Part shown: piece by piece, positions 1-64,000 of the stretch
Numbering within the stretch: the first letter of the stretch is position 1
How the letters are laid out: each line of letters begins with the position of its first letter
Source: Sulfurimonas aquatica
GTDB taxonomy: Bacteria; Campylobacterota; Campylobacteria; Campylobacterales; Sulfurimonadaceae
Direction of reading: 5' to 3'
Length of the DNA: 64,000 bases
Assembly (NCBI RefSeq): GCF_017357825.1
Contig: NZ_CP046072.1
Location: 682,001-746,000, forward strand
Program-made: the position numbers and the translations under genes
Notes under the pieces: model-generated
What the model was told of the DNA's origin: nothing
The model's database searches: none
Seen by the model: only the letters and a program-made list of their open reading frames with translations

Positions 1-1
1 T

Positions 2-319
2 ACTGTTCTCTCTACTCTTAAAATAATAGATAATTTTACAAATCACTACATACTTAAAAAGCTAGACAGTTTTTTAGCAAAAAAAGATGATTGTAAAGAG
101 TTCATAGGCTTTAGAGATTTTATATCTAAACGCGAGTTAGAGAAGTTTGAGTGTGATTATTTTATTGAAGGGCACTTTCATCAAAATAGCGCTTTTAGCT
201 TTGATAATTTTTACTATATTAATTTAGCCGCTTTTGCTTGTAATCAAAGATATTTTATAGTAGAATCTTCAGATAATAAAGAACTATTAAAAGAAGAAAA
301 ATTCTCTAAGGAGATTTAA
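2..319 (+). CDS. C-terminal part of an LpxH-like metallophosphoesterase (partial)
   Basis: The reading frame is open from the left edge to TAA at 317-319, giving about 105 residues. It contains a GHFHQN motif near residue 59 of the visible part, which fits the last metal-binding GHxH block of calcineurin-like phosphoesterases. The C-terminal position and size fit UDP-2,3-diacylglucosamine hydrolase-like enzymes of lipid A synthesis, but the catalytic N-terminus lies outside the window. It ends 3 bp before cheV, whose Shine-Dalgarno lies inside its last codons, so the two are probably cotranscribed. The family call is inference from one motif and position. Confidence 0.6.
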   Translation, partial: TVLSTLKIIDNFTNHYILKKLDSFLAKKDDCKEFIGFRDFISKRELEKFECDYFIEGHFHQNSAFSFDNFYYINLAAFACNQRYFIVESSDNKELLKEEKFSKEI

Positions 320-322
320 AAT

Positions 323-1261
323 ATGGACGATCGTTCCCTAAAAGTCGGTTCTAATGAAATGGAACTTGTCGACTTTCGTATACTTAAACAAGAAGAAGAT
401 GGTGTATATGAAGGTATATATGGAATAAATGTTTCAAAGGTACGTGAAATTATTCGTGTTCCATTTTTAACTGAATTGCCAGGTACGCCTGAGTTTATAG
501 AAGGTATTTTTGATCTACGTGAAGTTGTTATACCAGTTGTAAACTTAGCAAAGTGGATGGGAATAAAAGCACCAGAGTCTGCTGAGAAAAACTCTAGAGT
601 TATTATTACAGAGTTTAATAATGTACTTATTGGTTTTGTGGTTCATGAAGCAAAACGTATACGAAGAATTAACTGGAATGACATAGAACCTGCCTCATTT
701 ATGAGCGGAGGTGACTCCCTTGATAGTAATAAAATAACGGGTGTAACAAAAATAGAAGACGATAACGTCCTTTTGATTTTAGACCTTGAGAGTGTTGTGC
801 AAGACTTGGGTCTTTATGAACCGGATGTAGATAGTATACCTCAAGAGATAGAAAGATTTTCTGGATTAGCACTTGTGCTAGATGATAGTGCAACCGCTAG
901 AAAAATAGTAAAAGAGGCACTTATAAAAATGGGCTTTAGTGTGGTAGAAGCTATGGATGGAGAAGAGGGTCTGAGTCGCCTTAATGAAATCTATAGTACT
1001 TACGGAGAAAACATAGCGAATAATTTGAAAATAATTATTTCAGATGTTGAGATGCCAAAAATGGATGGTTTTCATTTTGCATCTAATGTCAAAGCAGATG
1101 GAAGATTTAATAATATTCCTATAGTGTTCAACTCTTCGATTAGTGATCATTTTAGTGAGGGAAGAGGAATAGATGCTGGCGGTGAGGCTTATTTAGTTAA
1201 GTTTGAAGCAAGCTCATTTTATAACGAAGTAGCACGTGTTGTACGTGCACATATGAAGTAG
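323..1261 (+). CDS. cheV: CheV chemotaxis coupling protein (CheW domain + receiver)
   Basis: This is a scaffold that couples chemoreceptors to CheA and can be phosphorylated on its receiver domain. Residues about 10-165 form a CheW-like fold (GIFDLREVVIPVVNL is the typical core). Residues about 180-310 are a CheY-like receiver with the acidic pair in VLDDSATARK and the phospho-acceptor Asp in IISDVEMPKMDG. The 312-residue length is normal. The ATG follows an AAGGAG at 308-313. It heads a cheV-cheA-cheW operon with 10 bp to cheA. A 'KFEAS' sequence stands where the usual receiver Lys-Pro occurs, so the conserved Lys is kept but the Pro is lost. Confidence 0.95.
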   Translation: MDDRSLKVGSNEMELVDFRILKQEEDGVYEGIYGINVSKVREIIRVPFLTELPGTPEFIEGIFDLREVVIPVVNLAKWMGIKAPESAEKNSRVIITEFNNVLIGFVVHEAKRIRRINWNDIEPASFMSGGDSLDSNKITGVTKIEDDNVLLILDLESVVQDLGLYEPDVDSIPQEIERFSGLALVLDDSATARKIVKEALIKMGFSVVEAMDGEEGLSRLNEIYSTYGENIANNLKIIISDVEMPKMDGFHFASNVKADGRFNNIPIVFNSSISDHFSEGRGIDAGGEAYLVKFEASSFYNEVARVVRAHMK

Positions 1262-1271
1262 GAGTGTAAAT

Positions 1272-3674
1272 ATGGATGAATTTCAAGAGATACTACAAGA
1301 TTTTTTAGTCGAATCATTTGAACTTGTAGAAAAATTAGATGAAGATTTAGTAGAATTAGAAAATACCCCAGAAGATTTAGAACTTTTAAATGGTATTTTT
1401 CGTGTAGCACACACGGTTAAGGGAGCTTCATCATTTTTAAATTTTGATGTTTTAACGCACCTTACTCACCATATGGAAGATGTACTTAATAAGGCTCGTC
1501 ATGGTGAGCTAATTTTAACACCTGATATTATGGATGTTGTACTAGAATCAATTGACCTTATGAAAGCATTGCTTGAGACTATCCGTGACACAAGTGCTGA
1601 TGCTGGAATAGACGTTTCTGCTTGTGTAGCTAGACTAGATAAAGTGGCTGGCGGTACGGGAGAAGTTGAATCTCCTGTTGTAGAAGCACCTGCCGCTCAG
1701 ATTATTGAGGCTGAAGCTGTTGCGGAAGTAGCGGTAGATTCAGATGAACCTGATTATGATAATATGGACCCAGATGAGATTGAAGCTGAGATTGAGAGAC
1801 TATTACAAGAGCGCCAAGAGCAAGATAAGGCTAAACGCCAAGCTAAGATAGATGCAGGTGAGAGCGTATTAGCCGCTCCTCCTGAACCAACATCCGATGA
1901 TGAAGCTAGCTCAGAGCCAACACCAGCAGCTCCACCGCCTCCACCACCACCTTCAGCTCCAGCTGTTGTTATAAATGATGCTCCGGATGAAGATCCAAAA
2001 GCAGCTGCTCCAGCCAAACGAACACCGGCTGCAGTTGAACAGACTATTCGTGTTGATGTAAAAAGACTTGACCACTTGATGAACCTTATAGGTGAGCTGG
2101 TTCTTGCAAAAAATAGACTCATTAAGATAAATGATGATGTAGAAGAGCGTTATGAGGGTGAAGAGTTCCTTGAAGAGTTAAACCAAGTGGTTTCTATAGT
2201 ATCTATTGTTACAACTGACTTACAGATAGCAGTTATGAAAACTAGAATGCTTCCTATTGGTAAGGTATTTAATAAGTTTCCAAGAATGATTAGAGACCTT
2301 TCACGTGAACTCAACAAAAAAATAGAACTTGAAATATCTGGTGAAGATACTGAGCTTGACAAGTCTATTGTTGAAGAGATAGGCGATCCATTAGTTCACA
2401 TTATTCGTAACTCATGTGATCATGGTGTAGAGACTCCTTCAGAGCGTATAGCTAAAGGAAAAGATGAGACCGGAACTATAGGCTTAAAGGCTTATAATGA
2501 AGGGAATCAAATTGTTATTCAGATAGATGATGATGGTAAAGGTTTAGACTCTAACATGCTTAAGAATAAATCACTTGAAAAAGGGATTATTACTGAAAAA
2601 GAAGCTGATAGTATGAGTGAAAAAGAGTCCTTTGGTCTTATTTTCAAACCTGGATTCTCAACTGCTGCTTCTGTAACAAGTGTTTCTGGTCGTGGTGTTG
2701 GTATGGATGTTGTAAAAACAAATATTGAAAAGCTTAACGGTATTATCGATATTGATAGCGAGCTTGGTGTTGGTACTTCAATGAAGTTGAAGATTCCTTT
2801 AACACTTGCGATTATACAGGCACTTCTTGTTGGTGTTCAAGAGGAGCATTATGCTATTCCTCTTGCATCTGTTTTAGAGACTGTTAGAATCTCTAAAGAT
2901 GAGATATATACAGTAGAAGGTCGCTCAGTTATGAGACTTCGTGAAGAGGTTTTATCACTTGTTCATATTGGAGATATCTTTGAAGTTGAGCGCATTCTTG
3001 ATGCGAGTGAGCATGCTTATGTAGTTGTACTTGGTTTGGGTACAAGTAAAATAGGTCTTATTGTTGATACTTTAGTTGGTCAAGAAGAGATAGTTATTAA
3101 GTCATTAGGTGATTATCTCAAAGGGATTGAAGGTATCGCTGGGGCTACTATCCGTGGTGATGGTGGCGTTACACTTATTGTGGATGTTGTTGCACTTATG
3201 TCTATGGCAAAAACTGTAAAAGCTTCTCAAATAAGTAGTAGTGATTCATCTTCAGCAGATGTCTCTCGTGAAAAAACAAAGGCTAGTGACTACACGGTAA
3301 TGATAGTAGATGATTCTAAAACAGATAGAACTATTATGCGTAAATCTTTAGAGTCTACAGGAATAACTCTAGTAGAAGCTACTGATGGCCAAGAAGCACT
3401 AAATATTTTAAAAGCGGGTGATCATAATTTTGATGCAATGCTGATTGATATAGAGATGCCTAGAATGGATGGATATACTTTAGCTACAGAGATTAAGAAG
3501 TACAACAAGTATAAAGCTTTACCACTTATTGCCGTTACCTCTCGTACTGGAAAATCAGATCGTATGCGTGGTGTAGAGTCTGGAATGGTAGAGTATATTA
3601 CTAAACCATACTCTGCAGATTATCTCTCTAGTGTTGTACAGAGAAATGTTAACTTTAAATCGGAGTTTTTATAA
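1272..3674 (+). CDS. cheA: CheA histidine kinase with C-terminal receiver (CheAY)
   Basis: This is the central chemotaxis kinase. The N-terminal Hpt domain has the phospho-acceptor His47 in HTVKGASSF. An acidic and proline-rich linker (about 130-250, with a run of prolines) follows where a CheY-binding P2 domain often sits. Next come the dimerisation helices (LMNLIGELVLAKNRL), the HATPase domain (HIIRNSCDHGVE, DDDGKG, GRGVGMDVV) and a CheW-like regulatory domain. A C-terminal receiver follows with VDDSKTDR and the acceptor Asp in LIDIEMPRMDG. The fused receiver is characteristic of Campylobacterota. The stop overlaps the cheW start by one base (TAATG), so the two are translationally coupled. 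Confidence 0.96.
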   Translation: MDEFQEILQDFLVESFELVEKLDEDLVELENTPEDLELLNGIFRVAHTVKGASSFLNFDVLTHLTHHMEDVLNKARHGELILTPDIMDVVLESIDLMKALLETIRDTSADAGIDVSACVARLDKVAGGTGEVESPVVEAPAAQIIEAEAVAEVAVDSDEPDYDNMDPDEIEAEIERLLQERQEQDKAKRQAKIDAGESVLAAPPEPTSDDEASSEPTPAAPPPPPPPSAPAVVINDAPDEDPKAAAPAKRTPAAVEQTIRVDVKRLDHLMNLIGELVLAKNRLIKINDDVEERYEGEEFLEELNQVVSIVSIVTTDLQIAVMKTRMLPIGKVFNKFPRMIRDLSRELNKKIELEISGEDTELDKSIVEEIGDPLVHIIRNSCDHGVETPSERIAKGKDETGTIGLKAYNEGNQIVIQIDDDGKGLDSNMLKNKSLEKGIITEKEADSMSEKESFGLIFKPGFSTAASVTSVSGRGVGMDVVKTNIEKLNGIIDIDSELGVGTSMKLKIPLTLAIIQALLVGVQEEHYAIPLASVLETVRISKDEIYTVEGRSVMRLREEVLSLVHIGDIFEVERILDASEHAYVVVLGLGTSKIGLIVDTLVGQEEIVIKSLGDYLKGIEGIAGATIRGDGGVTLIVDVVALMSMAKTVKASQISSSDSSSADVSREKTKASDYTVMIVDDSKTDRTIMRKSLESTGITLVEATDGQEALNILKAGDHNFDAMLIDIEMPRMDGYTLATEIKKYNKYKALPLIAVTSRTGKSDRMRGVESGMVEYITKPYSADYLSSVVQRNVNFKSEFL

Positions 3675-4168
3675 TGAGTGATAAATTAAAACAGATTATT
3701 AACAATCAGAATGCACAAGAAAACGGTTCTAAAGAAAATATAGATGAAGTTGTTCAACTAGTAGGATTTGTGATAGGAGATGAAGAGTACGCTGTGCCTA
3801 TTCTTGCCATTCAAGAGATTATTAAACCTTTTTCATGGACAAGAGTTCCCCAAGTTCCAAAGTATGTTCTTGGCGTATTTAATCTTCGTGGAGCAGTAAT
3901 TCCTCTAATTGATTTACGCTCTAAATTCAGCCTTCCTACTAAGAAGCACTCCGAAGATACGCGTTTCATCGTTATGCGTCATGGTGATGATGTGGCAGGG
4001 TTTGTTATAGATAGACTCACTATGGCGATTAGAATTAAAAAGCAAAATATTGGTCCAGCACCTGATACAGCGAGTGGTGATGACACGATTATTGATGGTG
4101 TTGGAAAACAAGAAGATAAAATTATTACTATACTTAAAGTTAATAAACTACTAGAAAGAGATTTTTAA
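3674..4168 (+). CDS. cheW: CheW chemotaxis adaptor
   Basis: This is a single CheW domain of 164 residues that bridges chemoreceptors and CheA at the inner-membrane arrays. The core signature GVFNLRGAVIPLIDLR is present at about residues 76-91, after a short charged N-terminus rich in Asn and Glu. It begins in the TAATG overlap with cheA and ends 10 bp before the next gene. Its close likeness to the CheW half of the CheV two genes upstream points to an old duplication. Size and motif are standard. Confidence 0.95.
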   Translation: MSDKLKQIINNQNAQENGSKENIDEVVQLVGFVIGDEEYAVPILAIQEIIKPFSWTRVPQVPKYVLGVFNLRGAVIPLIDLRSKFSLPTKKHSEDTRFIVMRHGDDVAGFVIDRLTMAIRIKKQNIGPAPDTASGDDTIIDGVGKQEDKIITILKVNKLLERDF

Positions 4169-4178
4169 ACCTTTAAGA

Positions 4179-5297
4179 ATGGCAAAAGAACTTATACTCC
4201 AACATAGCGATGAAAAACTCTCCATACTCTTCAGTGGAGAGTTGACTCTTTATACAATAGCAAATTACCAAAAACAACTTGAAAATAGCTCTTTAGAGAT
4301 AAGAGATAATATTGTGCTTGACCTAAAAGAAGTATCATTTATAGATACGGCAGGGGCACTTTTTTTAAATAAACTCGAAAAAAAGTATAAACTTTTAGAA
4401 AAAAATGTAAAAATTGAGTCTGCAAATAAAGAGGTTTTTAGCACTCTTGAACTTATAAAAAAACAAGAGTATTCACATCAAGAAAAAAAGAAAAAAGAGG
4501 AGCTATTTAGAGATAGTGGCAGCTCTCAAAGTGGCACTACATATCTAGCAGGTATTTTCTCTTTTTTTGCTTTTTTAGGTAAGCTCTTTATGACGAAGGT
4601 TTACTATATAAAATGCGCTAAGTTCTTAAGGTTTAAAGAGATGGCGTTTGAGCTTAACGAGAGTGCCATAAAGGCATTAGGTATAGTCTCGCTTACGAGT
4701 TTTTTAATAGGTTTAGTTGTGGCATACCAATCTGCGTATCAGCTCAAAATTTATGGTGCGAATATATATATCGTAGATATGCTAGGTATTTCTATATTAA
4801 GAGAGTTAGCACCACTTATTACAGCTATTGTAATAGCTGGAAGAAGTGGATCCGCATTTACTGCACAGATTGGCGCTATGAAGATAACACAAGAGTTAGA
4901 TGCGATGCAAACTATGGGCTTTGACCCTTTTAGATTTTTAGTAATTCCGAGAATTTTTGCCCTGATGATAGCTATGCCACTATTAATATTTGTAGCAGAT
5001 ATTATGGGTATCTTAGGTGGAATGCTAATTGCAAATATTGACCTTGGTATTAGTGTAGATCTATTTTTAAACAGATTTAATGAAGTGGTAGCTGCAAAAC
5101 ATTTTTTTGTCGGAATTGTAAAGGGGCCATTCTTTGCGTTTTTAATTGCAACAATCTCTATATATAGAGGGATGATAGTAAAAGACGACACACAAAGTAT
5201 AGGTTTTAACACTACGAAGAGTGTGGTCGAATCTATCTTTGCTGTAATAGTTTGTGATGCACTCTTCTCTATCGCGTTTACAAATTTGGGGATATAA
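4179..5297 (+). CDS. mlaE: MlaE-family lipid ABC transporter permease with N-terminal STAS domain
   Basis: This is the permease of a phospholipid-trafficking ABC system between inner and outer membranes. Residues 1 to about 100 form a STAS/MlaB-like domain (NIVLDLKEVSFIDTAGALFLN). The remainder is a hydrophobic MlaE fold with signature LRELAPLITAIVIAGRSGSAFTAQ and EELDAM-type coupling (QELDAMQTMGFDPF). The fused MlaB function explains why no separate mlaB follows. The start is preceded only by a weak Shine-Dalgarno, and the gene follows cheW by 10 bp. The stop overlaps the ATPase start (TAATG), so MlaE and MlaF are coupled. Functional detail is known from Mla homologues. Confidence 0.93.
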   Translation: MAKELILQHSDEKLSILFSGELTLYTIANYQKQLENSSLEIRDNIVLDLKEVSFIDTAGALFLNKLEKKYKLLEKNVKIESANKEVFSTLELIKKQEYSHQEKKKKEELFRDSGSSQSGTTYLAGIFSFFAFLGKLFMTKVYYIKCAKFLRFKEMAFELNESAIKALGIVSLTSFLIGLVVAYQSAYQLKIYGANIYIVDMLGISILRELAPLITAIVIAGRSGSAFTAQIGAMKITQELDAMQTMGFDPFRFLVIPRIFALMIAMPLLIFVADIMGILGGMLIANIDLGISVDLFLNRFNEVVAAKHFFVGIVKGPFFAFLIATISIYRGMIVKDDTQSIGFNTTKSVVESIFAVIVCDALFSIAFTNLGI

Positions 5298-6031
5298 TGG
5301 CAATCATTGAAGTAAAAGACGTACGAACGGTTTTTGGCTCTAAGGTTATACATGATGGACTGAATCTAGAGATAAATCAAGGTGAAATCTATGGTCTTTT
5401 AGGTCCAAGTGGATGTGGGAAAACAACGCTGCTTCGTGAAATGGTTATGCTTCAAGGGTTCCACTCTGGGAGTATAAAAATTCTTGGTGAGAAGATAGAA
5501 AGTATTAGCGATGAGGCTGCTCAAAAGTTAAGAAGAGAGTGGGGTGTTTTATTTCAAGCTGGAGCACTCTTTTCATCTTTGAGCATTAAAGAGAACATAG
5601 CACTGCCACTTATTGAATATAGTGACCTCTCAAACTCTATGATAGAAGAGATAGTTGACTTTAAGATAAATCTTGTTGGATTAAAGAGTAGTGATGCTCA
5701 TCTTTTCCCATCTGAAATTAGTGGTGGTATGAAGAAAAAAGCTGCACTTGCCCGCTCTTTAGCGATGGATCCAAAACTACTTTTTTTAGATGAGCCAACA
5801 AGTGGACTTGACCCTATCTCTGCACGTGAGTTTGACCAACTTATTTTAAATCTTCGCTCAATGCTAGACTTAACCATCGTAATGGTCTCACATGATTTAC
5901 AATCCATTTATGATACTTTAGATAGAGTTGCTATAATAGACAATAAAAAAATTGTATCTGAAGGGACTCTCAGTGAGGTTATGTCGACTTCAAGTGAATT
6001 TATTCAAACTTTTTTTAAAAACCAAGGGTGA
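5297..6031 (+). CDS. mlaF: MlaF-family ABC transporter ATPase
   Basis: This is the cytoplasmic ATPase that drives the MlaE permease. Walker A is GPSGCGKTT (about residues 36-44), the ABC signature is SGGMKKKAALARS, Walker B is LLFLDEPTSGLD, and the switch His is in VSHD. The SGGM form of the signature is typical of the MlaF/Ttg2A group rather than drug exporters. At 244 residues it is full length. It lies in the overlapping mlaE-mlaF-mlaD run, with mlaD starting 6 bp after its stop. Confidence 0.95.
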   Translation: MAIIEVKDVRTVFGSKVIHDGLNLEINQGEIYGLLGPSGCGKTTLLREMVMLQGFHSGSIKILGEKIESISDEAAQKLRREWGVLFQAGALFSSLSIKENIALPLIEYSDLSNSMIEEIVDFKINLVGLKSSDAHLFPSEISGGMKKKAALARSLAMDPKLLFLDEPTSGLDPISAREFDQLILNLRSMLDLTIVMVSHDLQSIYDTLDRVAIIDNKKIVSEGTLSEVMSTSSEFIQTFFKNQG

Positions 6032-6037
6032 TGATAT

Positions 6038-7000
6038 ATGAACAATAAAGCAAATTATACATTAGTAGGTTTTGTAGTCTTCATCGGACTTGCATTGATG
6101 CTAGGCTTTACTTATTGGATGTTAAAGCCAACCGTAGACTCACAAGTACAAAAGTATACGATCTATTTTGATGAGTCCGTTTTAGGACTTAACATTGATG
6201 CACCTGTAAAATATAGAGGGATTAGTGTTGGAAAAGTCTCAAAGTTGATGATAAATCCAAATAATTCCGAACAAGTAGAAGTACGAGTAACGATACTAAA
6301 AAATACTCCAATTAAAGCAAATACAGTTGCAAAGCTTACTGCACAGGGGATAACTGGACTCACCTATATAAACCTAAGTATGGGGGATAAGAGTACAGAA
6401 CTGCTTAAAGCTAAAGATAATGAAAAATATCCAGTAATAAAAACAGAAGCATCGTTTTTTGAAAACTTTGAGAAATCCTTTGGTTCAGTCTCCTCTAGAC
6501 TCTCTTCTACGCTTGGAAGAACAGAAGAACTTTTAGGCGCGGATAATCAAGAGCAGATGGCACTGCTTTTAAAAAGAACGGCAAACGTAATGAGTAAAGT
6601 TGAGCTTCTTTTAGATGATAAGACCATAAAGCATATACAAAATAGTGCACAAAATATGGACTCATTCACTAAAAAGTTAGATTACATGATGCCAAACATT
6701 GAAAACTTTATACAAACAAGTGAAGCATGGGAAGATAAGGTTGAGAAATCTTTAGGTTCTATTAGCGAGAGTTATTTAGTTATTCGCTCTTCTATGGATG
6801 AGATAAAAAGAGCGGTTTCAAGTGGTGAGTTTAATCTTAAAGATATTACGGCAGATATTGTTCCAACGATGAACGCAACGTTTTTAGAGATGCAAGAGGC
6901 TATGATAAAACTTGAAGATATGCTCAAGCAGTATGAAAAAAATCCTTCCGACGTACTCTTTAAAACGCAAGAGATTACAAAAGCTCCAGGAGAGAGATAG
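6038..7000 (+). CDS. mlaD: MlaD/MCE-domain substrate-binding protein
   Basis: This is a membrane-anchored periplasmic MCE protein that receives lipid for the Mla transporter. One N-terminal transmembrane helix (about residues 8-28) precedes an MCE domain (DESVLGLNIDAPVKYRGISVGKV, read in two pieces at about 45-70). A long helical, coiled-coil-prone tail to residue 320 follows. That tail is longer than in E. coli MlaD and is common in MCE proteins that reach across the periplasm. The ATG at 6038 follows the mlaF stop by 6 bp, and a lipoprotein gene starts 1 bp after its stop. Confidence 0.92.
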   Translation: MNNKANYTLVGFVVFIGLALMLGFTYWMLKPTVDSQVQKYTIYFDESVLGLNIDAPVKYRGISVGKVSKLMINPNNSEQVEVRVTILKNTPIKANTVAKLTAQGITGLTYINLSMGDKSTELLKAKDNEKYPVIKTEASFFENFEKSFGSVSSRLSSTLGRTEELLGADNQEQMALLLKRTANVMSKVELLLDDKTIKHIQNSAQNMDSFTKKLDYMMPNIENFIQTSEAWEDKVEKSLGSISESYLVIRSSMDEIKRAVSSGEFNLKDITADIVPTMNATFLEMQEAMIKLEDMLKQYEKNPSDVLFKTQEITKAPGER

Positions 7001-7001
7001 T

Positions 7002-7598
7002 ATGAAATTTTTATTTATTGTAGTAGTTTTTATTTTTCTTGGAGGTTGCAGTATTAATAACCCTGCCGTTAAAGAGTATAGGATACACTTAGAGCCTAAA
7101 ACGGTTACTTATGACTCTCAATCTTGTAAAGAGAAGTCTTTGAAAGTTGGACAAGTTTTTAGCTCAAGTTCACTTCTCTCACATAGAATGAAGTACATGA
7201 AAGATGGGTATAGTGAGTTTTCATTCACGCAGTCTGAATGGGCTCAAAGTCCTAACAAAGCTTTAAGTGCAGAACTTGTAAAGAGCGTAAGAAGTAGTGG
7301 ACTCTTTTCTAGTGTAAATAGCTACAAATCAAGAAGTAGAAGTGACTTGATACTTGAGACAAATTTAGAGGAGTTTATACAGTACTTTAGTAATGATAAC
7401 AATAGCTCCTTTGTCAATATATCACTCTCTTTAAGTCTTGTTGAGACTGGTACAAGTAAGGTACTCCAAACAAAATATATATCTAAAAAGTTGGGTACTA
7501 AGAGCTTAGATGCACAGGGTGGAGTTAAAGCATTTAACGAAGCACTGTCTGGTGTTTTAAAAGAGAGTAATGATTGGTTAAGTGAGGCATGTAAATGA
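7002..7598 (+). CDS. ABC-type transport auxiliary lipoprotein (PqiC-like)
   Basis: A lipoprotein signal peptide is visible: MKFLFIVVVFIFLGGC with lipobox Cys16. The mature part of about 180 residues fits the auxiliary lipoproteins (DUF330/PqiC type) that accompany MCE transporters and sit in the outer membrane. I chose ATG 7002 because it is adjacent to the mlaD stop and gives a clean signal peptide; an in-frame start at 6912 would add 30 residues overlapping mlaD and bury the signal. The stop region overlaps the next start (ATGA). Its role as the outer-membrane partner of MlaD is inferred from context. Confidence 0.85.
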   Translation: MKFLFIVVVFIFLGGCSINNPAVKEYRIHLEPKTVTYDSQSCKEKSLKVGQVFSSSSLLSHRMKYMKDGYSEFSFTQSEWAQSPNKALSAELVKSVRSSGLFSSVNSYKSRSRSDLILETNLEEFIQYFSNDNNSSFVNISLSLSLVETGTSKVLQTKYISKKLGTKSLDAQGGVKAFNEALSGVLKESNDWLSEACK

Positions 7599-8869
7599 TA
7601 AATGAAAAAGAGTATTCCGCACGAAGAGATAAGTTGGCTAAATCATTAAAGCCTTATTCAATTGCAGTAGTGTTTAGTGCTAAACAAAAAACACGCTCTA
7701 ATGATACAGAGTTTCAATATAGACAAAACAGTAACTTCTATTATCTAAGTGGATTTAAAGAGGACAATGCAGTTTTAGTACTTATAAAAAAAGCTAAAAA
7801 AACAAAATCTTATCTTTTTGTTCAAAAAAAAGATGAAACGCTTGAGCTTTGGACTGGCAAAAGAGTTGGAGAAATAGAAGCAAAAGAGCTTTTTGACGTT
7901 GACGATGTTTTTATAGTTGATAAGTATGAGAAAAAGATAAAAGAGTTTATTCAAAAAAGTAAAAATGTCTATTTTGATTTCTCTGTTGAGACAAATGAGA
8001 CGCAAGGTCTAAAAAAACTCACTCAAAAGTTTTTCTCATATGAAAATATCGCACCCTTAATTGGTACGATGCGTTTGATTAAGTCAGAAACCGAAATTAA
8101 ACTAATTAGAAAGGCTATCGCTATAACAAAAGATGCCCATCATCATGTGATGAGAGAAAGCAAAACTTTAAAAAACGAGTATGAACTTCAAGCTGATATA
8201 GAACATATTTTTAAAAAGAGTGGAGCGTATAGCGATGCTTATACCTCAATAGTCGCTTGTGGTAACGCTGCAAATACACTGCACTATATAAGTAATGACA
8301 AAGAACTTGTAAATGGTGAGCTTATACTAATCGACGCAGGTTGTGAGTATAACTACTATACGAGTGATATAACGCGAACAATCCCGGTTAACGGCAAGTT
8401 TACATTAGCTCAAAAAGAGCTTTATGAGATGGTCTTAGACGTACAACTTCAAATCATTAAAATGATAAGACCTGGAATTAAACGCACAAAACTTCATAAA
8501 AAGTCGGTAGAACTTTTAAGTCAAGGAATGATAAGTTTAGGAATACTTAAAGGTCCACTAAAAAAAGTCATAAAAAAAGAACTCTATAAAAAATACTACC
8601 CTCATGGAATAGGTCACTGGATGGGAATTGATGTTCATGATGAATCTCCTTATATGGATGAAAATTCTAAGGAAATCAGACTACAAGAGGGTATGGTGAT
8701 GACAATTGAGCCTGGAATCTACATAGATATAAATGATAATAAAGTACCTAAAAAGTATAGGGGCATTGGAATTCGAATAGAAGACGATATCCTAATAACT
8801 AAAGATGGTTGTGAAAACCTCTCTTTAGAAATAGCTAAATCTATAAAAGAGATAGAAAATATCTCTTAG
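7595..8869 (+). CDS. pepP: M24 metallopeptidase, Xaa-Pro aminopeptidase type
   Basis: It removes N-terminal residues from Xaa-Pro peptides. The N-terminal domain (1 to about 170) is the creatinase-like fold (FYYLSGFKEDNAVLV). The C-terminal pita-bread domain carries the five metal ligands in order: Asp in LIDAGCEYN, Asp in SDITRT, His in HGIGHWMGIDVHD, Glu in TIEPGIYI and Glu in GIRIEDD. At 424 residues it is close to the family length. It starts in the 4-bp ATGA overlap with the lipoprotein gene, so it shares the mla transcript, although its job is probably general peptide turnover. Confidence 0.9.
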   Translation: MINEKEYSARRDKLAKSLKPYSIAVVFSAKQKTRSNDTEFQYRQNSNFYYLSGFKEDNAVLVLIKKAKKTKSYLFVQKKDETLELWTGKRVGEIEAKELFDVDDVFIVDKYEKKIKEFIQKSKNVYFDFSVETNETQGLKKLTQKFFSYENIAPLIGTMRLIKSETEIKLIRKAIAITKDAHHHVMRESKTLKNEYELQADIEHIFKKSGAYSDAYTSIVACGNAANTLHYISNDKELVNGELILIDAGCEYNYYTSDITRTIPVNGKFTLAQKELYEMVLDVQLQIIKMIRPGIKRTKLHKKSVELLSQGMISLGILKGPLKKVIKKELYKKYYPHGIGHWMGIDVHDESPYMDENSKEIRLQEGMVMTIEPGIYIDINDNKVPKKYRGIGIRIEDDILITKDGCENLSLEIAKSIKEIENIS

Positions 8870-8930
8870 ATATTACTCTTTCTTTCTCTTTTTTGACATA
8901 ATGTCACACTTTTATAAAAAATAAAAATCT

Positions 8931-8936
8931 TATAAT
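8931..8936 (+). promoter_or_regulatory. -10 box (TATAAT) for the diguanylate cyclase gene
   Basis: A perfect TATAAT lies 58 bp before the ATG at 8994, in an A/T-rich gap after the aminopeptidase gene. No clear -35 is seen, as is usual in Campylobacterota. This is a visual assignment. Confidence 0.5.
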
Positions 8937-8993
8937 AGAATCTAAAACTAATGGTACAAAATATGCTAGATAGGTTTTTATATAAGGGGTGGC

Positions 8994-10250
8994 ATGCAGT
9001 TTATAGAAGCGCTTAAGCTAAAGAGTAAGTTATTATTTCTTTTCATATTAACTACATTAGCACTAATTAGTGTTGCTGTAATGGGTAATATGCACATCAA
9101 CTCTATGAAAAATAATATTGACTCACTCTACTTTGGTTCACTCGTTCCGGTTACTGAGTTAAATGACATTATGCAGACCTATCACAATGGTTTAGCAAGT
9201 ACAGTCTATAAGGCCTCTCGTTTAGAAATAAGTCCAAGTCAAGTAAGCTCTCAAATAGAATCATCACTTAAGCAGATAAGTAAAAAATGGAAAAATTATG
9301 AGTCCCATTTTAAACGCAATGATGAACTTGAATATGTAGAGTATGCCGGTCATGAAATAAAAGCTATAAATGAGTACTTCTTAAGAATATATAGAGTTGC
9401 AAAAAAAGGTAGAGATTTATCAAATATATCCATAAATACTTTAGAAAAAAAAGTATTTTTTATACACAATGTAATCCAAAAACTGATAAATTATGAGGTG
9501 GATGTAGCAAAATATGAGAGAAAAACATTTCTGCATAGTTATGCAGAGTCCAAGTTTCATATTGGAGTGGTACTATCAGTAATCATATTTATAGTTCTTT
9601 TAATATCTACTTATGTCTTTAAAAGTATTCAAAAAGATCAAACAGATTTAGAGATCTCAACAAAAAAACTTCGTAAAGCAAATAAAAAGCTAGAGAATGT
9701 CTCTTACACAGATACTTTAACAAACCTTCATAATAGAAGGTATTTTAATTTAGTCTACGATAGAGAACTCAAACGTGCAAGAAGAAAAAATAATTATATT
9801 ACTTTTATGATGTTGGATATAGATTACTTTAAGCAGTATAACGACACTTATGGACACATAGAAGGTGACTTTGCACTTAAGAGTGTATCAAAGGTTTTAA
9901 AAGAGATACTTAAACGCCCAAGTGACTTTGTGTTTAGACTTGGTGGTGAAGAGTTTGGCGTACTTTTAGTCGATACAGATGAGTCAAATAGTGCAAAATT
10001 AGCTAGAGATATATGTGATGGAATAAGAGAGAGAAAACTGATACATGAAAACTCTAAAGTTAGTGATTATGTGACAATTTCAATTGGAGTAGTCTGTTGT
10101 ATCGCTGATGATGCACTAAATGATGAGGTATTGATCTCTCGTGCAGATGAGATGCTCTATGAAGCTAAAGAGAGTGGAAGAGATAGATATATTATCACAT
10201 CAAATGCCAGTGCGGCACGGCCAAGAGTCGTAGAAGAGATGACTGCCTAG
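8994..10250 (+). CDS. Membrane-bound diguanylate cyclase
   Basis: It makes the second messenger c-di-GMP. A first membrane helix lies at about 12-32 and a second at about 190-210; between them is a helical periplasmic sensor of the four-helix-bundle (4HB_MCP-like) kind. A coiled linker leads to a GGDEF domain with an intact active site, GGEEF at 317-321. A product-inhibition I-site (RPSD, 308-311) sits exactly five residues upstream. The ATG follows AAGGGGTGG. No EAL domain is present. The signal sensed cannot be read from the sequence. Confidence 0.93.
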   Translation: MQFIEALKLKSKLLFLFILTTLALISVAVMGNMHINSMKNNIDSLYFGSLVPVTELNDIMQTYHNGLASTVYKASRLEISPSQVSSQIESSLKQISKKWKNYESHFKRNDELEYVEYAGHEIKAINEYFLRIYRVAKKGRDLSNISINTLEKKVFFIHNVIQKLINYEVDVAKYERKTFLHSYAESKFHIGVVLSVIIFIVLLISTYVFKSIQKDQTDLEISTKKLRKANKKLENVSYTDTLTNLHNRRYFNLVYDRELKRARRKNNYITFMMLDIDYFKQYNDTYGHIEGDFALKSVSKVLKEILKRPSDFVFRLGGEEFGVLLVDTDESNSAKLARDICDGIRERKLIHENSKVSDYVTISIGVVCCIADDALNDEVLISRADEMLYEAKESGRDRYIITSNASAARPRVVEEMTA

Positions 10251-10595
10251 CTAGTGCCCATTTTTAAAACGAAAATTTAACTCAATTAAAAGAGGACGGA
10301 TTTTATCTTTAAGTTCGCCTTGAAACTCCATCCATCCATCTTTATAACTTCCACCGCAACCAAGCTTCTTCTTGAGAGTTTTTAGTGCTGAACTTGCATC
10401 TTCTTTAGTGATTTGAAACTCACCAACTAAAGTGACTGTTTTACCTCTGCGCTTCTCTTTTGCAAAGACTAAGAAGTGTTTTTGTGGTTCTATTATGTCC
10501 TTGGCGATTTTAGACTTTCTAGGAGACTCTACTGCTGCCCATCCATCATCTATATCTGCACCTATAAATAGGTCTAGTTTTTTGCCTCTACTCAT
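10251..10595 (-). CDS. SUI1/eIF1-family translation initiation factor (YciH-like)
   Basis: This 114-residue protein carries the SUI1 domain in its C-terminal two thirds: EKRRGKTVTLVGEF followed by LKTLKKKLGCGGSYKDGWMEFQG. The KLGCGGS loop is the conserved ribosome-facing element of eIF1/YciH proteins. In bacteria the role is peripheral to initiation fidelity. Its stop abuts the diguanylate cyclase stop with no gap (convergent). It overlaps the DUF1653 gene upstream by 8 bp, so the two are likely one message. Confidence 0.9.
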   Translation of the reverse strand: MSRGKKLDLFIGADIDDGWAAVESPRKSKIAKDIIEPQKHFLVFAKEKRRGKTVTLVGEFQITKEDASSALKTLKKKLGCGGSYKDGWMEFQGELKDKIRPLLIELNFRFKNGH

Positions 10596-10803
10596 TCTCT
10601 TTGCCTATATACTTAAAACGCGGAGTCTCTTTATCATTTATGATAACAGTTTCAAAAAACATAGTATATGGTCTTGCCCAAAGTCCTTGGTCGCCATACA
10701 GAGCACGGTAAAGTACCATTAACTCTTCTGTTTCACTATGTCTAAGAGTATCTATGACTTCGTACTTCTGACCTTTATAGTGCTCATATATACCTATTTG
10801 CAT
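10588..10803 (-). CDS. DUF1653 protein
   Basis: This small 71-residue protein has the DUF1653 pattern: YEHYKGQKYEVIDTLRHSET near the N-terminus and LWARPYTMFFETV later. Members are single-domain cytoplasmic proteins, sometimes fused to hydrolases, with no established reaction. It lies in a minus-strand run with the SUI1 factor (8-bp overlap) and the DUF5718-like gene just upstream (1-bp gap). Confidence 0.85.
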   Translation of the reverse strand: MQIGIYEHYKGQKYEVIDTLRHSETEELMVLYRALYGDQGLWARPYTMFFETVIINDKETPRFKYIGKENE

Positions 10804-10804
10804 A

Positions 10805-11662
10805 TTAAAGTACTTTTTGAGCTAATATACTCATATCTGATTGAGAATGGTCTCGACTTTCAAGATTCTTGATTACATCATTCAATGAGTACTTAGATCT
10901 ATTATATAAAACAACAAAGAGTTCATCATCTACTTTTAAAAATGTGCTCTCTCCATATTCTGTATATCTCGTAGCACCAATACTGATGATAGCTTTAGTT
11001 GGGTAGTTACATGCTCTTATATACTCATTTATTGGCTCTAGGGGTCCAAAATTTTCTTGAGTATTTATCTGATTTTTTATCCATTGCGTTAGCTTTTCGT
11101 AGAAATAACTATATCCGGTGAGTTCCACATCCTCACCATAGGCTTCAAGCTTACCATCACGAGATAAAAAACTACAGATACTATATTCATCCATAACGCC
11201 ACCCTCTTCAAACTTATCTATTTTTAGAATCGTTTTAGAGAAGCCTTTTGAACTCTCACCCCAGTTTTTCTTATCACTTATTTTCTCTGCGCCGGCTACT
11301 CTAATCGAGCAGTCATTATATGCCCCAAAGTGAGTGGGCGTTATAGAAAATATCTCTCCATCTTTATAAGCGATATCACAAATGAGTCCAACCTCTGGTT
11401 CAGCTTGAACATTAAGTTCTGCATTAGGAAGTTTAATCGTGTCACTTGAGAGTGGATAAGTCCTAAGTATCTCTTTAGGTTTTCTAGTTGGGTTTTCTAA
11501 AAGAGGAGAGTAGTTTGGAAGATAAAAGGGAAACAAGCCTTTTGGAGCAGCTTCATCAGCGGTAATTACATCTTTGAAATCTTCGAGTTCACCCGCTTGC
11601 GCTAAGTGAAGTGCGAAGTTCCCAGCTATACCTAAGCCGAGATACTCATTGAAAGTCTTCAT
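10805..11662 (-). CDS. Conserved protein, DUF5718-like, with FAH-superfamily features
   Basis: This 285-residue protein has the conserved opening KTFNEYLGLGIAGNFALHL. I associate it with DUF5718 from memory. It also shows blocks recalling the fumarylacetoacetate hydrolase fold: QAEPEVGLICDI (like the metal-binding E-P-E strand), YNDCSIRVAG (like the ND-S-R loop) and NWGESSKGFSKTIL (like W...KGFD). This would suggest a metal-dependent enzyme on a 2-oxo or enol acid. That fold link is my inference and the substrate is unknown. Neighbours are small genes in the same direction and an ABC-F ATPase. Confidence 0.6.
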   Translation of the reverse strand: MKTFNEYLGLGIAGNFALHLAQAGELEDFKDVITADEAAPKGLFPFYLPNYSPLLENPTRKPKEILRTYPLSSDTIKLPNAELNVQAEPEVGLICDIAYKDGEIFSITPTHFGAYNDCSIRVAGAEKISDKKNWGESSKGFSKTILKIDKFEEGGVMDEYSICSFLSRDGKLEAYGEDVELTGYSYFYEKLTQWIKNQINTQENFGPLEPINEYIRACNYPTKAIISIGATRYTEYGESTFLKVDDELFVVLYNRSKYSLNDVIKNLESRDHSQSDMSILAQKVL

Positions 11663-11667
11663 ATTTT

Positions 11668-13272
11668 TTAAAGTGTTCCAGCTTCTTTAGCTTCAGCAAA
11701 CTCTTCATAAGAGCCTTTGAAGTCTATGATAGAGCCATCAGCTTGAATCTCTATGATACGGCTAGCAAACGCGTCTAGTAACTCGCGGTCATGAGATACA
11801 CAGATAACATTTCCTTTGAACTCTAAAAGACCTTCACCAAGTGCAACGATAGCCTCAAGGTCAAGGTGATTTGATGGTTCATCTAAAACTAAAAAGTTTC
11901 CACCCTCTAGCATCATTTTTGAAAGCATCATTCTATGTTTTTCACCACCAGAGATACTTACAACAGACTTCTCTTGTTGCTCACCATTAAAGAGCATACG
12001 CCCAAGACAGTTTCTTATCTCAGCGATATCGCGTTTAGGATCAAACGCGCGTAACCAATCATAAAGCGTGCCATCACCATTAATCGTATCGGCAGTATCT
12101 TGTGGAAAGTAAGAGTTCTCGATAGTAGCTCCCCATATAACTTCACCTGAAGTAGGTTTCATCTCTTCCATAAGTATTTTAATTAGAGTTGATTTACCAA
12201 CACCATTTCCACCAATTAGCGCAACTTTCTCACCTGGCTCAAACTTAAGAGTTACGTCTTTAAGTACTTCATTGTCTCCATAAGAGTGATTGACGCCATT
12301 AATCTCTAGCGCTTCGCCACCCATAGTTCTTTTAGCTTTAAAAACTATACTTGGGTCACGACGAGAAGATGGTTTGATATCTTCAATCTCCATCTTGTCA
12401 AGTTTTCTTTGACGAGAAGTTGCTTGTTTTGCTTTTGATGCATTTGCCGAGAAACGTCTAACAAAGGCTTCAAGTTCATCTTTTTCTTTTAGCTTTTTAG
12501 CGTTATCAAGTTCCATCTGCTTAGCCATAACGTTAGCAGCGATATACCAGTCATCATAAGTACCAGTAAACTCACGAATTTTTTGATAATCAACGTCAAG
12601 AATATTTGTAACAACGGCATTTAGGAAGTGTCTATCGTGAGAGATAACTACAAGAGTACCTTCGTGGCGCTGAAGTTCATTTTCTAACCATGAAATTGTC
12701 TCGATATCCTGGTTATTTGTAGGCTCATCGAGAAATAGTACGTCTGGTTTAGGGTAAAGGACCTGTGCAAGTAGAACCTTGAATTTATCTGCACTATCAA
12801 GTGAAGACATAAGGTCATTGTGATTTTCAGGAGGTATGCCAACGTTTGCAAGAATTTTTGCTATGTTTACATCGTACTCATAAGTTGGATCTTCTTCAAC
12901 AGAGATAGTTTCAAGCTCTGCAAGACGTTCATTTGTAGCATCATCTTCAAAGTCACCATTTACATAGAGGTCTTCTTTTTCTTTAATAGCATCATACAAA
13001 CGCTTGTTACCATAAAGAACAGCATCCATAATAGTGAAATCTTCAAAAGCAAATTGATTCTGTCCAAGAACACCGACTTTTAGACCATTTTCTACACTGA
13101 TATCACCTTCATATTCGTCAATCTGACCAGAGAGGATTTTTAAAAAAGTAGTTTTACCAGCGCCGTTTGCACCGATAAGACCGTAGCGTTTGTGACGGTC
13201 AAGTTTTAGATTTATATCTTGAAATAGGACTCTACTTCCAAAACGCATTATTAAGTTGTTTACAGTTACCAT
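11668..13272 (-). CDS. ABC-F family ATPase (YbiT-like)
   Basis: This is a soluble protein with two ABC cassettes and no membrane part, as in ABC-F factors acting on the ribosome. Cassette 1 has Walker A GANGAGKTT (about 34-42) and Walker B VLFLDEPTNNQD. Cassette 2 has GGNGVGKST and VLDEPSNHLD, with SGGEKHR as its signature. The charged helical linker between them (about 240-310) and the 534-residue length fit the YbiT group. The signature of cassette 1 is degenerate (SSLDSADKFKVLLAQ), which is common in YbiT. It lies 5 bp upstream of the DUF5718-like gene. Confidence 0.9.
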   Translation of the reverse strand: MVTVNNLIMRFGSRVLFQDINLKLDRHKRYGLIGANGAGKTTFLKILSGQIDEYEGDISVENGLKVGVLGQNQFAFEDFTIMDAVLYGNKRLYDAIKEKEDLYVNGDFEDDATNERLAELETISVEEDPTYEYDVNIAKILANVGIPPENHNDLMSSLDSADKFKVLLAQVLYPKPDVLFLDEPTNNQDIETISWLENELQRHEGTLVVISHDRHFLNAVVTNILDVDYQKIREFTGTYDDWYIAANVMAKQMELDNAKKLKEKDELEAFVRRFSANASKAKQATSRQRKLDKMEIEDIKPSSRRDPSIVFKAKRTMGGEALEINGVNHSYGDNEVLKDVTLKFEPGEKVALIGGNGVGKSTLIKILMEEMKPTSGEVIWGATIENSYFPQDTADTINGDGTLYDWLRAFDPKRDIAEIRNCLGRMLFNGEQQEKSVVSISGGEKHRMMLSKMMLEGGNFLVLDEPSNHLDLEAIVALGEGLLEFKGNVICVSHDRELLDAFASRIIEIQADGSIIDFKGSYEEFAEAKEAGTL

Positions 13273-13352
13273 GATTATCTCTTTCTCTAGGTACGTCTGA
13301 GCGTACCTATTTTGATTTTCGCGATTATATCAAAGTGTTGTTTAAAGCTTGG

Positions 13353-14633
13353 TTATTTTCCAACATAGAGTTGACGAGGGCGTGCTATTTTTGCACCCTT
13401 AGTCTTTTTAAACTCCATCCATTGCGTTATCCAACCAACGGTTCTTCCTATTACAAATACGGGAGTAAACATTGAGATAGGGATTTTTAGTGCCGTAAGT
13501 ATAACGCCAGAGTAGAAGTCTATGTTCGGATAGAGCTTTCTACTTACAAAGTACTCATCATTTAGAGCTATCTCTTCGATTTTACTAGCTATTTGCATAA
13601 GGTGTGAATCAAGCTTTAGTTCATATTGGAGTTGAACTTGTAACTCTTTTAATATTCTTGCTCGTGGGTCAAAGTTTTTATATACACGATGTCCGAATCC
13701 CATAAGTCTAAAGTCATCTTCTGGATCTTTCGCTCTTGCTATAAACGCGTCTACATTGTCTACGTGGCCTATCATTTCAAGTTGTTCAATTACAGATTCG
13801 TTTGCTCCACCATGTGCACTTCCCCAAAGAGCGGAGATACCAGAACTAATAGCTACATAAGGGTGAGCTCCCGTAGACGCTACGTTTCTTACACTTGTCG
13901 TTGAAGCATTTTGTTCATGGTCCGCATGGAGAGTAAAAATGGTGTCAAGTGCTTTTATCTCTATATCGCGGATTACATCTTCTCCATTTATTCCTCTATG
14001 CATTTTTCCACCAGGGTATGCGCGCATCATATATAAAAAGTTTTCAGTAAAGCCTCTATCTATGTCGGGCTGAATAAATGGCGCGCCTATTGAGGTTCTG
14101 TACGCATAAGCCGCGATGGTTGGCATTTTAGCGATTATCCGCCTTGCCATTACTTGTAACTCCTCTTCAGTACAAACGTCAAGATGACTGAAGTAAAAGG
14201 TTGAGAGTGCCGCAGTAGCGGCAGAGAGCGTTGCCATAGGATGAGAGTTTGAAGGAAAGGCAATAAAGAGATCATTTAGCCCTTGATGTAAAAAAGAGCG
14301 ATGACGAAGCTCTAAATCAAAATCTTGTAACTCCTCTTTAGTGGGCAGCTTCGAATTAAGAAGTAAATATACAGACTCAAGGTATTCGTGATTAGTGGCA
14401 AGTTCTTCTATCTCCACTCCTCTATATCTTAGTTCACCCTTATCGCCATCAATAAAAGTCACCTCTGAAGTACAACTCGCGGTAGACGTATATCCAGGGT
14501 CATAAGTAAACATACCGGTTTGTCCGTAAAAGCTTGATATGTCAACGACTTTTGGACCTCTAGTCCCTTCAAGAATATTAAACTCATACTCTTTATCTGT
14601 ACTGTTGTCTCTAATGGTAATTGTAGGTTTCAC
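13353..14633 (-). CDS. gltA: Citrate synthase (type II)
   Basis: It condenses acetyl-CoA and oxaloacetate, the entry to the TCA cycle (oxidative, or as part of a reductive-cycle organism's anabolic branch). The 426 residues include the active-site His blocks HADHEQNASTTSVR, WGSAHGGANESV and GFGHRVYKNFDPRA. The N-terminal extension with TRGPKVVDI is typical of hexameric Gram-negative enzymes. An AAGGATTAA Shine-Dalgarno precedes the start. It is divergent from the GNAT gene across a 68-bp A/T-rich gap that must hold both promoters. Confidence 0.96.
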   Translation of the reverse strand: MKPTITIRDNSTDKEYEFNILEGTRGPKVVDISSFYGQTGMFTYDPGYTSTASCTSEVTFIDGDKGELRYRGVEIEELATNHEYLESVYLLLNSKLPTKEELQDFDLELRHRSFLHQGLNDLFIAFPSNSHPMATLSAATAALSTFYFSHLDVCTEEELQVMARRIIAKMPTIAAYAYRTSIGAPFIQPDIDRGFTENFLYMMRAYPGGKMHRGINGEDVIRDIEIKALDTIFTLHADHEQNASTTSVRNVASTGAHPYVAISSGISALWGSAHGGANESVIEQLEMIGHVDNVDAFIARAKDPEDDFRLMGFGHRVYKNFDPRARILKELQVQLQYELKLDSHLMQIASKIEEIALNDEYFVSRKLYPNIDFYSGVILTALKIPISMFTPVFVIGRTVGWITQWMEFKKTKGAKIARPRQLYVGK

Positions 14634-14701
14634 AATTAATCCTTATATAATAAAATATTATCTTGAGATTATTCTAACTAAAATTACTATAAAATACAAT
14701 C

Positions 14702-15121
14702 ATGCAAATTAGAGAAATGAATTTAAAAGAGTTAGATTTAATATATGGAGTGCTTTCTCAGCTTCGAGATGAACTTTCATTTAAAGAGTTTGATGATCTT
14801 GTCTATGAGATGAGGCATATGGAGTATAAAATGATAGGACTCTTAGAACGAGGAGAACTTATTAGTTATGCAGGCGTAGCAGTGCAAACAAACTTCTATC
14901 ATAAACGCCATCTTTATGTTTTTGACCTAGTAACTGATGAGAAATATAGAGGTAAGGGGTATGGCAAAGAGATGCTTACATACTTAGAAGATTATGCCAA
15001 AACCGCCATGTGCGAAAATATCGTTTTATCATCTGGTTTTAGTAGAGATATGGCACATAAATTTTACGAAAAAAATGGTTTTATGAAAAAAAGTTATGTT
15101 TTTCTAAAAGGAGTAGTTTAG
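14702..15121 (+). CDS. GNAT-family N-acetyltransferase
   Basis: This 139-residue single GNAT domain has the acetyl-CoA-binding motif A (LVTDEKYRGKGYGKEMLTYL) at about residues 77-96, including the RGKGYGK pyrophosphate loop. The C-terminal FYEKNGF motif is typical of the fold. The substrate is not identifiable. It overlaps the next gene by one base (TAGTG), so translation is probably coupled. Confidence 0.88.
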   Translation: MQIREMNLKELDLIYGVLSQLRDELSFKEFDDLVYEMRHMEYKMIGLLERGELISYAGVAVQTNFYHKRHLYVFDLVTDEKYRGKGYGKEMLTYLEDYAKTAMCENIVLSSGFSRDMAHKFYEKNGFMKKSYVFLKGVV

Positions 15122-15696
15122 TGAAGGCTTATTTACAAGAGAGTGAGTTGATAAATTTTTCAAATCCTGAAGTGCATGCCCTTGCATTAAAGTTGGCAGA
15201 GGGAACAACAACGGATGTAGAGTGCGCAAAAAACTGTTTTTTATATGTGAGAGATAAGATAAATCATAGTGGTGATGTAGTAGATGGAAAAACAACCACT
15301 TTTAGGGCAAGCGATGTTTTAAAGCATAAAACCGGTTGGTGTTATGCAAAAAGTATACTGCTTGCGGCACTCCTACGCGCTAATAATATTCCAACAGGTT
15401 TTTGTTATCAGAGACTCTCTTGTTCAGAATACGTAAAAGACGTTTATTGTCTTCATGGATTAAACGCCATCTATTTAAAAGAGTTTGGTTGGTATAGAGT
15501 CGACGCACGAGGAAATAAAGAGGGTGTAAACGCAGAGTTTAACCCTCCTTATGAAAAACTAGCGTTTGAACTACAAGAACATGAGTCCGACTTAGATGGT
15601 ATTTTAGAAAATCCACTTGAAGAAGTTATATACGCTTTGAAAAGATTCACTACATATGATGAGATGATTCATAATTTTCCAGATATAAAAGTATAG
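15121..15696 (+). CDS. Transglutaminase-like cysteine protease-fold protein
   Basis: A Cys-His-Asp triad of the transglutaminase-like superfamily is visible: Cys in KTGWCYAKSILLAALLR (about 73), His in CLHGLNAIYL and Asp in WYRVDARG. Bacterial members of this size (191 residues) are usually small peptidases or amidases rather than cross-linking enzymes. The start is GTG at 15121, overlapping the GNAT stop, with AAAGGAG upstream. The substrate is unknown. Confidence 0.83.
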   Translation: MKAYLQESELINFSNPEVHALALKLAEGTTTDVECAKNCFLYVRDKINHSGDVVDGKTTTFRASDVLKHKTGWCYAKSILLAALLRANNIPTGFCYQRLSCSEYVKDVYCLHGLNAIYLKEFGWYRVDARGNKEGVNAEFNPPYEKLAFELQEHESDLDGILENPLEEVIYALKRFTTYDEMIHNFPDIKV

Positions 15697-15712
15697 ATGC
15701 TAGGAGTCAAAA

Positions 15713-16492
15713 ATGAAAATAAAATTTTATCAAGTGGATGCATTTGCAAACAGCGCGTTTGAAGGAAACCCCGCTGCTATCTCTCCTTTGGATGAATGGC
15801 TAGATGATGAAGTAATGCAGAAGATAGCTATGGAAAACAATCTCTCTGAAACAGCTTTTTTTGTAAAAACAGATGATGTATATGAACTCAGATGGTTTAC
15901 TCCAAAAAAAGAGGTAAACCTTTGTGGCCATGCCACATTAGCTAGTGCTTATGTGATATTTAACTATCTGGATTATGAGAAGGAGAGTATAGTTTTTCAT
16001 TCTAAAAGTGGACCTTTATATGTTAGTAAGTTGAATAATTTAATAAGGCTTGATTTTCCATCAGAAGCTCCAATAGAGTGTGAAACGCCAAAAGAGATAA
16101 TAGAAGCATTTAGCGAAGTGCCAGTTCAAGTCTTAAAAGCTACAGATTATATAGTAGTGTATAAGGATGGGACGGACTTAACTAAATTTAAGCCAGATTT
16201 ACAAGCTTTAAAAAATTTGGACTTGCGTGGTGTTTGCATAACGACTATTCATAATAAATATGACTTTGTAAGTAGATTTTTTGCACCAAATTATGGAATA
16301 GACGAAGATAGCGTTACAGGCTCTGCTTACACTCAACTGACTCCCTATTGGGCTAAAATAATGAATAAAACTACTTTTACTTCTAAGCAACTTTCGAGTA
16401 GAGGGGGCGAGTTAAAGTGTGAACTTGATGGTGATCGCGTTTATATCTCAGGAAAAGCAGTTTGTTGTATTGTTGGTGAAATGACGATATGA
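15713..16492 (+). CDS. PhzF-family isomerase-fold protein
   Basis: The opening YQVDAFANSAFEGNPAA and the catalytic Glu in NNLSETAFFV (about residue 45) identify the PhzF/DapF-like two-domain fold. The second half has the matching DSVTGSAYTQLTPYWA motif. In most bacteria this is a stand-alone enzyme of unknown substrate rather than a phenazine gene, and no phenazine genes are nearby. At 259 residues it is slightly short but complete. Confidence 0.87.
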   Translation: MKIKFYQVDAFANSAFEGNPAAISPLDEWLDDEVMQKIAMENNLSETAFFVKTDDVYELRWFTPKKEVNLCGHATLASAYVIFNYLDYEKESIVFHSKSGPLYVSKLNNLIRLDFPSEAPIECETPKEIIEAFSEVPVQVLKATDYIVVYKDGTDLTKFKPDLQALKNLDLRGVCITTIHNKYDFVSRFFAPNYGIDEDSVTGSAYTQLTPYWAKIMNKTTFTSKQLSSRGGELKCELDGDRVYISGKAVCCIVGEMTI

Positions 16493-16538
16493 GATATTTG
16501 ATATATAAAAGTAGATACAATTGCGTCAAGGAAAATAT

Positions 16539-17354
16539 ATGCAAATTGTAACGCAGGCTTTACTAGATTTGGGAATGGATGAGAAGAGAGAGGTAAACAA
16601 ATCTCAACTCATCTTGCTTGATATAAAGAATAAAGACAAATCTAAGTGGGAAGATCTCTCTTTAGGTAAAGAACTCTCTGACGCAAGGGCTGAACTTTTT
16701 GTTTTACTTAGTGGGGTGGATGACGAAGAGATTCAAGAGAGAGTTATTTTTAACTATAAAGCTCTTCAAAAGTTTAGAAAAGAAGCTACCTTAGAAATAG
16801 AGACAAAAAAAAAGCTAGAGATAGCTGAGTTGATAAGTGGAGACGTGACTATATACTGTGATGGTGGATGCACGCCAAATCCTGGTAAAGCGGGTTCAGG
16901 CGTTGCAATTTATCGAGCGGGTGAACTTAGTGAGCTTTGGTATGGACTGTATGAGCCTATGGGGACAAATAACACCGCTGAGTTAGGAGCGCTTTATGAG
17001 TCTCTACTCATAGCCCAAAAAGAAGCAAAAAATGGGAATAGCGTAGAGATAAAATGTGATTCGATGTACTCAATAGATTGCATAACAAAGTGGGCAATAT
17101 CATGGGAGAAAAAAGGGTGGACAAAAAAAGGTGGAGAGATTAAAAATCTTGAAATCATCAAACTTTCATACGCTCTGTACAACTCCATCAAAAAAGATGT
17201 AAAACTCTCTCATATCAAAGCGCATAGTGGTTTTGAAGGAAATGAGTTGGCAGATAGAATGACGATGTATGCAATACAGCAAAAGAGCACAGATTTTGTA
17301 AAATACGATAAAGAGATTGATGTCACTGAAATCTTAAAAATGAGAGCTGGTTAA
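16539..17354 (+). CDS. RNase H family protein with helical N-terminal domain
   Basis: The C-terminal part (about 105-255) is an RNase HI fold with the catalytic acidic residues: Asp in IYCDGGCTPNPGKAGSG, Glu in NNTAELGAL, Asp in IKCDSMYSID and the final Asp in GNELADRM, after the His of KAHSGFEGN. It should cleave RNA in RNA:DNA hybrids. The first 100 residues are charged and helical with no family I recognise. I prefer ATG 16539 (CAAGGA upstream) over the TTG at 16521, giving 271 residues. Confidence 0.87.
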   Translation: MQIVTQALLDLGMDEKREVNKSQLILLDIKNKDKSKWEDLSLGKELSDARAELFVLLSGVDDEEIQERVIFNYKALQKFRKEATLEIETKKKLEIAELISGDVTIYCDGGCTPNPGKAGSGVAIYRAGELSELWYGLYEPMGTNNTAELGALYESLLIAQKEAKNGNSVEIKCDSMYSIDCITKWAISWEKKGWTKKGGEIKNLEIIKLSYALYNSIKKDVKLSHIKAHSGFEGNELADRMTMYAIQQKSTDFVKYDKEIDVTEILKMRAG

Positions 17355-17391
17355 TAAAAATCTAGAAATGAAAAAAAGAAAAGGAAAATAG

Positions 17392-17628
17392 ATGAAAACA
17401 ATGACATGTAAGCAACTAGGCGGATCTTGTGATATGAAATTTGAAGCTAATACGTTTGAAGAGATGGCAGAGTTAGTAAAGGCTCATGGAATGGAGATGT
17501 ATATGGCACAAGATAGTGATCACATAGAAGCAATGAGTAAGATTCAAGACCTTATGGTAAATCCAGGAGATATGGAAGCTTGGTATGAGGGTAAACGCAG
17601 AGAGTTTGAATCCCTACCTGAGAGTTAA
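17392..17628 (+). CDS. DUF1059 small protein
   Basis: This 78-residue protein begins MKTMTCKQLGGSCDMKFEA, and its middle reads EEMAELVKAHGMEM. The pair of Cys near the N-terminus and the 'F.A.T.EE' block are the DUF1059 pattern. Members are cytoplasmic and of unknown role. An AAAGGAAAA Shine-Dalgarno precedes it. Its 3' end overlaps the likely mutY start by 44 bp in another frame. Confidence 0.82.
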   Translation: MKTMTCKQLGGSCDMKFEANTFEEMAELVKAHGMEMYMAQDSDHIEAMSKIQDLMVNPGDMEAWYEGKRREFESLPES

Positions 17629-18586
17629 AAGTTCTTTGAATAGATTTAAAAGTTTACAATCTCAACTTCTAAAATGGTATAAAATCCATGGTAGACACGA
17701 ACTTCCTTGGAGAAATACCAATGATATGTACCATATATATCTAAGTGAGATTATGTTGCAGCAAACACAGGTAAATCGTGTAAGAGATGAGTACTATCCA
17801 CAGTTTTTAGAGAGGTTCCCAAGCTTAGAGATACTCGCAAATGCCAAGCAAGATGAGGTTTTATCCGCTTGGAGTGGGCTAGGTTACTACTCTCGTGCAA
17901 GAAATCTTCATAAAACCGCCATAGCGTCCTCTTTTGCTCTTCCAACTACACAGAAGGAGCTCATAAAACTTCCCGGAATCGGTAGATACACCGCAAGCGC
18001 TATCTGCAGTTTTGGACACAATCAAAACATTCCAGTGGTAGACACGAATATAGCTCGGGTGATTAAAAGAGTATTTGCACTTATGGATACAAGTGAAAAA
18101 ATAGTTTGGAGTCATGCCGAGGAGTTTGTAAACGCCACAGAGCCACGTCATCATAATCTTGCTCTTATGGACTTGGGCTCTTTAGTCTGTCTGCCTAAAA
18201 ATCCGAAGTGTGATGAGTGCCCACTAAGCAGTTTTTGTAAAGGAAAAACAGAGCCAGAACTCTATACTCAAACTAAAAAAACGGTATATGAGTCACTTGA
18301 ACTTTTTTATGGTGTTTTAATAGAAGAAGAAAAAATCGCACTGAAGTACTCTAAAGAAAAACTTTACAAAGATATGCTAGTCCTACCAAGTGTGGACCCT
18401 ATAGAAGAGAACCTACTTGGAGAATTTAAGCACTCCTATACGAAGTATCGTTTAAATGTAAAACTTTATGAGATTCAAGATATCAATGATGAAAAGGATG
18501 AAATAGTCTGGATAAATTTAAAGGATTTTAAAAATGCTGCTATCTCCTCACTCACTAAAAAAGCGAGTAAGTTTTTTATAGACTAG
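17585..18586 (+). CDS. mutY: A/G-specific adenine glycosylase MutY
   Basis: It removes adenine mispaired with 8-oxoguanine. The helix-hairpin-helix is LPGIGRYTASAICSFG, followed by the catalytic Asp in PVVDTNIARV. The iron-sulfur cluster ligands lie in CLPKNPKCDECPLSSFC (Cx6Cx2Cx5C). A C-terminal NUDIX-like recognition domain follows from about residue 225. ATG 17585 has GGAAG upstream but overlaps the DUF1059 gene; TTG 17636 is an alternative that trims 17 residues ahead of the conserved domain. It is convergent with the next gene, overlapping it by 4 bp. Confidence 0.92.
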   Translation: MRVNAESLNPYLRVKSSLNRFKSLQSQLLKWYKIHGRHELPWRNTNDMYHIYLSEIMLQQTQVNRVRDEYYPQFLERFPSLEILANAKQDEVLSAWSGLGYYSRARNLHKTAIASSFALPTTQKELIKLPGIGRYTASAICSFGHNQNIPVVDTNIARVIKRVFALMDTSEKIVWSHAEEFVNATEPRHHNLALMDLGSLVCLPKNPKCDECPLSSFCKGKTEPELYTQTKKTVYESLELFYGVLIEEEKIALKYSKEKLYKDMLVLPSVDPIEENLLGEFKHSYTKYRLNVKLYEIQDINDEKDEIVWINLKDFKNAAISSLTKKASKFFID

Positions 18587-18972
18587 TCTAAATCTATAGC
18601 GCACTTTTTTAAAGTTTCAAGGTCTATAAGCTCTAAAATAGCTTGATGTGTAGAGTGAATGAAAATATGTGGAGCCATACCATCTTTTACCGCTTGCACA
18701 AAACGCGGACCAGATAAGCACCAACTCTCTCCAGGTTTTACGCCAGGGAAGTTATACTGAGGCATTGGAGTTGAGATGTCATTTCCCGCTTTTTTTGAGT
18801 ACTCTAAGAACTCTTTAGTTGCATAGATACAAACGGCATGAACACCTTTGTTTTCAGCTGTTACTTGACATGAGCCAGTTCTATAAAACCCTGTAAGTGG
18901 ATCTAAACTACATGGCTCAAGTGGACCTCCAAGAGCGTTTTTTTCTTCATATATATTTGTTGGTTTTGGCAT
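18583..18972 (-). CDS. DUF2237 protein
   Basis: This 129-residue protein contains NALGGPLEPCSLDPLTGFYRTG near the N-terminus and GESWCLSGPRF towards the C-terminus, the DUF2237 hallmarks with conserved Cys. No reaction is established for the family. Its stop overlaps the mutY stop on the other strand. A gap of about 150 bp separates it from the next plus-strand gene. Confidence 0.85.
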   Translation of the reverse strand: MPKPTNIYEEKNALGGPLEPCSLDPLTGFYRTGSCQVTAENKGVHAVCIYATKEFLEYSKKAGNDISTPMPQYNFPGVKPGESWCLSGPRFVQAVKDGMAPHIFIHSTHQAILELIDLETLKKCAIDLD

Positions 18973-19122
18973 TTAAGATGACCTTATATTATTTTATAGG
19001 GATTGTATCTTATTTTTTAAAAAATTATTTTTTAACTTAAAATTAATGACAACAGTTAAAACTCTACTAATATTAAATATACGCTTTGATAGACTGTCAT
19101 TAAATTATGACGAGGTAAGAAA

Positions 19123-19266
19123 ATGAGTGAAGAAGAAAAGCTACTGTATTATTTGGAAAAATTAAAAGTTCTCTCTTTGGAAAAACTTGAAGATAAAAAC
19201 AAAAGCGCTATCGAGGCGCTTAAAGAATCTCTCAATATTATTGAGGGCGAGATGATAGGATACTAG
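19123..19266 (+). CDS. Small helical protein, 47 residues
   Basis: ATG 19123 to TAG 19266 encodes 47 residues with a GAGGTAAG Shine-Dalgarno just upstream. It is mostly charged amphipathic helix (LYYLEKLKVLSLEKLED...). It ends directly against the start of the next gene, with no spacer, so the two are almost certainly cotranslated. I do not recognise a family. The good Shine-Dalgarno and abutting neighbour make it a credible gene. Confidence 0.6.
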   Translation: MSEEEKLLYYLEKLKVLSLEKLEDKNKSAIEALKESLNIIEGEMIGY

Positions 19267-19473
19267 ATGGCTGGAAATCCAGGAATTACGCTTATACAGA
19301 TGGAATCAGCACTAAATAATATGCACAATACAATGGTAAATGAAGATGGAAGCTTTAATCTTGATGATACTTTTTTTGAGCTATTTGATGAGGTGATGAT
19401 TAAACTTCAAGAGACTAGACAAATTGCTGAGTCAATTAGAGAAAGTGAGAGCAAGAGTAAAAGTAAGTTTTAG
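19267..19473 (+). CDS. Small conserved-looking protein, 68 residues
   Basis: This 68-residue acidic protein has a predicted long C-terminal helix ending in a Ser/Lys repeat tail (SESKSKSKF). The start directly follows the stop of the 47-residue gene. I see no catalytic motif and recognise no family. Its stop overlaps the YchJ-like gene on the other strand by 4 bp. The pair could form a small complex; that is only suggested by the arrangement. Confidence 0.55.
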   Translation: MAGNPGITLIQMESALNNMHNTMVNEDGSFNLDDTFFELFDEVMIKLQETRQIAESIRESESKSKSKF

Positions 19474-19904
19474 GCACAACACTTTTTATACTTTTTTCCA
19501 CTTCCACATGGACAACTCTCATTTCTCTCTACTTTAGAGTTATAAAGCTCACCATCTTTGTACTTCCAGATGCCATCATCTAAAACAAAGTTGCTTTTTT
19601 CATGTAAAACTTGGATGTTTTCACCATCTTTGTAATATGCTTTAAACTCAACTGTATCGCCTTGAACTGTTAATATATCAAGTTTGAGCCACTCTACAGA
19701 GTTTGAAAACTCTTGAATGAGTGCTGCATCATCTTCATGCTGCTTTTCTTTAAGAGCACTATCTACTAAGTACTTTCCATCAGCTCGAACATAAGCACTA
19801 AAACGACTTCTCATAAGCTCTTCAGGAGTATTCGCCTGGCGTTTACCTAAAATAATAGTTCCACAACACTCATCAAAACTTTTTTCACTGCCACATATAC
19901 ACAT
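19470..19904 (-). CDS. YchJ-like SEC-C motif protein (UPF0225)
   Basis: This 144-residue protein has zinc-binding Cys clusters at both ends: CICGSEKSFDECCG at the N-terminus and CPCGSGKKYKKCCA at the C-terminus (SEC-C motif). The core has LMRSRFSAYV and YKDGENIQVLHE, typical of UPF0225/YchJ. The SEC-C zinc knuckle is the one found at the SecA C-terminus, but the function of stand-alone members is unknown. Confidence 0.9.
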   Translation of the reverse strand: MCICGSEKSFDECCGTIILGKRQANTPEELMRSRFSAYVRADGKYLVDSALKEKQHEDDAALIQEFSNSVEWLKLDILTVQGDTVEFKAYYKDGENIQVLHEKSNFVLDDGIWKYKDGELYNSKVERNESCPCGSGKKYKKCCA

Positions 19905-19928
19905 AGATATCCATTTTTTAGGTAGAAT

Positions 19929-19934
19929 TATACT
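19929..19934 (+). promoter_or_regulatory. -10 box (TATACT) for pta-ackA
   Basis: TATACT lies 22 bp before the pta ATG and 25 bp from the divergent YchJ-like start. No convincing -35 is visible. An AAAGGTG Shine-Dalgarno follows. Confidence 0.4.
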
Positions 19935-19955
19935 ACTTTAATTGAGAAAAGGTGA

Positions 19956-22043
19956 ATGCACTTGAAAACTAAATCGCTTTTTATATCTGCACATGAGATA
20001 AACTCTGGCATGCTTTTTGTATCTATGGGAATGATGGAAATTCTTAAACGCAAGCTCCCTAAAGTTGCATTTTTTCGTCCTGTTATTTATAAAAAAGATG
20101 TGATTGATGGGGATATTGAGTTTATTACTTCGCGTTATGAATTAGATATAGAGTACAAAGATTGTTTTGGTTTTGATATAGAATATGTTGAGAGTATGAT
20201 TGCCTCAAACAAAACAAAACAGCTCATAAATCAACTTATGGTCAAGTTTAAAAAATTAGAATCTACATATGACTTTGTTCTTTGTGAGGGGATACGACAA
20301 TCTTTTTTAAGCTCAAACATTAACTTTGACTTAAATATTAAAATAGCACAAAATTTTGGCTCACCTTATATTAATATTATAAATGCAAAAGAAAATAGTG
20401 CACATGATGTTTATGAGAGTATTTTAATAGAAAATGAAACTTTAGTTTCACAAGGGTGTACCCACTTTGCTACTTTTGTAAATAGACTCTCAAGTGATAA
20501 AAAAGAGTTTCTAGAAGAAAAACTTGATGGATATAGTTATAAAACATACCTTTTAAATGAAGTAGAGGAGTTAAGTCTTCTTAGTATTCAAGATGTTATA
20601 GAGTCACTAAAGGCAAAAACCGTTTTATTGTCAGCTGAAGATCATACTAGAAGTATAAGAAATGTTAAAATCGCAGCGATGTCTCTTGATAATTTCTTAG
20701 AGAAGATTGAAGAGGATGACCTAATTGTAGTGCCTGCAGATAGGTCTGAAATTATTTTAGGACTCTACGGTGCACTCTATTCACGTGCCTACCCAAATAT
20801 TTCTTGTATTGTTTTTCCTTTTGACATGAAAGCCCATCCAAATATTGATAAGCTTATTTTTGGACTTGATAAGTTTAATATTCCAATTCTATCAGTTGAA
20901 ACAGATACCTATCAAACAGCAAGAGCACTTACTAAAGTTCACTCACGAATAAGAGTGAGTAGCGATAGAAAAATAGCTTTAGGCCTAGGACTTTTTAACT
21001 CAAATGTAGATTCAAACTACATTGAAGATAAGATAGCAACGACTTCAAATAGCATTATGACTCCTATAATGTTTGAGTATAAACTCTTTGCACTTGCGGG
21101 TTCAAATAAAAAAAGAATTGTTTTACCAGAGAGTAGTGATGAAAGGATACTACGTGCAGCAGAGATAGCTCTTCATCGTGGAGTGGCAGACATCATACTT
21201 CTTGGAAAAGAAGTTGAGCTTAGAGAGAACTCTCTGCGTTTAGGGTTAGATCTCTCAAAAGCAACGATAATAGACCACTGTAACTCTGTTTTAATGAAAA
21301 AGTTTGTAGATACATTTTATGAGATGCGAAAAGAGAAAGGCTTAACTCGAGGAGCTTCAGCAGATGCAATGATACATGAGAATTATTTTGCAACAATGAT
21401 GGTTCAGCTTGGATATGCCGATGGGATGGTTAGTGGAGCGATTCACTCAACAGGAGATACCATCCGTCCAGCTCTTCAAATAATCAAAACAAAACCCGGC
21501 GTATCAGTAGTTTCTAGTGTGTTTTTTATGTGTTTAGAAACGCAAGTTTTAGTCTATGGTGATTGTGCTATAAATCAAGACCCAGATAGTAAAACTCTCG
21601 CTGATATAGCTATAGCATCTGCAAAGACAGCTAGCTCTTTTGGAATAGAGCCAAGAGTGGCGATGCTCTCATACTCAACTGGATATAGTGGCTCGGGAGT
21701 TGATGTCGATAAGGTGAGAGAAGCTACAAATATGATAAAAGAGAGGGATAAAGAACTTCTTATAGAAGGCCCAATCCAGTATGATGCAGCAATAAATATG
21801 GCTGTTGCAAAGAAAAAACTTCCAGATTCAAAAGTAGCTGGACGAGCAACAGTATTTATATTTCCAGATTTAAATACTGGAAATAATACCTACAAAGCAG
21901 TGCAGCGTTCAAGTAACGCGGTAGCAATTGGACCGATACTACAGGGTCTAAATAAACCAGTAAATGATTTAAGTAGAGGCTGTTTAGTTGAAGACATAGT
22001 AAATACTATCGCTATTACTGCAATTCAGGCGGGACAAGAGTAA
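19956..22043 (+). CDS. pta: Phosphate acetyltransferase
   Basis: It interconverts acetyl-CoA and acetyl phosphate. The first 360 residues or so combine an AAA-type P-loop-like fold and a DRTGG-like regulatory region, as in long (class II) Pta. The catalytic C-terminal half starts near KKRIVLPESSDERILRAAE and contains ADGMVSGAIHSTGDTIRPAL and AMLSYSTGYSGSG. The N-terminal P-loop is degenerate (SAHEINSGM). At 695 residues it is full length. The stop overlaps the ackA start (TAATG), giving coupled production of the Pta-AckA pair. Confidence 0.95.
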   Translation: MHLKTKSLFISAHEINSGMLFVSMGMMEILKRKLPKVAFFRPVIYKKDVIDGDIEFITSRYELDIEYKDCFGFDIEYVESMIASNKTKQLINQLMVKFKKLESTYDFVLCEGIRQSFLSSNINFDLNIKIAQNFGSPYINIINAKENSAHDVYESILIENETLVSQGCTHFATFVNRLSSDKKEFLEEKLDGYSYKTYLLNEVEELSLLSIQDVIESLKAKTVLLSAEDHTRSIRNVKIAAMSLDNFLEKIEEDDLIVVPADRSEIILGLYGALYSRAYPNISCIVFPFDMKAHPNIDKLIFGLDKFNIPILSVETDTYQTARALTKVHSRIRVSSDRKIALGLGLFNSNVDSNYIEDKIATTSNSIMTPIMFEYKLFALAGSNKKRIVLPESSDERILRAAEIALHRGVADIILLGKEVELRENSLRLGLDLSKATIIDHCNSVLMKKFVDTFYEMRKEKGLTRGASADAMIHENYFATMMVQLGYADGMVSGAIHSTGDTIRPALQIIKTKPGVSVVSSVFFMCLETQVLVYGDCAINQDPDSKTLADIAIASAKTASSFGIEPRVAMLSYSTGYSGSGVDVDKVREATNMIKERDKELLIEGPIQYDAAINMAVAKKKLPDSKVAGRATVFIFPDLNTGNNTYKAVQRSSNAVAIGPILQGLNKPVNDLSRGCLVEDIVNTIAITAIQAGQE

Positions 22044-23101
22044 TGAAGATAGCCGTTTTAAACGCAGGTAGCTCTTCACTTAAGTTTAAACTCTTTGATA
22101 TGGAGAGTTTGAAAGTTTTAAGAAGTGCTCTTATTGAGAATATTGGCGAAGAAAATTCAATTATCACTAACCATAAAGAAGCAATAGAGAGTTTAGATAT
22201 TGATTTTTCATCACTTGATGTTATTGGGCACAGAGTTGTTCATGGTGGTGAGAAGTTTCAGAGTGCTGCTCCTATAACTCAAGAAGTGATAAAAGAGATA
22301 ACAAAACTAATACCTTTGGCACCATTACACAATAGAGCAAACCTTGAGGGTATAAAAGTGGCGTTTAATAAAGCTCCGAGTGTTAAACAGGTAGCTGTTT
22401 TTGATACAGCATTTCACTCTACTATGCAAAAAGAGGCTTATCTGTATGCTTTACCTTATGAGATGTATGAAAGAGATGGCATCCGGCGTTATGGGTTTCA
22501 TGGAAGCTCACATGGATATATAGCTAAGAGAGCCGCTAAAGAGCTCAATAAAAGTTTAGATAGTGTGAATTTGATAACACTGCATCTAGGAAATGGTGCG
22601 AGTGTTTGTGCTATACAGAACGGGAAAAGCATCGATACATCTATGGGCTTTACCCCATTAGAAGGCCTTGTTATGGGGAGTCGCTCAGGAGACATTGACC
22701 CAGCCATAGTTTTATATATGCAAAGAGAACTACTTTTAAGTGTTGATGAAGTGGATGATATACTTAATAAAAAGTCTGGATTAAAAGGAATCTGTGAGAG
22801 TAATGATGTTCGAGAGATAATTGCTAATGACGATGAACAATCAAAATTAGCGCTAACTATGATGATACGACGGATTCAAAAATATATTGGTGCTTATATG
22901 TCCCTATTAGACGATGTGGATGCTATAGTCTTTAGTGGTGGCATAGGTGAAAATTCCGCTTATATACGAGAAGAGGTACTAAAACCGAAGCTATTTAGTA
23001 ACATAAAATCTCTAGTGATAAAAACAGATGAAGAGTTAGAGATAGCAAGCGAGTGTTTAAAAGTTTTAAAAATCAGTGAGGGAATTAGTCCTGCTCTTTA
23101 G
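22043..23101 (+). CDS. ackA: Acetate kinase
   Basis: It makes ATP and acetate from acetyl phosphate supplied by Pta (or the reverse during acetate uptake). It has the ASKHA fold with VLNAGSSSLKFKLFD at the N-terminus, RVVHGGEKF, the phosphate-binding GFHGSSHGY, LHLGNGAS and FSGGIGENS. At 352 residues it is about 40-50 shorter than usual enzymes; the missing length is spread over surface loops rather than at catalytic blocks, so it should be active. Confidence 0.94.
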   Translation: MKIAVLNAGSSSLKFKLFDMESLKVLRSALIENIGEENSIITNHKEAIESLDIDFSSLDVIGHRVVHGGEKFQSAAPITQEVIKEITKLIPLAPLHNRANLEGIKVAFNKAPSVKQVAVFDTAFHSTMQKEAYLYALPYEMYERDGIRRYGFHGSSHGYIAKRAAKELNKSLDSVNLITLHLGNGASVCAIQNGKSIDTSMGFTPLEGLVMGSRSGDIDPAIVLYMQRELLLSVDEVDDILNKKSGLKGICESNDVREIIANDDEQSKLALTMMIRRIQKYIGAYMSLLDDVDAIVFSGGIGENSAYIREEVLKPKLFSNIKSLVIKTDEELEIASECLKVLKISEGISPAL

Positions 23102-23210
23102 TTTTGTTAACTATTTTGCACTACAGTTGGATCTTTAAGTATAGATATATCTTAATTTATGGATTTTAATTTGAAAAATTTAAAGGGGAGAATAGAGAGT
23201 GGAAATAATA

Positions 23211-23232
23211 TTTACAGGCAGAAGCCTGTAAA
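23211..23232 (-). terminator. Hairpin behind the cold-shock gene
   Basis: A perfect 9-bp stem (TTTACAGGC / GCCTGTAAA) with a 4-nt loop lies 11 bp past the stop of the minus-strand cold-shock gene. The U-tract on that strand is imperfect, so termination is likely but not certain. Confidence 0.6.
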
Positions 23233-23243
23233 AAAGGTAACTA

Positions 23244-23462
23244 CTAAAGTGGAGTTACGTTCTCAGCTTGAGGGCCTTTTTGACCTTCACCAACTTCGAA
23301 AGTTACTCTTTGACCTTCAGCAAGTGAAACACGTCCACCTGAAGTGTTGTTAACTTGACGGAAATGTACGAATACATCTTTTCCACCATTATCTTGTTCT
23401 ATGAAACCATAACCTTTTTCGTCGTTAAACCACTTAACTTTACCGTCTTCTAATTGTGCCAT
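23244..23462 (-). CDS. Cold-shock domain protein (CspA family)
   Basis: This is a 72-residue single CSD RNA chaperone. RNP1 is KGYGFIEQ and RNP2 is VFVHFRQV. I start it at ATG 23462 ([14 protein letters not shown]), which matches the family N-terminus and has AAGG about 10 bp upstream; a start nine codons earlier would add a non-conserved tail. The gene has an unusually long, structured leader (see 23463-23600), as is known for cold-shock genes whose mRNA acts as a thermosensor. Confidence 0.93.
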
Positions 23463-23600
23463 TGCATTGCCTTGTATATAAATATTCACTATGATTTAAA
23501 AATCATTAGTGGAGTCAAAAATTGGAGAATCTTTAGGGGGTCTAAATGCAACAAACGCAAACGTACACACTAAAGATGAACTCGAGCCTCATCTTTCATC
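23463..23600 (-). promoter_or_regulatory. Long structured 5' leader of the cold-shock gene
   Basis: If transcription starts about 7 bp past the TATACT box at 23607-23612, the leader is about 138 nt. It contains two stem-loops: 23572-23596 (8-bp stem AAAGATGA/TCATCTTT, 9-nt loop with CTCGAG) at the 5' end, and 23487-23511 (CACTA+TGATT stem with one bulged T) about 25 nt before the start codon. Long leaders are known in cspA-type mRNAs; the specific structures here are read directly. It also fills most of the 304-bp gene-free gap before 23767. Confidence 0.5.
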
Positions 23601-23606
23601 ACAGAA

Positions 23607-23635
23607 AGTATATCTAAAATGTAGGCATAAACCAA
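23607..23635 (-). promoter_or_regulatory. Promoter of the cold-shock gene
   Basis: On the minus strand, TTGGTT (23630-23635) and TATACT (23607-23612) are separated by exactly 17 bp. It is one of the few places in the window with a recognisable -35. Confidence 0.5.
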
Positions 23636-23731
23636 TTTTATTAGTGCAATTTATGTTAATTTTTTTCTGACCTCCCTATTATTGGGAAATTAAGTATTAA
23701 TTTTTTTTAAGTAAGTTGTGTAAATAGTCGA

Positions 23732-23737
23732 TATAAT
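23732..23737 (+). promoter_or_regulatory. -10 box (TATAAT) for the 180-residue protein gene
   Basis: TATAAT lies 30 bp before the ATG at 23767, with AAAAGGA Shine-Dalgarno between. A run of T lies upstream where a periodic A/T signal replaces a -35 in Campylobacterota. Confidence 0.45.
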
Positions 23738-23766
23738 TTGTAATATAAAGTCTAAAAGGATAAATT

Positions 23767-24309
23767 ATGAATATTTCATCAACTCTGCCACAAGCATCAA
23801 AGCTCTCAAGCACAACAGGAATTAAGAACTTATATACTGAGAAGTTGAGCAAAGATGAAGTTAAAGAGATACGAGCACAGATAGTTAAGAATGCAAATGC
23901 ATTTACTTTTAAAGCCACTTCTATTCAGTCAAACACACTCTCTTTAGAAGATAAATTTACTCAAGCTTATGATGAATTTCAATCTTTTTTAAAAGATATA
24001 GGCTATAAAGGTCAACCAATTGCAGAGCTCTCTCAAGAAGAAGCAGCAAAACTTGTAAGTGAAGATGGAATCTTTGGAGTTACACAAACCTCAGAGAGAA
24101 TTGCTAATTTTGTAATAAATGGAGCAAATGGTGACGAGGATAGACTTCGCGCAGGTCGCGAGGGAATGCTAGAAGGTTTTAAAATGGCAGAAGAGATGTG
24201 GGGAGGAGAACTACCCGATATCTCCAAAGAGACTATTCAAGCAGCAACTCAAAAAGTTGATAAGGCTATGTATGATTTAGGATTTTCAATTTTAAATAAA
24301 GAAGCCTAA
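23767..24309 (+). CDS. Conserved protein of unknown function, 180 residues
   Basis: This is a soluble protein without signal peptide. The N-terminal 30 residues are Ser/Thr-rich and look flexible. The rest is helical with a distinctive block GREGMLEGFKMAEEMWGGELPDIS (cited in part) near residues 132-150. Similar Campylobacterota proteins are sometimes labelled 'hydrogenase-4 component G', but no hydrogenase genes are nearby, so that label should not be read as function. It is monocistronic, with its own promoter and a terminator hairpin after it. Confidence 0.65.
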   Translation: MNISSTLPQASKLSSTTGIKNLYTEKLSKDEVKEIRAQIVKNANAFTFKATSIQSNTLSLEDKFTQAYDEFQSFLKDIGYKGQPIAELSQEEAAKLVSEDGIFGVTQTSERIANFVINGANGDEDRLRAGREGMLEGFKMAEEMWGGELPDISKETIQAATQKVDKAMYDLGFSILNKEA

Positions 24310-24326
24310 TCTAAAGATAAAAACTT

Positions 24327-24351
24327 TCGTACTTAAAAATCTTAAGTACGA
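24327..24351. terminator. Bidirectional terminator between convergent genes
   Basis: A perfect 10-bp stem (TCGTACTTAA / TTAAGTACGA) with a 5-nt loop sits between the ends of two convergent genes (24309 and 24374). It is flanked by A-rich and T-rich runs on both sides. Confidence 0.65.
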
Positions 24352-24373
24352 GAAAGAAGTTCCTATATATCTA

Positions 24374-26242
24374 TTAGAAAAAACTTTTGAATAAATCTAC
24401 TGCTTTATCAAGGTCTTCATTACTAACACCATCTATAAGACTATCCTCATTATCGTTCTTGTTTTGATTTTCAAAAGTGTTATTTTGATTAGAAGGAGTT
24501 ACATCTCTCTTTGTAGCTTCTCGTATGCCTAAATCTTCCATGATATGAAAGAGATTTATTCCTCCTGCTCCAATCAGAGACCTACTACCAGAATATCCTA
24601 ACATACCACCGACTCTTGGTTGTGATATCCATAAAGTATTTTTTGCATTAAGTGGATATTCGATTATATGCTCTTGCATTGGCATCATAATACCTTCGGC
24701 TATCATAATCCCATACTGTTCTGTATTATCGCTATACTCTTCTATCGCTTTTATTTTACCTACTGAATGGCCTCTATCCAACTCTTTTTTAATATTTTTT
24801 ACTTTAGCACCATTTGAGTCGTTTATGGCAAGAGTCATACTTATAACATGGTTTCTTCTTTTATAAAGTACGTTTTCTGTCTTGTCTTTACATGTACCGC
24901 TTCCTATGAGAGTGTATCCATAGATAGTTTGTAAGAGATTTGGTTTCAATATTTTTGATTCAGAGATTTTTTCTCCACAACAAACTTCTTTATAACATTT
25001 ACCAAAATAGTTAGTTGTTTTTTTAGGAGGTATCTTTGTAGAATTATTTCTGCTTTTTAGATTTTTCTCTAAGGCTTTAAACAATGAAACTTCCCCTATT
25101 GAACCTGACTCAACTAGAAGTTTTAAAGACTTAGAGTATTCCATTTTTTCTTTTTCAAGTCGAGTAAATGTGAGTGTAGTTCTATTGTTTAGAAAGATAT
25201 CTATAACTTCTTCAGCCTGAGGGGAAAATATTGCAGAAGCAAATGGATATGAATTACTATTTGTATATGTTCTTATCCTCCCATCCTGATAGTTACTTAC
25301 AGAACTATCATAGTCCGATTCAGAGTAAGCATTTTTTACACTACCCTGATTTTTATCGTTAAAGTTAAGGGTTACATATAAACGGCTAAATTCAGCTGAT
25401 TCATATATGGCAGCTTCAATTCTATTGCCTTTAGAGTCTTTTGCACAAGTTGCACTATCTATCAGTGTATAGTTTTCAGCACCTTTTCTTTTTGGTAAAG
25501 ATTTACTCAAAACAAGAGACTCCCCAGCTATTTTCCCACAACAGAGGTTGTCATAACAAGATATAGCATGTGTACTTTTTGTAGTTTTATGGCTAGTTCT
25601 ATCAGTACTTTTAGAGTTTTTGTTAAAGTTCTCTCTATTTTTTGAAGTATCGGGAAGTGCATACTCACTCATAGGTAGATTTTTCATCTCAAAACTTTTA
25701 AGTTCAATTCCCTCAGCTTTTGCGATTATATAACCTTTTTCAACTTCATAAAAATTTTGTGTATCCCCTCCCATAAGAGCGAGCATATCAAACATCTTTT
25801 GTGTTGTTTTTACAACATTTTTATCTTTTGTGACAAGAACTTTAGTCTGCTCATTTGACTCTTTATCTTTTAAAATCCACTCTTCACAATTGACACCGGC
25901 TAGTTTTTGCTTTTTACCGGTTTTATGTATTATAAACTCAGGAGCAGGAGCCTCTTCATCCTCAAAATCAAATGAAATGCCAATAGAGTCCATGAAGCCT
26001 TTGGCCTTGTTAAGGTCCATGATACTTACGACTCCTTCATGTCTTGATACAATATAACTATTTCCATCAATGGAGTACACTTCACTTGACCCCTCTTCAT
26101 CCTGTGGCATCATCATTTTTGCATGGTTTTTATCTTTGTATTTAAATACACTAACTCCATCATCCATTTGATATGTCAAAATGTAATCAGCTTGTAGTGA
26201 GAAAAACAGCACTGATACAAATAAAAGTAATTTAATCATCAA
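24374..26242 (-). CDS. Secreted protein with DUF4412-like N-terminus and duplicated CCG modules
   Basis: A signal peptide (MMIKLLLFVSVLFFSLQA) is followed by a domain of about 170 residues resembling DUF4412 (YILTYQMDDGVSVFKYKD, NCEEWILKDKE). A low-complexity Ser/Lys linker follows. Then come two copies of a Cys-containing module: residues about 229-360 (CYDNLCCGKIAGES ... YTLIDSATC) and about 416-550 (CYKEVCCGEKISES ... YTLIGSGTC). The C-terminus is Asn/Asp-rich. It is probably periplasmic or exported, and the conserved Cys pairs suggest disulfides. I recognise no function. It is monocistronic. Confidence 0.7.
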   Translation of the reverse strand: MMIKLLLFVSVLFFSLQADYILTYQMDDGVSVFKYKDKNHAKMMMPQDEEGSSEVYSIDGNSYIVSRHEGVVSIMDLNKAKGFMDSIGISFDFEDEEAPAPEFIIHKTGKKQKLAGVNCEEWILKDKESNEQTKVLVTKDKNVVKTTQKMFDMLALMGGDTQNFYEVEKGYIIAKAEGIELKSFEMKNLPMSEYALPDTSKNRENFNKNSKSTDRTSHKTTKSTHAISCYDNLCCGKIAGESLVLSKSLPKRKGAENYTLIDSATCAKDSKGNRIEAAIYESAEFSRLYVTLNFNDKNQGSVKNAYSESDYDSSVSNYQDGRIRTYTNSNSYPFASAIFSPQAEEVIDIFLNNRTTLTFTRLEKEKMEYSKSLKLLVESGSIGEVSLFKALEKNLKSRNNSTKIPPKKTTNYFGKCYKEVCCGEKISESKILKPNLLQTIYGYTLIGSGTCKDKTENVLYKRRNHVISMTLAINDSNGAKVKNIKKELDRGHSVGKIKAIEEYSDNTEQYGIMIAEGIMMPMQEHIIEYPLNAKNTLWISQPRVGGMLGYSGSRSLIGAGGINLFHIMEDLGIREATKRDVTPSNQNNTFENQNKNDNEDSLIDGVSNEDLDKAVDLFKSFF

Positions 26243-26330
26243 AAATTCCTTAAAAATAATATTTAATATTATTTTATCAAAATAGCTCTGATTTTCTTTT
26301 TAATCTAGTAGAATTTAATGTTAGAACTTT

Positions 26331-26357
26331 TATCTACGTGTAGTTATTCGTAGATTT
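26331..26357 (+). repeat. Inverted repeat upstream of the phosphomannomutase gene
   Basis: ATCTACG and CGTAGAT arms flank a 10-nt loop about 100 bp before the next gene. It could be an operator or a leader hairpin; nothing else supports a choice. Confidence 0.3.
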
Positions 26358-26456
26358 AAAGTTTTTCATTGTATTATTTGCTAATAAAGATAATTTGAAA
26401 AAATTGAGAACCCACAGACTTTTATAGTGAAAAATAAAAATATTTGGAGAGATTTA

Positions 26457-27815
26457 ATGAGCATCTACAGAGAGTACGACATACGTGGCATATATGAAAA
26501 AGAGTTAAATGAAGAGAGTGTAGTTCGCATAGGATTTGCCTTGGCATCTAAGATATCTGGCGAATACGTAGCAGTTGGATATGACGCTCGTTCGCACTCT
26601 CCTATACTTTTTGAGTATCTTGTTCGTGGACTTAACGCAGGTGGCAAAAAAGTTCTAGGTATGGGACTTGTTCCTACTCCCGTAAACTACTTTACAAACT
26701 ATCAAGAGTGGAATGGTATTACTCCATCAGCTTCGGTAATGATTACAGGCTCACATAATCCAAGCGAGTATAATGGTTTTAAAATTACAGTAGATAAAGC
26801 GCCATTTTTTAGTGAAGATATTTATGCACTAGGACGTGAGTGTGAAGCTATGACTATGCCTAAGAACGTAACTCGCGACGTAACTGAGATAGATGCCGTT
26901 ACAAGATACGTAGACTTTTTAGTTTCTGAGTTTTCACACTTAAAAGGGATGGATACTCGTATAGTGTATGATTGTGGAAATGGCGTCGCAGGCGTTGTTA
27001 CGGAAGATATTTTCTCTCGTCTTGAATTAAATACAAAAGGCTTATATGTTGACCCGGATGGGACATTCCCAAATCATCATCCAGATCCCTCAGATGAGCA
27101 TAATCTTGTGGACATAAAAAAACTTTTAGCAGAGTCTGGCGACATAGCGTTTGCTTACGATGGAGATGCGGATAGAATAGCGGTACTTACTCATAAAAAT
27201 AATATAAAAGGCGACATGATGGCTCTTTTATACTCTATGAAGATGGATAAGCCGACTGTGATTGGAGAAGTTAAGTGTTCTCAAGTGATGTATGATGAGT
27301 TGGAAAAACGCGGCTGCAAAGCTATTATGTATAAGACAGGTCACTCTAACCTAAAAGTTAAAATGAAAGAGACAAACGCAGACTTAGCATGTGAAGTGAG
27401 TGGACATGTATTCTTTAAAAATCGATACTTTGGTTATGATGACGCTATATATGCAACTTTAAGAATGTTAGAGTTAGTTCATGATGGTATTGATCTTGAC
27501 GCTGAACTCGCAAAACTTCCAGAGGTCTTTTCAACTGAAGAGATAAAAGTAAAAACTACAGAGCACGAGAAGTTTAAAATAATAGATGCAGTTAAAGAGT
27601 TACTTAAAAATCCACCAGCAGATTTTCCAACTATAAAAGATATTATAGAAGTAGATGGCGTTAGGATAAATTTTGAGAATGGCTGGGGACTTGTCCGTGC
27701 AAGTAACACTACTCCAGTATTAGTTACGAGATTTGAGTCTACAACTTTACAAAATGCTAAGCTTTATGAAGATAGTATAAATAATCTAATCATTTTAGCA
27801 AAAAAATCACTTTAG
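26457..27815 (+). CDS. Phosphomannomutase/phosphoglucomutase
   Basis: This enzyme of the alpha-phosphohexomutase superfamily interconverts hexose 1- and 6-phosphates for sugar-nucleotide and surface-glycan synthesis. The catalytic Ser loop is MITGSHNPSEYNGFK, the metal-binding loop is AYDGDADRIAV, and the sugar-binding loop is CEVSGHVFF. The phosphate loop is RASNTTPVLVTRFE. I start it at ATG 26457, which has GGAGA upstream and begins at the conserved IYREYDIRG; a GTG at 26427 would add 10 residues. It has 452 residues and is full length. Confidence 0.92.
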   Translation: MSIYREYDIRGIYEKELNEESVVRIGFALASKISGEYVAVGYDARSHSPILFEYLVRGLNAGGKKVLGMGLVPTPVNYFTNYQEWNGITPSASVMITGSHNPSEYNGFKITVDKAPFFSEDIYALGRECEAMTMPKNVTRDVTEIDAVTRYVDFLVSEFSHLKGMDTRIVYDCGNGVAGVVTEDIFSRLELNTKGLYVDPDGTFPNHHPDPSDEHNLVDIKKLLAESGDIAFAYDGDADRIAVLTHKNNIKGDMMALLYSMKMDKPTVIGEVKCSQVMYDELEKRGCKAIMYKTGHSNLKVKMKETNADLACEVSGHVFFKNRYFGYDDAIYATLRMLELVHDGIDLDAELAKLPEVFSTEEIKVKTTEHEKFKIIDAVKELLKNPPADFPTIKDIIEVDGVRINFENGWGLVRASNTTPVLVTRFESTTLQNAKLYEDSINNLIILAKKSL

Positions 27816-27831
27816 GACTCGTTGACTTAAC

Positions 27832-29862
27832 ATGGAAGAAACATCATATAACTACTTGAAAATTTACGAACACTTATCTATCCTTTATGCACAGTATAAT
27901 GAAGAGAACAAGTTTAATCAGAAGATTTTAAAGAGTGTTTCACAAATATTTCACAGTTCTCTTGGTGTTGAAGATACTATAAATAAATATAAATTTCTTA
28001 AAGAGATAAATGGCTCCTATGTGGACCTTTTAATCATAGATAACCGCTTTGGACTTGAGCTTTGTCATACAATCTTAGAGATTAATCCAAAGCAGAGAAT
28101 TATAGTCCGTGTTAAACTCGATAATAACGAATTTCTCTCAGATTTTTACGTAAATGGGTTCGATGATTTTATATATGAACCTCTTACAACATTAGCAATA
28201 GACAAGACTATCTCTAACATCAGTGAGAAAATGGACTATACAAATCTTTTGGCGCGTAGTTTGAAAAAAGAGGAAGAGATTGTTCTTGAGTATGAAGATA
28301 AACTCGAAGAATCGCAGAGAAAACTAGAGCAAAGAAGTGAGTTTTTTGCAAGTATGTCACATGAGATAAGAACTCCAATGAATGCTATTTTAGGGATGAG
28401 TCAAATTCTTATAGAAGATAGCACACTTACTCTCTCACAGCTTGAAAATGCTAAAACCATTAATCGTTCAACAAATATGCTATTAGGCATTATTAACGAT
28501 ATTTTAGATTTTTCTAAAATAGAAGCGGGTAAATTAACTTTAGAGAAAACTTCTTTTGATTTAAACACTATTTTGAGCTACATAGCAGATATGATAAGTT
28601 TTAAAACGCAAGAGAAGGGTATAAATATAATCTTTGAAATAGATCACAATATAGGAAAAAACTATTTTGGTGATCCTCTTCGTATCTCTCAAATTCTATT
28701 AAACCTTGTTGGTAATGCAGTCAAGTTTACAGATGAGGGTAGTGTAACACTTAGTATTAAAACACTCAAGGATGACACTGATTCTAAAACAAATATACAG
28801 TTTGAAGTGAGTGACACAGGAATAGGTATGAGTAAGGCACAGCTCTCAGGCCTTTTTCAAAGTTATGCACAAGCATCACATGACACAAGTAGAAAGTATG
28901 GTGGAACAGGCCTTGGACTTACTATCTCTAAACAGCTTGTTGAACTAATGGATGGTAAAATTTGGGCAGAGAGTGAAGAAGGTAAGGGGAGTAGTTTTTT
29001 TGTAAACATTGTTCTTGAGCATGATGAGTCAGCAGATACAATAAGAAAGTATCGTCTTCCTTCAAAAGATATCATGTCTTGGAGGGTTCTTATTATAGAT
29101 TCACATTTGAAATCTCAAGAGTCACTAAAATATTTACTCAAATATTTTCATATTGAGTCACATTCAGCATTCAATACACAAGAGACAAAAGAGATACTCA
29201 GTAAAACAAGATTTGACCTTCTATTCATAGATGAGAAAATGTTTGATATGTTTAATTTTGCTTCATATAAAGAGAAAACCGGTATTAAAATAGTTGTAAT
29301 TGAAGAGTGGATGAATAGTTTAAAAAGTGTTAAGGCTCAAAATGACGCTATCGACGAACTTATGAAAAGACCATTTAACCAACAGATGGTTTTTGACACC
29401 CTTAGTAAACTTTATAATAAAACCAATAATGCAGAGATACCAGAGAGTGAACTCTCATCTAAAGATAAGGTTAAAGAGCTGGGCAAACATAAAATCCTCA
29501 TTGCAGAAGATAATCTAATCAACCAAAAAGTTATGAGAGGCCTTCTAAATGGAACTGAGCTAGAACTTGAGTTTGCTGATGATGGTTTAGAAGCTCTAAA
29601 AGCTCTCCAAAATGCAGATGAGTTACCAGAAATAGTTTTTATGGATATAAATATGCCAAATATGGATGGGTTTATGGCAACTAAGAGTATACGAAGAAAT
29701 AGCACTTATGACAAGATAATTATTGTTGGACTCAGTGGTAATGTTGAAGAAGCTGAAATTAAAAAAGCAAAAGAGTCTGGCATGCAAGAGTATCTATCTA
29801 AGCCTATTGAAGTAAAAGCACTCCATGGTGTTTTATTGCAATACTTAAGTGCATCTATTTAG
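27832..29862 (+). CDS. Hybrid histidine kinase with two divergent receivers (copy 1)
   Basis: This soluble 676-residue kinase has no membrane helix. Order: residues about 10-130 are a receiver-like domain (LSILYAQYN, VDLLIIDNRFG); a coiled coil is at about 145-175. HisKA with the phospho-His is in FFASMSHEIRTPMNAILGMSQ, and HATPase has FEVSDTGIGMS and GGTGLGLTISKQL. A second degenerate receiver lies at about 415-525 (VLIIDSHLKSQES, LLFIDEKMF). A canonical C-terminal receiver at about 545-670 has IAEDNLINQK and acceptor Asp in VFMDINMPNMDG. It is followed after 3 bp by a paralogue. Confidence 0.9.
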   Translation: MEETSYNYLKIYEHLSILYAQYNEENKFNQKILKSVSQIFHSSLGVEDTINKYKFLKEINGSYVDLLIIDNRFGLELCHTILEINPKQRIIVRVKLDNNEFLSDFYVNGFDDFIYEPLTTLAIDKTISNISEKMDYTNLLARSLKKEEEIVLEYEDKLEESQRKLEQRSEFFASMSHEIRTPMNAILGMSQILIEDSTLTLSQLENAKTINRSTNMLLGIINDILDFSKIEAGKLTLEKTSFDLNTILSYIADMISFKTQEKGINIIFEIDHNIGKNYFGDPLRISQILLNLVGNAVKFTDEGSVTLSIKTLKDDTDSKTNIQFEVSDTGIGMSKAQLSGLFQSYAQASHDTSRKYGGTGLGLTISKQLVELMDGKIWAESEEGKGSSFFVNIVLEHDESADTIRKYRLPSKDIMSWRVLIIDSHLKSQESLKYLLKYFHIESHSAFNTQETKEILSKTRFDLLFIDEKMFDMFNFASYKEKTGIKIVVIEEWMNSLKSVKAQNDAIDELMKRPFNQQMVFDTLSKLYNKTNNAEIPESELSSKDKVKELGKHKILIAEDNLINQKVMRGLLNGTELELEFADDGLEALKALQNADELPEIVFMDINMPNMDGFMATKSIRRNSTYDKIIIVGLSGNVEEAEIKKAKESGMQEYLSKPIEVKALHGVLLQYLSASI

Positions 29863-29865
29863 ATT

Positions 29866-31902
29866 TTGAATAAAAACAGAAGTAAAATTAAATATCATAA
29901 AAGTATAAGCATACTATATGCTGAACATACTGATGTAAGTAACTTTAACTCTAGTCTTTTAAAATATACATGTAAAGATTTTAAAAATTCTCTTGGTGTA
30001 GCTAGTACAATCAGTACATATGAAAGATATAAAAAAGAGTATGGATACTATTTTGATATAGTAATAATAGATAGTACATTTGGAACCTCTTTAATTAAAA
30101 AAATATTAACTATAAACCCTACTCAAAAGATAGTTTTAGTTGTAAAACTTGATCATCAGGTAAGTCTTTTAGAAATGGAAGATTATGATGTGCGACATGC
30201 TCTTTATGAGCCTATAAGTATGCAAGATGTGAACATTGTTATCGAAAACATAATAGATGAACTTGATAGTAATGATATTTTAAAAAGACATATTAGAGCA
30301 TATGAAGAGTTAGATACTGGTATGTCAGAGCTAATTAATAAATATGAAAATAGACTAACTGAACTTGAGAATAAACTTCAATCACAAGGTAGTTTTTTTG
30401 CAAGTATGAACCATGAAGTAAGAACACCTATGAATGCAATCATAGGAATGAGTCAAATTCTTTTAGATGACAACTCCCTAAATACTCATCACAAAAAAAG
30501 TATAAAAACAATACACAAATCTTCAAATATGCTACTTGGAGTAATCAATGACATTTTAGACTATTCTAAAATAGAAGCTAGAATGCTTACTCTAGAAAAA
30601 ACCTCTTTTAATTTAAATACTGTTTTTGATTACTTAGCAGACATGATAGGCTTAAAGGTTAAAGAAAAAAATCTAGAGCTTATCTTTGAGATAGATAATA
30701 ATATTGAGAAAAACTATGTAGGCGACCCTCTGCGTTTATCACAAATTCTTTTAAACTTAATGTCAAACGCAGTCAAATTTACTGAGCAGGGCAGTGTCAC
30801 ATTAAAAGCCAAAACAGTAGAAATATTGAATGAAAAAGCTCATTTAGAGTTTTGTATCTCTGATACTGGTATAGGAATAAAAGAAGAGGCACTCGAGACT
30901 CTTTTTGAAAACTATACACAAGTAAATGATATTAAAAATCATCAGCATGGTGGAACAGGACTTGGTCTCTCAATAGCTAAGCAGTTAAGTAATCTTATGG
31001 ATGGAAATATAAAAGTTCAAAGTACTTATGGCGAAGGGGCTTCTTTTATTGTTGATATTATGCTTGACTTAGAGGATCTTAAGACAAAAAGAAGATACAG
31101 ACTTCCAACTAAGGAGCTAATGGATAAAAAAGTTCTCATAGTTGACTCAAGAGAAAAATCTGTGAAATCCCTTGAAAATATGCTCAGATATTTTCACATA
31201 CCCGTTTGTACAGCATTTAACTTAGAAGATGCTCAGAGGCATTTTGATAAGCAAGAGTTTGACATTCTTTTTATAGATAAAAAGATCTATTTACAAGATA
31301 GTGCAAAATACAAAAAAGTAGAGCACATTGTTATCTTAGAAGATTGGATGGACTCTTTAACAAGAGGCCCAGAAGATAAAAGTACACATCATAAACATCT
31401 TAAAAGACCTTTTACGCAAGAAATCCTATTTGAAATGATATTAAGTCTGTATGATTACTCCATAAAAGATGAATCAAGACTAGCCAAAACTTATACTAAA
31501 GAGGACATTATAAAACTTGGAAAACAGAGTATATTGTTAGCTGAAGACAATAGAGTCAATCAGGAGATAATAAAAGGTCTGCTTGCCAAAACAGAGATTA
31601 ATATAGATTATGTAAGTGATGGAGAAGAAGTTTTAGAAGCAGTTTATTCAAGGAGTGAACCTTATAAACTTATACTAATGGATATCAATATGCCAAATAT
31701 AAATGGATATACGGCTTCAAAAAAAATACGAGAAGATAGTAAATATGATGATTGTATTATAGTCGCACTTACTGGTAATACCTCTAAAGATGATATACGA
31801 ATTGCTGAAGAGTCAGGTATGCAAAGGCATATATCTAAACCAATTCAGATGAATAAATTTTATAAAGTAATTGTGGAGTCTCTATCTCCCTCAAAGCTTT
31901 AA
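29866..31902 (+). CDS. Hybrid histidine kinase with two divergent receivers (copy 2)
   Basis: This is a tandem paralogue of the preceding gene with the same five-part layout and nearly equal length (678). HisKA reads FFASMNHEVRTPMNAIIGMSQ, so the Ser before the phospho-His is replaced by Asn while the His is kept. The last receiver has LAEDNRVNQEI and Asp in ILMDINMPNINGY. The start is TTG at 29866, three bases after the previous stop; alignment with copy 1 (both reach SILYA at residues 15-20) supports it and implies coupled, lower translation. No output domain is present, so signalling must go to a separate phosphotransfer or regulator. Confidence 0.88.
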   Translation: MNKNRSKIKYHKSISILYAEHTDVSNFNSSLLKYTCKDFKNSLGVASTISTYERYKKEYGYYFDIVIIDSTFGTSLIKKILTINPTQKIVLVVKLDHQVSLLEMEDYDVRHALYEPISMQDVNIVIENIIDELDSNDILKRHIRAYEELDTGMSELINKYENRLTELENKLQSQGSFFASMNHEVRTPMNAIIGMSQILLDDNSLNTHHKKSIKTIHKSSNMLLGVINDILDYSKIEARMLTLEKTSFNLNTVFDYLADMIGLKVKEKNLELIFEIDNNIEKNYVGDPLRLSQILLNLMSNAVKFTEQGSVTLKAKTVEILNEKAHLEFCISDTGIGIKEEALETLFENYTQVNDIKNHQHGGTGLGLSIAKQLSNLMDGNIKVQSTYGEGASFIVDIMLDLEDLKTKRRYRLPTKELMDKKVLIVDSREKSVKSLENMLRYFHIPVCTAFNLEDAQRHFDKQEFDILFIDKKIYLQDSAKYKKVEHIVILEDWMDSLTRGPEDKSTHHKHLKRPFTQEILFEMILSLYDYSIKDESRLAKTYTKEDIIKLGKQSILLAEDNRVNQEIIKGLLAKTEINIDYVSDGEEVLEAVYSRSEPYKLILMDINMPNINGYTASKKIREDSKYDDCIIVALTGNTSKDDIRIAEESGMQRHISKPIQMNKFYKVIVESLSPSKL

Positions 31903-31916
31903 GATGCACTCTTAAA
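31898..31916 (+). terminator. Weak hairpin terminator after the tandem kinases
   Basis: TTTAAGA and TCTTAAA pair around a 5-nt loop, starting inside the stop codon, followed by CTTATTTTTG. The stem is A/T-rich, so efficiency is doubtful. Confidence 0.4.
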
Positions 31917-31924
31917 CTTATTTT

Positions 31925-31933
31925 TGTTATAAT
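31925..31933 (+). promoter_or_regulatory. Extended -10 promoter (TGtTATAAT) for pyrC
   Basis: TG-n-TATAAT lies 49 bp before the pyrC ATG at 31982, after the terminator hairpin of the kinase pair. An AAGGAA Shine-Dalgarno follows near 31971. Confidence 0.5.
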
Positions 31934-31981
31934 TTTAAAAATAAATTTTTGACTCTTAAGTAAAAAAACTAAGGAATACTA

Positions 31982-32989
31982 ATGAAAACTCAGACTATTT
32001 TAATGCCATTGGACATGCACCTGCATCTGCGTGATGGCGTTATGCTAGAAAATGTTGCCCCACTTACTGCCTACTCTTTTAGTGGAGCGATAGTAATGCC
32101 AAACTTAGTTCCACCAGTTAAAACACTTGAAGATGTAAAAGCATATAGAGCACGTATTATGGCGGCGGTTCCTAATGATTATTTTGAACCATATATGACA
32201 CTTTTTTATCAAAACTACGATAAAGCATTTTTAGAGAGTGTAGCAGATGAACTGACTGCTATAAAGCTTTATCCTGCAGGTATTACAACAAACTCAGAAG
32301 GTGGTGTTTCCTCTTTTGATATAGAAGAGATGAGAGCAACACTTCAAGCAATGAGTGATTTAGATATTCCTTTATGTGTTCATGGAGAGACAGATGGTTT
32401 TGTAATGGATAGAGAAGCTGAGTTTATGACTATATATGAGCTTCTTGCTAGTAATTTTCCAAACTTAAAAATTATTATGGAGCATATCACGACAAAAGCA
32501 GCTGTAGATATGTTAGATAAATTTGAAAACTTATATGCGACTATTACCGTGCACCATCTTATCCTTACACTTGATGATGTTGTTGGTGGTATGATGAAAC
32601 CACACTTGTTCTGCAAGCCAATAGCAAAACGCCCAGAAGATCTTGATGCACTTTTAACTGTTGCACTTGAGGCACATCCAAAGGTCATGTTCGGTTCTGA
32701 TTCAGCTCCACATCCTCAGCATAAAAAAGAGTCTTGTGGCTGTGCAGCAGGTGTATTTACAGCACCTATTGCACTTCAACTCTTATGTGAAATCTTTGAG
32801 CAATATGATAAGTTAGGTAACTTACAAGCGTTTGTAAGTGATAATGCACAAAATATTTATGGAATATGTCCTGAGTTTAAAGAAGTAACTCTAGAGAAAC
32901 GCCCATTTATCGTGCCTGAGAATTATTTTGGTGTTGTTCCAATGTATGCTGGAGAGACTCTAAACTGGGCTATAGAGAGTGTTGAGTAA
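31982..32989 (+). CDS. pyrC: Dihydroorotase
   Basis: It forms dihydroorotate in pyrimidine synthesis. This is the short (class II, PyrC) type with 335 residues. Metal ligands are visible: MHLHLRDG (His-x-His), Lys in TAIKLYPAGITTNS, His in LCVHGETDG, His in IMEHITT and the catalytic Asp in FGSDSAPHPQ. It is the first gene of a run with a response regulator whose start overlaps its end by 11 bp. This places the regulator pair under the pyrC promoter, an arrangement with no obvious functional logic. Confidence 0.95.
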   Translation: MKTQTILMPLDMHLHLRDGVMLENVAPLTAYSFSGAIVMPNLVPPVKTLEDVKAYRARIMAAVPNDYFEPYMTLFYQNYDKAFLESVADELTAIKLYPAGITTNSEGGVSSFDIEEMRATLQAMSDLDIPLCVHGETDGFVMDREAEFMTIYELLASNFPNLKIIMEHITTKAAVDMLDKFENLYATITVHHLILTLDDVVGGMMKPHLFCKPIAKRPEDLDALLTVALEAHPKVMFGSDSAPHPQHKKESCGCAAGVFTAPIALQLLCEIFEQYDKLGNLQAFVSDNAQNIYGICPEFKEVTLEKRPFIVPENYFGVVPMYAGETLNWAIESVE

Positions 32990-33635
32990 AATACTACTAC
33001 TCGAAGATGATTTACTCTTTGCTGAGACACTTGTAGATCTCCTTGAAGATGAGAACTACTTGGTATCTCATTTTCCAAATGGTCAAGATGCTCTTGATGC
33101 TACCTATGAAGGCAAATTTGACGCATACTTACTTGATATAAATGTTCCTCTTATAGATGGCCTCTCTTTACTCTCTGAACTTAGAGACGCAAATGATAAT
33201 ACTCCCGCAATTTTTTTAACCTCGCATAAAGATAAATCAATGCTAGAGAAGGGCTTCTTGAGTGGCTGCGACGATTACTTAATAAAGCCATTTGACTCAA
33301 ATGAACTGCTCCTGCGTTTAAGCGCGCTTCTCAAGCGCTCAAAGAAGTATAAACCAGAGTCCTTTGGTGATTTGGTTTATGATGAACTTCATAAGTGCAT
33401 ACTCTACAAGAAAGAAGAGTTAGAACTTTCAAAAAAAGAGTATTTACTCTTACTTCTTCTGATGAGACATATAAATACAAGCGTTCCAAAAGAGCTTATA
33501 TATGATGAACTTTGGAGTAGTGCCGAGAGTGGTAGTGACGGTGCTATCCGCGTTTATATAAATAGACTCAAGCAGTTGCTTCCTGGGATGAAAATTGAAA
33601 ATATTCGTGGTATAGGATATAAGCTTGTGGAGTAA
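32979..33635 (+). CDS. OmpR-family response regulator
   Basis: This 218-residue protein has a receiver domain (LLLEDDLLFAET; acceptor Asp in AYLLDINVPLIDG; Lys in YLIKPFD) and a C-terminal winged-helix DNA-binding domain (LSKKEYLLLLLLM, GAIRVYINRLKQLL, IRGIGYKLVE). It begins with GTG 32979 (or TTG 32982) inside the pyrC 3' end. Its stop overlaps the kinase gene start by 11 bp, so regulator and kinase are coupled. Targets are unknown. Confidence 0.92.
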   Translation: MLSKILLLEDDLLFAETLVDLLEDENYLVSHFPNGQDALDATYEGKFDAYLLDINVPLIDGLSLLSELRDANDNTPAIFLTSHKDKSMLEKGFLSGCDDYLIKPFDSNELLLRLSALLKRSKKYKPESFGDLVYDELHKCILYKKEELELSKKEYLLLLLLMRHINTSVPKELIYDELWSSAESGSDGAIRVYINRLKQLLPGMKIENIRGIGYKLVE

Positions 33636-34449
33636 TTTTCGCATTAGTATTTTTATCTACTATTTTATTACAGTTGTAGGATTTTTAGGTTTTGGATACT
33701 ATTTTTTAATTGTATTAGAGTTTGAGAACCTTTATCTATTGAGCCTTTTTTTACTTTCGTTTGTAGTTGTATCTGCCGTTTTTATCTCGAAGTTGGCAGT
33801 GGATCCTCTTTTTGAATATGTGACAAACCTACAAAGGCTCTCAAGAGAAACTCTTCACGAGTTAAACCTTCCCATCAGTACCATCATTACTAACTCTCAA
33901 ATGCTGAGTAAAACGCTTGATGATGAGAAGAGTTTAAAAAGAGTAGGGCGTATCACAACTGCGTGTGATATGTTAAAAGAGCGTTATAACGAGCTTGACT
34001 ATATGATAAAGATGCAGACCAAAGAGGACATTAGAGAGAAGTTTCTTGTTGACGAACTTGTGAAAAGTCGTGTTGAGTTTTTACAAAGAATCTATCCACA
34101 TATGAAATTCTCAACTTCTTTGGAGCATCTTGAACAGTATGGAGATAAAAAAGGCTTAACAAAAGTAATTGACAATATCATTGATAATGGGGTAAAATAC
34201 TCACAAAATTCCAAGAATATAGATATCAAAATAGAGAATAACATTCTTCTTATTCAAGACCATGGCATAGGTATGGATGAGGTTGAACTTATGAGGATTT
34301 TTGACAACTATTATCAATCAGATAGCAATATGCAAGGCTTTGGAATAGGCTTAAATATGGTCAAAAGATTTTGTGATAAAAATGGAATAAAACTAAGTTT
34401 TAAATCAGCACCGAACGTAGGCACGAGTGTTGAATTAAAATTTTTATAA
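33625..34449 (+). CDS. Sensor-poor membrane histidine kinase
   Basis: This 274-residue protein is the partner of the upstream regulator. Two membrane helices (about 8-30 and 36-56) are joined by only a few residues, so there is no periplasmic sensor domain. HisKA follows with the phospho-His in TLHELNLPISTI. The HATPase has IDNGVKYS, QDHGIGMD and GFGIGLNMVKRF. The likely start is TTG 33625, overlapping the regulator stop. The lack of an extracytoplasmic domain suggests sensing within the membrane or through a partner. Confidence 0.88.
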   Translation: MWSNFRISIFIYYFITVVGFLGFGYYFLIVLEFENLYLLSLFLLSFVVVSAVFISKLAVDPLFEYVTNLQRLSRETLHELNLPISTIITNSQMLSKTLDDEKSLKRVGRITTACDMLKERYNELDYMIKMQTKEDIREKFLVDELVKSRVEFLQRIYPHMKFSTSLEHLEQYGDKKGLTKVIDNIIDNGVKYSQNSKNIDIKIENNILLIQDHGIGMDEVELMRIFDNYYQSDSNMQGFGIGLNMVKRFCDKNGIKLSFKSAPNVGTSVELKFL

Positions 34450-34463
34450 ATATAAGGAAAGTA

Positions 34464-34916
34464 ATGCAAGAAGTAAATATGTTAGAGTATGCAGAACAAG
34501 CACTTGACTATGGAGTAATGGGAATACTGATTTTAATGAGTATTGTAACTCTGTGGTTGTTCATAGAAAGAATGATGTTTTATAAAACGATTAAAACCCA
34601 AGAGTATAAGTATAGAGATAATTTAGAATTAGACTTAACGGATAATATTGGCGTTATAAGCGCAATTGGCTCAAACGCACCTTATGTTGGTCTTCTTGGT
34701 ACCGTTATAGGTATTATGATTACATTTTATAGTATGGGTGATGCGGGGGCAGTAGACGCAAAGCAGATAATGGTTGGACTTGCTCTTGCCCTTAAAGCGA
34801 CTGCAATGGGGCTTGTTGTAGCTATTCCTGCTATTGTGACGTATACTATAGCACTTAGAAAAGTAGAGCGAATCCTTACAAAGTTTGATGTTGAGCAAGA
34901 GGCAAAAGTAGCTTAA
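34464..34916 (+). CDS. exbB: ExbB/TolQ-family proton-channel protein
   Basis: This 150-residue protein has three membrane helices (about 16-34, 68-92 and 108-130). The conserved block NAPYVGLLGTVIGIMITF and the ALKATAMGLVVAIPAIV helix are the MotA/TolQ/ExbB signature. With ExbD it forms the proton-driven motor that energises TonB or Tol. The Shine-Dalgarno is AAGGAAAG. The stop overlaps the exbD start (TAATG). Confidence 0.9.
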   Translation: MQEVNMLEYAEQALDYGVMGILILMSIVTLWLFIERMMFYKTIKTQEYKYRDNLELDLTDNIGVISAIGSNAPYVGLLGTVIGIMITFYSMGDAGAVDAKQIMVGLALALKATAMGLVVAIPAIVTYTIALRKVERILTKFDVEQEAKVA

Positions 34917-35308
34917 TGGCAAAGTGTAAAAAGAGTAAAAAAAGGTTTGATGAGATAAACGTTATCCCTTTTATCGACATTATGCTAGTGCTTCTAGTTA
35001 TGGTTTTGACAACGGCAACTTTTATAAAGCAGGGTGTTATACCCGTCAATCTTCCACAAGCAAAAACTTCAGATGAGGAAGATACAAAAAAAGAGGTGAC
35101 AGTATACGTAAATGCAGAGGGCAAGACTTTTTTTGAAAAAGAGCCAGTTAGCTTAGAAGTGTTAGAGCAAAAGCTCGCTGCAGTTGAGAAAACACAGACG
35201 GTAATACTCAGAAGTGATAAGGAGTCTAAATTTCAAGACTTTGTAAGCGTTATGGATATTTTAAAAAAGCTAGGACACGAACAGCTCTACATAGTTACTA
35301 AAAAATAA
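34916..35308 (+). CDS. exbD: ExbD/TolR-family protein
   Basis: This 130-residue protein has one N-terminal membrane helix carrying the essential Asp (INVIPFIDIMLVLLVM) and a periplasmic domain ending LGHEQLYIVTKK. It works with the overlapping exbB gene. No tonB-like gene follows directly; the next gene is convergent and abuts its stop. Confidence 0.9.
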   Translation: MAKCKKSKKRFDEINVIPFIDIMLVLLVMVLTTATFIKQGVIPVNLPQAKTSDEEDTKKEVTVYVNAEGKTFFEKEPVSLEVLEQKLAAVEKTQTVILRSDKESKFQDFVSVMDILKKLGHEQLYIVTKK

Positions 35309-35539
35309 CTAGTAAGCTTTTTCTAAGAGTTTAAACTTTAGTTTTGACTCTTCGCGTTTAACTACTTCTGTCTTCTTATGAGTGTCTACTTTTACTTCTG
35401 TATCAAATATCTTTTTATCAAACACTTCTACGTCATGAAAAAGCGTCGCTGCCATAAAAAAGAGAATTACAATAACGACTATACTTGCATAAAAGAGAAG
35501 ATAGTTTTTTATATGCCCAGATTCAAATGGATTTTCCAA
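35309..35539 (-). CDS. Small membrane protein, 76 residues
   Basis: It has one membrane helix (about residues 13-31, LLFYASIVVIVILFFMAA) followed by a charged tail of about 45 residues, probably N-in with the tail outside the cytoplasm. It has no recognised family. Its stop abuts the exbD stop on the other strand. A good GGAGG-like sequence (AGGAGGTATC on its strand) precedes the start, supporting a real gene. A link to ExbBD is only positional. Confidence 0.6.
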   Translation of the reverse strand: MENPFESGHIKNYLLFYASIVVIVILFFMAATLFHDVEVFDKKIFDTEVKVDTHKKTEVVKREESKLKFKLLEKAY

Positions 35540-35610
35540 AGATACCTCCTAAATTAAAGTCCTATATTCTAGCAAAAATGGACTTAAGTACTCTATCGTT
35601 AAAGTTAATA

Positions 35611-37152
35611 TTATTTACTTGCTCTTTTTAGTTCAAATATGTCTTTTCGTCTATCTTTCATGTTTTGCACGCTTCCAAACTCATGTAGTTCCGTTAAGAG
35701 GTCTATATCTACGTCAGCTATTAAAACCATTTCAGTATTAGGAGTAGCTTCCGCTTTTATGCCATTTGTTGGAAAAGCAAAGTCACAAGGTGTAAAGACC
35801 ATTGACTGAGCGAACTGCATATCCATATTATGAACGTTAGGTAGGTTGCCTACGCTTCCGGCTATGGCAACATAACACTCATTTTCAATAGCTCTTGCTT
35901 GAGAGCAGTGTCTTACTCTAGAGTAGCCATTTTGGGTATCTGTTAAAAATGGAACAAAAAGAATATCCATACCATCCTCTGCGAGTAGTCTGCTTAACTC
36001 CGGAAACTCTGAATCATAACAGATAAGGATTCCTATCTTTCCACAATCGGTGTCAAAGGTTTTTATTTCATGGCCACCCTGCATCCCCCACACTTTTGTC
36101 TCATCCGGCGTTACATGTATTTTCTCATAACGGTCTATGGTGCCATCTCGTCTACATAAATAACCTACATTATATAAATGACCATCTTTTATCTCTGGCA
36201 TGCTTCCGGAGATTATATTTATATTGTAAGAGATTGCAAACTCAGAAAATTTTTGAATGATGTCATGCGTATGTTTTGCCAACTCTCTAATTGCGGCAGG
36301 TTCTGACAAATGGTTATTCTCAGCCATCAAAGGAGCATTGAAAAATTCTGGAAATAGAGCAAAGTCAGAACGATAGCCTGATACGCTATCTATAAAGTAC
36401 TCTGCTTGTTGTAGTAACTCTTCTAGGTTTTTATAGGGTCTCATCTGCCATTGAATTAATCCTAGGCGAACTATTTTTTTCTTTGTAGAAGTGATTTTAG
36501 TTGGTTTTTCATAGTAAATATTATCCCACTCAAGTAAAACGGCGAACTCTCCAGACGCTTCATCGCCTTCTAAATATCCTTTTAATATCTTAGATGGATG
36601 AAAATCATTGGATATCTGAAAGTTAAGCACAGGGTCGTGAAGCTCTTTTCTTTTTACTTTTTCAATGTACTCTTTGGGCGAAAACTCATTTTCATACTTA
36701 TGGTAATTTGGAATTCTACCACCAAACGCTATACCTTTTAGATTTAGTTTTTCGCATAGCTCTTTTCTGTAATCATATAGGCGTCTTCCAAGACGTAAAC
36801 CTCGAAACTTTGGTTTTATAAATACATCAATACCATAAAGCGTATCACCTTTACTGGTATGAGTGTTAAACGTATAGTCGCCTGTTATCTCTTTGTATGT
36901 ATGATGATGTGAAAACTCATCATAATTTACGATGATTGATAAGGCACATCCAGCTATCTCTCCATCTATTTTGATGATGACTTGACCCTCTTGAAACTTA
37001 TCTATCAGCGCTTTAAATTGAGACTCTTGCCAATAAGCGTCTGGCATAGTCTCATATGATAAAAGCATGGTCTCTTTTAGCTCTTGATAATCATGCATAC
37101 CTAAGAACACAAGTTCAATATTTTCTTTTAATTGTATTTCCATTTTTTCCAA
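35611..37152 (-). CDS. GNAT-nitrilase fusion protein
   Basis: Residues about 1-190 form a GNAT acetyltransferase domain (KFRGLRLGRRLYDYR). Residues about 225-505 form a carbon-nitrogen hydrolase with the Glu-Lys-Cys triad: Glu in ALFPEFFNAPL, Lys in RYEKIHVTPDE, Cys in GILICYDSEFPELSR. Such fusions are known in many bacteria and are thought to act on an amide substrate, which is unidentified. It has 513 residues and both domains look intact. Confidence 0.9.
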   Translation of the reverse strand: MEKMEIQLKENIELVFLGMHDYQELKETMLLSYETMPDAYWQESQFKALIDKFQEGQVIIKIDGEIAGCALSIIVNYDEFSHHHTYKEITGDYTFNTHTSKGDTLYGIDVFIKPKFRGLRLGRRLYDYRKELCEKLNLKGIAFGGRIPNYHKYENEFSPKEYIEKVKRKELHDPVLNFQISNDFHPSKILKGYLEGDEASGEFAVLLEWDNIYYEKPTKITSTKKKIVRLGLIQWQMRPYKNLEELLQQAEYFIDSVSGYRSDFALFPEFFNAPLMAENNHLSEPAAIRELAKHTHDIIQKFSEFAISYNINIISGSMPEIKDGHLYNVGYLCRRDGTIDRYEKIHVTPDETKVWGMQGGHEIKTFDTDCGKIGILICYDSEFPELSRLLAEDGMDILFVPFLTDTQNGYSRVRHCSQARAIENECYVAIAGSVGNLPNVHNMDMQFAQSMVFTPCDFAFPTNGIKAEATPNTEMVLIADVDIDLLTELHEFGSVQNMKDRRKDIFELKRASK

Positions 37153-37247
37153 CTGGTTTTAAAAATTTATATGACTTTTTTAACTTCGGATTATAGCTAA
37201 ATTAGATTGTAAGATATATGTAGATTTTAAATATTTTTTTGAGAAGT

Positions 37248-37273
37248 TAGTTAGGAAAATAGTTTCCTAACTA
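37248..37273 (-). terminator. Hairpin downstream of groEL
   Basis: A perfect 11-bp stem (TAGTTAGGAAA / TTTCCTAACTA) with a 4-nt loop begins 28 bp past the groEL stop. The following bases on the minus strand are not a clean U-tract, so it may stabilise the 3' end as much as terminate. Confidence 0.5.
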
Positions 37274-37300
37274 GTAGATTTTAAAGTGTATGACGTGCTT

Positions 37301-38938
<1,638 letters not shown>

Positions 38939-38941
38939 TTA

Positions 38942-39202
38942 TTATCCTATTATTCCAAATATGTCTTCAACTTCTAGTACTATGTACTTTGTACCTTCAA
39001 ACGCAACTTCGTTCCCTGAATACTTTCCAAATAAAACTTCGTTGCCATTTTCTACTTCTGTTACTTCTTTACTAACAGCCACTACTTCACCGCGAGATGG
39101 TTTCTCTTTTGCATTGTCGGGAATAATAATTCCTGACATTGTAGTTGTAGCTTCTTCTACACGTTTAATTAAAACTCTTTTTCCTAATGGTTGAAAGTTC
39201 AT
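38942..39202 (-). CDS. groES: GroES co-chaperonin
   Basis: This 86-residue lid of the GroEL chamber reads [20 protein letters not shown], with the mobile loop around [16 protein letters not shown] and [20 protein letters not shown] precedes the ATG. I see no CIRCE element upstream, so HrcA control is not evident here. Confidence 0.97.
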
Positions 39203-39233
39203 TTATATCCTTTTCATATTTACTTAGTAGTTT

Positions 39234-39239
39234 ATTATA
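39234..39239 (-). promoter_or_regulatory. -10 box (TATAAT) for groES-groEL
   Basis: On the minus strand TATAAT lies about 31 bp before the groES start, within a near-palindrome GTTTATAATAAAC. No CIRCE repeat (TTAGCACTC-N9-GAGTGCTAA) is present nearby. Confidence 0.45.
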
Positions 39240-39360
39240 AACACGATTCTATCATAATAGATTTAATCCTAGACCAATCTATATGATAGATAGTATATAA
39301 TTAAGTGTGAATTTTACATATAAAAGAGTAAATAAAAGGAAAATAAAAGCTTAGTGTGGT

Positions 39361-39366
39361 TATAAT
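39361..39366 (+). promoter_or_regulatory. -10 box (TATAAT) for the tRNA pair
   Basis: TATAAT lies 18 bp before the 5' end of tRNA-Met, a suitable distance for a start a few bases upstream of the mature tRNA. The -35 is not recognisable. Confidence 0.5.
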
Positions 39367-39384
39367 TCCACCCTCTTAAAAGAT

Positions 39385-39461
39385 GTCACGGTAGCTCAGC
39401 TGGTTAGAGCACTGGTCTCATAAGCCGGGGGTCGGGGGTTCAAGTCCCCCTCTTGACACCA
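39385..39461 (+). tRNA. tRNA-Met (anticodon CAT)
   Basis: The 77-nt cloverleaf includes encoded CCA: D-stem GCTC/GAGC, anticodon loop CTCATAA, T-arm GGGGG-TTCAAGT-CCCCC. The acceptor stem GTCACGG/TCTTGAC has a C-U mismatch at the fifth pair and a G-U at the seventh. The regular first G-C pair points to an elongator rather than initiator tRNA, although a CAT anticodon can also mark tRNA-Ile2. Confidence 0.9.
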
Positions 39462-39484
39462 TTTTTTTAAGAGATTTTACACAT

Positions 39485-39559
39485 TCCGGATTAGCTCAGC
39501 GGTAGAGTAGGTGACTGTTAATCACTTGGTCACTGGTTCGAATCCAGTATCCGGAGCCA
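39485..39559 (+). tRNA. tRNA-Asn (anticodon GTT)
   Basis: The 75-nt cloverleaf includes encoded CCA: acceptor TCCGGAT/ATCCGGA, D-stem GCTC/GAGT, anticodon stem GGTGA/TCACT with loop CTGTTAA, T-arm ACTGG-TTCGAAT-CCAGT. It lies 23 bp after tRNA-Met and probably shares its transcript. The integrase-bearing island begins behind its 3' end, making it the likely integration target. Confidence 0.95.
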
Positions 39560-40054
39560 CATTTTAAAAACAATCAAACTAAATCTCTCAGAACATCGAT
39601 AAATAGGTACTTTCAAGCACTATTACATCATTTCAGTTTAGCTATTAAAAAACCTTTATCCGGCTATTTGGCGGGACTTTTGAACATCGAAACAGCACTA
39701 CTATACAGTAACCTTACCGTTTAGCTCACTTTTTTACCCTACCTATGTTCCGGTACTATTTGCTTTTTTAGAATATTTGTAAGAAACAGATTTCAGATGC
39801 TTATTTTTATCACTCAATATCCTTATATTTTAGGTTTTAAACTGCAATGCTTTTTTTGTCGGTAATGAAAATGAGGCTGGATTCTGCTCTAGAATATTGG
39901 ATTGTTTAGTAGCAATGAGTAATCTGAATTAACTCTAAAACCGGATAAATCCGGTTTAGAAAATGAGTTAAAAAGTATAAGTTAAAATGGAATGAGTTTT
40001 TGTCGGTTTTTTGAAAAAAGGATAGAACTATAAAAAGCTCTATATTTATAAGTT
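39560..40054. other. Gene-free segment between tRNA-Asn and integrase (probable attachment arm)
   Basis: I see no credible ORF in these 495 bp. The segment should contain the attachment site at the tRNA 3' end and integrase arm sites. An inverted repeat is at 39938-39957 (AAACCGGAT / ATCCGGTTT, 2-nt spacer), which on the minus strand could end the integrase transcript. I found no second copy of the tRNA-Asn 3' end by eye to the right within the window. Confidence 0.5.
39938..39957 (-). terminator. Hairpin downstream of the island integrase
   Basis: A 9-bp perfect inverted repeat lies about 97 bp beyond the integrase stop, followed on the minus strand by TTTAG. It could alternatively be a protein-binding site in the attachment arm. 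Confidence 0.4.
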
Positions 40055-41173
40055 CTAAGCTTGAAGCTCTTTGAAGTTTAGCATATTGTTGATAGCGTCT
40101 TTTCCTGATTCTGGTGCAAGGTGAGCGTATCGCATTGTCATATCCATAGAAGCGTGATTCATTAATCGCATAACGTTGTATAGTGGTGTGCCAGCAATAA
40201 CGAGTAAACTTGCGAATGTATGTCTGAGTGAGTGCACCACTATACGATTCTTAGCATCTTTTGGATCTAGTCCAATATTGAAGAGTTTGTCTAGATGCTT
40301 TTTTAGTCTCCCTTGTATAGTTCTTGAATTGAATATTTTATCGCTTCTACCTATTACGTAATCGTTAGGTTTAAGCCCTTTAAGTGTCTCTTTTATGTTT
40401 GGTAGTAAAGACTCTGAAACATGGGATTTATAGGTGCTTTGAGACTTGAAATCATATATGCTAATGTTGGAGCCAGAAAAAGATTTAGCTGTTAAATTTA
40501 CAATTGAGTTTAATCTCGCCCCAGTTGAGAGACTCAAGCGAGTAAAGAGATCAAGCTCTTCATCATCTTTAATCGCATCAAGAAGCTGTATGATATTTTC
40601 TTGAGTGAGATAATTTATTCTAGCATTGTCGAGTTTGAGATCATCCATTAAGCCATCACATATGTTATGTGAGTTAAAACGAATGTTCTCACTTGTTATC
40701 GCATGATTAATAATAGTTGATACAAGGGATATAACATGCTTTGTTGTAGCCTTTGACTTTGTGGAGAGTAGTCTTGTTTTAATTGTGAGTATATCTGCTT
40801 TAGTAAGATGGTTTATACTCTTACCTCCTATGTACTCTTTTACATGTAAGTTGTATCTATTTTGAGGGTTATAAGTATCTTTTTTTCCAGAGTCTAAAAG
40901 ATACTGAAAATAACTCTCAGCGATTGCATTTAATTTTAGTTGTTGCTTGTTCTTCTTATGAGCTAGAGGGTCTTCACCTAGTCTAGTTATATTAATATAC
41001 TCTATACGCTTGTTATTCGCATAGTTCTCAGTAATGCCATGTGATTTATTCCCCACCTTAACTCTTCGCCATTTACCGCTAGTATTGTTATAACCACAGT
41101 AGTAAGTTGTATCACCATTTTTTAAGATGTTTGAATAAACACCGGGAAATTTCTTTGACTTTATCATTGCCAT
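40055..41173 (-). CDS. Tyrosine-family phage/island integrase
   Basis: This 372-residue recombinase points at tRNA-Asn. The catalytic domain shows Arg in STGARLNSIVNL, His-x-x-Arg in HSLRHTFASLL, His in LMNHASMDMTM and the nucleophile Tyr in RYAHLAPE. The N-terminal half carries a SAM-like core-binding domain (ADILTIKTRLLSTKS). I use ATG 41173, which has GGAGGT upstream; an upstream TTG would add 7 residues. Integration beside a tRNA is the known habit of such enzymes. It is monocistronic, with the excisionase-like gene upstream. Confidence 0.93.
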   Translation of the reverse strand: MAMIKSKKFPGVYSNILKNGDTTYYCGYNNTSGKWRRVKVGNKSHGITENYANNKRIEYINITRLGEDPLAHKKNKQQLKLNAIAESYFQYLLDSGKKDTYNPQNRYNLHVKEYIGGKSINHLTKADILTIKTRLLSTKSKATTKHVISLVSTIINHAITSENIRFNSHNICDGLMDDLKLDNARINYLTQENIIQLLDAIKDDEELDLFTRLSLSTGARLNSIVNLTAKSFSGSNISIYDFKSQSTYKSHVSESLLPNIKETLKGLKPNDYVIGRSDKIFNSRTIQGRLKKHLDKLFNIGLDPKDAKNRIVVHSLRHTFASLLVIAGTPLYNVMRLMNHASMDMTMRYAHLAPESGKDAINNMLNFKELQA

Positions 41174-41281
41174 TTCAGTTACCTCCAGTAACAATAGAAT
41201 ACTTTGATTCTATTGTAGAGGTAGTGCAATGACACTGACAGTAAGGAGTACTATATGTGAAATTATTCATTTACTACTCCC

Positions 41282-41539
41282 TTATATAGTTTTGGTTGTA
41301 TCGTTAAGAAATTCGGCTACATCGTTAATGTTAAAGATAACTTTTGAGTTTTGTTTATGCCCTAAACGCTTGTATGCAGGCACCCCATATCCTCTTGCGA
41401 TACTCTTTGCAACATAAGATAGTGATACATCCATAAGCTTTGCAAGGTCTTGTCGTGTAAACACAACTTTTTGGTAAAGTTGAAACAGTTGCTCTACTAA
41501 TGTTTGCGTAGTTGAGTAATGTTTGTCTATTTGTGTCAT
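41282..41539 (-). CDS. AlpA/Xis-like winged-HTH protein (copy 1)
   Basis: This 85-residue protein has a helix-turn-helix region VFTRQDLAKLMDVSLSYVAKS and a C-terminal VIFNINDVAEFLND, the layout of AlpA/excisionase-like MerR-type regulators. It sits just upstream of the integrase, where an excision or transcription regulator is expected. A paralogue lies at 46492. GAGGAG precedes the start. Exact role (excision factor or activator) is inferred from position. Confidence 0.78.
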   Translation of the reverse strand: MTQIDKHYSTTQTLVEQLFQLYQKVVFTRQDLAKLMDVSLSYVAKSIARGYGVPAYKRLGHKQNSKVIFNINDVAEFLNDTTKTI

Positions 41540-41673
41540 AATAGCTCCTCATAATAAAAATATTTGTGCTTGAAAAAAGTACTTGTCCTCAATTCATACA
41601 GGAATTTTAAGATAGATATTTAAGAAAATAATGGAAAAATTAGAAGTAATATTTTCCATAAATAGAGGTACTA

Positions 41674-43089
41674 TTGAATTACTTAGACCTAGAAAATGAA
41701 CTACAAAAAGTAGAGTATAAAGATAACCAAAATAAGATAGAACTTTTAAATTTCACTTCTGAAAATCAGCTCACGATAACCAAAAACCTTCAAAAGCTAA
41801 AAGAGCTTTACAACTGCATTAACTTAAATCAAAACTATAATTTTTCAAATTTTGAAGATGATGATATGTTCTTTTTTAGATATTTCCCAAAGATACCACA
41901 TCGAGATGATGAGAGATACAAAACTATTAAAAAATATGCTTGTAAGTTTAATGCATCAAATAAAACAGACAAGTTCTGTACAGAGCAATATAACTGTTTA
42001 ATATTTGAACTTGCAGCTAGAGTTCCTAAAAATGTACAAGCTGTAGAAGAAGCTGTGGCTTTGTATGAAAAAAATGAGAGCCAACTGCACCTCTTTTATG
42101 ATTTAGTTTTTTATAAAGATATAGCTTTAGAGAAAAACAATAGAGAAAAACTCACAAAAGAGGAAGAGAGCGAGCTTTTTTTAATTGCATCACAGTTAAA
42201 CGATAAAGTTAAAAACCTCCAACTTGTAAGGTATCAATACTATAGCTATGAGAGAGACAAGTTCCAACACTGGTCCATTAACCATAAAATATATGAGATT
42301 GTCAATTTGATGGTTGAATGTTTTAGTCTTCCTGTAAAAGAAGAGGTCAATGTCATTGGTGAAACAGATACAGAAACTTTGCAGTTTAAAACTAAAAAAT
42401 CATACTATTACGATATAGATAGAAGCAATCAATCAAATCACGAGGGTTATTATTTCCAAAATGATAATCACTTTATTAAGACGATAAACTTTACTCAAAC
42501 ATACTACCTAGAGCACATAAATAAGTTGAACGATTTTAGTTACTTAGTCCAAAGCATACCTCTTGCTAAACCATTTGATTTAGGTTTTATGAACTACGAA
42601 GATAATCTAGCATACTTTAATCTTCACAGTGGCAATATGACAAAAACTCTACTACCGATATACTATTATCCAGATATAAGTTCTGAGAGTATGGTTAATG
42701 TTCAGATTAATGCAAGCTCTGGTAATACAAATGCTATAGAGTTATTTGATAAACTTTATACGTCACTCAAAGGCTCAAAAAAATTAGAATTAGCAAATGA
42801 GACTCGTATATTTGATACATTGTTTTTTTATAACAAGACAGGTACTGCCATTGCTGAAGACTTATTCTATTACGATTATTTCTATTATAGAGAAGAACAA
42901 CAAAAACATATAGTTGAGTATTTAAATCATATACTACAACTAAAACCAGCTACATTCAAAAAAGTTTTTAAAAAAAATACTGATAAAGCTACTCGCAATG
43001 AGATGATTCAAGAAGATAGTGAAATCTTAGAAGATGCAATAAGAAAAAAGATAAAAATCATTAAAGACACATTACAAAAAAATCAATAA
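41674..43089 (+). CDS. Island protein of unknown function, 471 residues
   Basis: This is a large charged, Tyr/Asn/Lys-rich soluble protein with no membrane segment, signal or catalytic motif that I recognise. The N-terminal 60 residues are probably coiled coil; the C-terminus (DNKATRNEMIQ region to the end) is helical and basic. The likely start is TTG 41674 with AGAGGT eight bases upstream; the next ATG would remove 63 residues. A terminator hairpin follows. It is the first of three plus-strand island genes. Confidence 0.65.
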   Translation: MNYLDLENELQKVEYKDNQNKIELLNFTSENQLTITKNLQKLKELYNCINLNQNYNFSNFEDDDMFFFRYFPKIPHRDDERYKTIKKYACKFNASNKTDKFCTEQYNCLIFELAARVPKNVQAVEEAVALYEKNESQLHLFYDLVFYKDIALEKNNREKLTKEEESELFLIASQLNDKVKNLQLVRYQYYSYERDKFQHWSINHKIYEIVNLMVECFSLPVKEEVNVIGETDTETLQFKTKKSYYYDIDRSNQSNHEGYYFQNDNHFIKTINFTQTYYLEHINKLNDFSYLVQSIPLAKPFDLGFMNYEDNLAYFNLHSGNMTKTLLPIYYYPDISSESMVNVQINASSGNTNAIELFDKLYTSLKGSKKLELANETRIFDTLFFYNKTGTAIAEDLFYYDYFYYREEQQKHIVEYLNHILQLKPATFKKVFKKNTDKATRNEMIQEDSEILEDAIRKKIKIIKDTLQKNQ

Positions 43090-43105
43090 CCTCTCTCTTC
43101 ATAAC

Positions 43106-43142
43106 TCCAAGATAGACATGTAACACATAGTCAAATCTTGGA
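43106..43142 (+). terminator. Terminator after the 471-residue protein gene
   Basis: TCCAAGAT and ATCTTGGA arms (8 bp) enclose a 21-nt loop, followed by a T-rich tract with seven T in a row by 43158. The long loop makes it imperfect. Confidence 0.45.
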
Positions 43143-43187
43143 AAATTTTACTTTTTTTATTTCCATTATTTACTTTCATTTTCATCG

Positions 43188-43193
43188 CATAAT
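43188..43193 (+). promoter_or_regulatory. -10-like box (CATAAT) before the Sel1 gene leader
   Basis: CATAAT ends 7 bp before a series of hairpins starting at 43201, so a transcript would begin almost exactly with the first hairpin. The assignment rests on spacing only. Confidence 0.35.
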
Positions 43194-43200
43194 TACATCA

Positions 43201-43265
43201 TCCATTCAGAAATGGAGTAGTTGTTACCGTTGACGAGCGGTAATTTATCGAAGCGAGTTTTCGCT
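43201..43265 (+). promoter_or_regulatory. Structured leader with three tandem hairpins
   Basis: Three consecutive stem-loops: TCCATT/AATGGA (43201-43216, 4-nt loop), TTACCG/CGGTAA (43224-43243, 8-nt loop) and AGCGA/TCGCT (43252-43265, 4-nt loop). They precede the Sel1 gene Shine-Dalgarno (AAAGGAAG). They may form a regulatory leader, a small RNA or a control RNA of the island. I do not recognise a known riboswitch class. Confidence 0.45.
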
Positions 43266-43288
43266 ATGAAGGGTAAAAGGAAGAGAAG

Positions 43289-44050
43289 ATGAGAGCATTA
43301 ACAAACGACACGGACATTATCAAACAACTAGTAGAGCAGAATGACTATAAAACTATTTATAAACTAGCAAAGAATCTTGATGAGAAAGGTATTGTTGATG
43401 GAACATTGATGCTGAGTGTGATGTACCATAATGGTGACTATGTAAAACAGAACTATAAAAGAGAAGTGAAATTACTTAGAAAAGCTACAAAAATGGGGAG
43501 TCTACAAGCTAAGTTTAACTTGGCAATGGCATTTGCAACTGGTAGTGGGATAAAGCAGAATATTGATAAAGCAATAAGTATGATGGAGCAGTTAGCAGAT
43601 GATGGGTTTGAGCCAGCAATTGACTTTTTATATGGAGATGAATGTGATTGTTGTAACGGTGGATGTGGAGCGTGTAATCTAGTCAAATGTGGGGAAACAT
43701 TAGATGTCGTTATGGCAAGATTAATTGCACTTATGGAGAAAAAGGATTTCAAAACAGCCTTTGAATTAGCAACGGAACTTGATGAGATAGATATTGAGAA
43801 TGGAACTTATGCGCTTAGTACCTTTTACCATAACGGTCAACATGTAAAGCAGAATTTTGTGAAAGAGGTAGAGCTCTTAGAAAAAGCAGCTAGTAAAGGA
43901 TTCGAGCCAGCACTATATAACTTAGCAGTAGCAATTAGTCTTGGTAAAGGAATTGAGCAAAATGCTGAGCTTGGTTATGAAATTGTTTGTGATTTAGCGG
44001 AAGATGGATATGAACCAGCAGTTGAACTATTAGATGGAATGGCGGCATAA
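43289..44050 (+). CDS. Sel1-repeat protein with internal duplication and Cys-rich linker
   Basis: This 253-residue protein is made of two homologous halves of about 110 residues. Half 1 has GTLMLSVMYHNGDYVKQN and AKFNLAMAFATGSGIKQN. Half 2 has GTYALSTFYHNGQHVKQN and ALYNLAVAISLGKGIEQN. These are Sel1-like/TPR helical repeats used for protein binding. The linker between halves holds six Cys in a short stretch (CDCCNGGCGACNLVKC), a likely metal site. No signal peptide is present, so it should be cytoplasmic. It lies 2 bp upstream of the helicase gene, suggesting a replication or regulatory partner. Confidence 0.8.
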   Translation: MRALTNDTDIIKQLVEQNDYKTIYKLAKNLDEKGIVDGTLMLSVMYHNGDYVKQNYKREVKLLRKATKMGSLQAKFNLAMAFATGSGIKQNIDKAISMMEQLADDGFEPAIDFLYGDECDCCNGGCGACNLVKCGETLDVVMARLIALMEKKDFKTAFELATELDEIDIENGTYALSTFYHNGQHVKQNFVKEVELLEKAASKGFEPALYNLAVAISLGKGIEQNAELGYEIVCDLAEDGYEPAVELLDGMAA

Positions 44051-44052
44051 CC

Positions 44053-46275
44053 ATGTCTCAAATTACAACAAACAATTACTCGGATGCAGCACTTGATTCT
44101 TCAAGTACTGCATCGCAAACTACAACAATAATAAAAGGGAAAATGATGAACGATACAACCACTACAGCAAACACAACTATTAGCACAGAGGATTTAGATA
44201 TGAATAAAACTACAGAAGTGACTCACTCAGAAGTACAGGATTTAATCATAGATGAAGTAATAAAAACTACTCCAATAATAGTTGCCAACTCTACTACGAC
44301 CGGAGAACAATCAACACAAGTAACAGTTGTACCTAACAGAGTAACAACAAGTACTACTCCTTGGATAAGAATGATGCAGACTGTTCCAACAGCAAGTGAA
44401 ATACAAGAGAGAAAAGAAGCTCGTAGAGTAGACTTGATTGCTGAAAACTATGGAACTGGTTGTAAATATAATGTAAATGATGTTGAAAAAAGTGTAAGTA
44501 TCCTAATCGATGAGGGTAAACTGTTAAGTCAATGTCTGAACATAACATTAGAAAGTGGTGAGAAGCTTGAAGTTGAAGATCTCATTCTAAAGGGAAATCA
44601 TCACAGAGTGAAAGATCTCATTGAACCAGAGTTTGGAACTGGAAGATTAATGCATAAGTACTATTTTGATGCAGAGTATGCAACTACACTAAGAGAAGGT
44701 GAAACATTTAAAGTCGTCTATACCCTAGATTCTATTAAGAAAATTATTAAGAAGTTATTTGGCAAAACTATTGCAAAACAGAATTTTTTAAGTGCTTTAA
44801 TTAAAGTACTTACCGTAACTAAAGTTTCCTCTAGTGATATTTATTCGGTCGAAAAACGTTTAGAAGAGTCTTTTATAATTGATAAAGGAAATACCTTTGT
44901 AGCAGATGCCCTTAAAGCAATAAGAGAAGCAAAAAAAGTAGTTCCAGTAGTTCAAGAAACAGATTATGAACAAAGAGCTTTTGGGATTATGAAAGACTAT
45001 GCTGTCTTGAACAATCAAGGAAAACCTCAAATTATTAATACAACTAAGCTTGGACTAGTTGCATCATCAGAAAGTGGACTAAAAGCTCTATTTAAAAATC
45101 AACTTATTAATGGGGAAAATCCAGTAGATATTTGGATGCACAGTAAGAACAGACCTATCTTTACTGATACAAAGTTTGACCCATCATGTAGTACAGATGA
45201 TGATAAGTACAATCTCTTTAAAGGTTTTAAGCATAAAGCGATATCGATTGTGGATATATCTTTTTTTAAAAACTTCGTAAAAGAAGTTATCTGTAGTGGT
45301 GATGATAAAATGTATAACATAGTGTGGAGTTTTTTAGCACAGATGTTACAGGACCCAAGTAGAAAAATGGGGACAGCTCTAGTTTTACTTTCATCAAAGG
45401 GTACGGGTAAATCTACCTTTGTCAAAGTAATAGGCGAACTCCTTAAGGGTTACTTCTATCAAAGTGCTGATAATAAAAGACTTCTAGGGGAGTTCAACAC
45501 ACATCTTGAGACTACACTCCTTTTTTATGCAAATGAGTTAACGTTTACAGATAACAAAAGAGTTATCTCTAAACTCAAGAATGTCATTACAGAGAAGAAC
45601 TTTACATACGAAATAAAAGGTGGTGCTACATACAGTGCCGACAACTTGATTCGTGTAATTATTGATAGTAACGATGATATAGCAGTGGTGCAAACAGCAG
45701 ATGAAAGAAGGTTTATCTATCCTCTGATTTCAGAGAGAATGATAGAAAACACTGAGTACTTTAATGAGCTTCATGCGTTGTTTGAGACTAAAGGCTTTTA
45801 TGAATCACTTATGTATGACCTAATGCATTATGACTACCAACCTTGGGAGCATTACCTAAAGACACCACCAAAAAATGAAGTCACTGAGGAACAAGTAATG
45901 GAGAGTTTTATACCTATTGAATCATGGTGGTTAAATTGTCTTGAGACTGGTGTAATTCCATATGTGTCGTATGAAGTTGTTTATGATGGTAGGTTACATA
46001 TTGCAAATGAAGCTTTATACCAAAGCTTCGCAAAACATACTCGAGCTAACGGGGGGAGAGTAAAAGTAGATTCTATTGCTTTTGCAAAAGCTATGAAAAA
46101 ACACATTCTAAAAGATATTGACCTTGACATTAAAAGTAAAATTCTAGTTGATAAAGTACGAAAAAACTCTCGTGTCTATGAGACTCGTGATAAAAGTATG
46201 ATGCACTATGCTAATATTAAAAAGCTTAATAATCTAGACTATGATGGCACACCCTGGGAAGTGTGTATCTCATAG
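44053..46275 (+). CDS. SF3/DUF5906-type helicase without primase domain (copy 1)
   Basis: This 740-residue replication helicase belongs to the plasmid/phage primase-helicase family. Walker A is SSKGTGKST (about 455-463), followed by LLFYANELTF (Walker B-like) and EIKGGATYSADNLIRVIIDSND with a sensor Asn-Asp. The C-terminal EWWxxxL-like region (SWWLNCLE) is shared with its paralogue at 47032. The first 100 residues are a low-complexity Thr/Ser tract and there is no primase region, so it appears helicase-only. ATG 44053 or ATG 44143 (AAGGG upstream) could start it. Confidence 0.82.
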   Translation: MSQITTNNYSDAALDSSSTASQTTTIIKGKMMNDTTTTANTTISTEDLDMNKTTEVTHSEVQDLIIDEVIKTTPIIVANSTTTGEQSTQVTVVPNRVTTSTTPWIRMMQTVPTASEIQERKEARRVDLIAENYGTGCKYNVNDVEKSVSILIDEGKLLSQCLNITLESGEKLEVEDLILKGNHHRVKDLIEPEFGTGRLMHKYYFDAEYATTLREGETFKVVYTLDSIKKIIKKLFGKTIAKQNFLSALIKVLTVTKVSSSDIYSVEKRLEESFIIDKGNTFVADALKAIREAKKVVPVVQETDYEQRAFGIMKDYAVLNNQGKPQIINTTKLGLVASSESGLKALFKNQLINGENPVDIWMHSKNRPIFTDTKFDPSCSTDDDKYNLFKGFKHKAISIVDISFFKNFVKEVICSGDDKMYNIVWSFLAQMLQDPSRKMGTALVLLSSKGTGKSTFVKVIGELLKGYFYQSADNKRLLGEFNTHLETTLLFYANELTFTDNKRVISKLKNVITEKNFTYEIKGGATYSADNLIRVIIDSNDDIAVVQTADERRFIYPLISERMIENTEYFNELHALFETKGFYESLMYDLMHYDYQPWEHYLKTPPKNEVTEEQVMESFIPIESWWLNCLETGVIPYVSYEVVYDGRLHIANEALYQSFAKHTRANGGRVKVDSIAFAKAMKKHILKDIDLDIKSKILVDKVRKNSRVYETRDKSMMHYANIKKLNNLDYDGTPWEVCIS

Positions 46276-46280
46276 TTTGT

Positions 46281-46308
46281 TATCTGACAAGAGCTTCCAC
46301 TTTTGTCA
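46281..46308 (+). terminator. Terminator-like hairpin after helicase copy 1
   Basis: An 8-bp perfect stem (TCTGACAA / TTGTCAGA) with a 12-nt loop lies 6 bp after the helicase stop, followed by moderately T-rich sequence. Confidence 0.5.
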
Positions 46309-46322
46309 GACTTACTTTAACT

Positions 46323-46346
46323 CTAGACAACCTAGACATCTAGACA
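46323..46346 (+). repeat. Three CTAGACA repeats upstream of the second replication cassette
   Basis: CTAGACA occurs at 46323, 46332 and 46340 (spacing 9 and 8 bp). The core CTAGA is also part of the 9-bp units in the origin-like region at 49870-50077, so the same island protein might bind both. They lie about 150 bp before the HTH gene. Confidence 0.45.
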
Positions 46347-46491
46347 AACTATACTGATAGCTAACAGATACAGTTGCTATTAGCAAAATACTTCAAAAAT
46401 ACAAGTGATTTTCAACGCAGTTAACAAATCTAATAGAAGTACATATTTATACATTTAATATGCTTCAAATACAAATAAGTGGAGGTTCGTA

Positions 46492-46725
46492 ATGAATCCA
46501 TTAAATGAAGTTTTGGCAATACTAAAAGAGAAGTACGCGATGCTTTTGAAAAAAGAAGATTTGGCAGAGGTAATGAATTGTTCTCTAAGTTCAATAGACA
46601 ACCTTTTAAGAACTGGTGGCAACTTACCTAAACCGATTAAGTTCGCAGATACAAGAAATGCATCTATACGCTTTTTAAATACTGAAGTTGCAGAATTTTT
46701 AGTTAATGCATCTAAAGGTGTATAA
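46492..46725 (+). CDS. AlpA-like winged-HTH protein (copy 2)
   Basis: This 77-residue protein has an HTH at LLKKEDLAEVMNCSLSSIDNLL and ends IRFLNTEVAEFLVNASK. It aligns along its length with the 85-residue protein at 41282 (shared DLA..M..SLS core and VAEFL near the end). It heads the primase cassette, and GTGGAGGT lies just upstream of its ATG. Its role is probably regulation of the replication genes or excision; that is inference. Confidence 0.75.
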   Translation: MNPLNEVLAILKEKYAMLLKKEDLAEVMNCSLSSIDNLLRTGGNLPKPIKFADTRNASIRFLNTEVAEFLVNASKGV

Positions 46726-46726
46726 G

Positions 46727-47035
46727 ATGAGTTTCAACATACTAGAGATTACCAATAAAACAGGTGATATAAATAAGAATTTTTCTTATGTTGATGGTGA
46801 AGTCTGTAAAACTTCAAATGCTCAGGTTTACGATGCATCTTTTAGAGAATTAACATTTACTACTCTTGAAGAGTTTGACTTGTATATAACAAGTAATTTA
46901 CAATCTAATCAAGCGATATGCTTAGGAAAATCCAAACATAATCTTACTGCTGGAACACTTTTAACTAAGGGTAGAGAAGATTTATCTAAAGGAATTATTT
47001 CTCGTACTAATGATTACTTAGGAGTACAGTCATGA
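46727..47035 (+). CDS. N-terminal fragment of a split primase (102 residues)
   Basis: The protein ends IISRTNDYLGVQS, matching the 'SRTKDYF' block that opens primase-polymerase-type plasmid/phage primases, preceded by QAICLGKSKHNLTAG. The following ORF continues with a DVDID acidic motif where such primases have their catalytic Asp-x-Asp. The stop overlaps the next start by 4 bp (ATGA) in another frame. It is either a natural two-chain primase or an old frameshift. ATG 46727 is favoured over 46706. Confidence 0.6.
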   Translation: MSFNILEITNKTGDINKNFSYVDGEVCKTSNAQVYDASFRELTFTTLEEFDLYITSNLQSNQAICLGKSKHNLTAGTLLTKGREDLSKGIISRTNDYLGVQS

Positions 47036-49476
47036 GTGTACAAGTATGTTTAGGCGATGTTGATATAGATGAGCAGATGTCAGAGGAGATGATCAAAACC
47101 ATATCTACTCAAGATGCTACATATGATGCAGTAGTGGAATTACATGGTAAGGAATTTCAAGATGTAAGTGTTAGAAGTGGTTACAGTAGTAGTTCTGGTC
47201 TAATAGATGAAGAAACACAACAGCCGGTTTACATTAGTAACTCTCAACATTTGTATTGGACATTATTAAATGCGAACTCTTCACAAGACTTAGATAGATA
47301 TGTTGAGTTTTTAAAGAGACGTGCAGTTATAAAAAAGTTTTGGTTTTTGAAAATACACAAAGATGGTAGTACAAGTTTTAGAATCTTGCTAGACCTATCA
47401 GTTATTAAGTCTATGCAATCTAGATTATCGTTTGAGGCACCAGCAACTGTTGGTGAAGGATTAAAGAAGATTCAACAAGAATCTAAATTTTACAACACAG
47501 AGAACGGTCTAATCCCTTTTGATTTGCATAATGTTGATTATAAAGGTTTACCAGATTGGCGAGTAGTTTACGAGCAAGCAAAAATAGATAATGAAGATAA
47601 AATCAATGCTGTGAAGAAGCAATACAGAGCTGATAAGATACTTGAACTTGTACAGTTGTACAATCTTAGTGAAGCAGAAGCCGCACTAATTATAGATGAG
47701 TATCTTTCAAAAAGTATTGTATCAGCTTCCATGATATTAAAGGGTACTGATAATAATCCTTACAGAGTATATCAATTTCTAACTCAAGATGCTACAAAGT
47801 GGGATGTCTATGATATTTTTGATTATAAAAAAGGGCTTGGAAAAACACATATAAATGTAAAGAATATTTTTAATGCAACAATCTATACATATCTAAGAGG
47901 TGGAGTTACTTACAATATCTCTTTTACATTAGATGAGATAATTGTACTTTTAGCTACCTTGGATTTTACTAAGGATGTAAAAAAGGTTCTTTTTTCTTTA
48001 GTTGACTATATTGTTTCTAATGAATTTAATAAAGATGATGTAAACACTATAATTGATTTACTTCAAAGTAAAAATTGCTCATTCGAGTTTGAGAAGTATT
48101 ACTATAAAAACTATATAAATTTTACAGTACAAGCAAAGATGAGTGATTTTGCTTTTATGATGATGGATGGGAAAACAGGAGTTTTTAGAAAGAGTGAAGA
48201 TGGTGACTTAACACTTTACACTATAAAAAGCATAAGCGACTTGTTTCTAAATAAGAACTTTTACTCTAAAGACCCAAATAACTTATCAAAGACAATACTT
48301 ATTGATGTTGTAAAACATTGGTTGCGTAGTCAGGAAAGAGAAGAATTTACTTCTGTTGTATTTACAGACAAAGATACCAAGGAAGATGAATATAACCTGT
48401 TTGGAGGTTTTGCATATGAGCCGATCAATCATTCAGGTGTTGATTTACAGCCATACTTTGAATTAGTAAAAGATGTTATTGCTGGTGGGGATGAACTGTT
48501 TTGTAATGTGAACCATTCTTTTGTTGCTCAGATGCTTCAAGACCCATTCAATAAACTTGGTACCGCTCTCGTTTTAAGTGGAAAAAAGCGTATTGGAAAG
48601 GGATCCTTTATAAAAATAATTGGTGCATTAATTGGCGGTAATCATTACTTTCAAACGAATCAACCTGATAAAGTTTTTGGACGTTTTAATATTCAGTTGT
48701 TGAGGACTATTTTAGTATATTTAAATGAAGCATTTTGGTCTGGTGATAAATCTATGGAAGGACGAATTAAGGGGATAATTACTGATGATGATTTTAGTTA
48801 TGAAATCAAGGGCGGAGCAATCTTTGGTGGTAAAAATGCTACTAGATTGATTTTAGATTCTAATGAAAAATATATAGTTCCTGCAACTGAAGATGAAGGA
48901 AGATATATAGTTGAAGGTGTCTCTGATTGCAAGAAAGGAGATAAAGAGTTTTTTACATCTGTAAATGACTTACGAACAAGTCAAAAGGCTATGGAAAAAC
49001 TGATGTACTTTTACATGAACTTTGATTATAAACCATATGAACACTATCTAAGAGAAGCTCCTAAGAGTAAATTTCTTATCGAACAGATATCTCAGAACTT
49101 TAGTAAGATTCAAGAATGGTGGTTTAGAAACCTTCAAGAAGGTAACATTTATAAAGCTAATTATGTAATGGATGCCGATGGTATTAAAATTTCAAACGAG
49201 GCTTTATGGGAAAGTTTTAAAGAGTTTCATAAAGGTAAAACGCAGTACGAGAAGCAACAATCTTTTTATAGTGATCTAAAAGATTTACTCGATGGTGTTG
49301 TTGTGAGAAGTGGTGTAAAAGTTAGTGCTGGCGTTACTGGAAAAGTTATAGCTCCTCTTCATAGAGCTAGAGAGTTATTTACTCACATTTACTTAGTGAG
49401 TGATTTTGATGATATGGTTGATTGGTCTCAACCGTACACACTAGATATCCCTCTACCAATTCCATTCTGTGCTTAA
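47032..49476 (+). CDS. Primase-helicase, SF3/DUF5906 type (copy 2)
   Basis: This 814-residue replication protein has a primase-like region in its N-terminal third: GDVDIDEQM acidic motif, RSGYSSSSGLI, NSQHLYWTLL with the His, and RLSFEAPATVGEG. The helicase part has Walker A SGKKRIGKGS (about 520-530), VYLNEAFWSG (Walker B-like) and EIKGGAIFGGKNATRLILDSNE. Over the helicase part it resembles the 740-residue protein at 44053. Its own N-terminus seems to be carried by the preceding 102-residue ORF. Its Walker A reads GKKRIGKGS, with Ser keeping the GKS/T rule. Confidence 0.83.
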   Translation: MSVQVCLGDVDIDEQMSEEMIKTISTQDATYDAVVELHGKEFQDVSVRSGYSSSSGLIDEETQQPVYISNSQHLYWTLLNANSSQDLDRYVEFLKRRAVIKKFWFLKIHKDGSTSFRILLDLSVIKSMQSRLSFEAPATVGEGLKKIQQESKFYNTENGLIPFDLHNVDYKGLPDWRVVYEQAKIDNEDKINAVKKQYRADKILELVQLYNLSEAEAALIIDEYLSKSIVSASMILKGTDNNPYRVYQFLTQDATKWDVYDIFDYKKGLGKTHINVKNIFNATIYTYLRGGVTYNISFTLDEIIVLLATLDFTKDVKKVLFSLVDYIVSNEFNKDDVNTIIDLLQSKNCSFEFEKYYYKNYINFTVQAKMSDFAFMMMDGKTGVFRKSEDGDLTLYTIKSISDLFLNKNFYSKDPNNLSKTILIDVVKHWLRSQEREEFTSVVFTDKDTKEDEYNLFGGFAYEPINHSGVDLQPYFELVKDVIAGGDELFCNVNHSFVAQMLQDPFNKLGTALVLSGKKRIGKGSFIKIIGALIGGNHYFQTNQPDKVFGRFNIQLLRTILVYLNEAFWSGDKSMEGRIKGIITDDDFSYEIKGGAIFGGKNATRLILDSNEKYIVPATEDEGRYIVEGVSDCKKGDKEFFTSVNDLRTSQKAMEKLMYFYMNFDYKPYEHYLREAPKSKFLIEQISQNFSKIQEWWFRNLQEGNIYKANYVMDADGIKISNEALWESFKEFHKGKTQYEKQQSFYSDLKDLLDGVVVRSGVKVSAGVTGKVIAPLHRARELFTHIYLVSDFDDMVDWSQPYTLDIPLPIPFCA

Positions 49477-49543
49477 TCATTTGTTCGTTAGGGATAAATT
49501 TTATCCCTATTTCAAAAATTCAAAATAAAAATAAGGAAAATAT

Positions 49544-49861
49544 ATGTCATATAAATATATTAAAAGTCCATCTATGCAGATGGCATCAGAAGCAAAGTCG
49601 CTCACTATTGATGAGTATTTACAATTAGAAGAACTGTTGAAACAGTTCAAAGAATCTCATGACAGAGATACAAGAGTTACAATCATCAGTGAAATGAAGT
49701 TCTATGTTGAACGATTCTCTCTTGAGTCAAAAGTTAGCATTTATTACAATAACTGGTTAAAAGATACAATTCATAGTGATTCATATATGAATTTAATTTT
49801 AACTCTTCGCCGATTATCCAAAGAAGCCTATGAAAAAGAGATATTTAAAAATCTCCTCTAA
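49544..49861 (+). CDS. Island protein of unknown function, 105 residues
   Basis: This small charged helical protein (SLTIDEYLQLEELLKQFKES near residue 20) has no recognised family. AAGGAAAA precedes the start. It is the last plus-strand gene before the origin-like region, 67 bp after the primase-helicase, so a role in replication is possible but not shown. Confidence 0.6.
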   Translation: MSYKYIKSPSMQMASEAKSLTIDEYLQLEELLKQFKESHDRDTRVTIISEMKFYVERFSLESKVSIYYNNWLKDTIHSDSYMNLILTLRRLSKEAYEKEIFKNLL

Positions 49862-49869
49862 AGATGTAA

Positions 49870-50077
49870 CTATCACAGCTATCACGACTATCTAGACTTT
49901 TTTTGAAGTTTGTTGCATATTTTATAGAGTCTTTTTAAATATTATTATTTTTTTTTTTAAAAGTTAAATAAGTCTAGATACTCTAGATAGTTGTGATAGT
50001 AAAGGATATCCTTTACACTATTCTTCGTAAAATAATAAGAATTTATCAGTACTATCTAGACTGCTCTAGATAGTACT
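49870..50077. other. Iteron-like, AT-rich, multi-palindromic region (candidate replication origin)
   Basis: Three tandem 9-bp units on the plus strand (49870-49896: CTATCACAG, CTATCACGA, CTATCTAGA) face three on the minus strand (49973-49999: TCTAGATAC, TCTAGATAG, TTGTGATAG). They are separated by about 76 bp of very AT-rich DNA with long T runs. Then come a perfect 18-bp palindrome GTAAAGGATATCCTTTAC (49999-50016) and a perfect 13-bp inverted repeat AGTACTATCTAGA (50048-50060 / 50065-50077). It sits next to the primase-helicase and between convergent genes. Iterons flanking a melting region fit an origin; a tandem terminator is the alternative. Confidence 0.6.
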
Positions 50078-50105
50078 AAAATAGATTTAAGCTCTCGCCT
50101 AAACC

Positions 50106-50294
50106 TTAACACTCCTTAATCGCTTTTACTAACGAAGGCATAACCTCAAATATCTCAGCTAATTTTACATAGCTTCCACTTGAAGTATATATATTTTTAT
50201 AGAGTGTCTTCGGACTCAACCCATATGGGTCAAGTTCACAAATCTCTTCTATCTTTGATTTTAACTCTCTTGGTAAATCTTCATAATCTCTCAT
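50106..50294 (-). CDS. Small island protein, 62 residues
   Basis: This acidic, helical 62-residue protein has a C-terminal SYVKLAEIFEVMPSLVKAIKE segment that resembles a helix-turn-helix recognition region, so it might bind DNA. The start overlaps the stop of the 31-residue gene (TAATG). It is the last gene of a minus-strand operon running from 51439 and ends 29 bp from the last palindrome of the origin-like region. Confidence 0.55.
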   Translation of the reverse strand: MRDYEDLPRELKSKIEEICELDPYGLSPKTLYKNIYTSSGSYVKLAEIFEVMPSLVKAIKEC

Positions 50295-50389
50295 TACTTA
50301 CCTTTACTGTTATCGTTGTGTATAATATAATTACATACACATTTTTCATTTTCTCTTTTTTTAACTATAGGTTTTCTAACTCTTCTCAT
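50294..50389 (-). CDS. Micro-ORF, 31 residues, basic
   Basis: ATG 50389 to TAA 50294 encodes a very basic peptide (MRRVRKPIVKKRENEK...) with a CVC motif. AGGAGA lies 5 bases upstream, and the stop overlaps the next start (TAATG). Position in a tight operon makes translation credible. Function unknown; nucleic-acid binding would fit the charge. Confidence 0.45.
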   Translation of the reverse strand: MRRVRKPIVKKRENEKCVCNYIIHNDNSKGK

Positions 50390-50398
50390 TTGATTCTC

Positions 50399-50524
50399 CT
50401 AATCTCTGTAGTTGCTACTGCAACCGCCTATACTGTCACTAAACTTGTGACTTCTTCTACTTGCTAAACCTCTTGTTTGGTTGATATTCATTCTCTCGTA
50501 ATATCTTGCTCTTGGGTCATACAT
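50399..50524 (-). CDS. Micro-ORF, 41 residues, Arg/Ser-rich
   Basis: ATG 50524 to TAG 50399 encodes 41 residues (MYDPRARYYERMNINQTRG...) with GAGGAGA just upstream. It starts 2 bp after the preceding gene ends and is followed 10 bp later by the next micro-ORF start. I recognise no family. The good Shine-Dalgarno and operon spacing support it. Confidence 0.5.
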   Translation of the reverse strand: MYDPRARYYERMNINQTRGLASRRSHKFSDSIGGCSSNYRD

Positions 50525-50525
50525 T

Positions 50526-51146
50526 TTATTCTCCTCTTGTTGCTTTTAATAAATCTTCTATTTTTGGCAAAGTCACCTCTGCGCCTAATTCTTCATTTAA
50601 TCTCTTTTGTAAATCTGATATATTTTTATACATCGAATCTACTAACTCTTCATCTTTATGATTATCATACATCCATAGATGTAAACTACTCTCGCTATAG
50701 GCTCTAATATTTATTTCAATATCTTCTTCTGTTGCGAAACTGTAGTCATTTCTACTATCCCATATAGGGTTAATAACTTTACTTTTTTGCTTTATGTTTA
50801 TAAGCTCGTTCATCTTGGGGACTATAAGTTCCACTGTAACAAGCTTCTTGATTTCTTCATCATTTATTCCAATGATGAACCAGAACAAAGATGCTCTTTG
50901 TTCATTACTTAATATTTTAAGATTTTTTACTATCATCTCAAAATCACATTCTAATTCGATACCTTTATTTTCACAGTATCTTTGGATATCTTCATCATCA
51001 ATCGATTTTAATATCTCTTGTGCACCTGCTTCTTCTTCACAAATGCATATCGCATCAGAAACGGATAAATCCCCTTCTCTTAATGCTTTACTTAATATGT
51101 CATCAGGTTCTATATAAACCTCGACATCCCTTAACTCTACTAACAT
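50526..51146 (-). CDS. Island protein of unknown function, 206 residues
   Basis: This acidic soluble protein has no recognised motif. The N-terminus (VEVYIEPDDILSKALREGDLS) and the middle (SNEQRASLFWFIIGINDEEIKKL) look helical. Its start overlaps the DUF2958 gene by 7 bp, with AAAGGAG upstream, so the two are coupled. Strong acidity in a mobile-element gene next to DUF2958 could point to a DNA-mimic or anti-defence role, but this is only a suggestion. Confidence 0.6.
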   Translation of the reverse strand: MLVELRDVEVYIEPDDILSKALREGDLSVSDAICICEEEAGAQEILKSIDDEDIQRYCENKGIELECDFEMIVKNLKILSNEQRASLFWFIIGINDEEIKKLVTVELIVPKMNELINIKQKSKVINPIWDSRNDYSFATEEDIEINIRAYSESSLHLWMYDNHKDEELVDSMYKNISDLQKRLNEELGAEVTLPKIEDLLKATRGE

Positions 51147-51439
51147 TTCAACTCCTTTATATCTCCATATCTTGTTGGAGCGAAATGTAAATCTCTTTCA
51201 ACTCTCAAACCATTTACTTCTAGGTTCTCGAGTTCATCTAGGCTTACATAGCCTAACTCATCAGATTGCCCTTGCACATATGCGAAGAACAATCTATCTT
51301 CTTTGCTATATTCTAAAATCCACCACATCCAGTTATGGATAAAGAATTTTGTATAAACCGTCTTATTCTCTAGCTTAGTATCCTCATCTGAATACATCGC
51401 TGGAATTATCTTCTCTAACTCTTTTGTCATCAATTGCAT
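51140..51439 (-). CDS. DUF2958 protein (copy 1)
   Basis: This 99-residue protein has the DUF2958 pattern: KFFIHNWMWWILEYSKEDRLFFAYV, ELGYVSLDELE and RDLHFAPTRYGDI. The family is found almost only on plasmids and integrative elements and has no proven function. The long GAGGAGGT Shine-Dalgarno suggests strong translation. It leads a five-gene minus-strand operon and has a paralogue at 55805. Confidence 0.82.
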   Translation of the reverse strand: MQLMTKELEKIIPAMYSDEDTKLENKTVYTKFFIHNWMWWILEYSKEDRLFFAYVQGQSDELGYVSLDELENLEVNGLRVERDLHFAPTRYGDIKELKC

Positions 51440-51560
51440 TTTTACCTCCTCGTAACTAATGCTATTAATAGATTTATTTCTATGGTATGTATGATGTATT
51501 TCTCATACGGTAAAAGAGCATGTTTATTTATCTTTTTAGCTAAGAAAAGTTAGGATAGAA

Positions 51561-51701
51561 ATGACACAGATATTTACATGGAGAGGTCGAGACACTGAAC
51601 GAATCAATACTAAGGAATTATTACTGACTTACAGAAGTAAGCAAATTCTCAAATTTATTAAAATAATTCCCAACGTAAATTTGAGTCCAAGTGCCAGCTA
51701 A
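51561..51701 (+). CDS. Possible micro-ORF, 46 residues
   Basis: ATG 51561 to TAA 51701 encodes a basic 46-residue peptide (MTQIFTWRGRDTERINTKE...), with TTAGGAT upstream. No family. It could be a chance ORF in the divergent control region of the island. Confidence 0.3.
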   Translation: MTQIFTWRGRDTERINTKELLLTYRSKQILKFIKIIPNVNLSPSAS

Positions 51702-51798
51702 CACTTGATGCGTTTGTTTATCAAATCACCTAAATCCTCTTGTGCTTGATTTCAAGGAACTGAACAAATTAAAGGAAATTCAAAAAAAGGTTTAAACT

Positions 51799-51945
51799 AT
51801 GGAAATTAAATTCAATCAATACGAGCATGAATATTTACTTAAAGCAGTAGAGAAGATGCAACAAGATAAAAAAGATGACAAAGAGGTTACAATCCCTGAG
51901 ATGTCACATGAAACAAAAGTTGCCCTCAAACTTGTAGGTTTTTAA
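51799..51945 (+). CDS. Small island protein, 48 residues
   Basis: ATG 51799 to TAA 51945 encodes 48 residues (MEIKFNQYEHEYLLKAVEKM...), a charged helix followed by EMSHETKVALKLVGF. AAAGG lies about 9 bases upstream and a clear terminator hairpin follows at 51949, which together support a real single-gene unit. Function unknown. Confidence 0.5.
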   Translation: MEIKFNQYEHEYLLKAVEKMQQDKKDDKEVTIPEMSHETKVALKLVGF

Positions 51946-51948
51946 ATA

Positions 51949-51980
51949 TACAGTCGATGCATTAATTTGTATCGACTGTA
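51949..51980 (+). terminator. Terminator after the 48-residue gene
   Basis: A perfect 10-bp stem (TACAGTCGAT / ATCGACTGTA) with a 12-nt loop starts 4 bp after the stop and is followed by CTTTCTT. Confidence 0.6.
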
Positions 51981-52031
51981 CTTTCTTGTGGCTAAATTTA
52001 TGACCAGTAAGTCCATCCTGCCCGCCCATTT

Positions 52032-52253
52032 TCAACTCTGTGGAAAATACTTCATAATTTTATCAAGTTCATTTTCCATCTGATACAGTTCATACACTTT
52101 TGAAACATATTTATTTAAGAGTTCTAAACGCGACACATTAATGTTTTTAAAATCTTGCTGCATAGTAACTGCCAAGAAAATTATAAAGTCCTCATCCTCG
52201 ATTGCCACATCAAAGTTTTGGGAGTGAACCATAAGTGTGATGGTATTATTCAT
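52032..52253 (-). CDS. Island protein of unknown function, 73 residues
   Basis: This 73-residue acidic protein reads MNNTITLMVHSQNFDVAIED, then SRLELLNKYVSKVYELYQ. Its start overlaps the 59-residue gene by 8 bp. A broken copy of the same family lies at 54633-54859 (VHSQN, SRL..L..YV..VYELY shared), so it is a bona fide family of this island. Function is unknown. Confidence 0.6.
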   Translation of the reverse strand: MNNTITLMVHSQNFDVAIEDEDFIIFLAVTMQQDFKNINVSRLELLNKYVSKVYELYQMENELDKIMKYFPQS

Positions 52254-52425
52254 CTATACCTGAACCATACACCTCTAGTTCTAAATCTTCTATATGGTTT
52301 GCCATCAACACTAAATCAGTTATAGAAACTTCAACACTTGCTAGCCCTTTTTTGCTCCATTTGTATATTTGAAATATTAAGTCATTGATACTATCTTTGG
52401 CATAGACTTTTTTATTTTCATTCAT
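52246..52425 (-). CDS. Small island protein, 59 residues
   Basis: ATG 52425 to TAA 52246 encodes 59 residues (MNENKKVYAKDSINDLIFQ... ending EVYGSGIDE). AGGAT lies upstream and its end overlaps the 73-residue gene, so the two form a coupled pair. It is divergent from the PIN-domain gene, sharing the 161-bp gap with the inverted-repeat operator. No family recognised. Confidence 0.5.
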   Translation of the reverse strand: MNENKKVYAKDSINDLIFQIYKWSKKGLASVEVSITDLVLMANHIEDLELEVYGSGIDE

Positions 52426-52482
52426 TGGGGTAAATCCTATTCTAAGATAATAGGATTATATGGAGAGGTTAGTGAAAGTTTA

Positions 52483-52531
52483 ATTACATAAGATGTAATA
52501 AATAATAAAATAATAACTACTTATTACATCT
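52483..52531 (+). promoter_or_regulatory. Operator-like repeats before the PIN-domain gene
   Basis: Half-sites ATTACAT (52483-52489), ATGTAAT (52493-52499) and ATTACAT (52523-52529) form a 7-bp palindrome with 3-bp spacer and a perfect 11-bp inverted repeat AGATGTAATAA (52491-52501 / 52521-52531). They end just upstream of the TATAAT at 52551, overlapping the -35 zone, as expected for a repressor site. Confidence 0.6.
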
Positions 52532-52550
52532 AAAATTAATATGTTATTAT

Positions 52551-52556
52551 TATAAT
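52551..52556 (+). promoter_or_regulatory. -10 box (TATAAT) for the PIN-domain gene
   Basis: TATAAT is 31 bp before the ATG at 52587 and 20 bp after the last operator arm. TTAAGGAA between serves as Shine-Dalgarno region, although it is somewhat far from the start codon. Confidence 0.5.
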
Positions 52557-52586
52557 GGTGGAAATTTAAGGAAAAAAATAATAAAT

Positions 52587-53606
52587 ATGAGTGATAACAC
52601 AAAAAAAATTAGAGATATGATTGTCGAATATGAGATTGACTTAAAAGACGTACTACAAGCAGCAAGAGTATTGGGAATGAAGAAGATAGCTACTGATAAA
52701 AGTACTGTTTACGATGCACAAATTCAAAAAATATTAAAGTATATAGATACTGCAGATTCGACTTTAAAGTTGTATACAGTTGATGATATTGTTACAAGAT
52801 ATAGGATTAGAGAACCGCTGGTCATAGAGATAGCAAAAAGATTAGAAATAAACAATATTTATAAATCACAAAGCTATATCTCAATTAAGCAATTGACAAG
52901 TATTGTGAATTATCATTCTAATGAGTACAAGTATAATATGAAAGAAAATGATTCTAAGTTAAATGCAAATACTCAAAAAGAAAAATTATCAAAAGTAAAA
53001 AGTAGCACTAGTTTAAAGAAAACATCATTAAATCAAAAAGTAAGTGAATTTGAATTTATGATAAGACATGGTTATTTGATATTTTTCGATACATCAAGTT
53101 TAATGAATCCTAATATATCCAAAATTTTAGAAAATGAAGTTATTCCTTTTCTAAAGAAATATAAGAAGGAACTTTATATTGTAGATTCTGTACATAAGGA
53201 ACTTGAGAAAAATTGTAAATCAGCTGAAAAAAGTATAAGAGAGAGAGCAGAATATGCATTGAATATGCTTGCTACACTCTCTGCAGATAAGTTATATAAA
53301 GTAGCAAAGACTAATTCTGTGCATACTCACTTTGCAGATGGTGAATTGTTGTCTTATTTTACTGATATTAGAGTAATGACTAATCTATGTTTAGTTACAA
53401 ATGATAATAGTATTAAAAAAGATGGTAATTTATCAGGTGATATACTTAATTTAAAAAATAATAAAAGTGTTGAAACTAAATTTGATGTAAAGGTGTTTTA
53501 TATAAGTAATCATAAAGAGAATCCTCAATTAACTAAATTTGAAAAAAATAAAGATTCAAATTTTAGATTACATGAACACCCGCCAGAAATAGTAAAGCTA
53601 TTTTAA
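52587..53606 (+). CDS. PIN-domain ribonuclease-like protein
   Basis: The C-terminal half (about 160-300) is a PIN domain with acidic active-site residues: Asp in LIFFDTSSLM, Glu in SVHKELEKN, Asp in THFADGELLSYF and Asp in CLVTNDNSIKKDG. The N-terminal 120 residues look like small helical DNA-binding or dimerisation modules (LYTVDDIVTRYRIREP resembles an HTH). The 339-residue size is much larger than VapC toxins. It may act as an island-borne nuclease for stability or defence; a partner antitoxin is not obvious, though the divergent 59- and 73-residue genes are candidates. Confidence 0.75.
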   Translation: MSDNTKKIRDMIVEYEIDLKDVLQAARVLGMKKIATDKSTVYDAQIQKILKYIDTADSTLKLYTVDDIVTRYRIREPLVIEIAKRLEINNIYKSQSYISIKQLTSIVNYHSNEYKYNMKENDSKLNANTQKEKLSKVKSSTSLKKTSLNQKVSEFEFMIRHGYLIFFDTSSLMNPNISKILENEVIPFLKKYKKELYIVDSVHKELEKNCKSAEKSIRERAEYALNMLATLSADKLYKVAKTNSVHTHFADGELLSYFTDIRVMTNLCLVTNDNSIKKDGNLSGDILNLKNNKSVETKFDVKVFYISNHKENPQLTKFEKNKDSNFRLHEHPPEIVKLF

Positions 53607-53608
53607 AT

Positions 53609-54196
53609 TTATCTCACTAGAGATGCTTTTATATCTGAGTCTGTTGGTTTGATATACCCCAATGTCGTTGAAACATTCATGTGACCGATGAAGGATTGTA
53701 TTACTCGTGGATTTACAGATTTACTCCCCATCTCAGTTATAAGTCCTTGACGAAAACTATGTGAAGTGTAATTATCTCCTAAAACACTTTTCATATATTT
53801 ATTTACGAGCTGAATGAGAGAAACTTCATGAAAATGCTTTTGAGGATTGCCCCATGAAGTGATACAGTAGTTATTTATTTCACTTTCTTCATATATGAAA
53901 TATTTTTTCAACTCTTTGATGGCAGTATCACTAAAATATAGGATTCTTTCTCTTTTAGTTTTGTGAGAGATGATGATGGTTTCTGATGTTTGTATAATCT
54001 CTTGTATGTGCGAGTATCTAATCTGAGTGATTTCGTTGACTCTTAAACCACTGTAGTACAATATACAAAATATCTTAAAGAAGCGCTTTTGGTTAAACTC
54101 TTTGATATCTTCATCACCTCTTACAAACGCCATCAATTTTTTATACTCTTTCTCAGTTACTGATTTTTTAACTCTTTTGATATATGTGGTTTCCAT
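53609..54196 (-). CDS. Short tyrosine recombinase (XerD/Fim-type catalytic domain)
   Basis: This 195-residue protein is essentially the catalytic domain: Arg in YYSGLRVNEITQI, His-x-x-Arg in SHSFRQGLITEMG, His in FIGHMNVSTT and Tyr in TLGYIKPTD. It lacks the usual core-binding domain, like the FimB/FimE type. ATG 54196 with GGAG upstream is preferred over a TTG 12 bases earlier. Convergent with the PIN gene (2-bp gap). It could resolve, invert or mobilise part of the island. Confidence 0.85.
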   Translation of the reverse strand: METTYIKRVKKSVTEKEYKKLMAFVRGDEDIKEFNQKRFFKIFCILYYSGLRVNEITQIRYSHIQEIIQTSETIIISHKTKRERILYFSDTAIKELKKYFIYEESEINNYCITSWGNPQKHFHEVSLIQLVNKYMKSVLGDNYTSHSFRQGLITEMGSKSVNPRVIQSFIGHMNVSTTLGYIKPTDSDIKASLVR

Positions 54197-54422
54197 GATA
54201 AGCTCCAATTACTAGGTTTTAGTTATTTAGAGATTATTTTATAGTAACTATTCTGACATTCTAATACCGTTGGTAGAGGGAATGTACTTATAGCTTCAAT
54301 GATTAGGTTTTATATAATTTTGTAGTAATTGAATTTTAGTAGTATTGAAATATTTTGCACCCTGACATATTTTTCAATGTAACTAAGAATTTGTGAGAGA
54401 ATAGCCTTTAAGGAGTATAATT

Positions 54423-54587
54423 ATGCAAACATACAATGAAGCTGATGATACAACTGAAACTTACTCTTACCAAGGTACAGAAGTTATAATCATCACAGTT
54501 TTCAAAACAGGCATTAATAGTGTAGCTATTGTTGAAGATGTAAGTACGGGAGAACAGTTTGAAGTATTTAGAGATCAACTTTATTAA
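54423..54587 (+). CDS. Small island protein, 54 residues
   Basis: ATG 54423 to TAA 54587 encodes 54 residues (MQTYNEADDTTETYSYQGTE...), beta-rich and acidic. AAGGAG lies 6 bases upstream, one of the best ribosome sites in the island. It is divergent from the recombinase gene. No family recognised. Confidence 0.55.
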   Translation: MQTYNEADDTTETYSYQGTEVIIITVFKTGINSVAIVEDVSTGEQFEVFRDQLY

Positions 54588-54632
54588 ACTAAAAGTCTTT
54601 CTACACTTTTTAAAAAAGAAGATGCTTCGAGT

Positions 54633-54859
54633 TTAGGTAAGCAACTCTATTTTTTGAACTAGCTTCTTTACAGACCTATCTTGAAGATAGAGTTCATAGA
54701 CACTTTTTACATAAGCTCTCAAGGCAGAGAGTCTAGAATTATTACCCTCTATCTCAAAATCATCTAAAACAGCACAATTCAAATAAAGTGCAAAATCAGC
54801 ATCATTAGTTTTTAAGTCTAATTTTGACTATGAACTTTTAACTCAATCTGATATTTCAT
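54633..54859 (-). pseudogene. Frameshifted paralogue of the 73-residue island protein
   Basis: From ATG 54859 the frame reads MKYQIELKVHSQN then TAG; shifting by one base at about 54818-54823 restores LDLKTNDADFALYL ... SRLSALRAYVKSVYELYLQ to TAA 54633. Both parts align with the protein at 52032 (MNNTITLMVHSQN; DEDF; SRLELLNKYVSKVYELY). A single missing base in an AATTTAG-like stretch explains it. The start overlaps the end of the 71-residue gene as in an operon. Confidence 0.7.
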
Positions 54860-55058
54860 CTGCTTGAATCTCCCATTCAGACTTATCATCAATCCAGTCA
54901 CTACCATCTTCACTCCAAGACTCAAACTCAAAGCTTTCGAGTTTAGCTTCATTATCAGCTAATTTTTCGATTGCTTCTTTTTTAGAGTTAGCAGATACAG
55001 AGTAAGTGACTTTTGCATAAGCATGAGAACATTCATTTCTAGTTATTAAATATTTCAT
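54843..55058 (-). CDS. Island protein of unknown function, 71 residues, acidic
   Basis: This strongly acidic 71-residue protein has a Trp-rich C-terminal half (SWSEDGSDWIDDKSEWEIQ). The N-terminus AKVTYSVSANSKKEAIEKL resembles the small beta-alpha domains of plasmid-borne proteins. It starts 6 bp after the 247-residue gene and overlaps the pseudogene start. Function unknown. Confidence 0.55.
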   Translation of the reverse strand: MKYLITRNECSHAYAKVTYSVSANSKKEAIEKLADNEAKLESFEFESWSEDGSDWIDDKSEWEIQADEISD

Positions 55059-55064
55059 ATCAAA

Positions 55065-55808
55065 TCACAACATAAATAAAATAGCATCTTCTGCACCACC
55101 ACTACAGAGTCCACCATCTACTAAGTTCTCTTCTAGATACTCACCATTTTCATCTTTATCAGCAATTGAGTATACATTGACTATATATCCCTCATTACTC
55201 ACAGAATCAAAAATCTCATAAAACAACCCATTATATTTAAACTCTATGGTCTCGCCATTTTCAAGAGCAGCTTCTAACTTTTTAAATTCTGCTTTTGAGA
55301 TATTATCAGTATTGCCTTCATGTATATTTATAGCTTCTCTGATAAGCTCAACAAGTTCGTTAACGTCATCAGTATCAAATGGTTCTGATTTAGCTCCATT
55401 TTTTATGATTATTTTTGAGACTAAAGTTAAGAATGCTTCAACTTTTGCAACATCATTTTTTAGGTGATATGCTACATTGTACTTATCAAGATAATTTAGT
55501 TCGTACTCTACCTCTTCATCTAAAAGTTTAAAAGCTTCTTCCTCATCAAAATTGGAGTTCAAAATAAAATCTATCAAGTCATGGTTATGCTCACGAGATA
55601 CTTCTGTAGCAGTATCTTCATTACAAGCTTGCCACTTCAAAATGTATTTACTTTCAAAAATGTCATAATTTAAGAGGTCTGGATTTTCAACTTTGGAGCA
55701 TTCTAAATCAACTGTTATATATAGTGTACCTCTAATGCACATAATAGAGTTTACTTTAGAGTTATTATCTATTTTAAATTTGAGTTGTTTATATATTATA
55801 ATTCTCAT
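55065..55808 (-). CDS. Island protein of unknown function, 247 residues
   Basis: This acidic soluble protein has no signal or membrane segment. The C-terminal 80 residues (ETIEFKYNGLFYEIFDS ... GLCSGGAEDAILFML) form a small separate domain of a kind I associate with plasmid and integrative-element proteins, without a named function. It overlaps the DUF2958 gene by 4 bp (ATGA) and leads to the 71-residue gene, making a small operon. Confidence 0.6.
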   Translation of the reverse strand: MRIIIYKQLKFKIDNNSKVNSIMCIRGTLYITVDLECSKVENPDLLNYDIFESKYILKWQACNEDTATEVSREHNHDLIDFILNSNFDEEEAFKLLDEEVEYELNYLDKYNVAYHLKNDVAKVEAFLTLVSKIIIKNGAKSEPFDTDDVNELVELIREAINIHEGNTDNISKAEFKKLEAALENGETIEFKYNGLFYEIFDSVSNEGYIVNVYSIADKDENGEYLEENLVDGGLCSGGAEDAILFML

Positions 55809-56110
55809 GAGTGCAACTTACGAACTTCAGATAATGGTGTTGGAGTAAAGCTAATATCTAACTCTATTTTTAAGCCGAGTGATCCACGAACTGAGTTTAG
55901 CTCGCTTAATGTAAAGTAGCCAAGTTCAGCAGAAAATCCAACGACATATCCGAAACAAGTGTTATTATCGTCTTTTGAAAGTTCAGTGACATACCAAGTC
56001 CAGTTGCTATCAGGTGTGAAGAGTTTGATATAGCATATTGGGTCTTTTGTGTTTTCAGTGCTGTATAGGTTGGGAAGTGTGTGTAAGAGTTTCGGAGGGA
56101 TGAGAGTCAT
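55805..56110 (-). CDS. DUF2958 protein (copy 2)
   Basis: This 101-residue DUF2958 protein has the typical KLFTPDSNWTWYVTELSKDD, GYVVGFSAELGYFTLSEL and ELDISFTPTPLSEV. It is closer to the family consensus than copy 1 at 51140. AAAAAGG precedes the start. Its operon plan (DUF2958 first, then an acidic larger protein, then small proteins) mirrors that of copy 1. Confidence 0.87.
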   Translation of the reverse strand: MTLIPPKLLHTLPNLYSTENTKDPICYIKLFTPDSNWTWYVTELSKDDNNTCFGYVVGFSAELGYFTLSELNSVRGSLGLKIELDISFTPTPLSEVRKLHS

Positions 56111-56297
56111 TGATAACCTTTTTTAAGATTATCATTGAATATATCTACAATTTAGCTGCATTAAAAAATTAAATGCCTCTTACTTTTAAATATAGTAGCC
56201 TGACACCAAGGTTGCTCAGCTTGCATTAATACACATAAGTTTATAGTATTTTGATGATAAGCATTCCTGTTTTTTTCTTCTGTCAAAACATTTTCCA

Positions 56298-57368
56298 CTA
56301 CTGTCTTGCAAGTTTTGCTTCTACAAGATTACCCATTTTAGAGTTCATGGCCTGAACAAAAAAAGCTTCACCAAAAGAAACAGCCTCTTCGGTATATCTA
56401 CCTTCTAAATTACCTATAAATTTATCAATAATCCATTTATGTCCTGAATCAACTCCTATATTACATTCATCACCATTTTTATCTTTTATTATTGGATATT
56501 TCTCTTCAGATGTAAATTTATTCTTTACTTTAATATTTCTCTTGATACTTCCACTAAAGTCATTAAGCTCCACTACATTAGCATAGTCAAACAATACGCT
56601 CTTTTTTGTTCCCACTACTACAAAAAAGTTCGGTCCATATTTACCATAACTTTCTTTTGTAGAGTGCATAGACATTTTCAAGTTTATAGTTGTTTTGTCA
56701 GTTTTGAATATAGCTTGAAATTCATCAACCTTTGCATGCACCCAATGACTAGAAACTTTTCTTGGGAAGATATCAACAAGTTCGAATTTACCAATCAGAG
56801 AATAAATTATATATAAATTATGTGGATTTGCTTCAAAAAGTCTTCCCCCAGGGATACCTTGTGCCCAATGATCTTCTTCCATCATCCCAGGGTCTTCCCA
56901 ATTAAAGCTCATCTCTTTATTAATACTTATTATATCTCCGATCTCACCACTTTTGATCATATTCCTAACTTCTCTAACAGATGGATAGAATTTATGATTA
57001 TGCACGGCACACACTACCTTACTATAGCGCTCTTTTAGCTTTCTAAGTTCTTCTATTTCTTCTATAGTCTCAGTTACAGGTTTTTCAACTAATACATTAC
57101 ATCCATGTTCTAGTGATACTTTTGCTATAGACAAATGTGTAGCCGAAGATGTACATATATCTACAAAGTCTATATTTTTTTCATTTTGAAGTGCCTCTTC
57201 GATAGATGTGTAGTAACTATTCAGCCCATATTGTTTTGATGCTTTTTTTGCCATCTCTTCATTTATATCTACAAAGGCCACTATATCAGCACCTGCTGCT
57301 ATTAAAGCACCATAATGCAAATGTGTTCCAGTACTTCCTGCACCACAAATAATTCCTCTAATAGCCAT
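56298..57368 (-). CDS. Gfo/Idh/MocA-family NAD(P)-dependent oxidoreductase
   Basis: This 356-residue sugar-type dehydrogenase has a Rossmann motif near the start, IICGAGSTGTHLHYGAL, then VAFVDIN for cofactor choice and the catalytic EKP block VLVEKPVTETIEE. The C-terminal alpha/beta domain has DSGHKWIIDKF. Substrates of this family are usually sugars, inositols or sugar nucleotides. It lies 36 bp downstream of the NRPS-like gene and is probably cotranscribed. AAAGGA precedes the start. Confidence 0.88.
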   Translation of the reverse strand: MAIRGIICGAGSTGTHLHYGALIAAGADIVAFVDINEEMAKKASKQYGLNSYYTSIEEALQNEKNIDFVDICTSSATHLSIAKVSLEHGCNVLVEKPVTETIEEIEELRKLKERYSKVVCAVHNHKFYPSVREVRNMIKSGEIGDIISINKEMSFNWEDPGMMEEDHWAQGIPGGRLFEANPHNLYIIYSLIGKFELVDIFPRKVSSHWVHAKVDEFQAIFKTDKTTINLKMSMHSTKESYGKYGPNFFVVVGTKKSVLFDYANVVELNDFSGSIKRNIKVKNKFTSEEKYPIIKDKNGDECNIGVDSGHKWIIDKFIGNLEGRYTEEAVSFGEAFFVQAMNSKMGNLVEAKLARQ

Positions 57369-57404
57369 TATTATTGTCCTTTATTCCTTTATATATATTA
57401 TTAC

Positions 57405-59942
57405 TTATTCAGTAAAAAAATCTTTTAGTACATGACTGGCTTTTTTAATATCACCATGATGAAAATTAACTGGTATTATATTAATATTTTCTCCAATTTT
57501 ATCTAAGTTATTATTTTTTAAAGAAATAATATAATCATATAAATCTTCATTATCTGTTCCTTTCCAATTTAAGTTTTTTTCTAGTGCTTTAAATAAAATA
57601 ATATTTGAAGAAACTAACATACTTGACAACCTCTCTGCTTGACTTAAAATAAATTCTGCATTATATGCTGAGATAACTTTATTAACATAACTGACTTCAA
57701 AACCAGCAGCTATGTATGATTTTCTTAAATTTTCTTTTCTTTTTTCTATATCCATTTTTGAAATAATATCTTTTAATCTATCATCTAATATAAATGTATC
57801 TATTGCATAAACATTAATATTAACATAAGATTTCTTTTCTAATTGGGCGGCTATCTCTAAAGCTATTAAACCTCCAAGCGACCAACCATAGAGATTGATT
57901 TCATCTTTATTAAATAGATTATCATTCAAAATGATTTTTAAATAATATGTAGCAAGTTGTTTTAAAGAAGAGATTTTTTCAGAATGGTACAAATTATAAT
58001 TATCAATTCCTATACAATTGTAAGAAGAATCGATATTTGTAGCAAATTCTTGATAAGCTTCGCAGCTAGCATTACCAGGGTGAATCATATACATATTTTT
58101 TTTTGTATTACTATAATTATTAAGATTACTTATTAACATTTCTTTTCCTTTTTTATATTTTTGAAGTGATATTTGATGTGCTAACTTTTTCACTGTTTTA
58201 CTTAAAAATATATTTTGTAATTTAATTGATATATTAAGTGTGATCTCAATTTCTAATGTTAATGAGATAGATAATAAAGAGTCTCCTCCTATGGAAAAAA
58301 AATCATCATTAATTCCAACTTTGGGTCTGTTTAATATTTTCTGAAATATTTCACACAAACTTGATTCTAGATTATTTGTTGGAGCTACATAGTTTTCATG
58401 ACTATAAAAGATTGGTTTAGGAAAGGATTTAAAGTCAAGTTTACCATGTAATGTTGTAGGAAATGAGATTACATGAATAAATAAATATGGGATCATATAC
58501 TCAGGTAATCTATTTTGTAGAAAACTTTTCAATTTATTTGAATTAATAGGTAGTTCAGATTGATAGTATGCGATTAAATAGCTATTCTTATATAATATAA
58601 CTTTGGTTTCAAAAATTAAACTAAATTTCCTTAAATTTAATTCGATTTCTTCTAGCTCAATCCTCAATCCATTTATTTTAACTTGGGAATCAGTTCTACC
58701 AATATATTGCAAATTGTCATCATCTAATAGTCTAACTAAGTCCCCAGTTTTATACATTTTATTATATATTTCAGATTCATTTTCTTTTATGAAAATATTT
58801 TGTAAAAAACTTGTTTTTGTAAGTTTTTCTTGATTGTTATATCCTTCAGCTAAACCTATTCCAGAAATATAAAGTTCACCTACCTCGCCCTTTTTTACCG
58901 CTTTCAGTGCATCTGATAAAATATATACTTTTGTATTATCAATGGCTTTGCCAATTGGTATTATGCTATGTATGTTATTGGAGCAATCAAAATACGTAGA
59001 ATCAATTGTTGTTTCGGTAGGACCATAAAGATTGATTAATTTAGTTTTTTTATATTTATTAATTTTATTAAAAAGATTAACATGGTGTTTCTGCAATACT
59101 TCACCAGATGTAAAAATATAATCTAAATTATGTAGAATGATATCAATATTCTTATGTGGTTGTACTTGTAAATATTCTAAAAAATATAAAAACATAGAAG
59201 GAACAAAATGAATAATATTTATATTGTAATTGATGATGTTGTTGACTATTTTCAATGGATCCTTATGATCTTCAGGATTAGAAATAACAAGAGTTGAACC
59301 AGTAAGAAATGATAATAGTAATTCCCATACAGATACATCAAATGTATATGGTGTTTTATGAAGTATTACTTGATTCTGTGCTATATTAAATTTATTTTTC
59401 ATCCACAATAGCCTGTTAAGTAAACTACTATGATTAATCATAACACCTTTGGGATTCCCTGTTGTTCCTGATGTATAAATAATATAAGCAATATTGTTTT
59501 TTTTCTTCAAGTTAATAGGATTTATACTTTTATTGTAACTAAAATCATCAATTTCTATTATGGTAATATTTTTATTTATTAATCTCAATTTTTTAGAAAA
59601 TTTTTTTTGAGTTATCACTATATGTGTGGAAGTATCGTTTAAAATAAATTTTATTCTGACATCTGAGAAATTCGGATCTACCGGTATATAAGTTCCACCT
59701 GCTTTAAAAATAGATAAAATACTTAATGGTAATTCTAGGGATCTTTCTAAGAAAAGTGCTATATTTTTGTTTTCAAGCATATATTTTTTAATATAACAAG
59801 CTAAAGAATTAGATTTATCATTTAACTCTTTATATGTTAAATATTCATTTTTAAAAACTACCGCAGTTTTATAGTTATTTTTTTTGACTTGTTGAACAAA
59901 AATTTCACAAATGTCATTATCAAAAATATTTTCAGTTATCAT
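57405..59942 (-). CDS. A-PCP-TE single-module NRPS-like synthetase, predicted serine-activating
   Basis: Domain order in 845 residues: adenylation (1 to about 500; YIIYTSGTTGNPKGV, LYGPTETTIDS, YKTGDLVR, HGKLD), carrier (phosphopantetheine Ser555 in DDFFSIGGDSLL) and thioesterase (about 610-845; nucleophile Ser688 in YGWSLGGL, Asp in AIDTFILD, His in NFHHGD). Reading the specificity pocket gives D-V-W-H-F-S-L-I-D-K, the serine code known from enterobactin synthetase EntF. There is no condensation domain, so it probably loads serine for another enzyme. No phosphopantetheinyl transferase is seen nearby. The gene is very AT-rich. Confidence 0.87.
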   Translation of the reverse strand: MITENIFDNDICEIFVQQVKKNNYKTAVVFKNEYLTYKELNDKSNSLACYIKKYMLENKNIALFLERSLELPLSILSIFKAGGTYIPVDPNFSDVRIKFILNDTSTHIVITQKKFSKKLRLINKNITIIEIDDFSYNKSINPINLKKKNNIAYIIYTSGTTGNPKGVMINHSSLLNRLLWMKNKFNIAQNQVILHKTPYTFDVSVWELLLSFLTGSTLVISNPEDHKDPLKIVNNIINYNINIIHFVPSMFLYFLEYLQVQPHKNIDIILHNLDYIFTSGEVLQKHHVNLFNKINKYKKTKLINLYGPTETTIDSTYFDCSNNIHSIIPIGKAIDNTKVYILSDALKAVKKGEVGELYISGIGLAEGYNNQEKLTKTSFLQNIFIKENESEIYNKMYKTGDLVRLLDDDNLQYIGRTDSQVKINGLRIELEEIELNLRKFSLIFETKVILYKNSYLIAYYQSELPINSNKLKSFLQNRLPEYMIPYLFIHVISFPTTLHGKLDFKSFPKPIFYSHENYVAPTNNLESSLCEIFQKILNRPKVGINDDFFSIGGDSLLSISLTLEIEITLNISIKLQNIFLSKTVKKLAHQISLQKYKKGKEMLISNLNNYSNTKKNMYMIHPGNASCEAYQEFATNIDSSYNCIGIDNYNLYHSEKISSLKQLATYYLKIILNDNLFNKDEINLYGWSLGGLIALEIAAQLEKKSYVNINVYAIDTFILDDRLKDIISKMDIEKRKENLRKSYIAAGFEVSYVNKVISAYNAEFILSQAERLSSMLVSSNIILFKALEKNLNWKGTDNEDLYDYIISLKNNNLDKIGENINIIPVNFHHGDIKKASHVLKDFFTE

Positions 59943-60109
59943 GTAAGCCTGGAAAGATAGAATTTTACTACACTAATACTATATTAATAGTGCTTACTTC
60001 TAACTTATTTAAGTAAGTAATATTAATTAAAAAATAAGTCTTTCAGTTAAAAGAAATTTATTATAGGATAATATCAGCACAATTTAATTATATAATAAGG
60101 GATAATAAA

Positions 60110-61120
60110 ATGAAATACTGTTCTAGACCTTGGACTCATATGTATGTAGGACCAGATGGAGTTGTAAAAAACTGTTCTTGGATAAAATTTCCAGAAGGTA
60201 ATTTGGGCAACCTAGTCGATTCATCGGTAGAAGAATTATGGAATGGCGATATGATCAAAAACATCAGAGATTCCATAGAAGATGGTAGTTATAAATATTG
60301 TGATGAAGAATCTTGCCCTCTATTAGGTAATGATAGTCTACCAGATTTAAGTAGTGAAGAACTAAAAAATGCTGTAAAAAAAGATTCACTAAATAATTTC
60401 CCTATTGAATTCAATATGGCCTATGACTATGTATGTAATCATGCATGTCCTACTTGCAGAGATACCGTATTTAAATCAGATAAAGTGTATACAAATAAAA
60501 TTGACAAGATAGAAAATGAACTATTACCATACTTGGACAATGCAATCTTAATTATGGCATCGGGAAATGGTGATCTTTTTTCTAGTAAAAGTATGCTTAA
60601 TATGTTAGGTGCAGCTCAACCTAAAAATAAGGATTGTGTTATTTTGCTTGAAACAAATGGTGCTCTTATAGAAAGTAAATGGGATAAAATTAAGCATCTA
60701 GAAGATTATCAAATACATGCTGTCGTAACTCCAAATAGCTATGAGGAAGAAACTTACACATTACTTACTGGAGGCATAGCAAGCTACCAAACTACCATGG
60801 ATTCTTTAAAGTTTTTAGCAAAATTACGTTTAGAAAACAAAGTAAGTAAAATTAAACTCAATATGGTTGTTCAAGATACAAATTTCAGAGAGATACCAAG
60901 TTTCGTAGATAGAAGTATTAATGAGTTTAATGCTGACATTGTACAGCTTAAACCAGTATTACGTTGGTGGAGGTTATCTGAAGATGATGCTGACTACAAT
61001 AGACGAAATGTACGAAGTCCACTACATCCGTCTCATAAAGAATTTATCGATGTAATTAATGATCCTATTTGTAAAAATCCAAAAGTATATCATTGGAATG
61101 GAGAAAATTTTGAAAATTAA
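60110..61120 (+). CDS. Radical SAM protein with N-terminal SPASM-like segment
   Basis: The 4Fe-4S SAM motif is CNHACPTC (Cx3Cx2C) near residue 112, followed by a radical-SAM barrel (LIMASGNGDLFSS, VILLETNGALI). Unusually, the SPASM-like cluster segment comes first (CSRPWTHMYVGPDG, KNCSW, GNLVDSSVEELWNGD, CDEESCPLL) instead of at the C-terminus. Such proteins occur in surface-glycan loci. The substrate is unknown; it could act on a sugar or on the carrier-bound amino acid from the adjacent synthetase. A TATAAT at 60091 sits very close to the start, so the true promoter is uncertain. Confidence 0.82.
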   Translation: MKYCSRPWTHMYVGPDGVVKNCSWIKFPEGNLGNLVDSSVEELWNGDMIKNIRDSIEDGSYKYCDEESCPLLGNDSLPDLSSEELKNAVKKDSLNNFPIEFNMAYDYVCNHACPTCRDTVFKSDKVYTNKIDKIENELLPYLDNAILIMASGNGDLFSSKSMLNMLGAAQPKNKDCVILLETNGALIESKWDKIKHLEDYQIHAVVTPNSYEEETYTLLTGGIASYQTTMDSLKFLAKLRLENKVSKIKLNMVVQDTNFREIPSFVDRSINEFNADIVQLKPVLRWWRLSEDDADYNRRNVRSPLHPSHKEFIDVINDPICKNPKVYHWNGENFEN

Positions 61121-61174
61121 AATTTTCCATTATAAAATATCTTTCAAAAACATAGAATTAAAAAGGAGATTTAT

Positions 61175-62053
61175 ATGGAATTAGCACCAATAGCACTATC
61201 TGTATATAATCGGTTAGATCATTTAAAAAAAACTGTCAGTGCATTAAAAGATAACACACTCGCATCAGAAAGTGAATTATATATTTTTTCAGATGGACCA
61301 ATGACTGGAGATGAAGAAAGCATTAATAAAGTGCGTCAATATATTAAAACTATAGACGGCTTTAAATCAATTCATATCACAGAAAGAGAATACAACAGTC
61401 GACAATATAATAATAGACAAGGGATGAGACAGCTACTAGACAATTATGGAAAACTGATTTATATTGAAGATGATATTGTTACATCAAAATTTTTTTTGCA
61501 GTTTATGAATGATGCTCTTGATAAATATGAAAATGTTAAAAATGTTACCTCTATATGTGGATATACATCCCCTATTGAAATACCACAAGATTACCCATAT
61601 GATGTTATTGTAGATCCTATTGCTTGTATTTGGGGGTTTGGAATTTGGAAAGATAGATTTGATGAAATTAACTGGAAAATAACTGACTTTGAAGACTTTT
61701 GCAAGAATCCATCAAACCTTATAGAGTTAGATAACTTAGGAAAATGTTTTAAAGAGTTAATGGAAGCTGAGCACTTAGGAGTATTGGATGCTATGGATAT
61801 AAAACTGATGTATCAACAGTTTAAAAATAAACATTATACAATTACACCGAAATACTCACTAGTTAATAATATAGGTTGGGATGGATCGGGAGATACATGT
61901 GCACCTACAACCAGATTTAATGTTGATTTATCAAAAGTAAAACACAACCTTAATGTGTCAGTTAATGCAAAAGTTGATAACAAAGTTTTAGACAACTTGA
62001 AAAAATTTCGCGATACTCCATCTGAAAAAAAATGGGAAATAGATTCATACTAG
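61175..62053 (+). CDS. GT-A fold glycosyltransferase
   Basis: This 292-residue protein opens with IALSVYNRLDHLKKTVSALK, typical of family-2-like nucleotide-binding domains, and has an acidic metal site (YIEDDIV) at about residue 97. It has no membrane segment. It likely transfers a sugar from a nucleotide donor to a glycan or small acceptor. AAGGAG lies upstream. It is 9 bp before the carbamoyltransferase, so the two should act in one pathway. Confidence 0.82.
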   Translation: MELAPIALSVYNRLDHLKKTVSALKDNTLASESELYIFSDGPMTGDEESINKVRQYIKTIDGFKSIHITEREYNSRQYNNRQGMRQLLDNYGKLIYIEDDIVTSKFFLQFMNDALDKYENVKNVTSICGYTSPIEIPQDYPYDVIVDPIACIWGFGIWKDRFDEINWKITDFEDFCKNPSNLIELDNLGKCFKELMEAEHLGVLDAMDIKLMYQQFKNKHYTITPKYSLVNNIGWDGSGDTCAPTTRFNVDLSKVKHNLNVSVNAKVDNKVLDNLKKFRDTPSEKKWEIDSY

Positions 62054-62062
62054 GATGGAAAA

Positions 62063-63751
62063 ATGATTAAAATTGGGATTCACAATACTGGAAATTTTGC
62101 TAGTGCAGCATTATTTAAAGATGGTGAAATAATTTATGCTTGTGCTAATGAAAGGCTTACACGAAACAAATATGATAGTTCTTTTCCTTTTGCTGTTATC
62201 GAAAAGGGCTTAACTGAAATTGGAATGACTTACAATGATATAGATGAGATTGTGCTTTCTTGGAATTCATACATTAATGCATCAAACAGATTTAAACGTT
62301 TTAGTAATTCAGTAAACCACCCAATGGAAAGGCTTCATAATTCAATTAATGCAATATTACCAAATTTAAATATTAAGCATATTGATGTATCTCATCAAAA
62401 AATATATTATGATAACAAATCAATTACTTTTAGTTTTGTAAATCACCATTATTCTCATATTGGAATGGCATATAACACTTCGCCGTTTGAGAGTGCTAGT
62501 GTATTCATTTCTGATGGATTTGGTGAAGAAACGAGTTCTCTGTTGGCAGTTGCTAAAGGTAATGAAATTAAGATACTTAAAGAGCATAATTTCCCACACT
62601 CTCTAGGTATGTTTTATGGTACATTAACAGAATATTGTGGCTTTAAAAGTGAAAAGGATGAATGGAAAATAATGGGTGCTTCAGCATATGGAAATCCTGA
62701 GCGCTTTTATAGTAAGTTAAGTAAATTGATACATGTTGAAAATGGTAATTTAGAATTAGATTTAAACTATTTTGACTTTTATAGTTTCAACTCGAAAGGG
62801 ATGTTTAGCAATAAACTTATAGAATTACTAGAGGATGATATAAAAGATAATAATCCCAATCAAAAAATGTATGATATCGCTTCAGCTACACAATTAATTT
62901 ATGAAGAATCATCTATAAAATTAATAAATTGGCTACATAGTAAATCAGAAGAAAAATCCAATCTATGTCTTGGCGGTGGTACCGCAATGAATAGCTTATT
63001 TAATGGAAAAGTAACTTCTAAAACAAAATTTAAAAATGTTTTTATATCTTTCTCTCCCGATGATACAGGTAATGCAATAGGCTCTGTCTTATATAAAGAC
63101 AGAATAAAAAAACCTTATTTAGAATCTTTTTTAGGTTCAGAATATTCAAATAATGATATTAAAGTATATTTAAACAAATACAAATTAAAGTCACACTATT
63201 TCGAAAGAAATGAACTTAATTTACAAATTGCAAAAAGTATATTTGAAGGTAAAATAGTAGGCTGGTTTCAAGGTCGAATGGAATATGGTCAAAGAGCATT
63301 AGGAAATAGAAGTATTTTAGCAAATCCATGTGATCCAGAAATGAAAAATAAATTAAATAAGATCATTAAATATCGAGAGTCATTTAGACCTTTTGCCCCA
63401 GCAATTATTGATGAATATGGAGAAGAGTATTTTGAAAATTACACTTATACACCATATATGGAAAAAATACTTAAATTTAAAGATGCGGTAATCAATAGAA
63501 TACCTGCTGTTGTACATGACGACAATACTGGTAGATTGCAGAGTGTTAGCGAAAATGATAATTTTGAGTTTTATCAGCTTATTCAATCTTTTTATAAAAT
63601 TTCGGGTATTCCAATTTTAATAAATACCTCTTTTAATGTATCAGGAGAACCAATTGTTTCATCTCCTGAAGATGCAATTAAAACATTTTATACAAGTGGT
63701 TTAGATATTTTAGTTTTAAATAACTATGTAATTTTTAAAGAGGATATTTAA
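62063..63751 (+). CDS. NodU/CmcH-family carbamoyltransferase
   Basis: This 562-residue enzyme transfers a carbamoyl group from carbamoyl phosphate via carbamoyl-adenylate to a hydroxyl, often on a sugar. The N-terminal Kae1-like domain has IGIHNTGNFASAALF and the metal-binding His cluster in VNHHYSHIGMAY; FISDGFGEETSS follows. The C-terminal YrdC-like domain has GWFQGRMEYGQRALGNRS and SFRPFAPAI. All key blocks are intact. Overlap-like spacing with the glycosyltransferase suggests the carbamoylated product is a glycan or glycosylated metabolite. Confidence 0.93.
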   Translation: MIKIGIHNTGNFASAALFKDGEIIYACANERLTRNKYDSSFPFAVIEKGLTEIGMTYNDIDEIVLSWNSYINASNRFKRFSNSVNHPMERLHNSINAILPNLNIKHIDVSHQKIYYDNKSITFSFVNHHYSHIGMAYNTSPFESASVFISDGFGEETSSLLAVAKGNEIKILKEHNFPHSLGMFYGTLTEYCGFKSEKDEWKIMGASAYGNPERFYSKLSKLIHVENGNLELDLNYFDFYSFNSKGMFSNKLIELLEDDIKDNNPNQKMYDIASATQLIYEESSIKLINWLHSKSEEKSNLCLGGGTAMNSLFNGKVTSKTKFKNVFISFSPDDTGNAIGSVLYKDRIKKPYLESFLGSEYSNNDIKVYLNKYKLKSHYFERNELNLQIAKSIFEGKIVGWFQGRMEYGQRALGNRSILANPCDPEMKNKLNKIIKYRESFRPFAPAIIDEYGEEYFENYTYTPYMEKILKFKDAVINRIPAVVHDDNTGRLQSVSENDNFEFYQLIQSFYKISGIPILINTSFNVSGEPIVSSPEDAIKTFYTSGLDILVLNNYVIFKEDI

Positions 63752-63853
63752 ATTATTTAAAAATATATACTTCTTCTCGTTGGTACACTATTTTAGGTGT
63801 ATCGCAGTGATGAGTATTCCTTAACTTGACTAAATTTTATGTATATGTCGTTA

Positions 63854-64000
63854 TTAATTCGTGCTCCCTAATGTTAAATATATCCTTAATGTCATGCATC
63901 TCCAAAATCTATCAATGTAAATATTATCAGCTTTCTTCTTTTGAGTGTCCCGAAGATTAATTTCTATCTTTTTTATATTTCTCTTCGACGGTACAGACAA
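63854..64000 (-). pseudogene. Remnant of an IS3-type transposase (OrfB C-terminal part), runs off the window
   Basis: The minus-strand frame from the right edge to TAA 63854 contains KADNIYIDRFWRCMTLRIYL, matching the DNI-x-IERFWR block near the third catalytic residue of IS3-family DDE transposases. The Glu expected there is Asp, the preceding DGKGR block is degenerate, and the frame stops soon after, so it looks decayed. The rest lies outside the window. Confidence 0.5.

Follow-up and report, generated by a model that had tools for sequence, protein, structure and literature searches.

Facing arrays of 9-bp repeats next to an NrS-1-like primase-helicase gene as a probable replication origin of an integrative island in Sulfurimonas aquatica

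Integrative islands are bounded by traces of their own insertion, and one such island lies partly within the window analysed here, a stretch of 64,000 nucleotides from Sulfurimonas aquatica (contig NZ_CP046072.1, positions 682,001 to 746,000). The island is ~36.3 kb long and is bounded by 20-bp direct repeats of a tRNA-Asn 3' end. A tyrosine integrase gene comes after the tRNA-Asn gene (39485-39559), and the second copy of the repeat ATCCAGTATCCGGAGCCACA lies beyond the window at C1:757842-757861 (window coordinate 75842-75861). The genes and end sequence that matter for this analysis are as follows.

39542..39561, plus strand: attL, ATCCAGTATCCGGAGCCACA, the tRNA-Asn 3' end (direct repeat match)
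40055..41194, minus strand: island tyrosine integrase adjoining tRNA-Asn (Pfam, PHROG)
44053..46275, plus strand: 740-aa paralogue with a DUF5906 helicase domain (Pfam)
46492..46725, plus strand: 77-aa HTH/excisionase-like protein of the replication cassette (PHROG 668/4996 matches)
46706..47035, plus strand: 109-aa ORF with an ATGA overlap with the primase gene
47032..49476, plus strand: 814-aa NrS-1-like (PF19263/DUF5906) primase-helicase, the presumed initiator (Pfam 8.8e-16; PHROG primase 1e-25)
49544..49861, plus strand: 105-aa ORF between the primase gene and the array (ORF list, Pfam)
50106..50294, minus strand: 62-aa conserved protein, convergent on the array (homologue search)
53609-54208: short 199-aa tyrosine recombinase, 3.5 kb from the array (homologue search)

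The 109-aa ORF matches the N-terminus of a single 936-aa primase in a related element of another genome (G176), so the island primase is split into two ORFs; a D-x-D-like motif occurs at the start of the second of these (47032-49476). A profile of three paralogues/homologues matches the NrS-1 polymerase structures 6k9c/6k9e at 2e-11. NrS-1 polymerase (PDB 6k9c, 6lrb), which comes from a phage of Epsilonproteobacteria (PMC7102993), is the closest solved relative of the island helicase domain; the text of the paper describing it mentions neither iterons nor a replication origin (PMC7102993). A Pox_D5 match is weak and occurs in the G176 homologue only, and structure prediction for the 814-aa protein from a two-row alignment gave a pLDDT of 33.6, which carries no usable confidence. 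The 740-aa DUF5906 paralogue has no obvious primase motif.

Downstream of the primase-helicase gene, between the convergent 105-aa (plus) and 62-aa (minus) genes, lies a compact repeat segment at 49870-50077.

49870..49896, plus strand: left array of three abutting 9-bp iteron-like units (sequence, repeats, unguided scan)
49897..49972, no strand: AT-rich core of 76 bp, 86% AT, candidate melting region (base composition)
49973..49999, minus strand: right array of three abutting inverted 9-bp units (sequence, repeats, unguided scan)
49999..50016, no strand: perfect 18-bp palindrome GTAAAGGATATCCTTTAC adjoining the right array (sequence, repeats)
50048-50060 and 50065-50077, no strand: perfect 13-bp inverted repeat AGTACTATCTAGA/TCTAGATAGTACT with a 4-bp gap (repeats)

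The left array consists of CTATCACAG (49870-49878), CTATCACGA (49879-49887) and CTATCTAGA (49888-49896) with no gaps between them, and the right array, read on the minus strand from the outside in, of CTATCACAA (49999-49991), CTATCTAGA (49990-49982) and GTATCTAGA (49981-49973). The AT content of the core compares with 69% for the stretch 39561-64000. The 13-bp inverted repeat (50048-50077) carries an additional facing CTATCTAGA pair and is a candidate third iteron cluster, by analogy with a Roseomonas plasmid and pMP1, which likewise have a third cluster. The left array starts 394 bp past the stop codon of the PF19263/DUF5906 gene, with the 105-aa ORF intervening. An earlier note, made from the sequence alone, had described three exactly contiguous 9-bp units facing three inverted ones over about 76 bp, placed between convergent genes and next to a primase-helicase gene, and the coordinates and gene assignments bear out each of these points. 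Its further statement that the palindrome and the inverted repeat share a core stands for the 13-bp repeat, which holds the CTATCTAGA core, and falls for the 18-bp palindrome, which lacks it. GC skew changes from positive to negative at the array (~50000); the change has the direction of a terminus, not of an origin, though it tracks the convergent gene orientation.

Facing arrays were sought with a scan for 3+3 units with free period (7-11) and free gap (25-140), scored as information content over the six units. Applied without guidance to 39561-64000, the scan ranked this array first with a period of 9, a gap of 76 and a score of 80.8, compared to a mean of 63.7 and a maximum of 69.9 in 80 dinucleotide shuffles (Gumbel p ~4e-5). 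The exact 9-bp register of the earlier note was picked by the data from a free range of periods. The 35-nt inverted repeat reaches a score of 20, where 300 dinucleotide shuffles give at most 13, and CTATCTAGA has four copies in the 64-kb window, all within the array segment, where 1.06 would be expected. No comparable array was found in the island remainder past the window (coordinate 64000-75861) and no facing array 3' of the gene for the 740-aa paralogue; an Rfam search of the segment gave no match. Shuffles for other records were few (2-4 per comparator, 20 per same-genus locus and 40 for the G059 island described below). The scan is weak on irregular arrays, for it ranked ori1 of phage P4 first with a score at shuffle level only; since it misses irregularly spaced iterons, a negative scan does not prove that an origin is absent.

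The layout of facing arrays around an AT-rich core matches the published origin layout of PICI and SaPI islands (PMC6092414, PMC7581432). PICI origins are AT-rich regions flanked by two iteron sets directly 3' of rep, and their function has been tested for EcCICFT073 (PMC6092414). The island likewise has two iteron-like sets, one on each side of an AT-rich region, 3' of the presumed initiator gene. Of the PICI gene set (regulator, int, pri-rep, packaging/interference genes), integrase, HTH and primase-helicase genes are present. The differences are several: the island units (CTATCACNN/CTATCTAGA) are unlike those of PICI/SaPI origins such as EcCICFT073 and SaPIbov1 and keep an exact 9-bp pitch, the initiator is NrS-1-like (DUF5906), the 105-aa ORF intervenes, and the island carries biosynthetic cargo, while neither a terminase nor a capsid gene was seen in the set of proteins scanned. 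In SCCmec, repeats that follow the operon of the helicase Cch2 serve as its binding sites (PMC7581432), and PICMI satellites, which are detected with a DUF3987/DUF5906 primase model, require their primase for replication (PMC10803314).

Phage P4 offers a second comparison. Its crr site, like the island array, lies directly 3' of the gene for a primase-helicase, P4 alpha, which matches PF19263, the domain that it has in common with the island protein; overall similarity is low, and hhalign of the C-terminus of the 814-aa protein against P4 alpha gave no match. P4 iterons are of an 8-bp type I, with the first two 9 bp apart and facing iterons on the opposite strand. P4 has two separate sites (ori1 and crr) and the unit GGTGAACA, whereas the island has a single site and another unit, so that only the alpha-related primase-helicase of a P4-type replicon is found here. 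The origin of the Sulfolobus plasmid pRN1 is also directly 3' of an AEP-primase/SF3-helicase gene, but it is a lone 100-bp stem-loop without iterons (PMC4234260). Iteron plasmid origins of Rep_3/RepA type share tandem short repeats beside AT-rich DNA; the 9-bp units of the island face each other instead of pointing in one direction, and no Rep protein of this type was found among the island proteins scanned.

Comparison with replicons that carry DUF5906 proteins extends this picture. The comparators are those reached with one tblastn family and do not constitute a census. Of nine DUF5906 plasmids scanned over their full length, seven have facing arrays of 8-9-bp units within ~400 bp 3' of the primase gene, with DUF5906 proteins that are only ~25-35% identical. 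The best 3' score and the best score elsewhere in the whole record are given below for these seven.

pMP1: 75.7 on the 3' side, 66.8 elsewhere
Roseomonas plasmid NZ_CP024585: 89.2 on the 3' side, 64.1 elsewhere
pMNOD07: 79.4 on the 3' side, 65.3 elsewhere
pW47-1: 67.7 on the 3' side, 65.6 elsewhere
pC-202212: 82.8 on the 3' side, 70.5 elsewhere (5' side)
pEC224_4: 88.9 on the 3' side, 69.3 elsewhere
pIsolateG_E: 77.8 on the 3' side, 78.1 elsewhere

The 3' site is thus the best array of the plasmid in six of the nine (pMP1, Roseomonas NZ_CP024585, pMNOD07, pW47-1, pC-202212 and pEC224_4), in a 500-bp stretch that makes up ~2-8% of each record, and a close second-best in pIsolateG_E. The 500 bp on the 5' side of the DUF5906 gene never held the best array in the nine plasmids. 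The period, free between 7 and 11, was 9 in six of the seven array-bearing plasmids and 8 in one. Nearly all comparator cores exceed their own record in AT content, with the short inner spacer of pMP1 alone near average. The remaining two plasmids, near-identical 6.5-kb Klebsiella plasmids, have no array by scan, nor do pTH2c and the phages YuA, phiVC8 and RHph_X2_30. The record of the Citrobacter plasmid pC-202212 (L062, 26,750 bp) contains a 13.4-kb plasmid twice in tandem, a dimer that may be real or may have arisen in assembly.

Three to four phages with a DUF5906 protein have the same layout. In phage ct8d5349 the array lies at +67 bp with a period of 9, and V45iii and AAT-1 have arrays 3' of the primase. 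Roseobacter phage RDJL Phi 2 has an array with a score of 98.9, period 9 and gap 80 in a 1.5-kb non-coding stretch; it is a candidate origin of that phage. This array (L073 8426-8559) consists of GTATAGCTT x3 around the 80-bp core and lies ~2 kb past the primase gene.

Within the genus, an island in G059 carries an integrase, a DUF5906 primase and an array 74 bp past the primase stop with a period of 9. Its inner units GGTGAACAT GGTGAATAT face ATGTTCACC ATGTTCACC (L029 9168-9285) across a 64-bp core that is 89% AT by scan, and the next gene is convergent. The units include exact copies of the annotated P4 type I iteron GGTGAACA, two facing two. Clear arrays with periods of 9-11 also occur in G509 and G145 of the same genus, but most loci lack one: only about three of the 19 other testable same-genus DUF5906 loci have a clear array and two to three are marginal. 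Close relatives of the cassette are rare: there are none in the viral contig and genome contig collections or in the family sample, and one among ~400 genomes of the phylum. Exact unit pairs occur elsewhere in one unrelated viral contig and one other genome, which indicates that the unit sequence is not widely shared. The earlier note had regarded absence of the repeats from relatives of the primase cassette as a point against an origin. On this point the evidence is divided, because no facing array turned up in the stretch scanned of the G176 element, which at 31% identity is the closest full-length relative, while more distant replicons have arrays.

The comparative architecture indicates that the segment 49870-50077 is very probably the replication origin, or an essential cis replication site, of the ~36-kb island. 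The best explanation, by analogy, is an origin of the type known in PICI/SaPI islands and akin to P4 crr. This agrees with the candidate origin of the earlier note, now that seven of nine plasmids, three to four phages and a same-genus island have been found to carry the layout 3' of the primase-helicase gene and published PICI/SaPI origins share it. Points against it are the G176 element without an array, the small share of same-genus loci with a clear one, the plasmids and phages that lack one by scan, the failed C-terminal match to P4 alpha, the intervening 105-aa ORF and the direction of the GC skew change. In such a scheme, the island integrase would excise the island as a circle. The primase-helicase (the 814-aa protein plus its split-off N-terminus, the 109-aa ORF) would bind both facing arrays, like SaPI Rep and P4 alpha, and could load two hexamers in opposite orientation, which would melt the AT-rich core of 76 bp. 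Primers would then be made on the exposed strands by the primase domain and host polymerase would copy the circle, with the extra unit pair at 50048-50077 as a possible auxiliary binding cluster. The small neighbour proteins, which the earlier note had named as potential binders, are less likely in this role than the primase-helicase. The 62-aa protein was set aside as the array binder since its homologues occur in four genomes without any array. The genes for the 62-aa protein, a DUF2958 protein and the 199-aa tyrosine recombinase (50106-54208) co-occur in several genomes of the order (L016, L104, L105), two genomes have this set without a primase match nearby, and it is apparently a separate mobile module. 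Its presence elsewhere without primase or array makes its proteins unlikely as the main binder.

Other functions can be envisaged for the segment. It could be a second cis site like P4 crr, or a copy-number or incompatibility control site bound by the primase-helicase, with replication starting elsewhere in the island. P4 has crr directly 3' of alpha and its annotated rep_origin at a distance, and iteron sites can serve copy control. Against this, no second unit cluster was found in the island, and the origin of PICI/SaPI islands and of pRN1 is the very site that lies 3' of rep (PMC6092414, PMC7581432, PMC4234260); we regard an accessory role as improbable. A bidirectional terminator between convergent genes, made of long inverted repeats, is slightly less probable still. 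The convergent genes, strong predicted RNA folding (z of -6.8 and -7.8 for the two strands) and terminator-like stems at 50106-50083 (minus) and 49999-50016 (plus) are what such a terminator would offer. However, the long stems are not followed by a U-tract, as a GC-rich terminator hairpin would be, the main arms enclose a 62-nt loop, and a terminator has no need for exact 9-bp tandem units. The geometry also recurs 3' of unrelated DUF5906 genes, among them those of pMNOD07 and pW47-1, in which the following annotated gene does not converge on it, and termination leaves the association of the layout with DUF5906 genes unexplained. The missing U-tract sustains the earlier judgement that a complex terminator is less likely, and the separate stem at 50083-50106 could end the transcript of the 62-aa gene.

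A recombination or partition site, whether binding sites of the 199-aa tyrosine recombinase (53609-54208) or a centromere, is very unlikely. At 50048-50077, inverted units paired across a short spacer look like recombinase arms, and the recombinase gene lies 3.5 kb away. Against this, homologues of the recombinase in G176, G323 and G029 are not accompanied by the array, the island showed no partition ATPase, and facing 9-bp arrays follow the primase gene in distant plasmids. Least likely of all is a transfer origin or a simple operator bound by an HTH regulator, which inverted repeats beside AT-rich DNA and HTH proteins in the cassette might suggest, because no relaxase was seen among the island proteins scanned with Pfam, the site is 3' of both flanking genes, and promoter-like matches do not rise above chance level.

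On balance, NrS-1-like (DUF5906) primase-helicase replicons, including integrated islands, small plasmids and some phages, are likely to share a general origin architecture: facing arrays of 8-9-bp units on either side of an AT-rich core, placed 3' of the gene, with a constant pitch and geometry and a unit sequence that varies between replicons. If so, the layout is not restricted to PICIs, contrary to the 2018 PICI paper, which describes it as confined to them. The origin type of the island is already known; the wider DUF5906 pattern may be new. A single origin layout would link PICIs, P4 and a group of plasmids. For uncharacterised DUF5906 elements, the origin could be read from sequence and predicted beside DUF5906 genes, many of which are annotated merely as hypothetical or unknown-function proteins. 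Constant geometry with changing unit sequence suggests a possible way for elements to keep their initiators specific and remain compatible. For Campylobacterota, a phylum in which we found no such origin described, the analysis also provides a mobile-island origin that can be tested. The remainder of the island contains cargo (56298-64000 and C1:746000-757800) with NRPS-like, radical-SAM-like, carbamoyltransferase-like and phosphosulfolactate synthase/phosphatase genes; these may make up an unusual pathway of biosynthesis carried by a mobile island.
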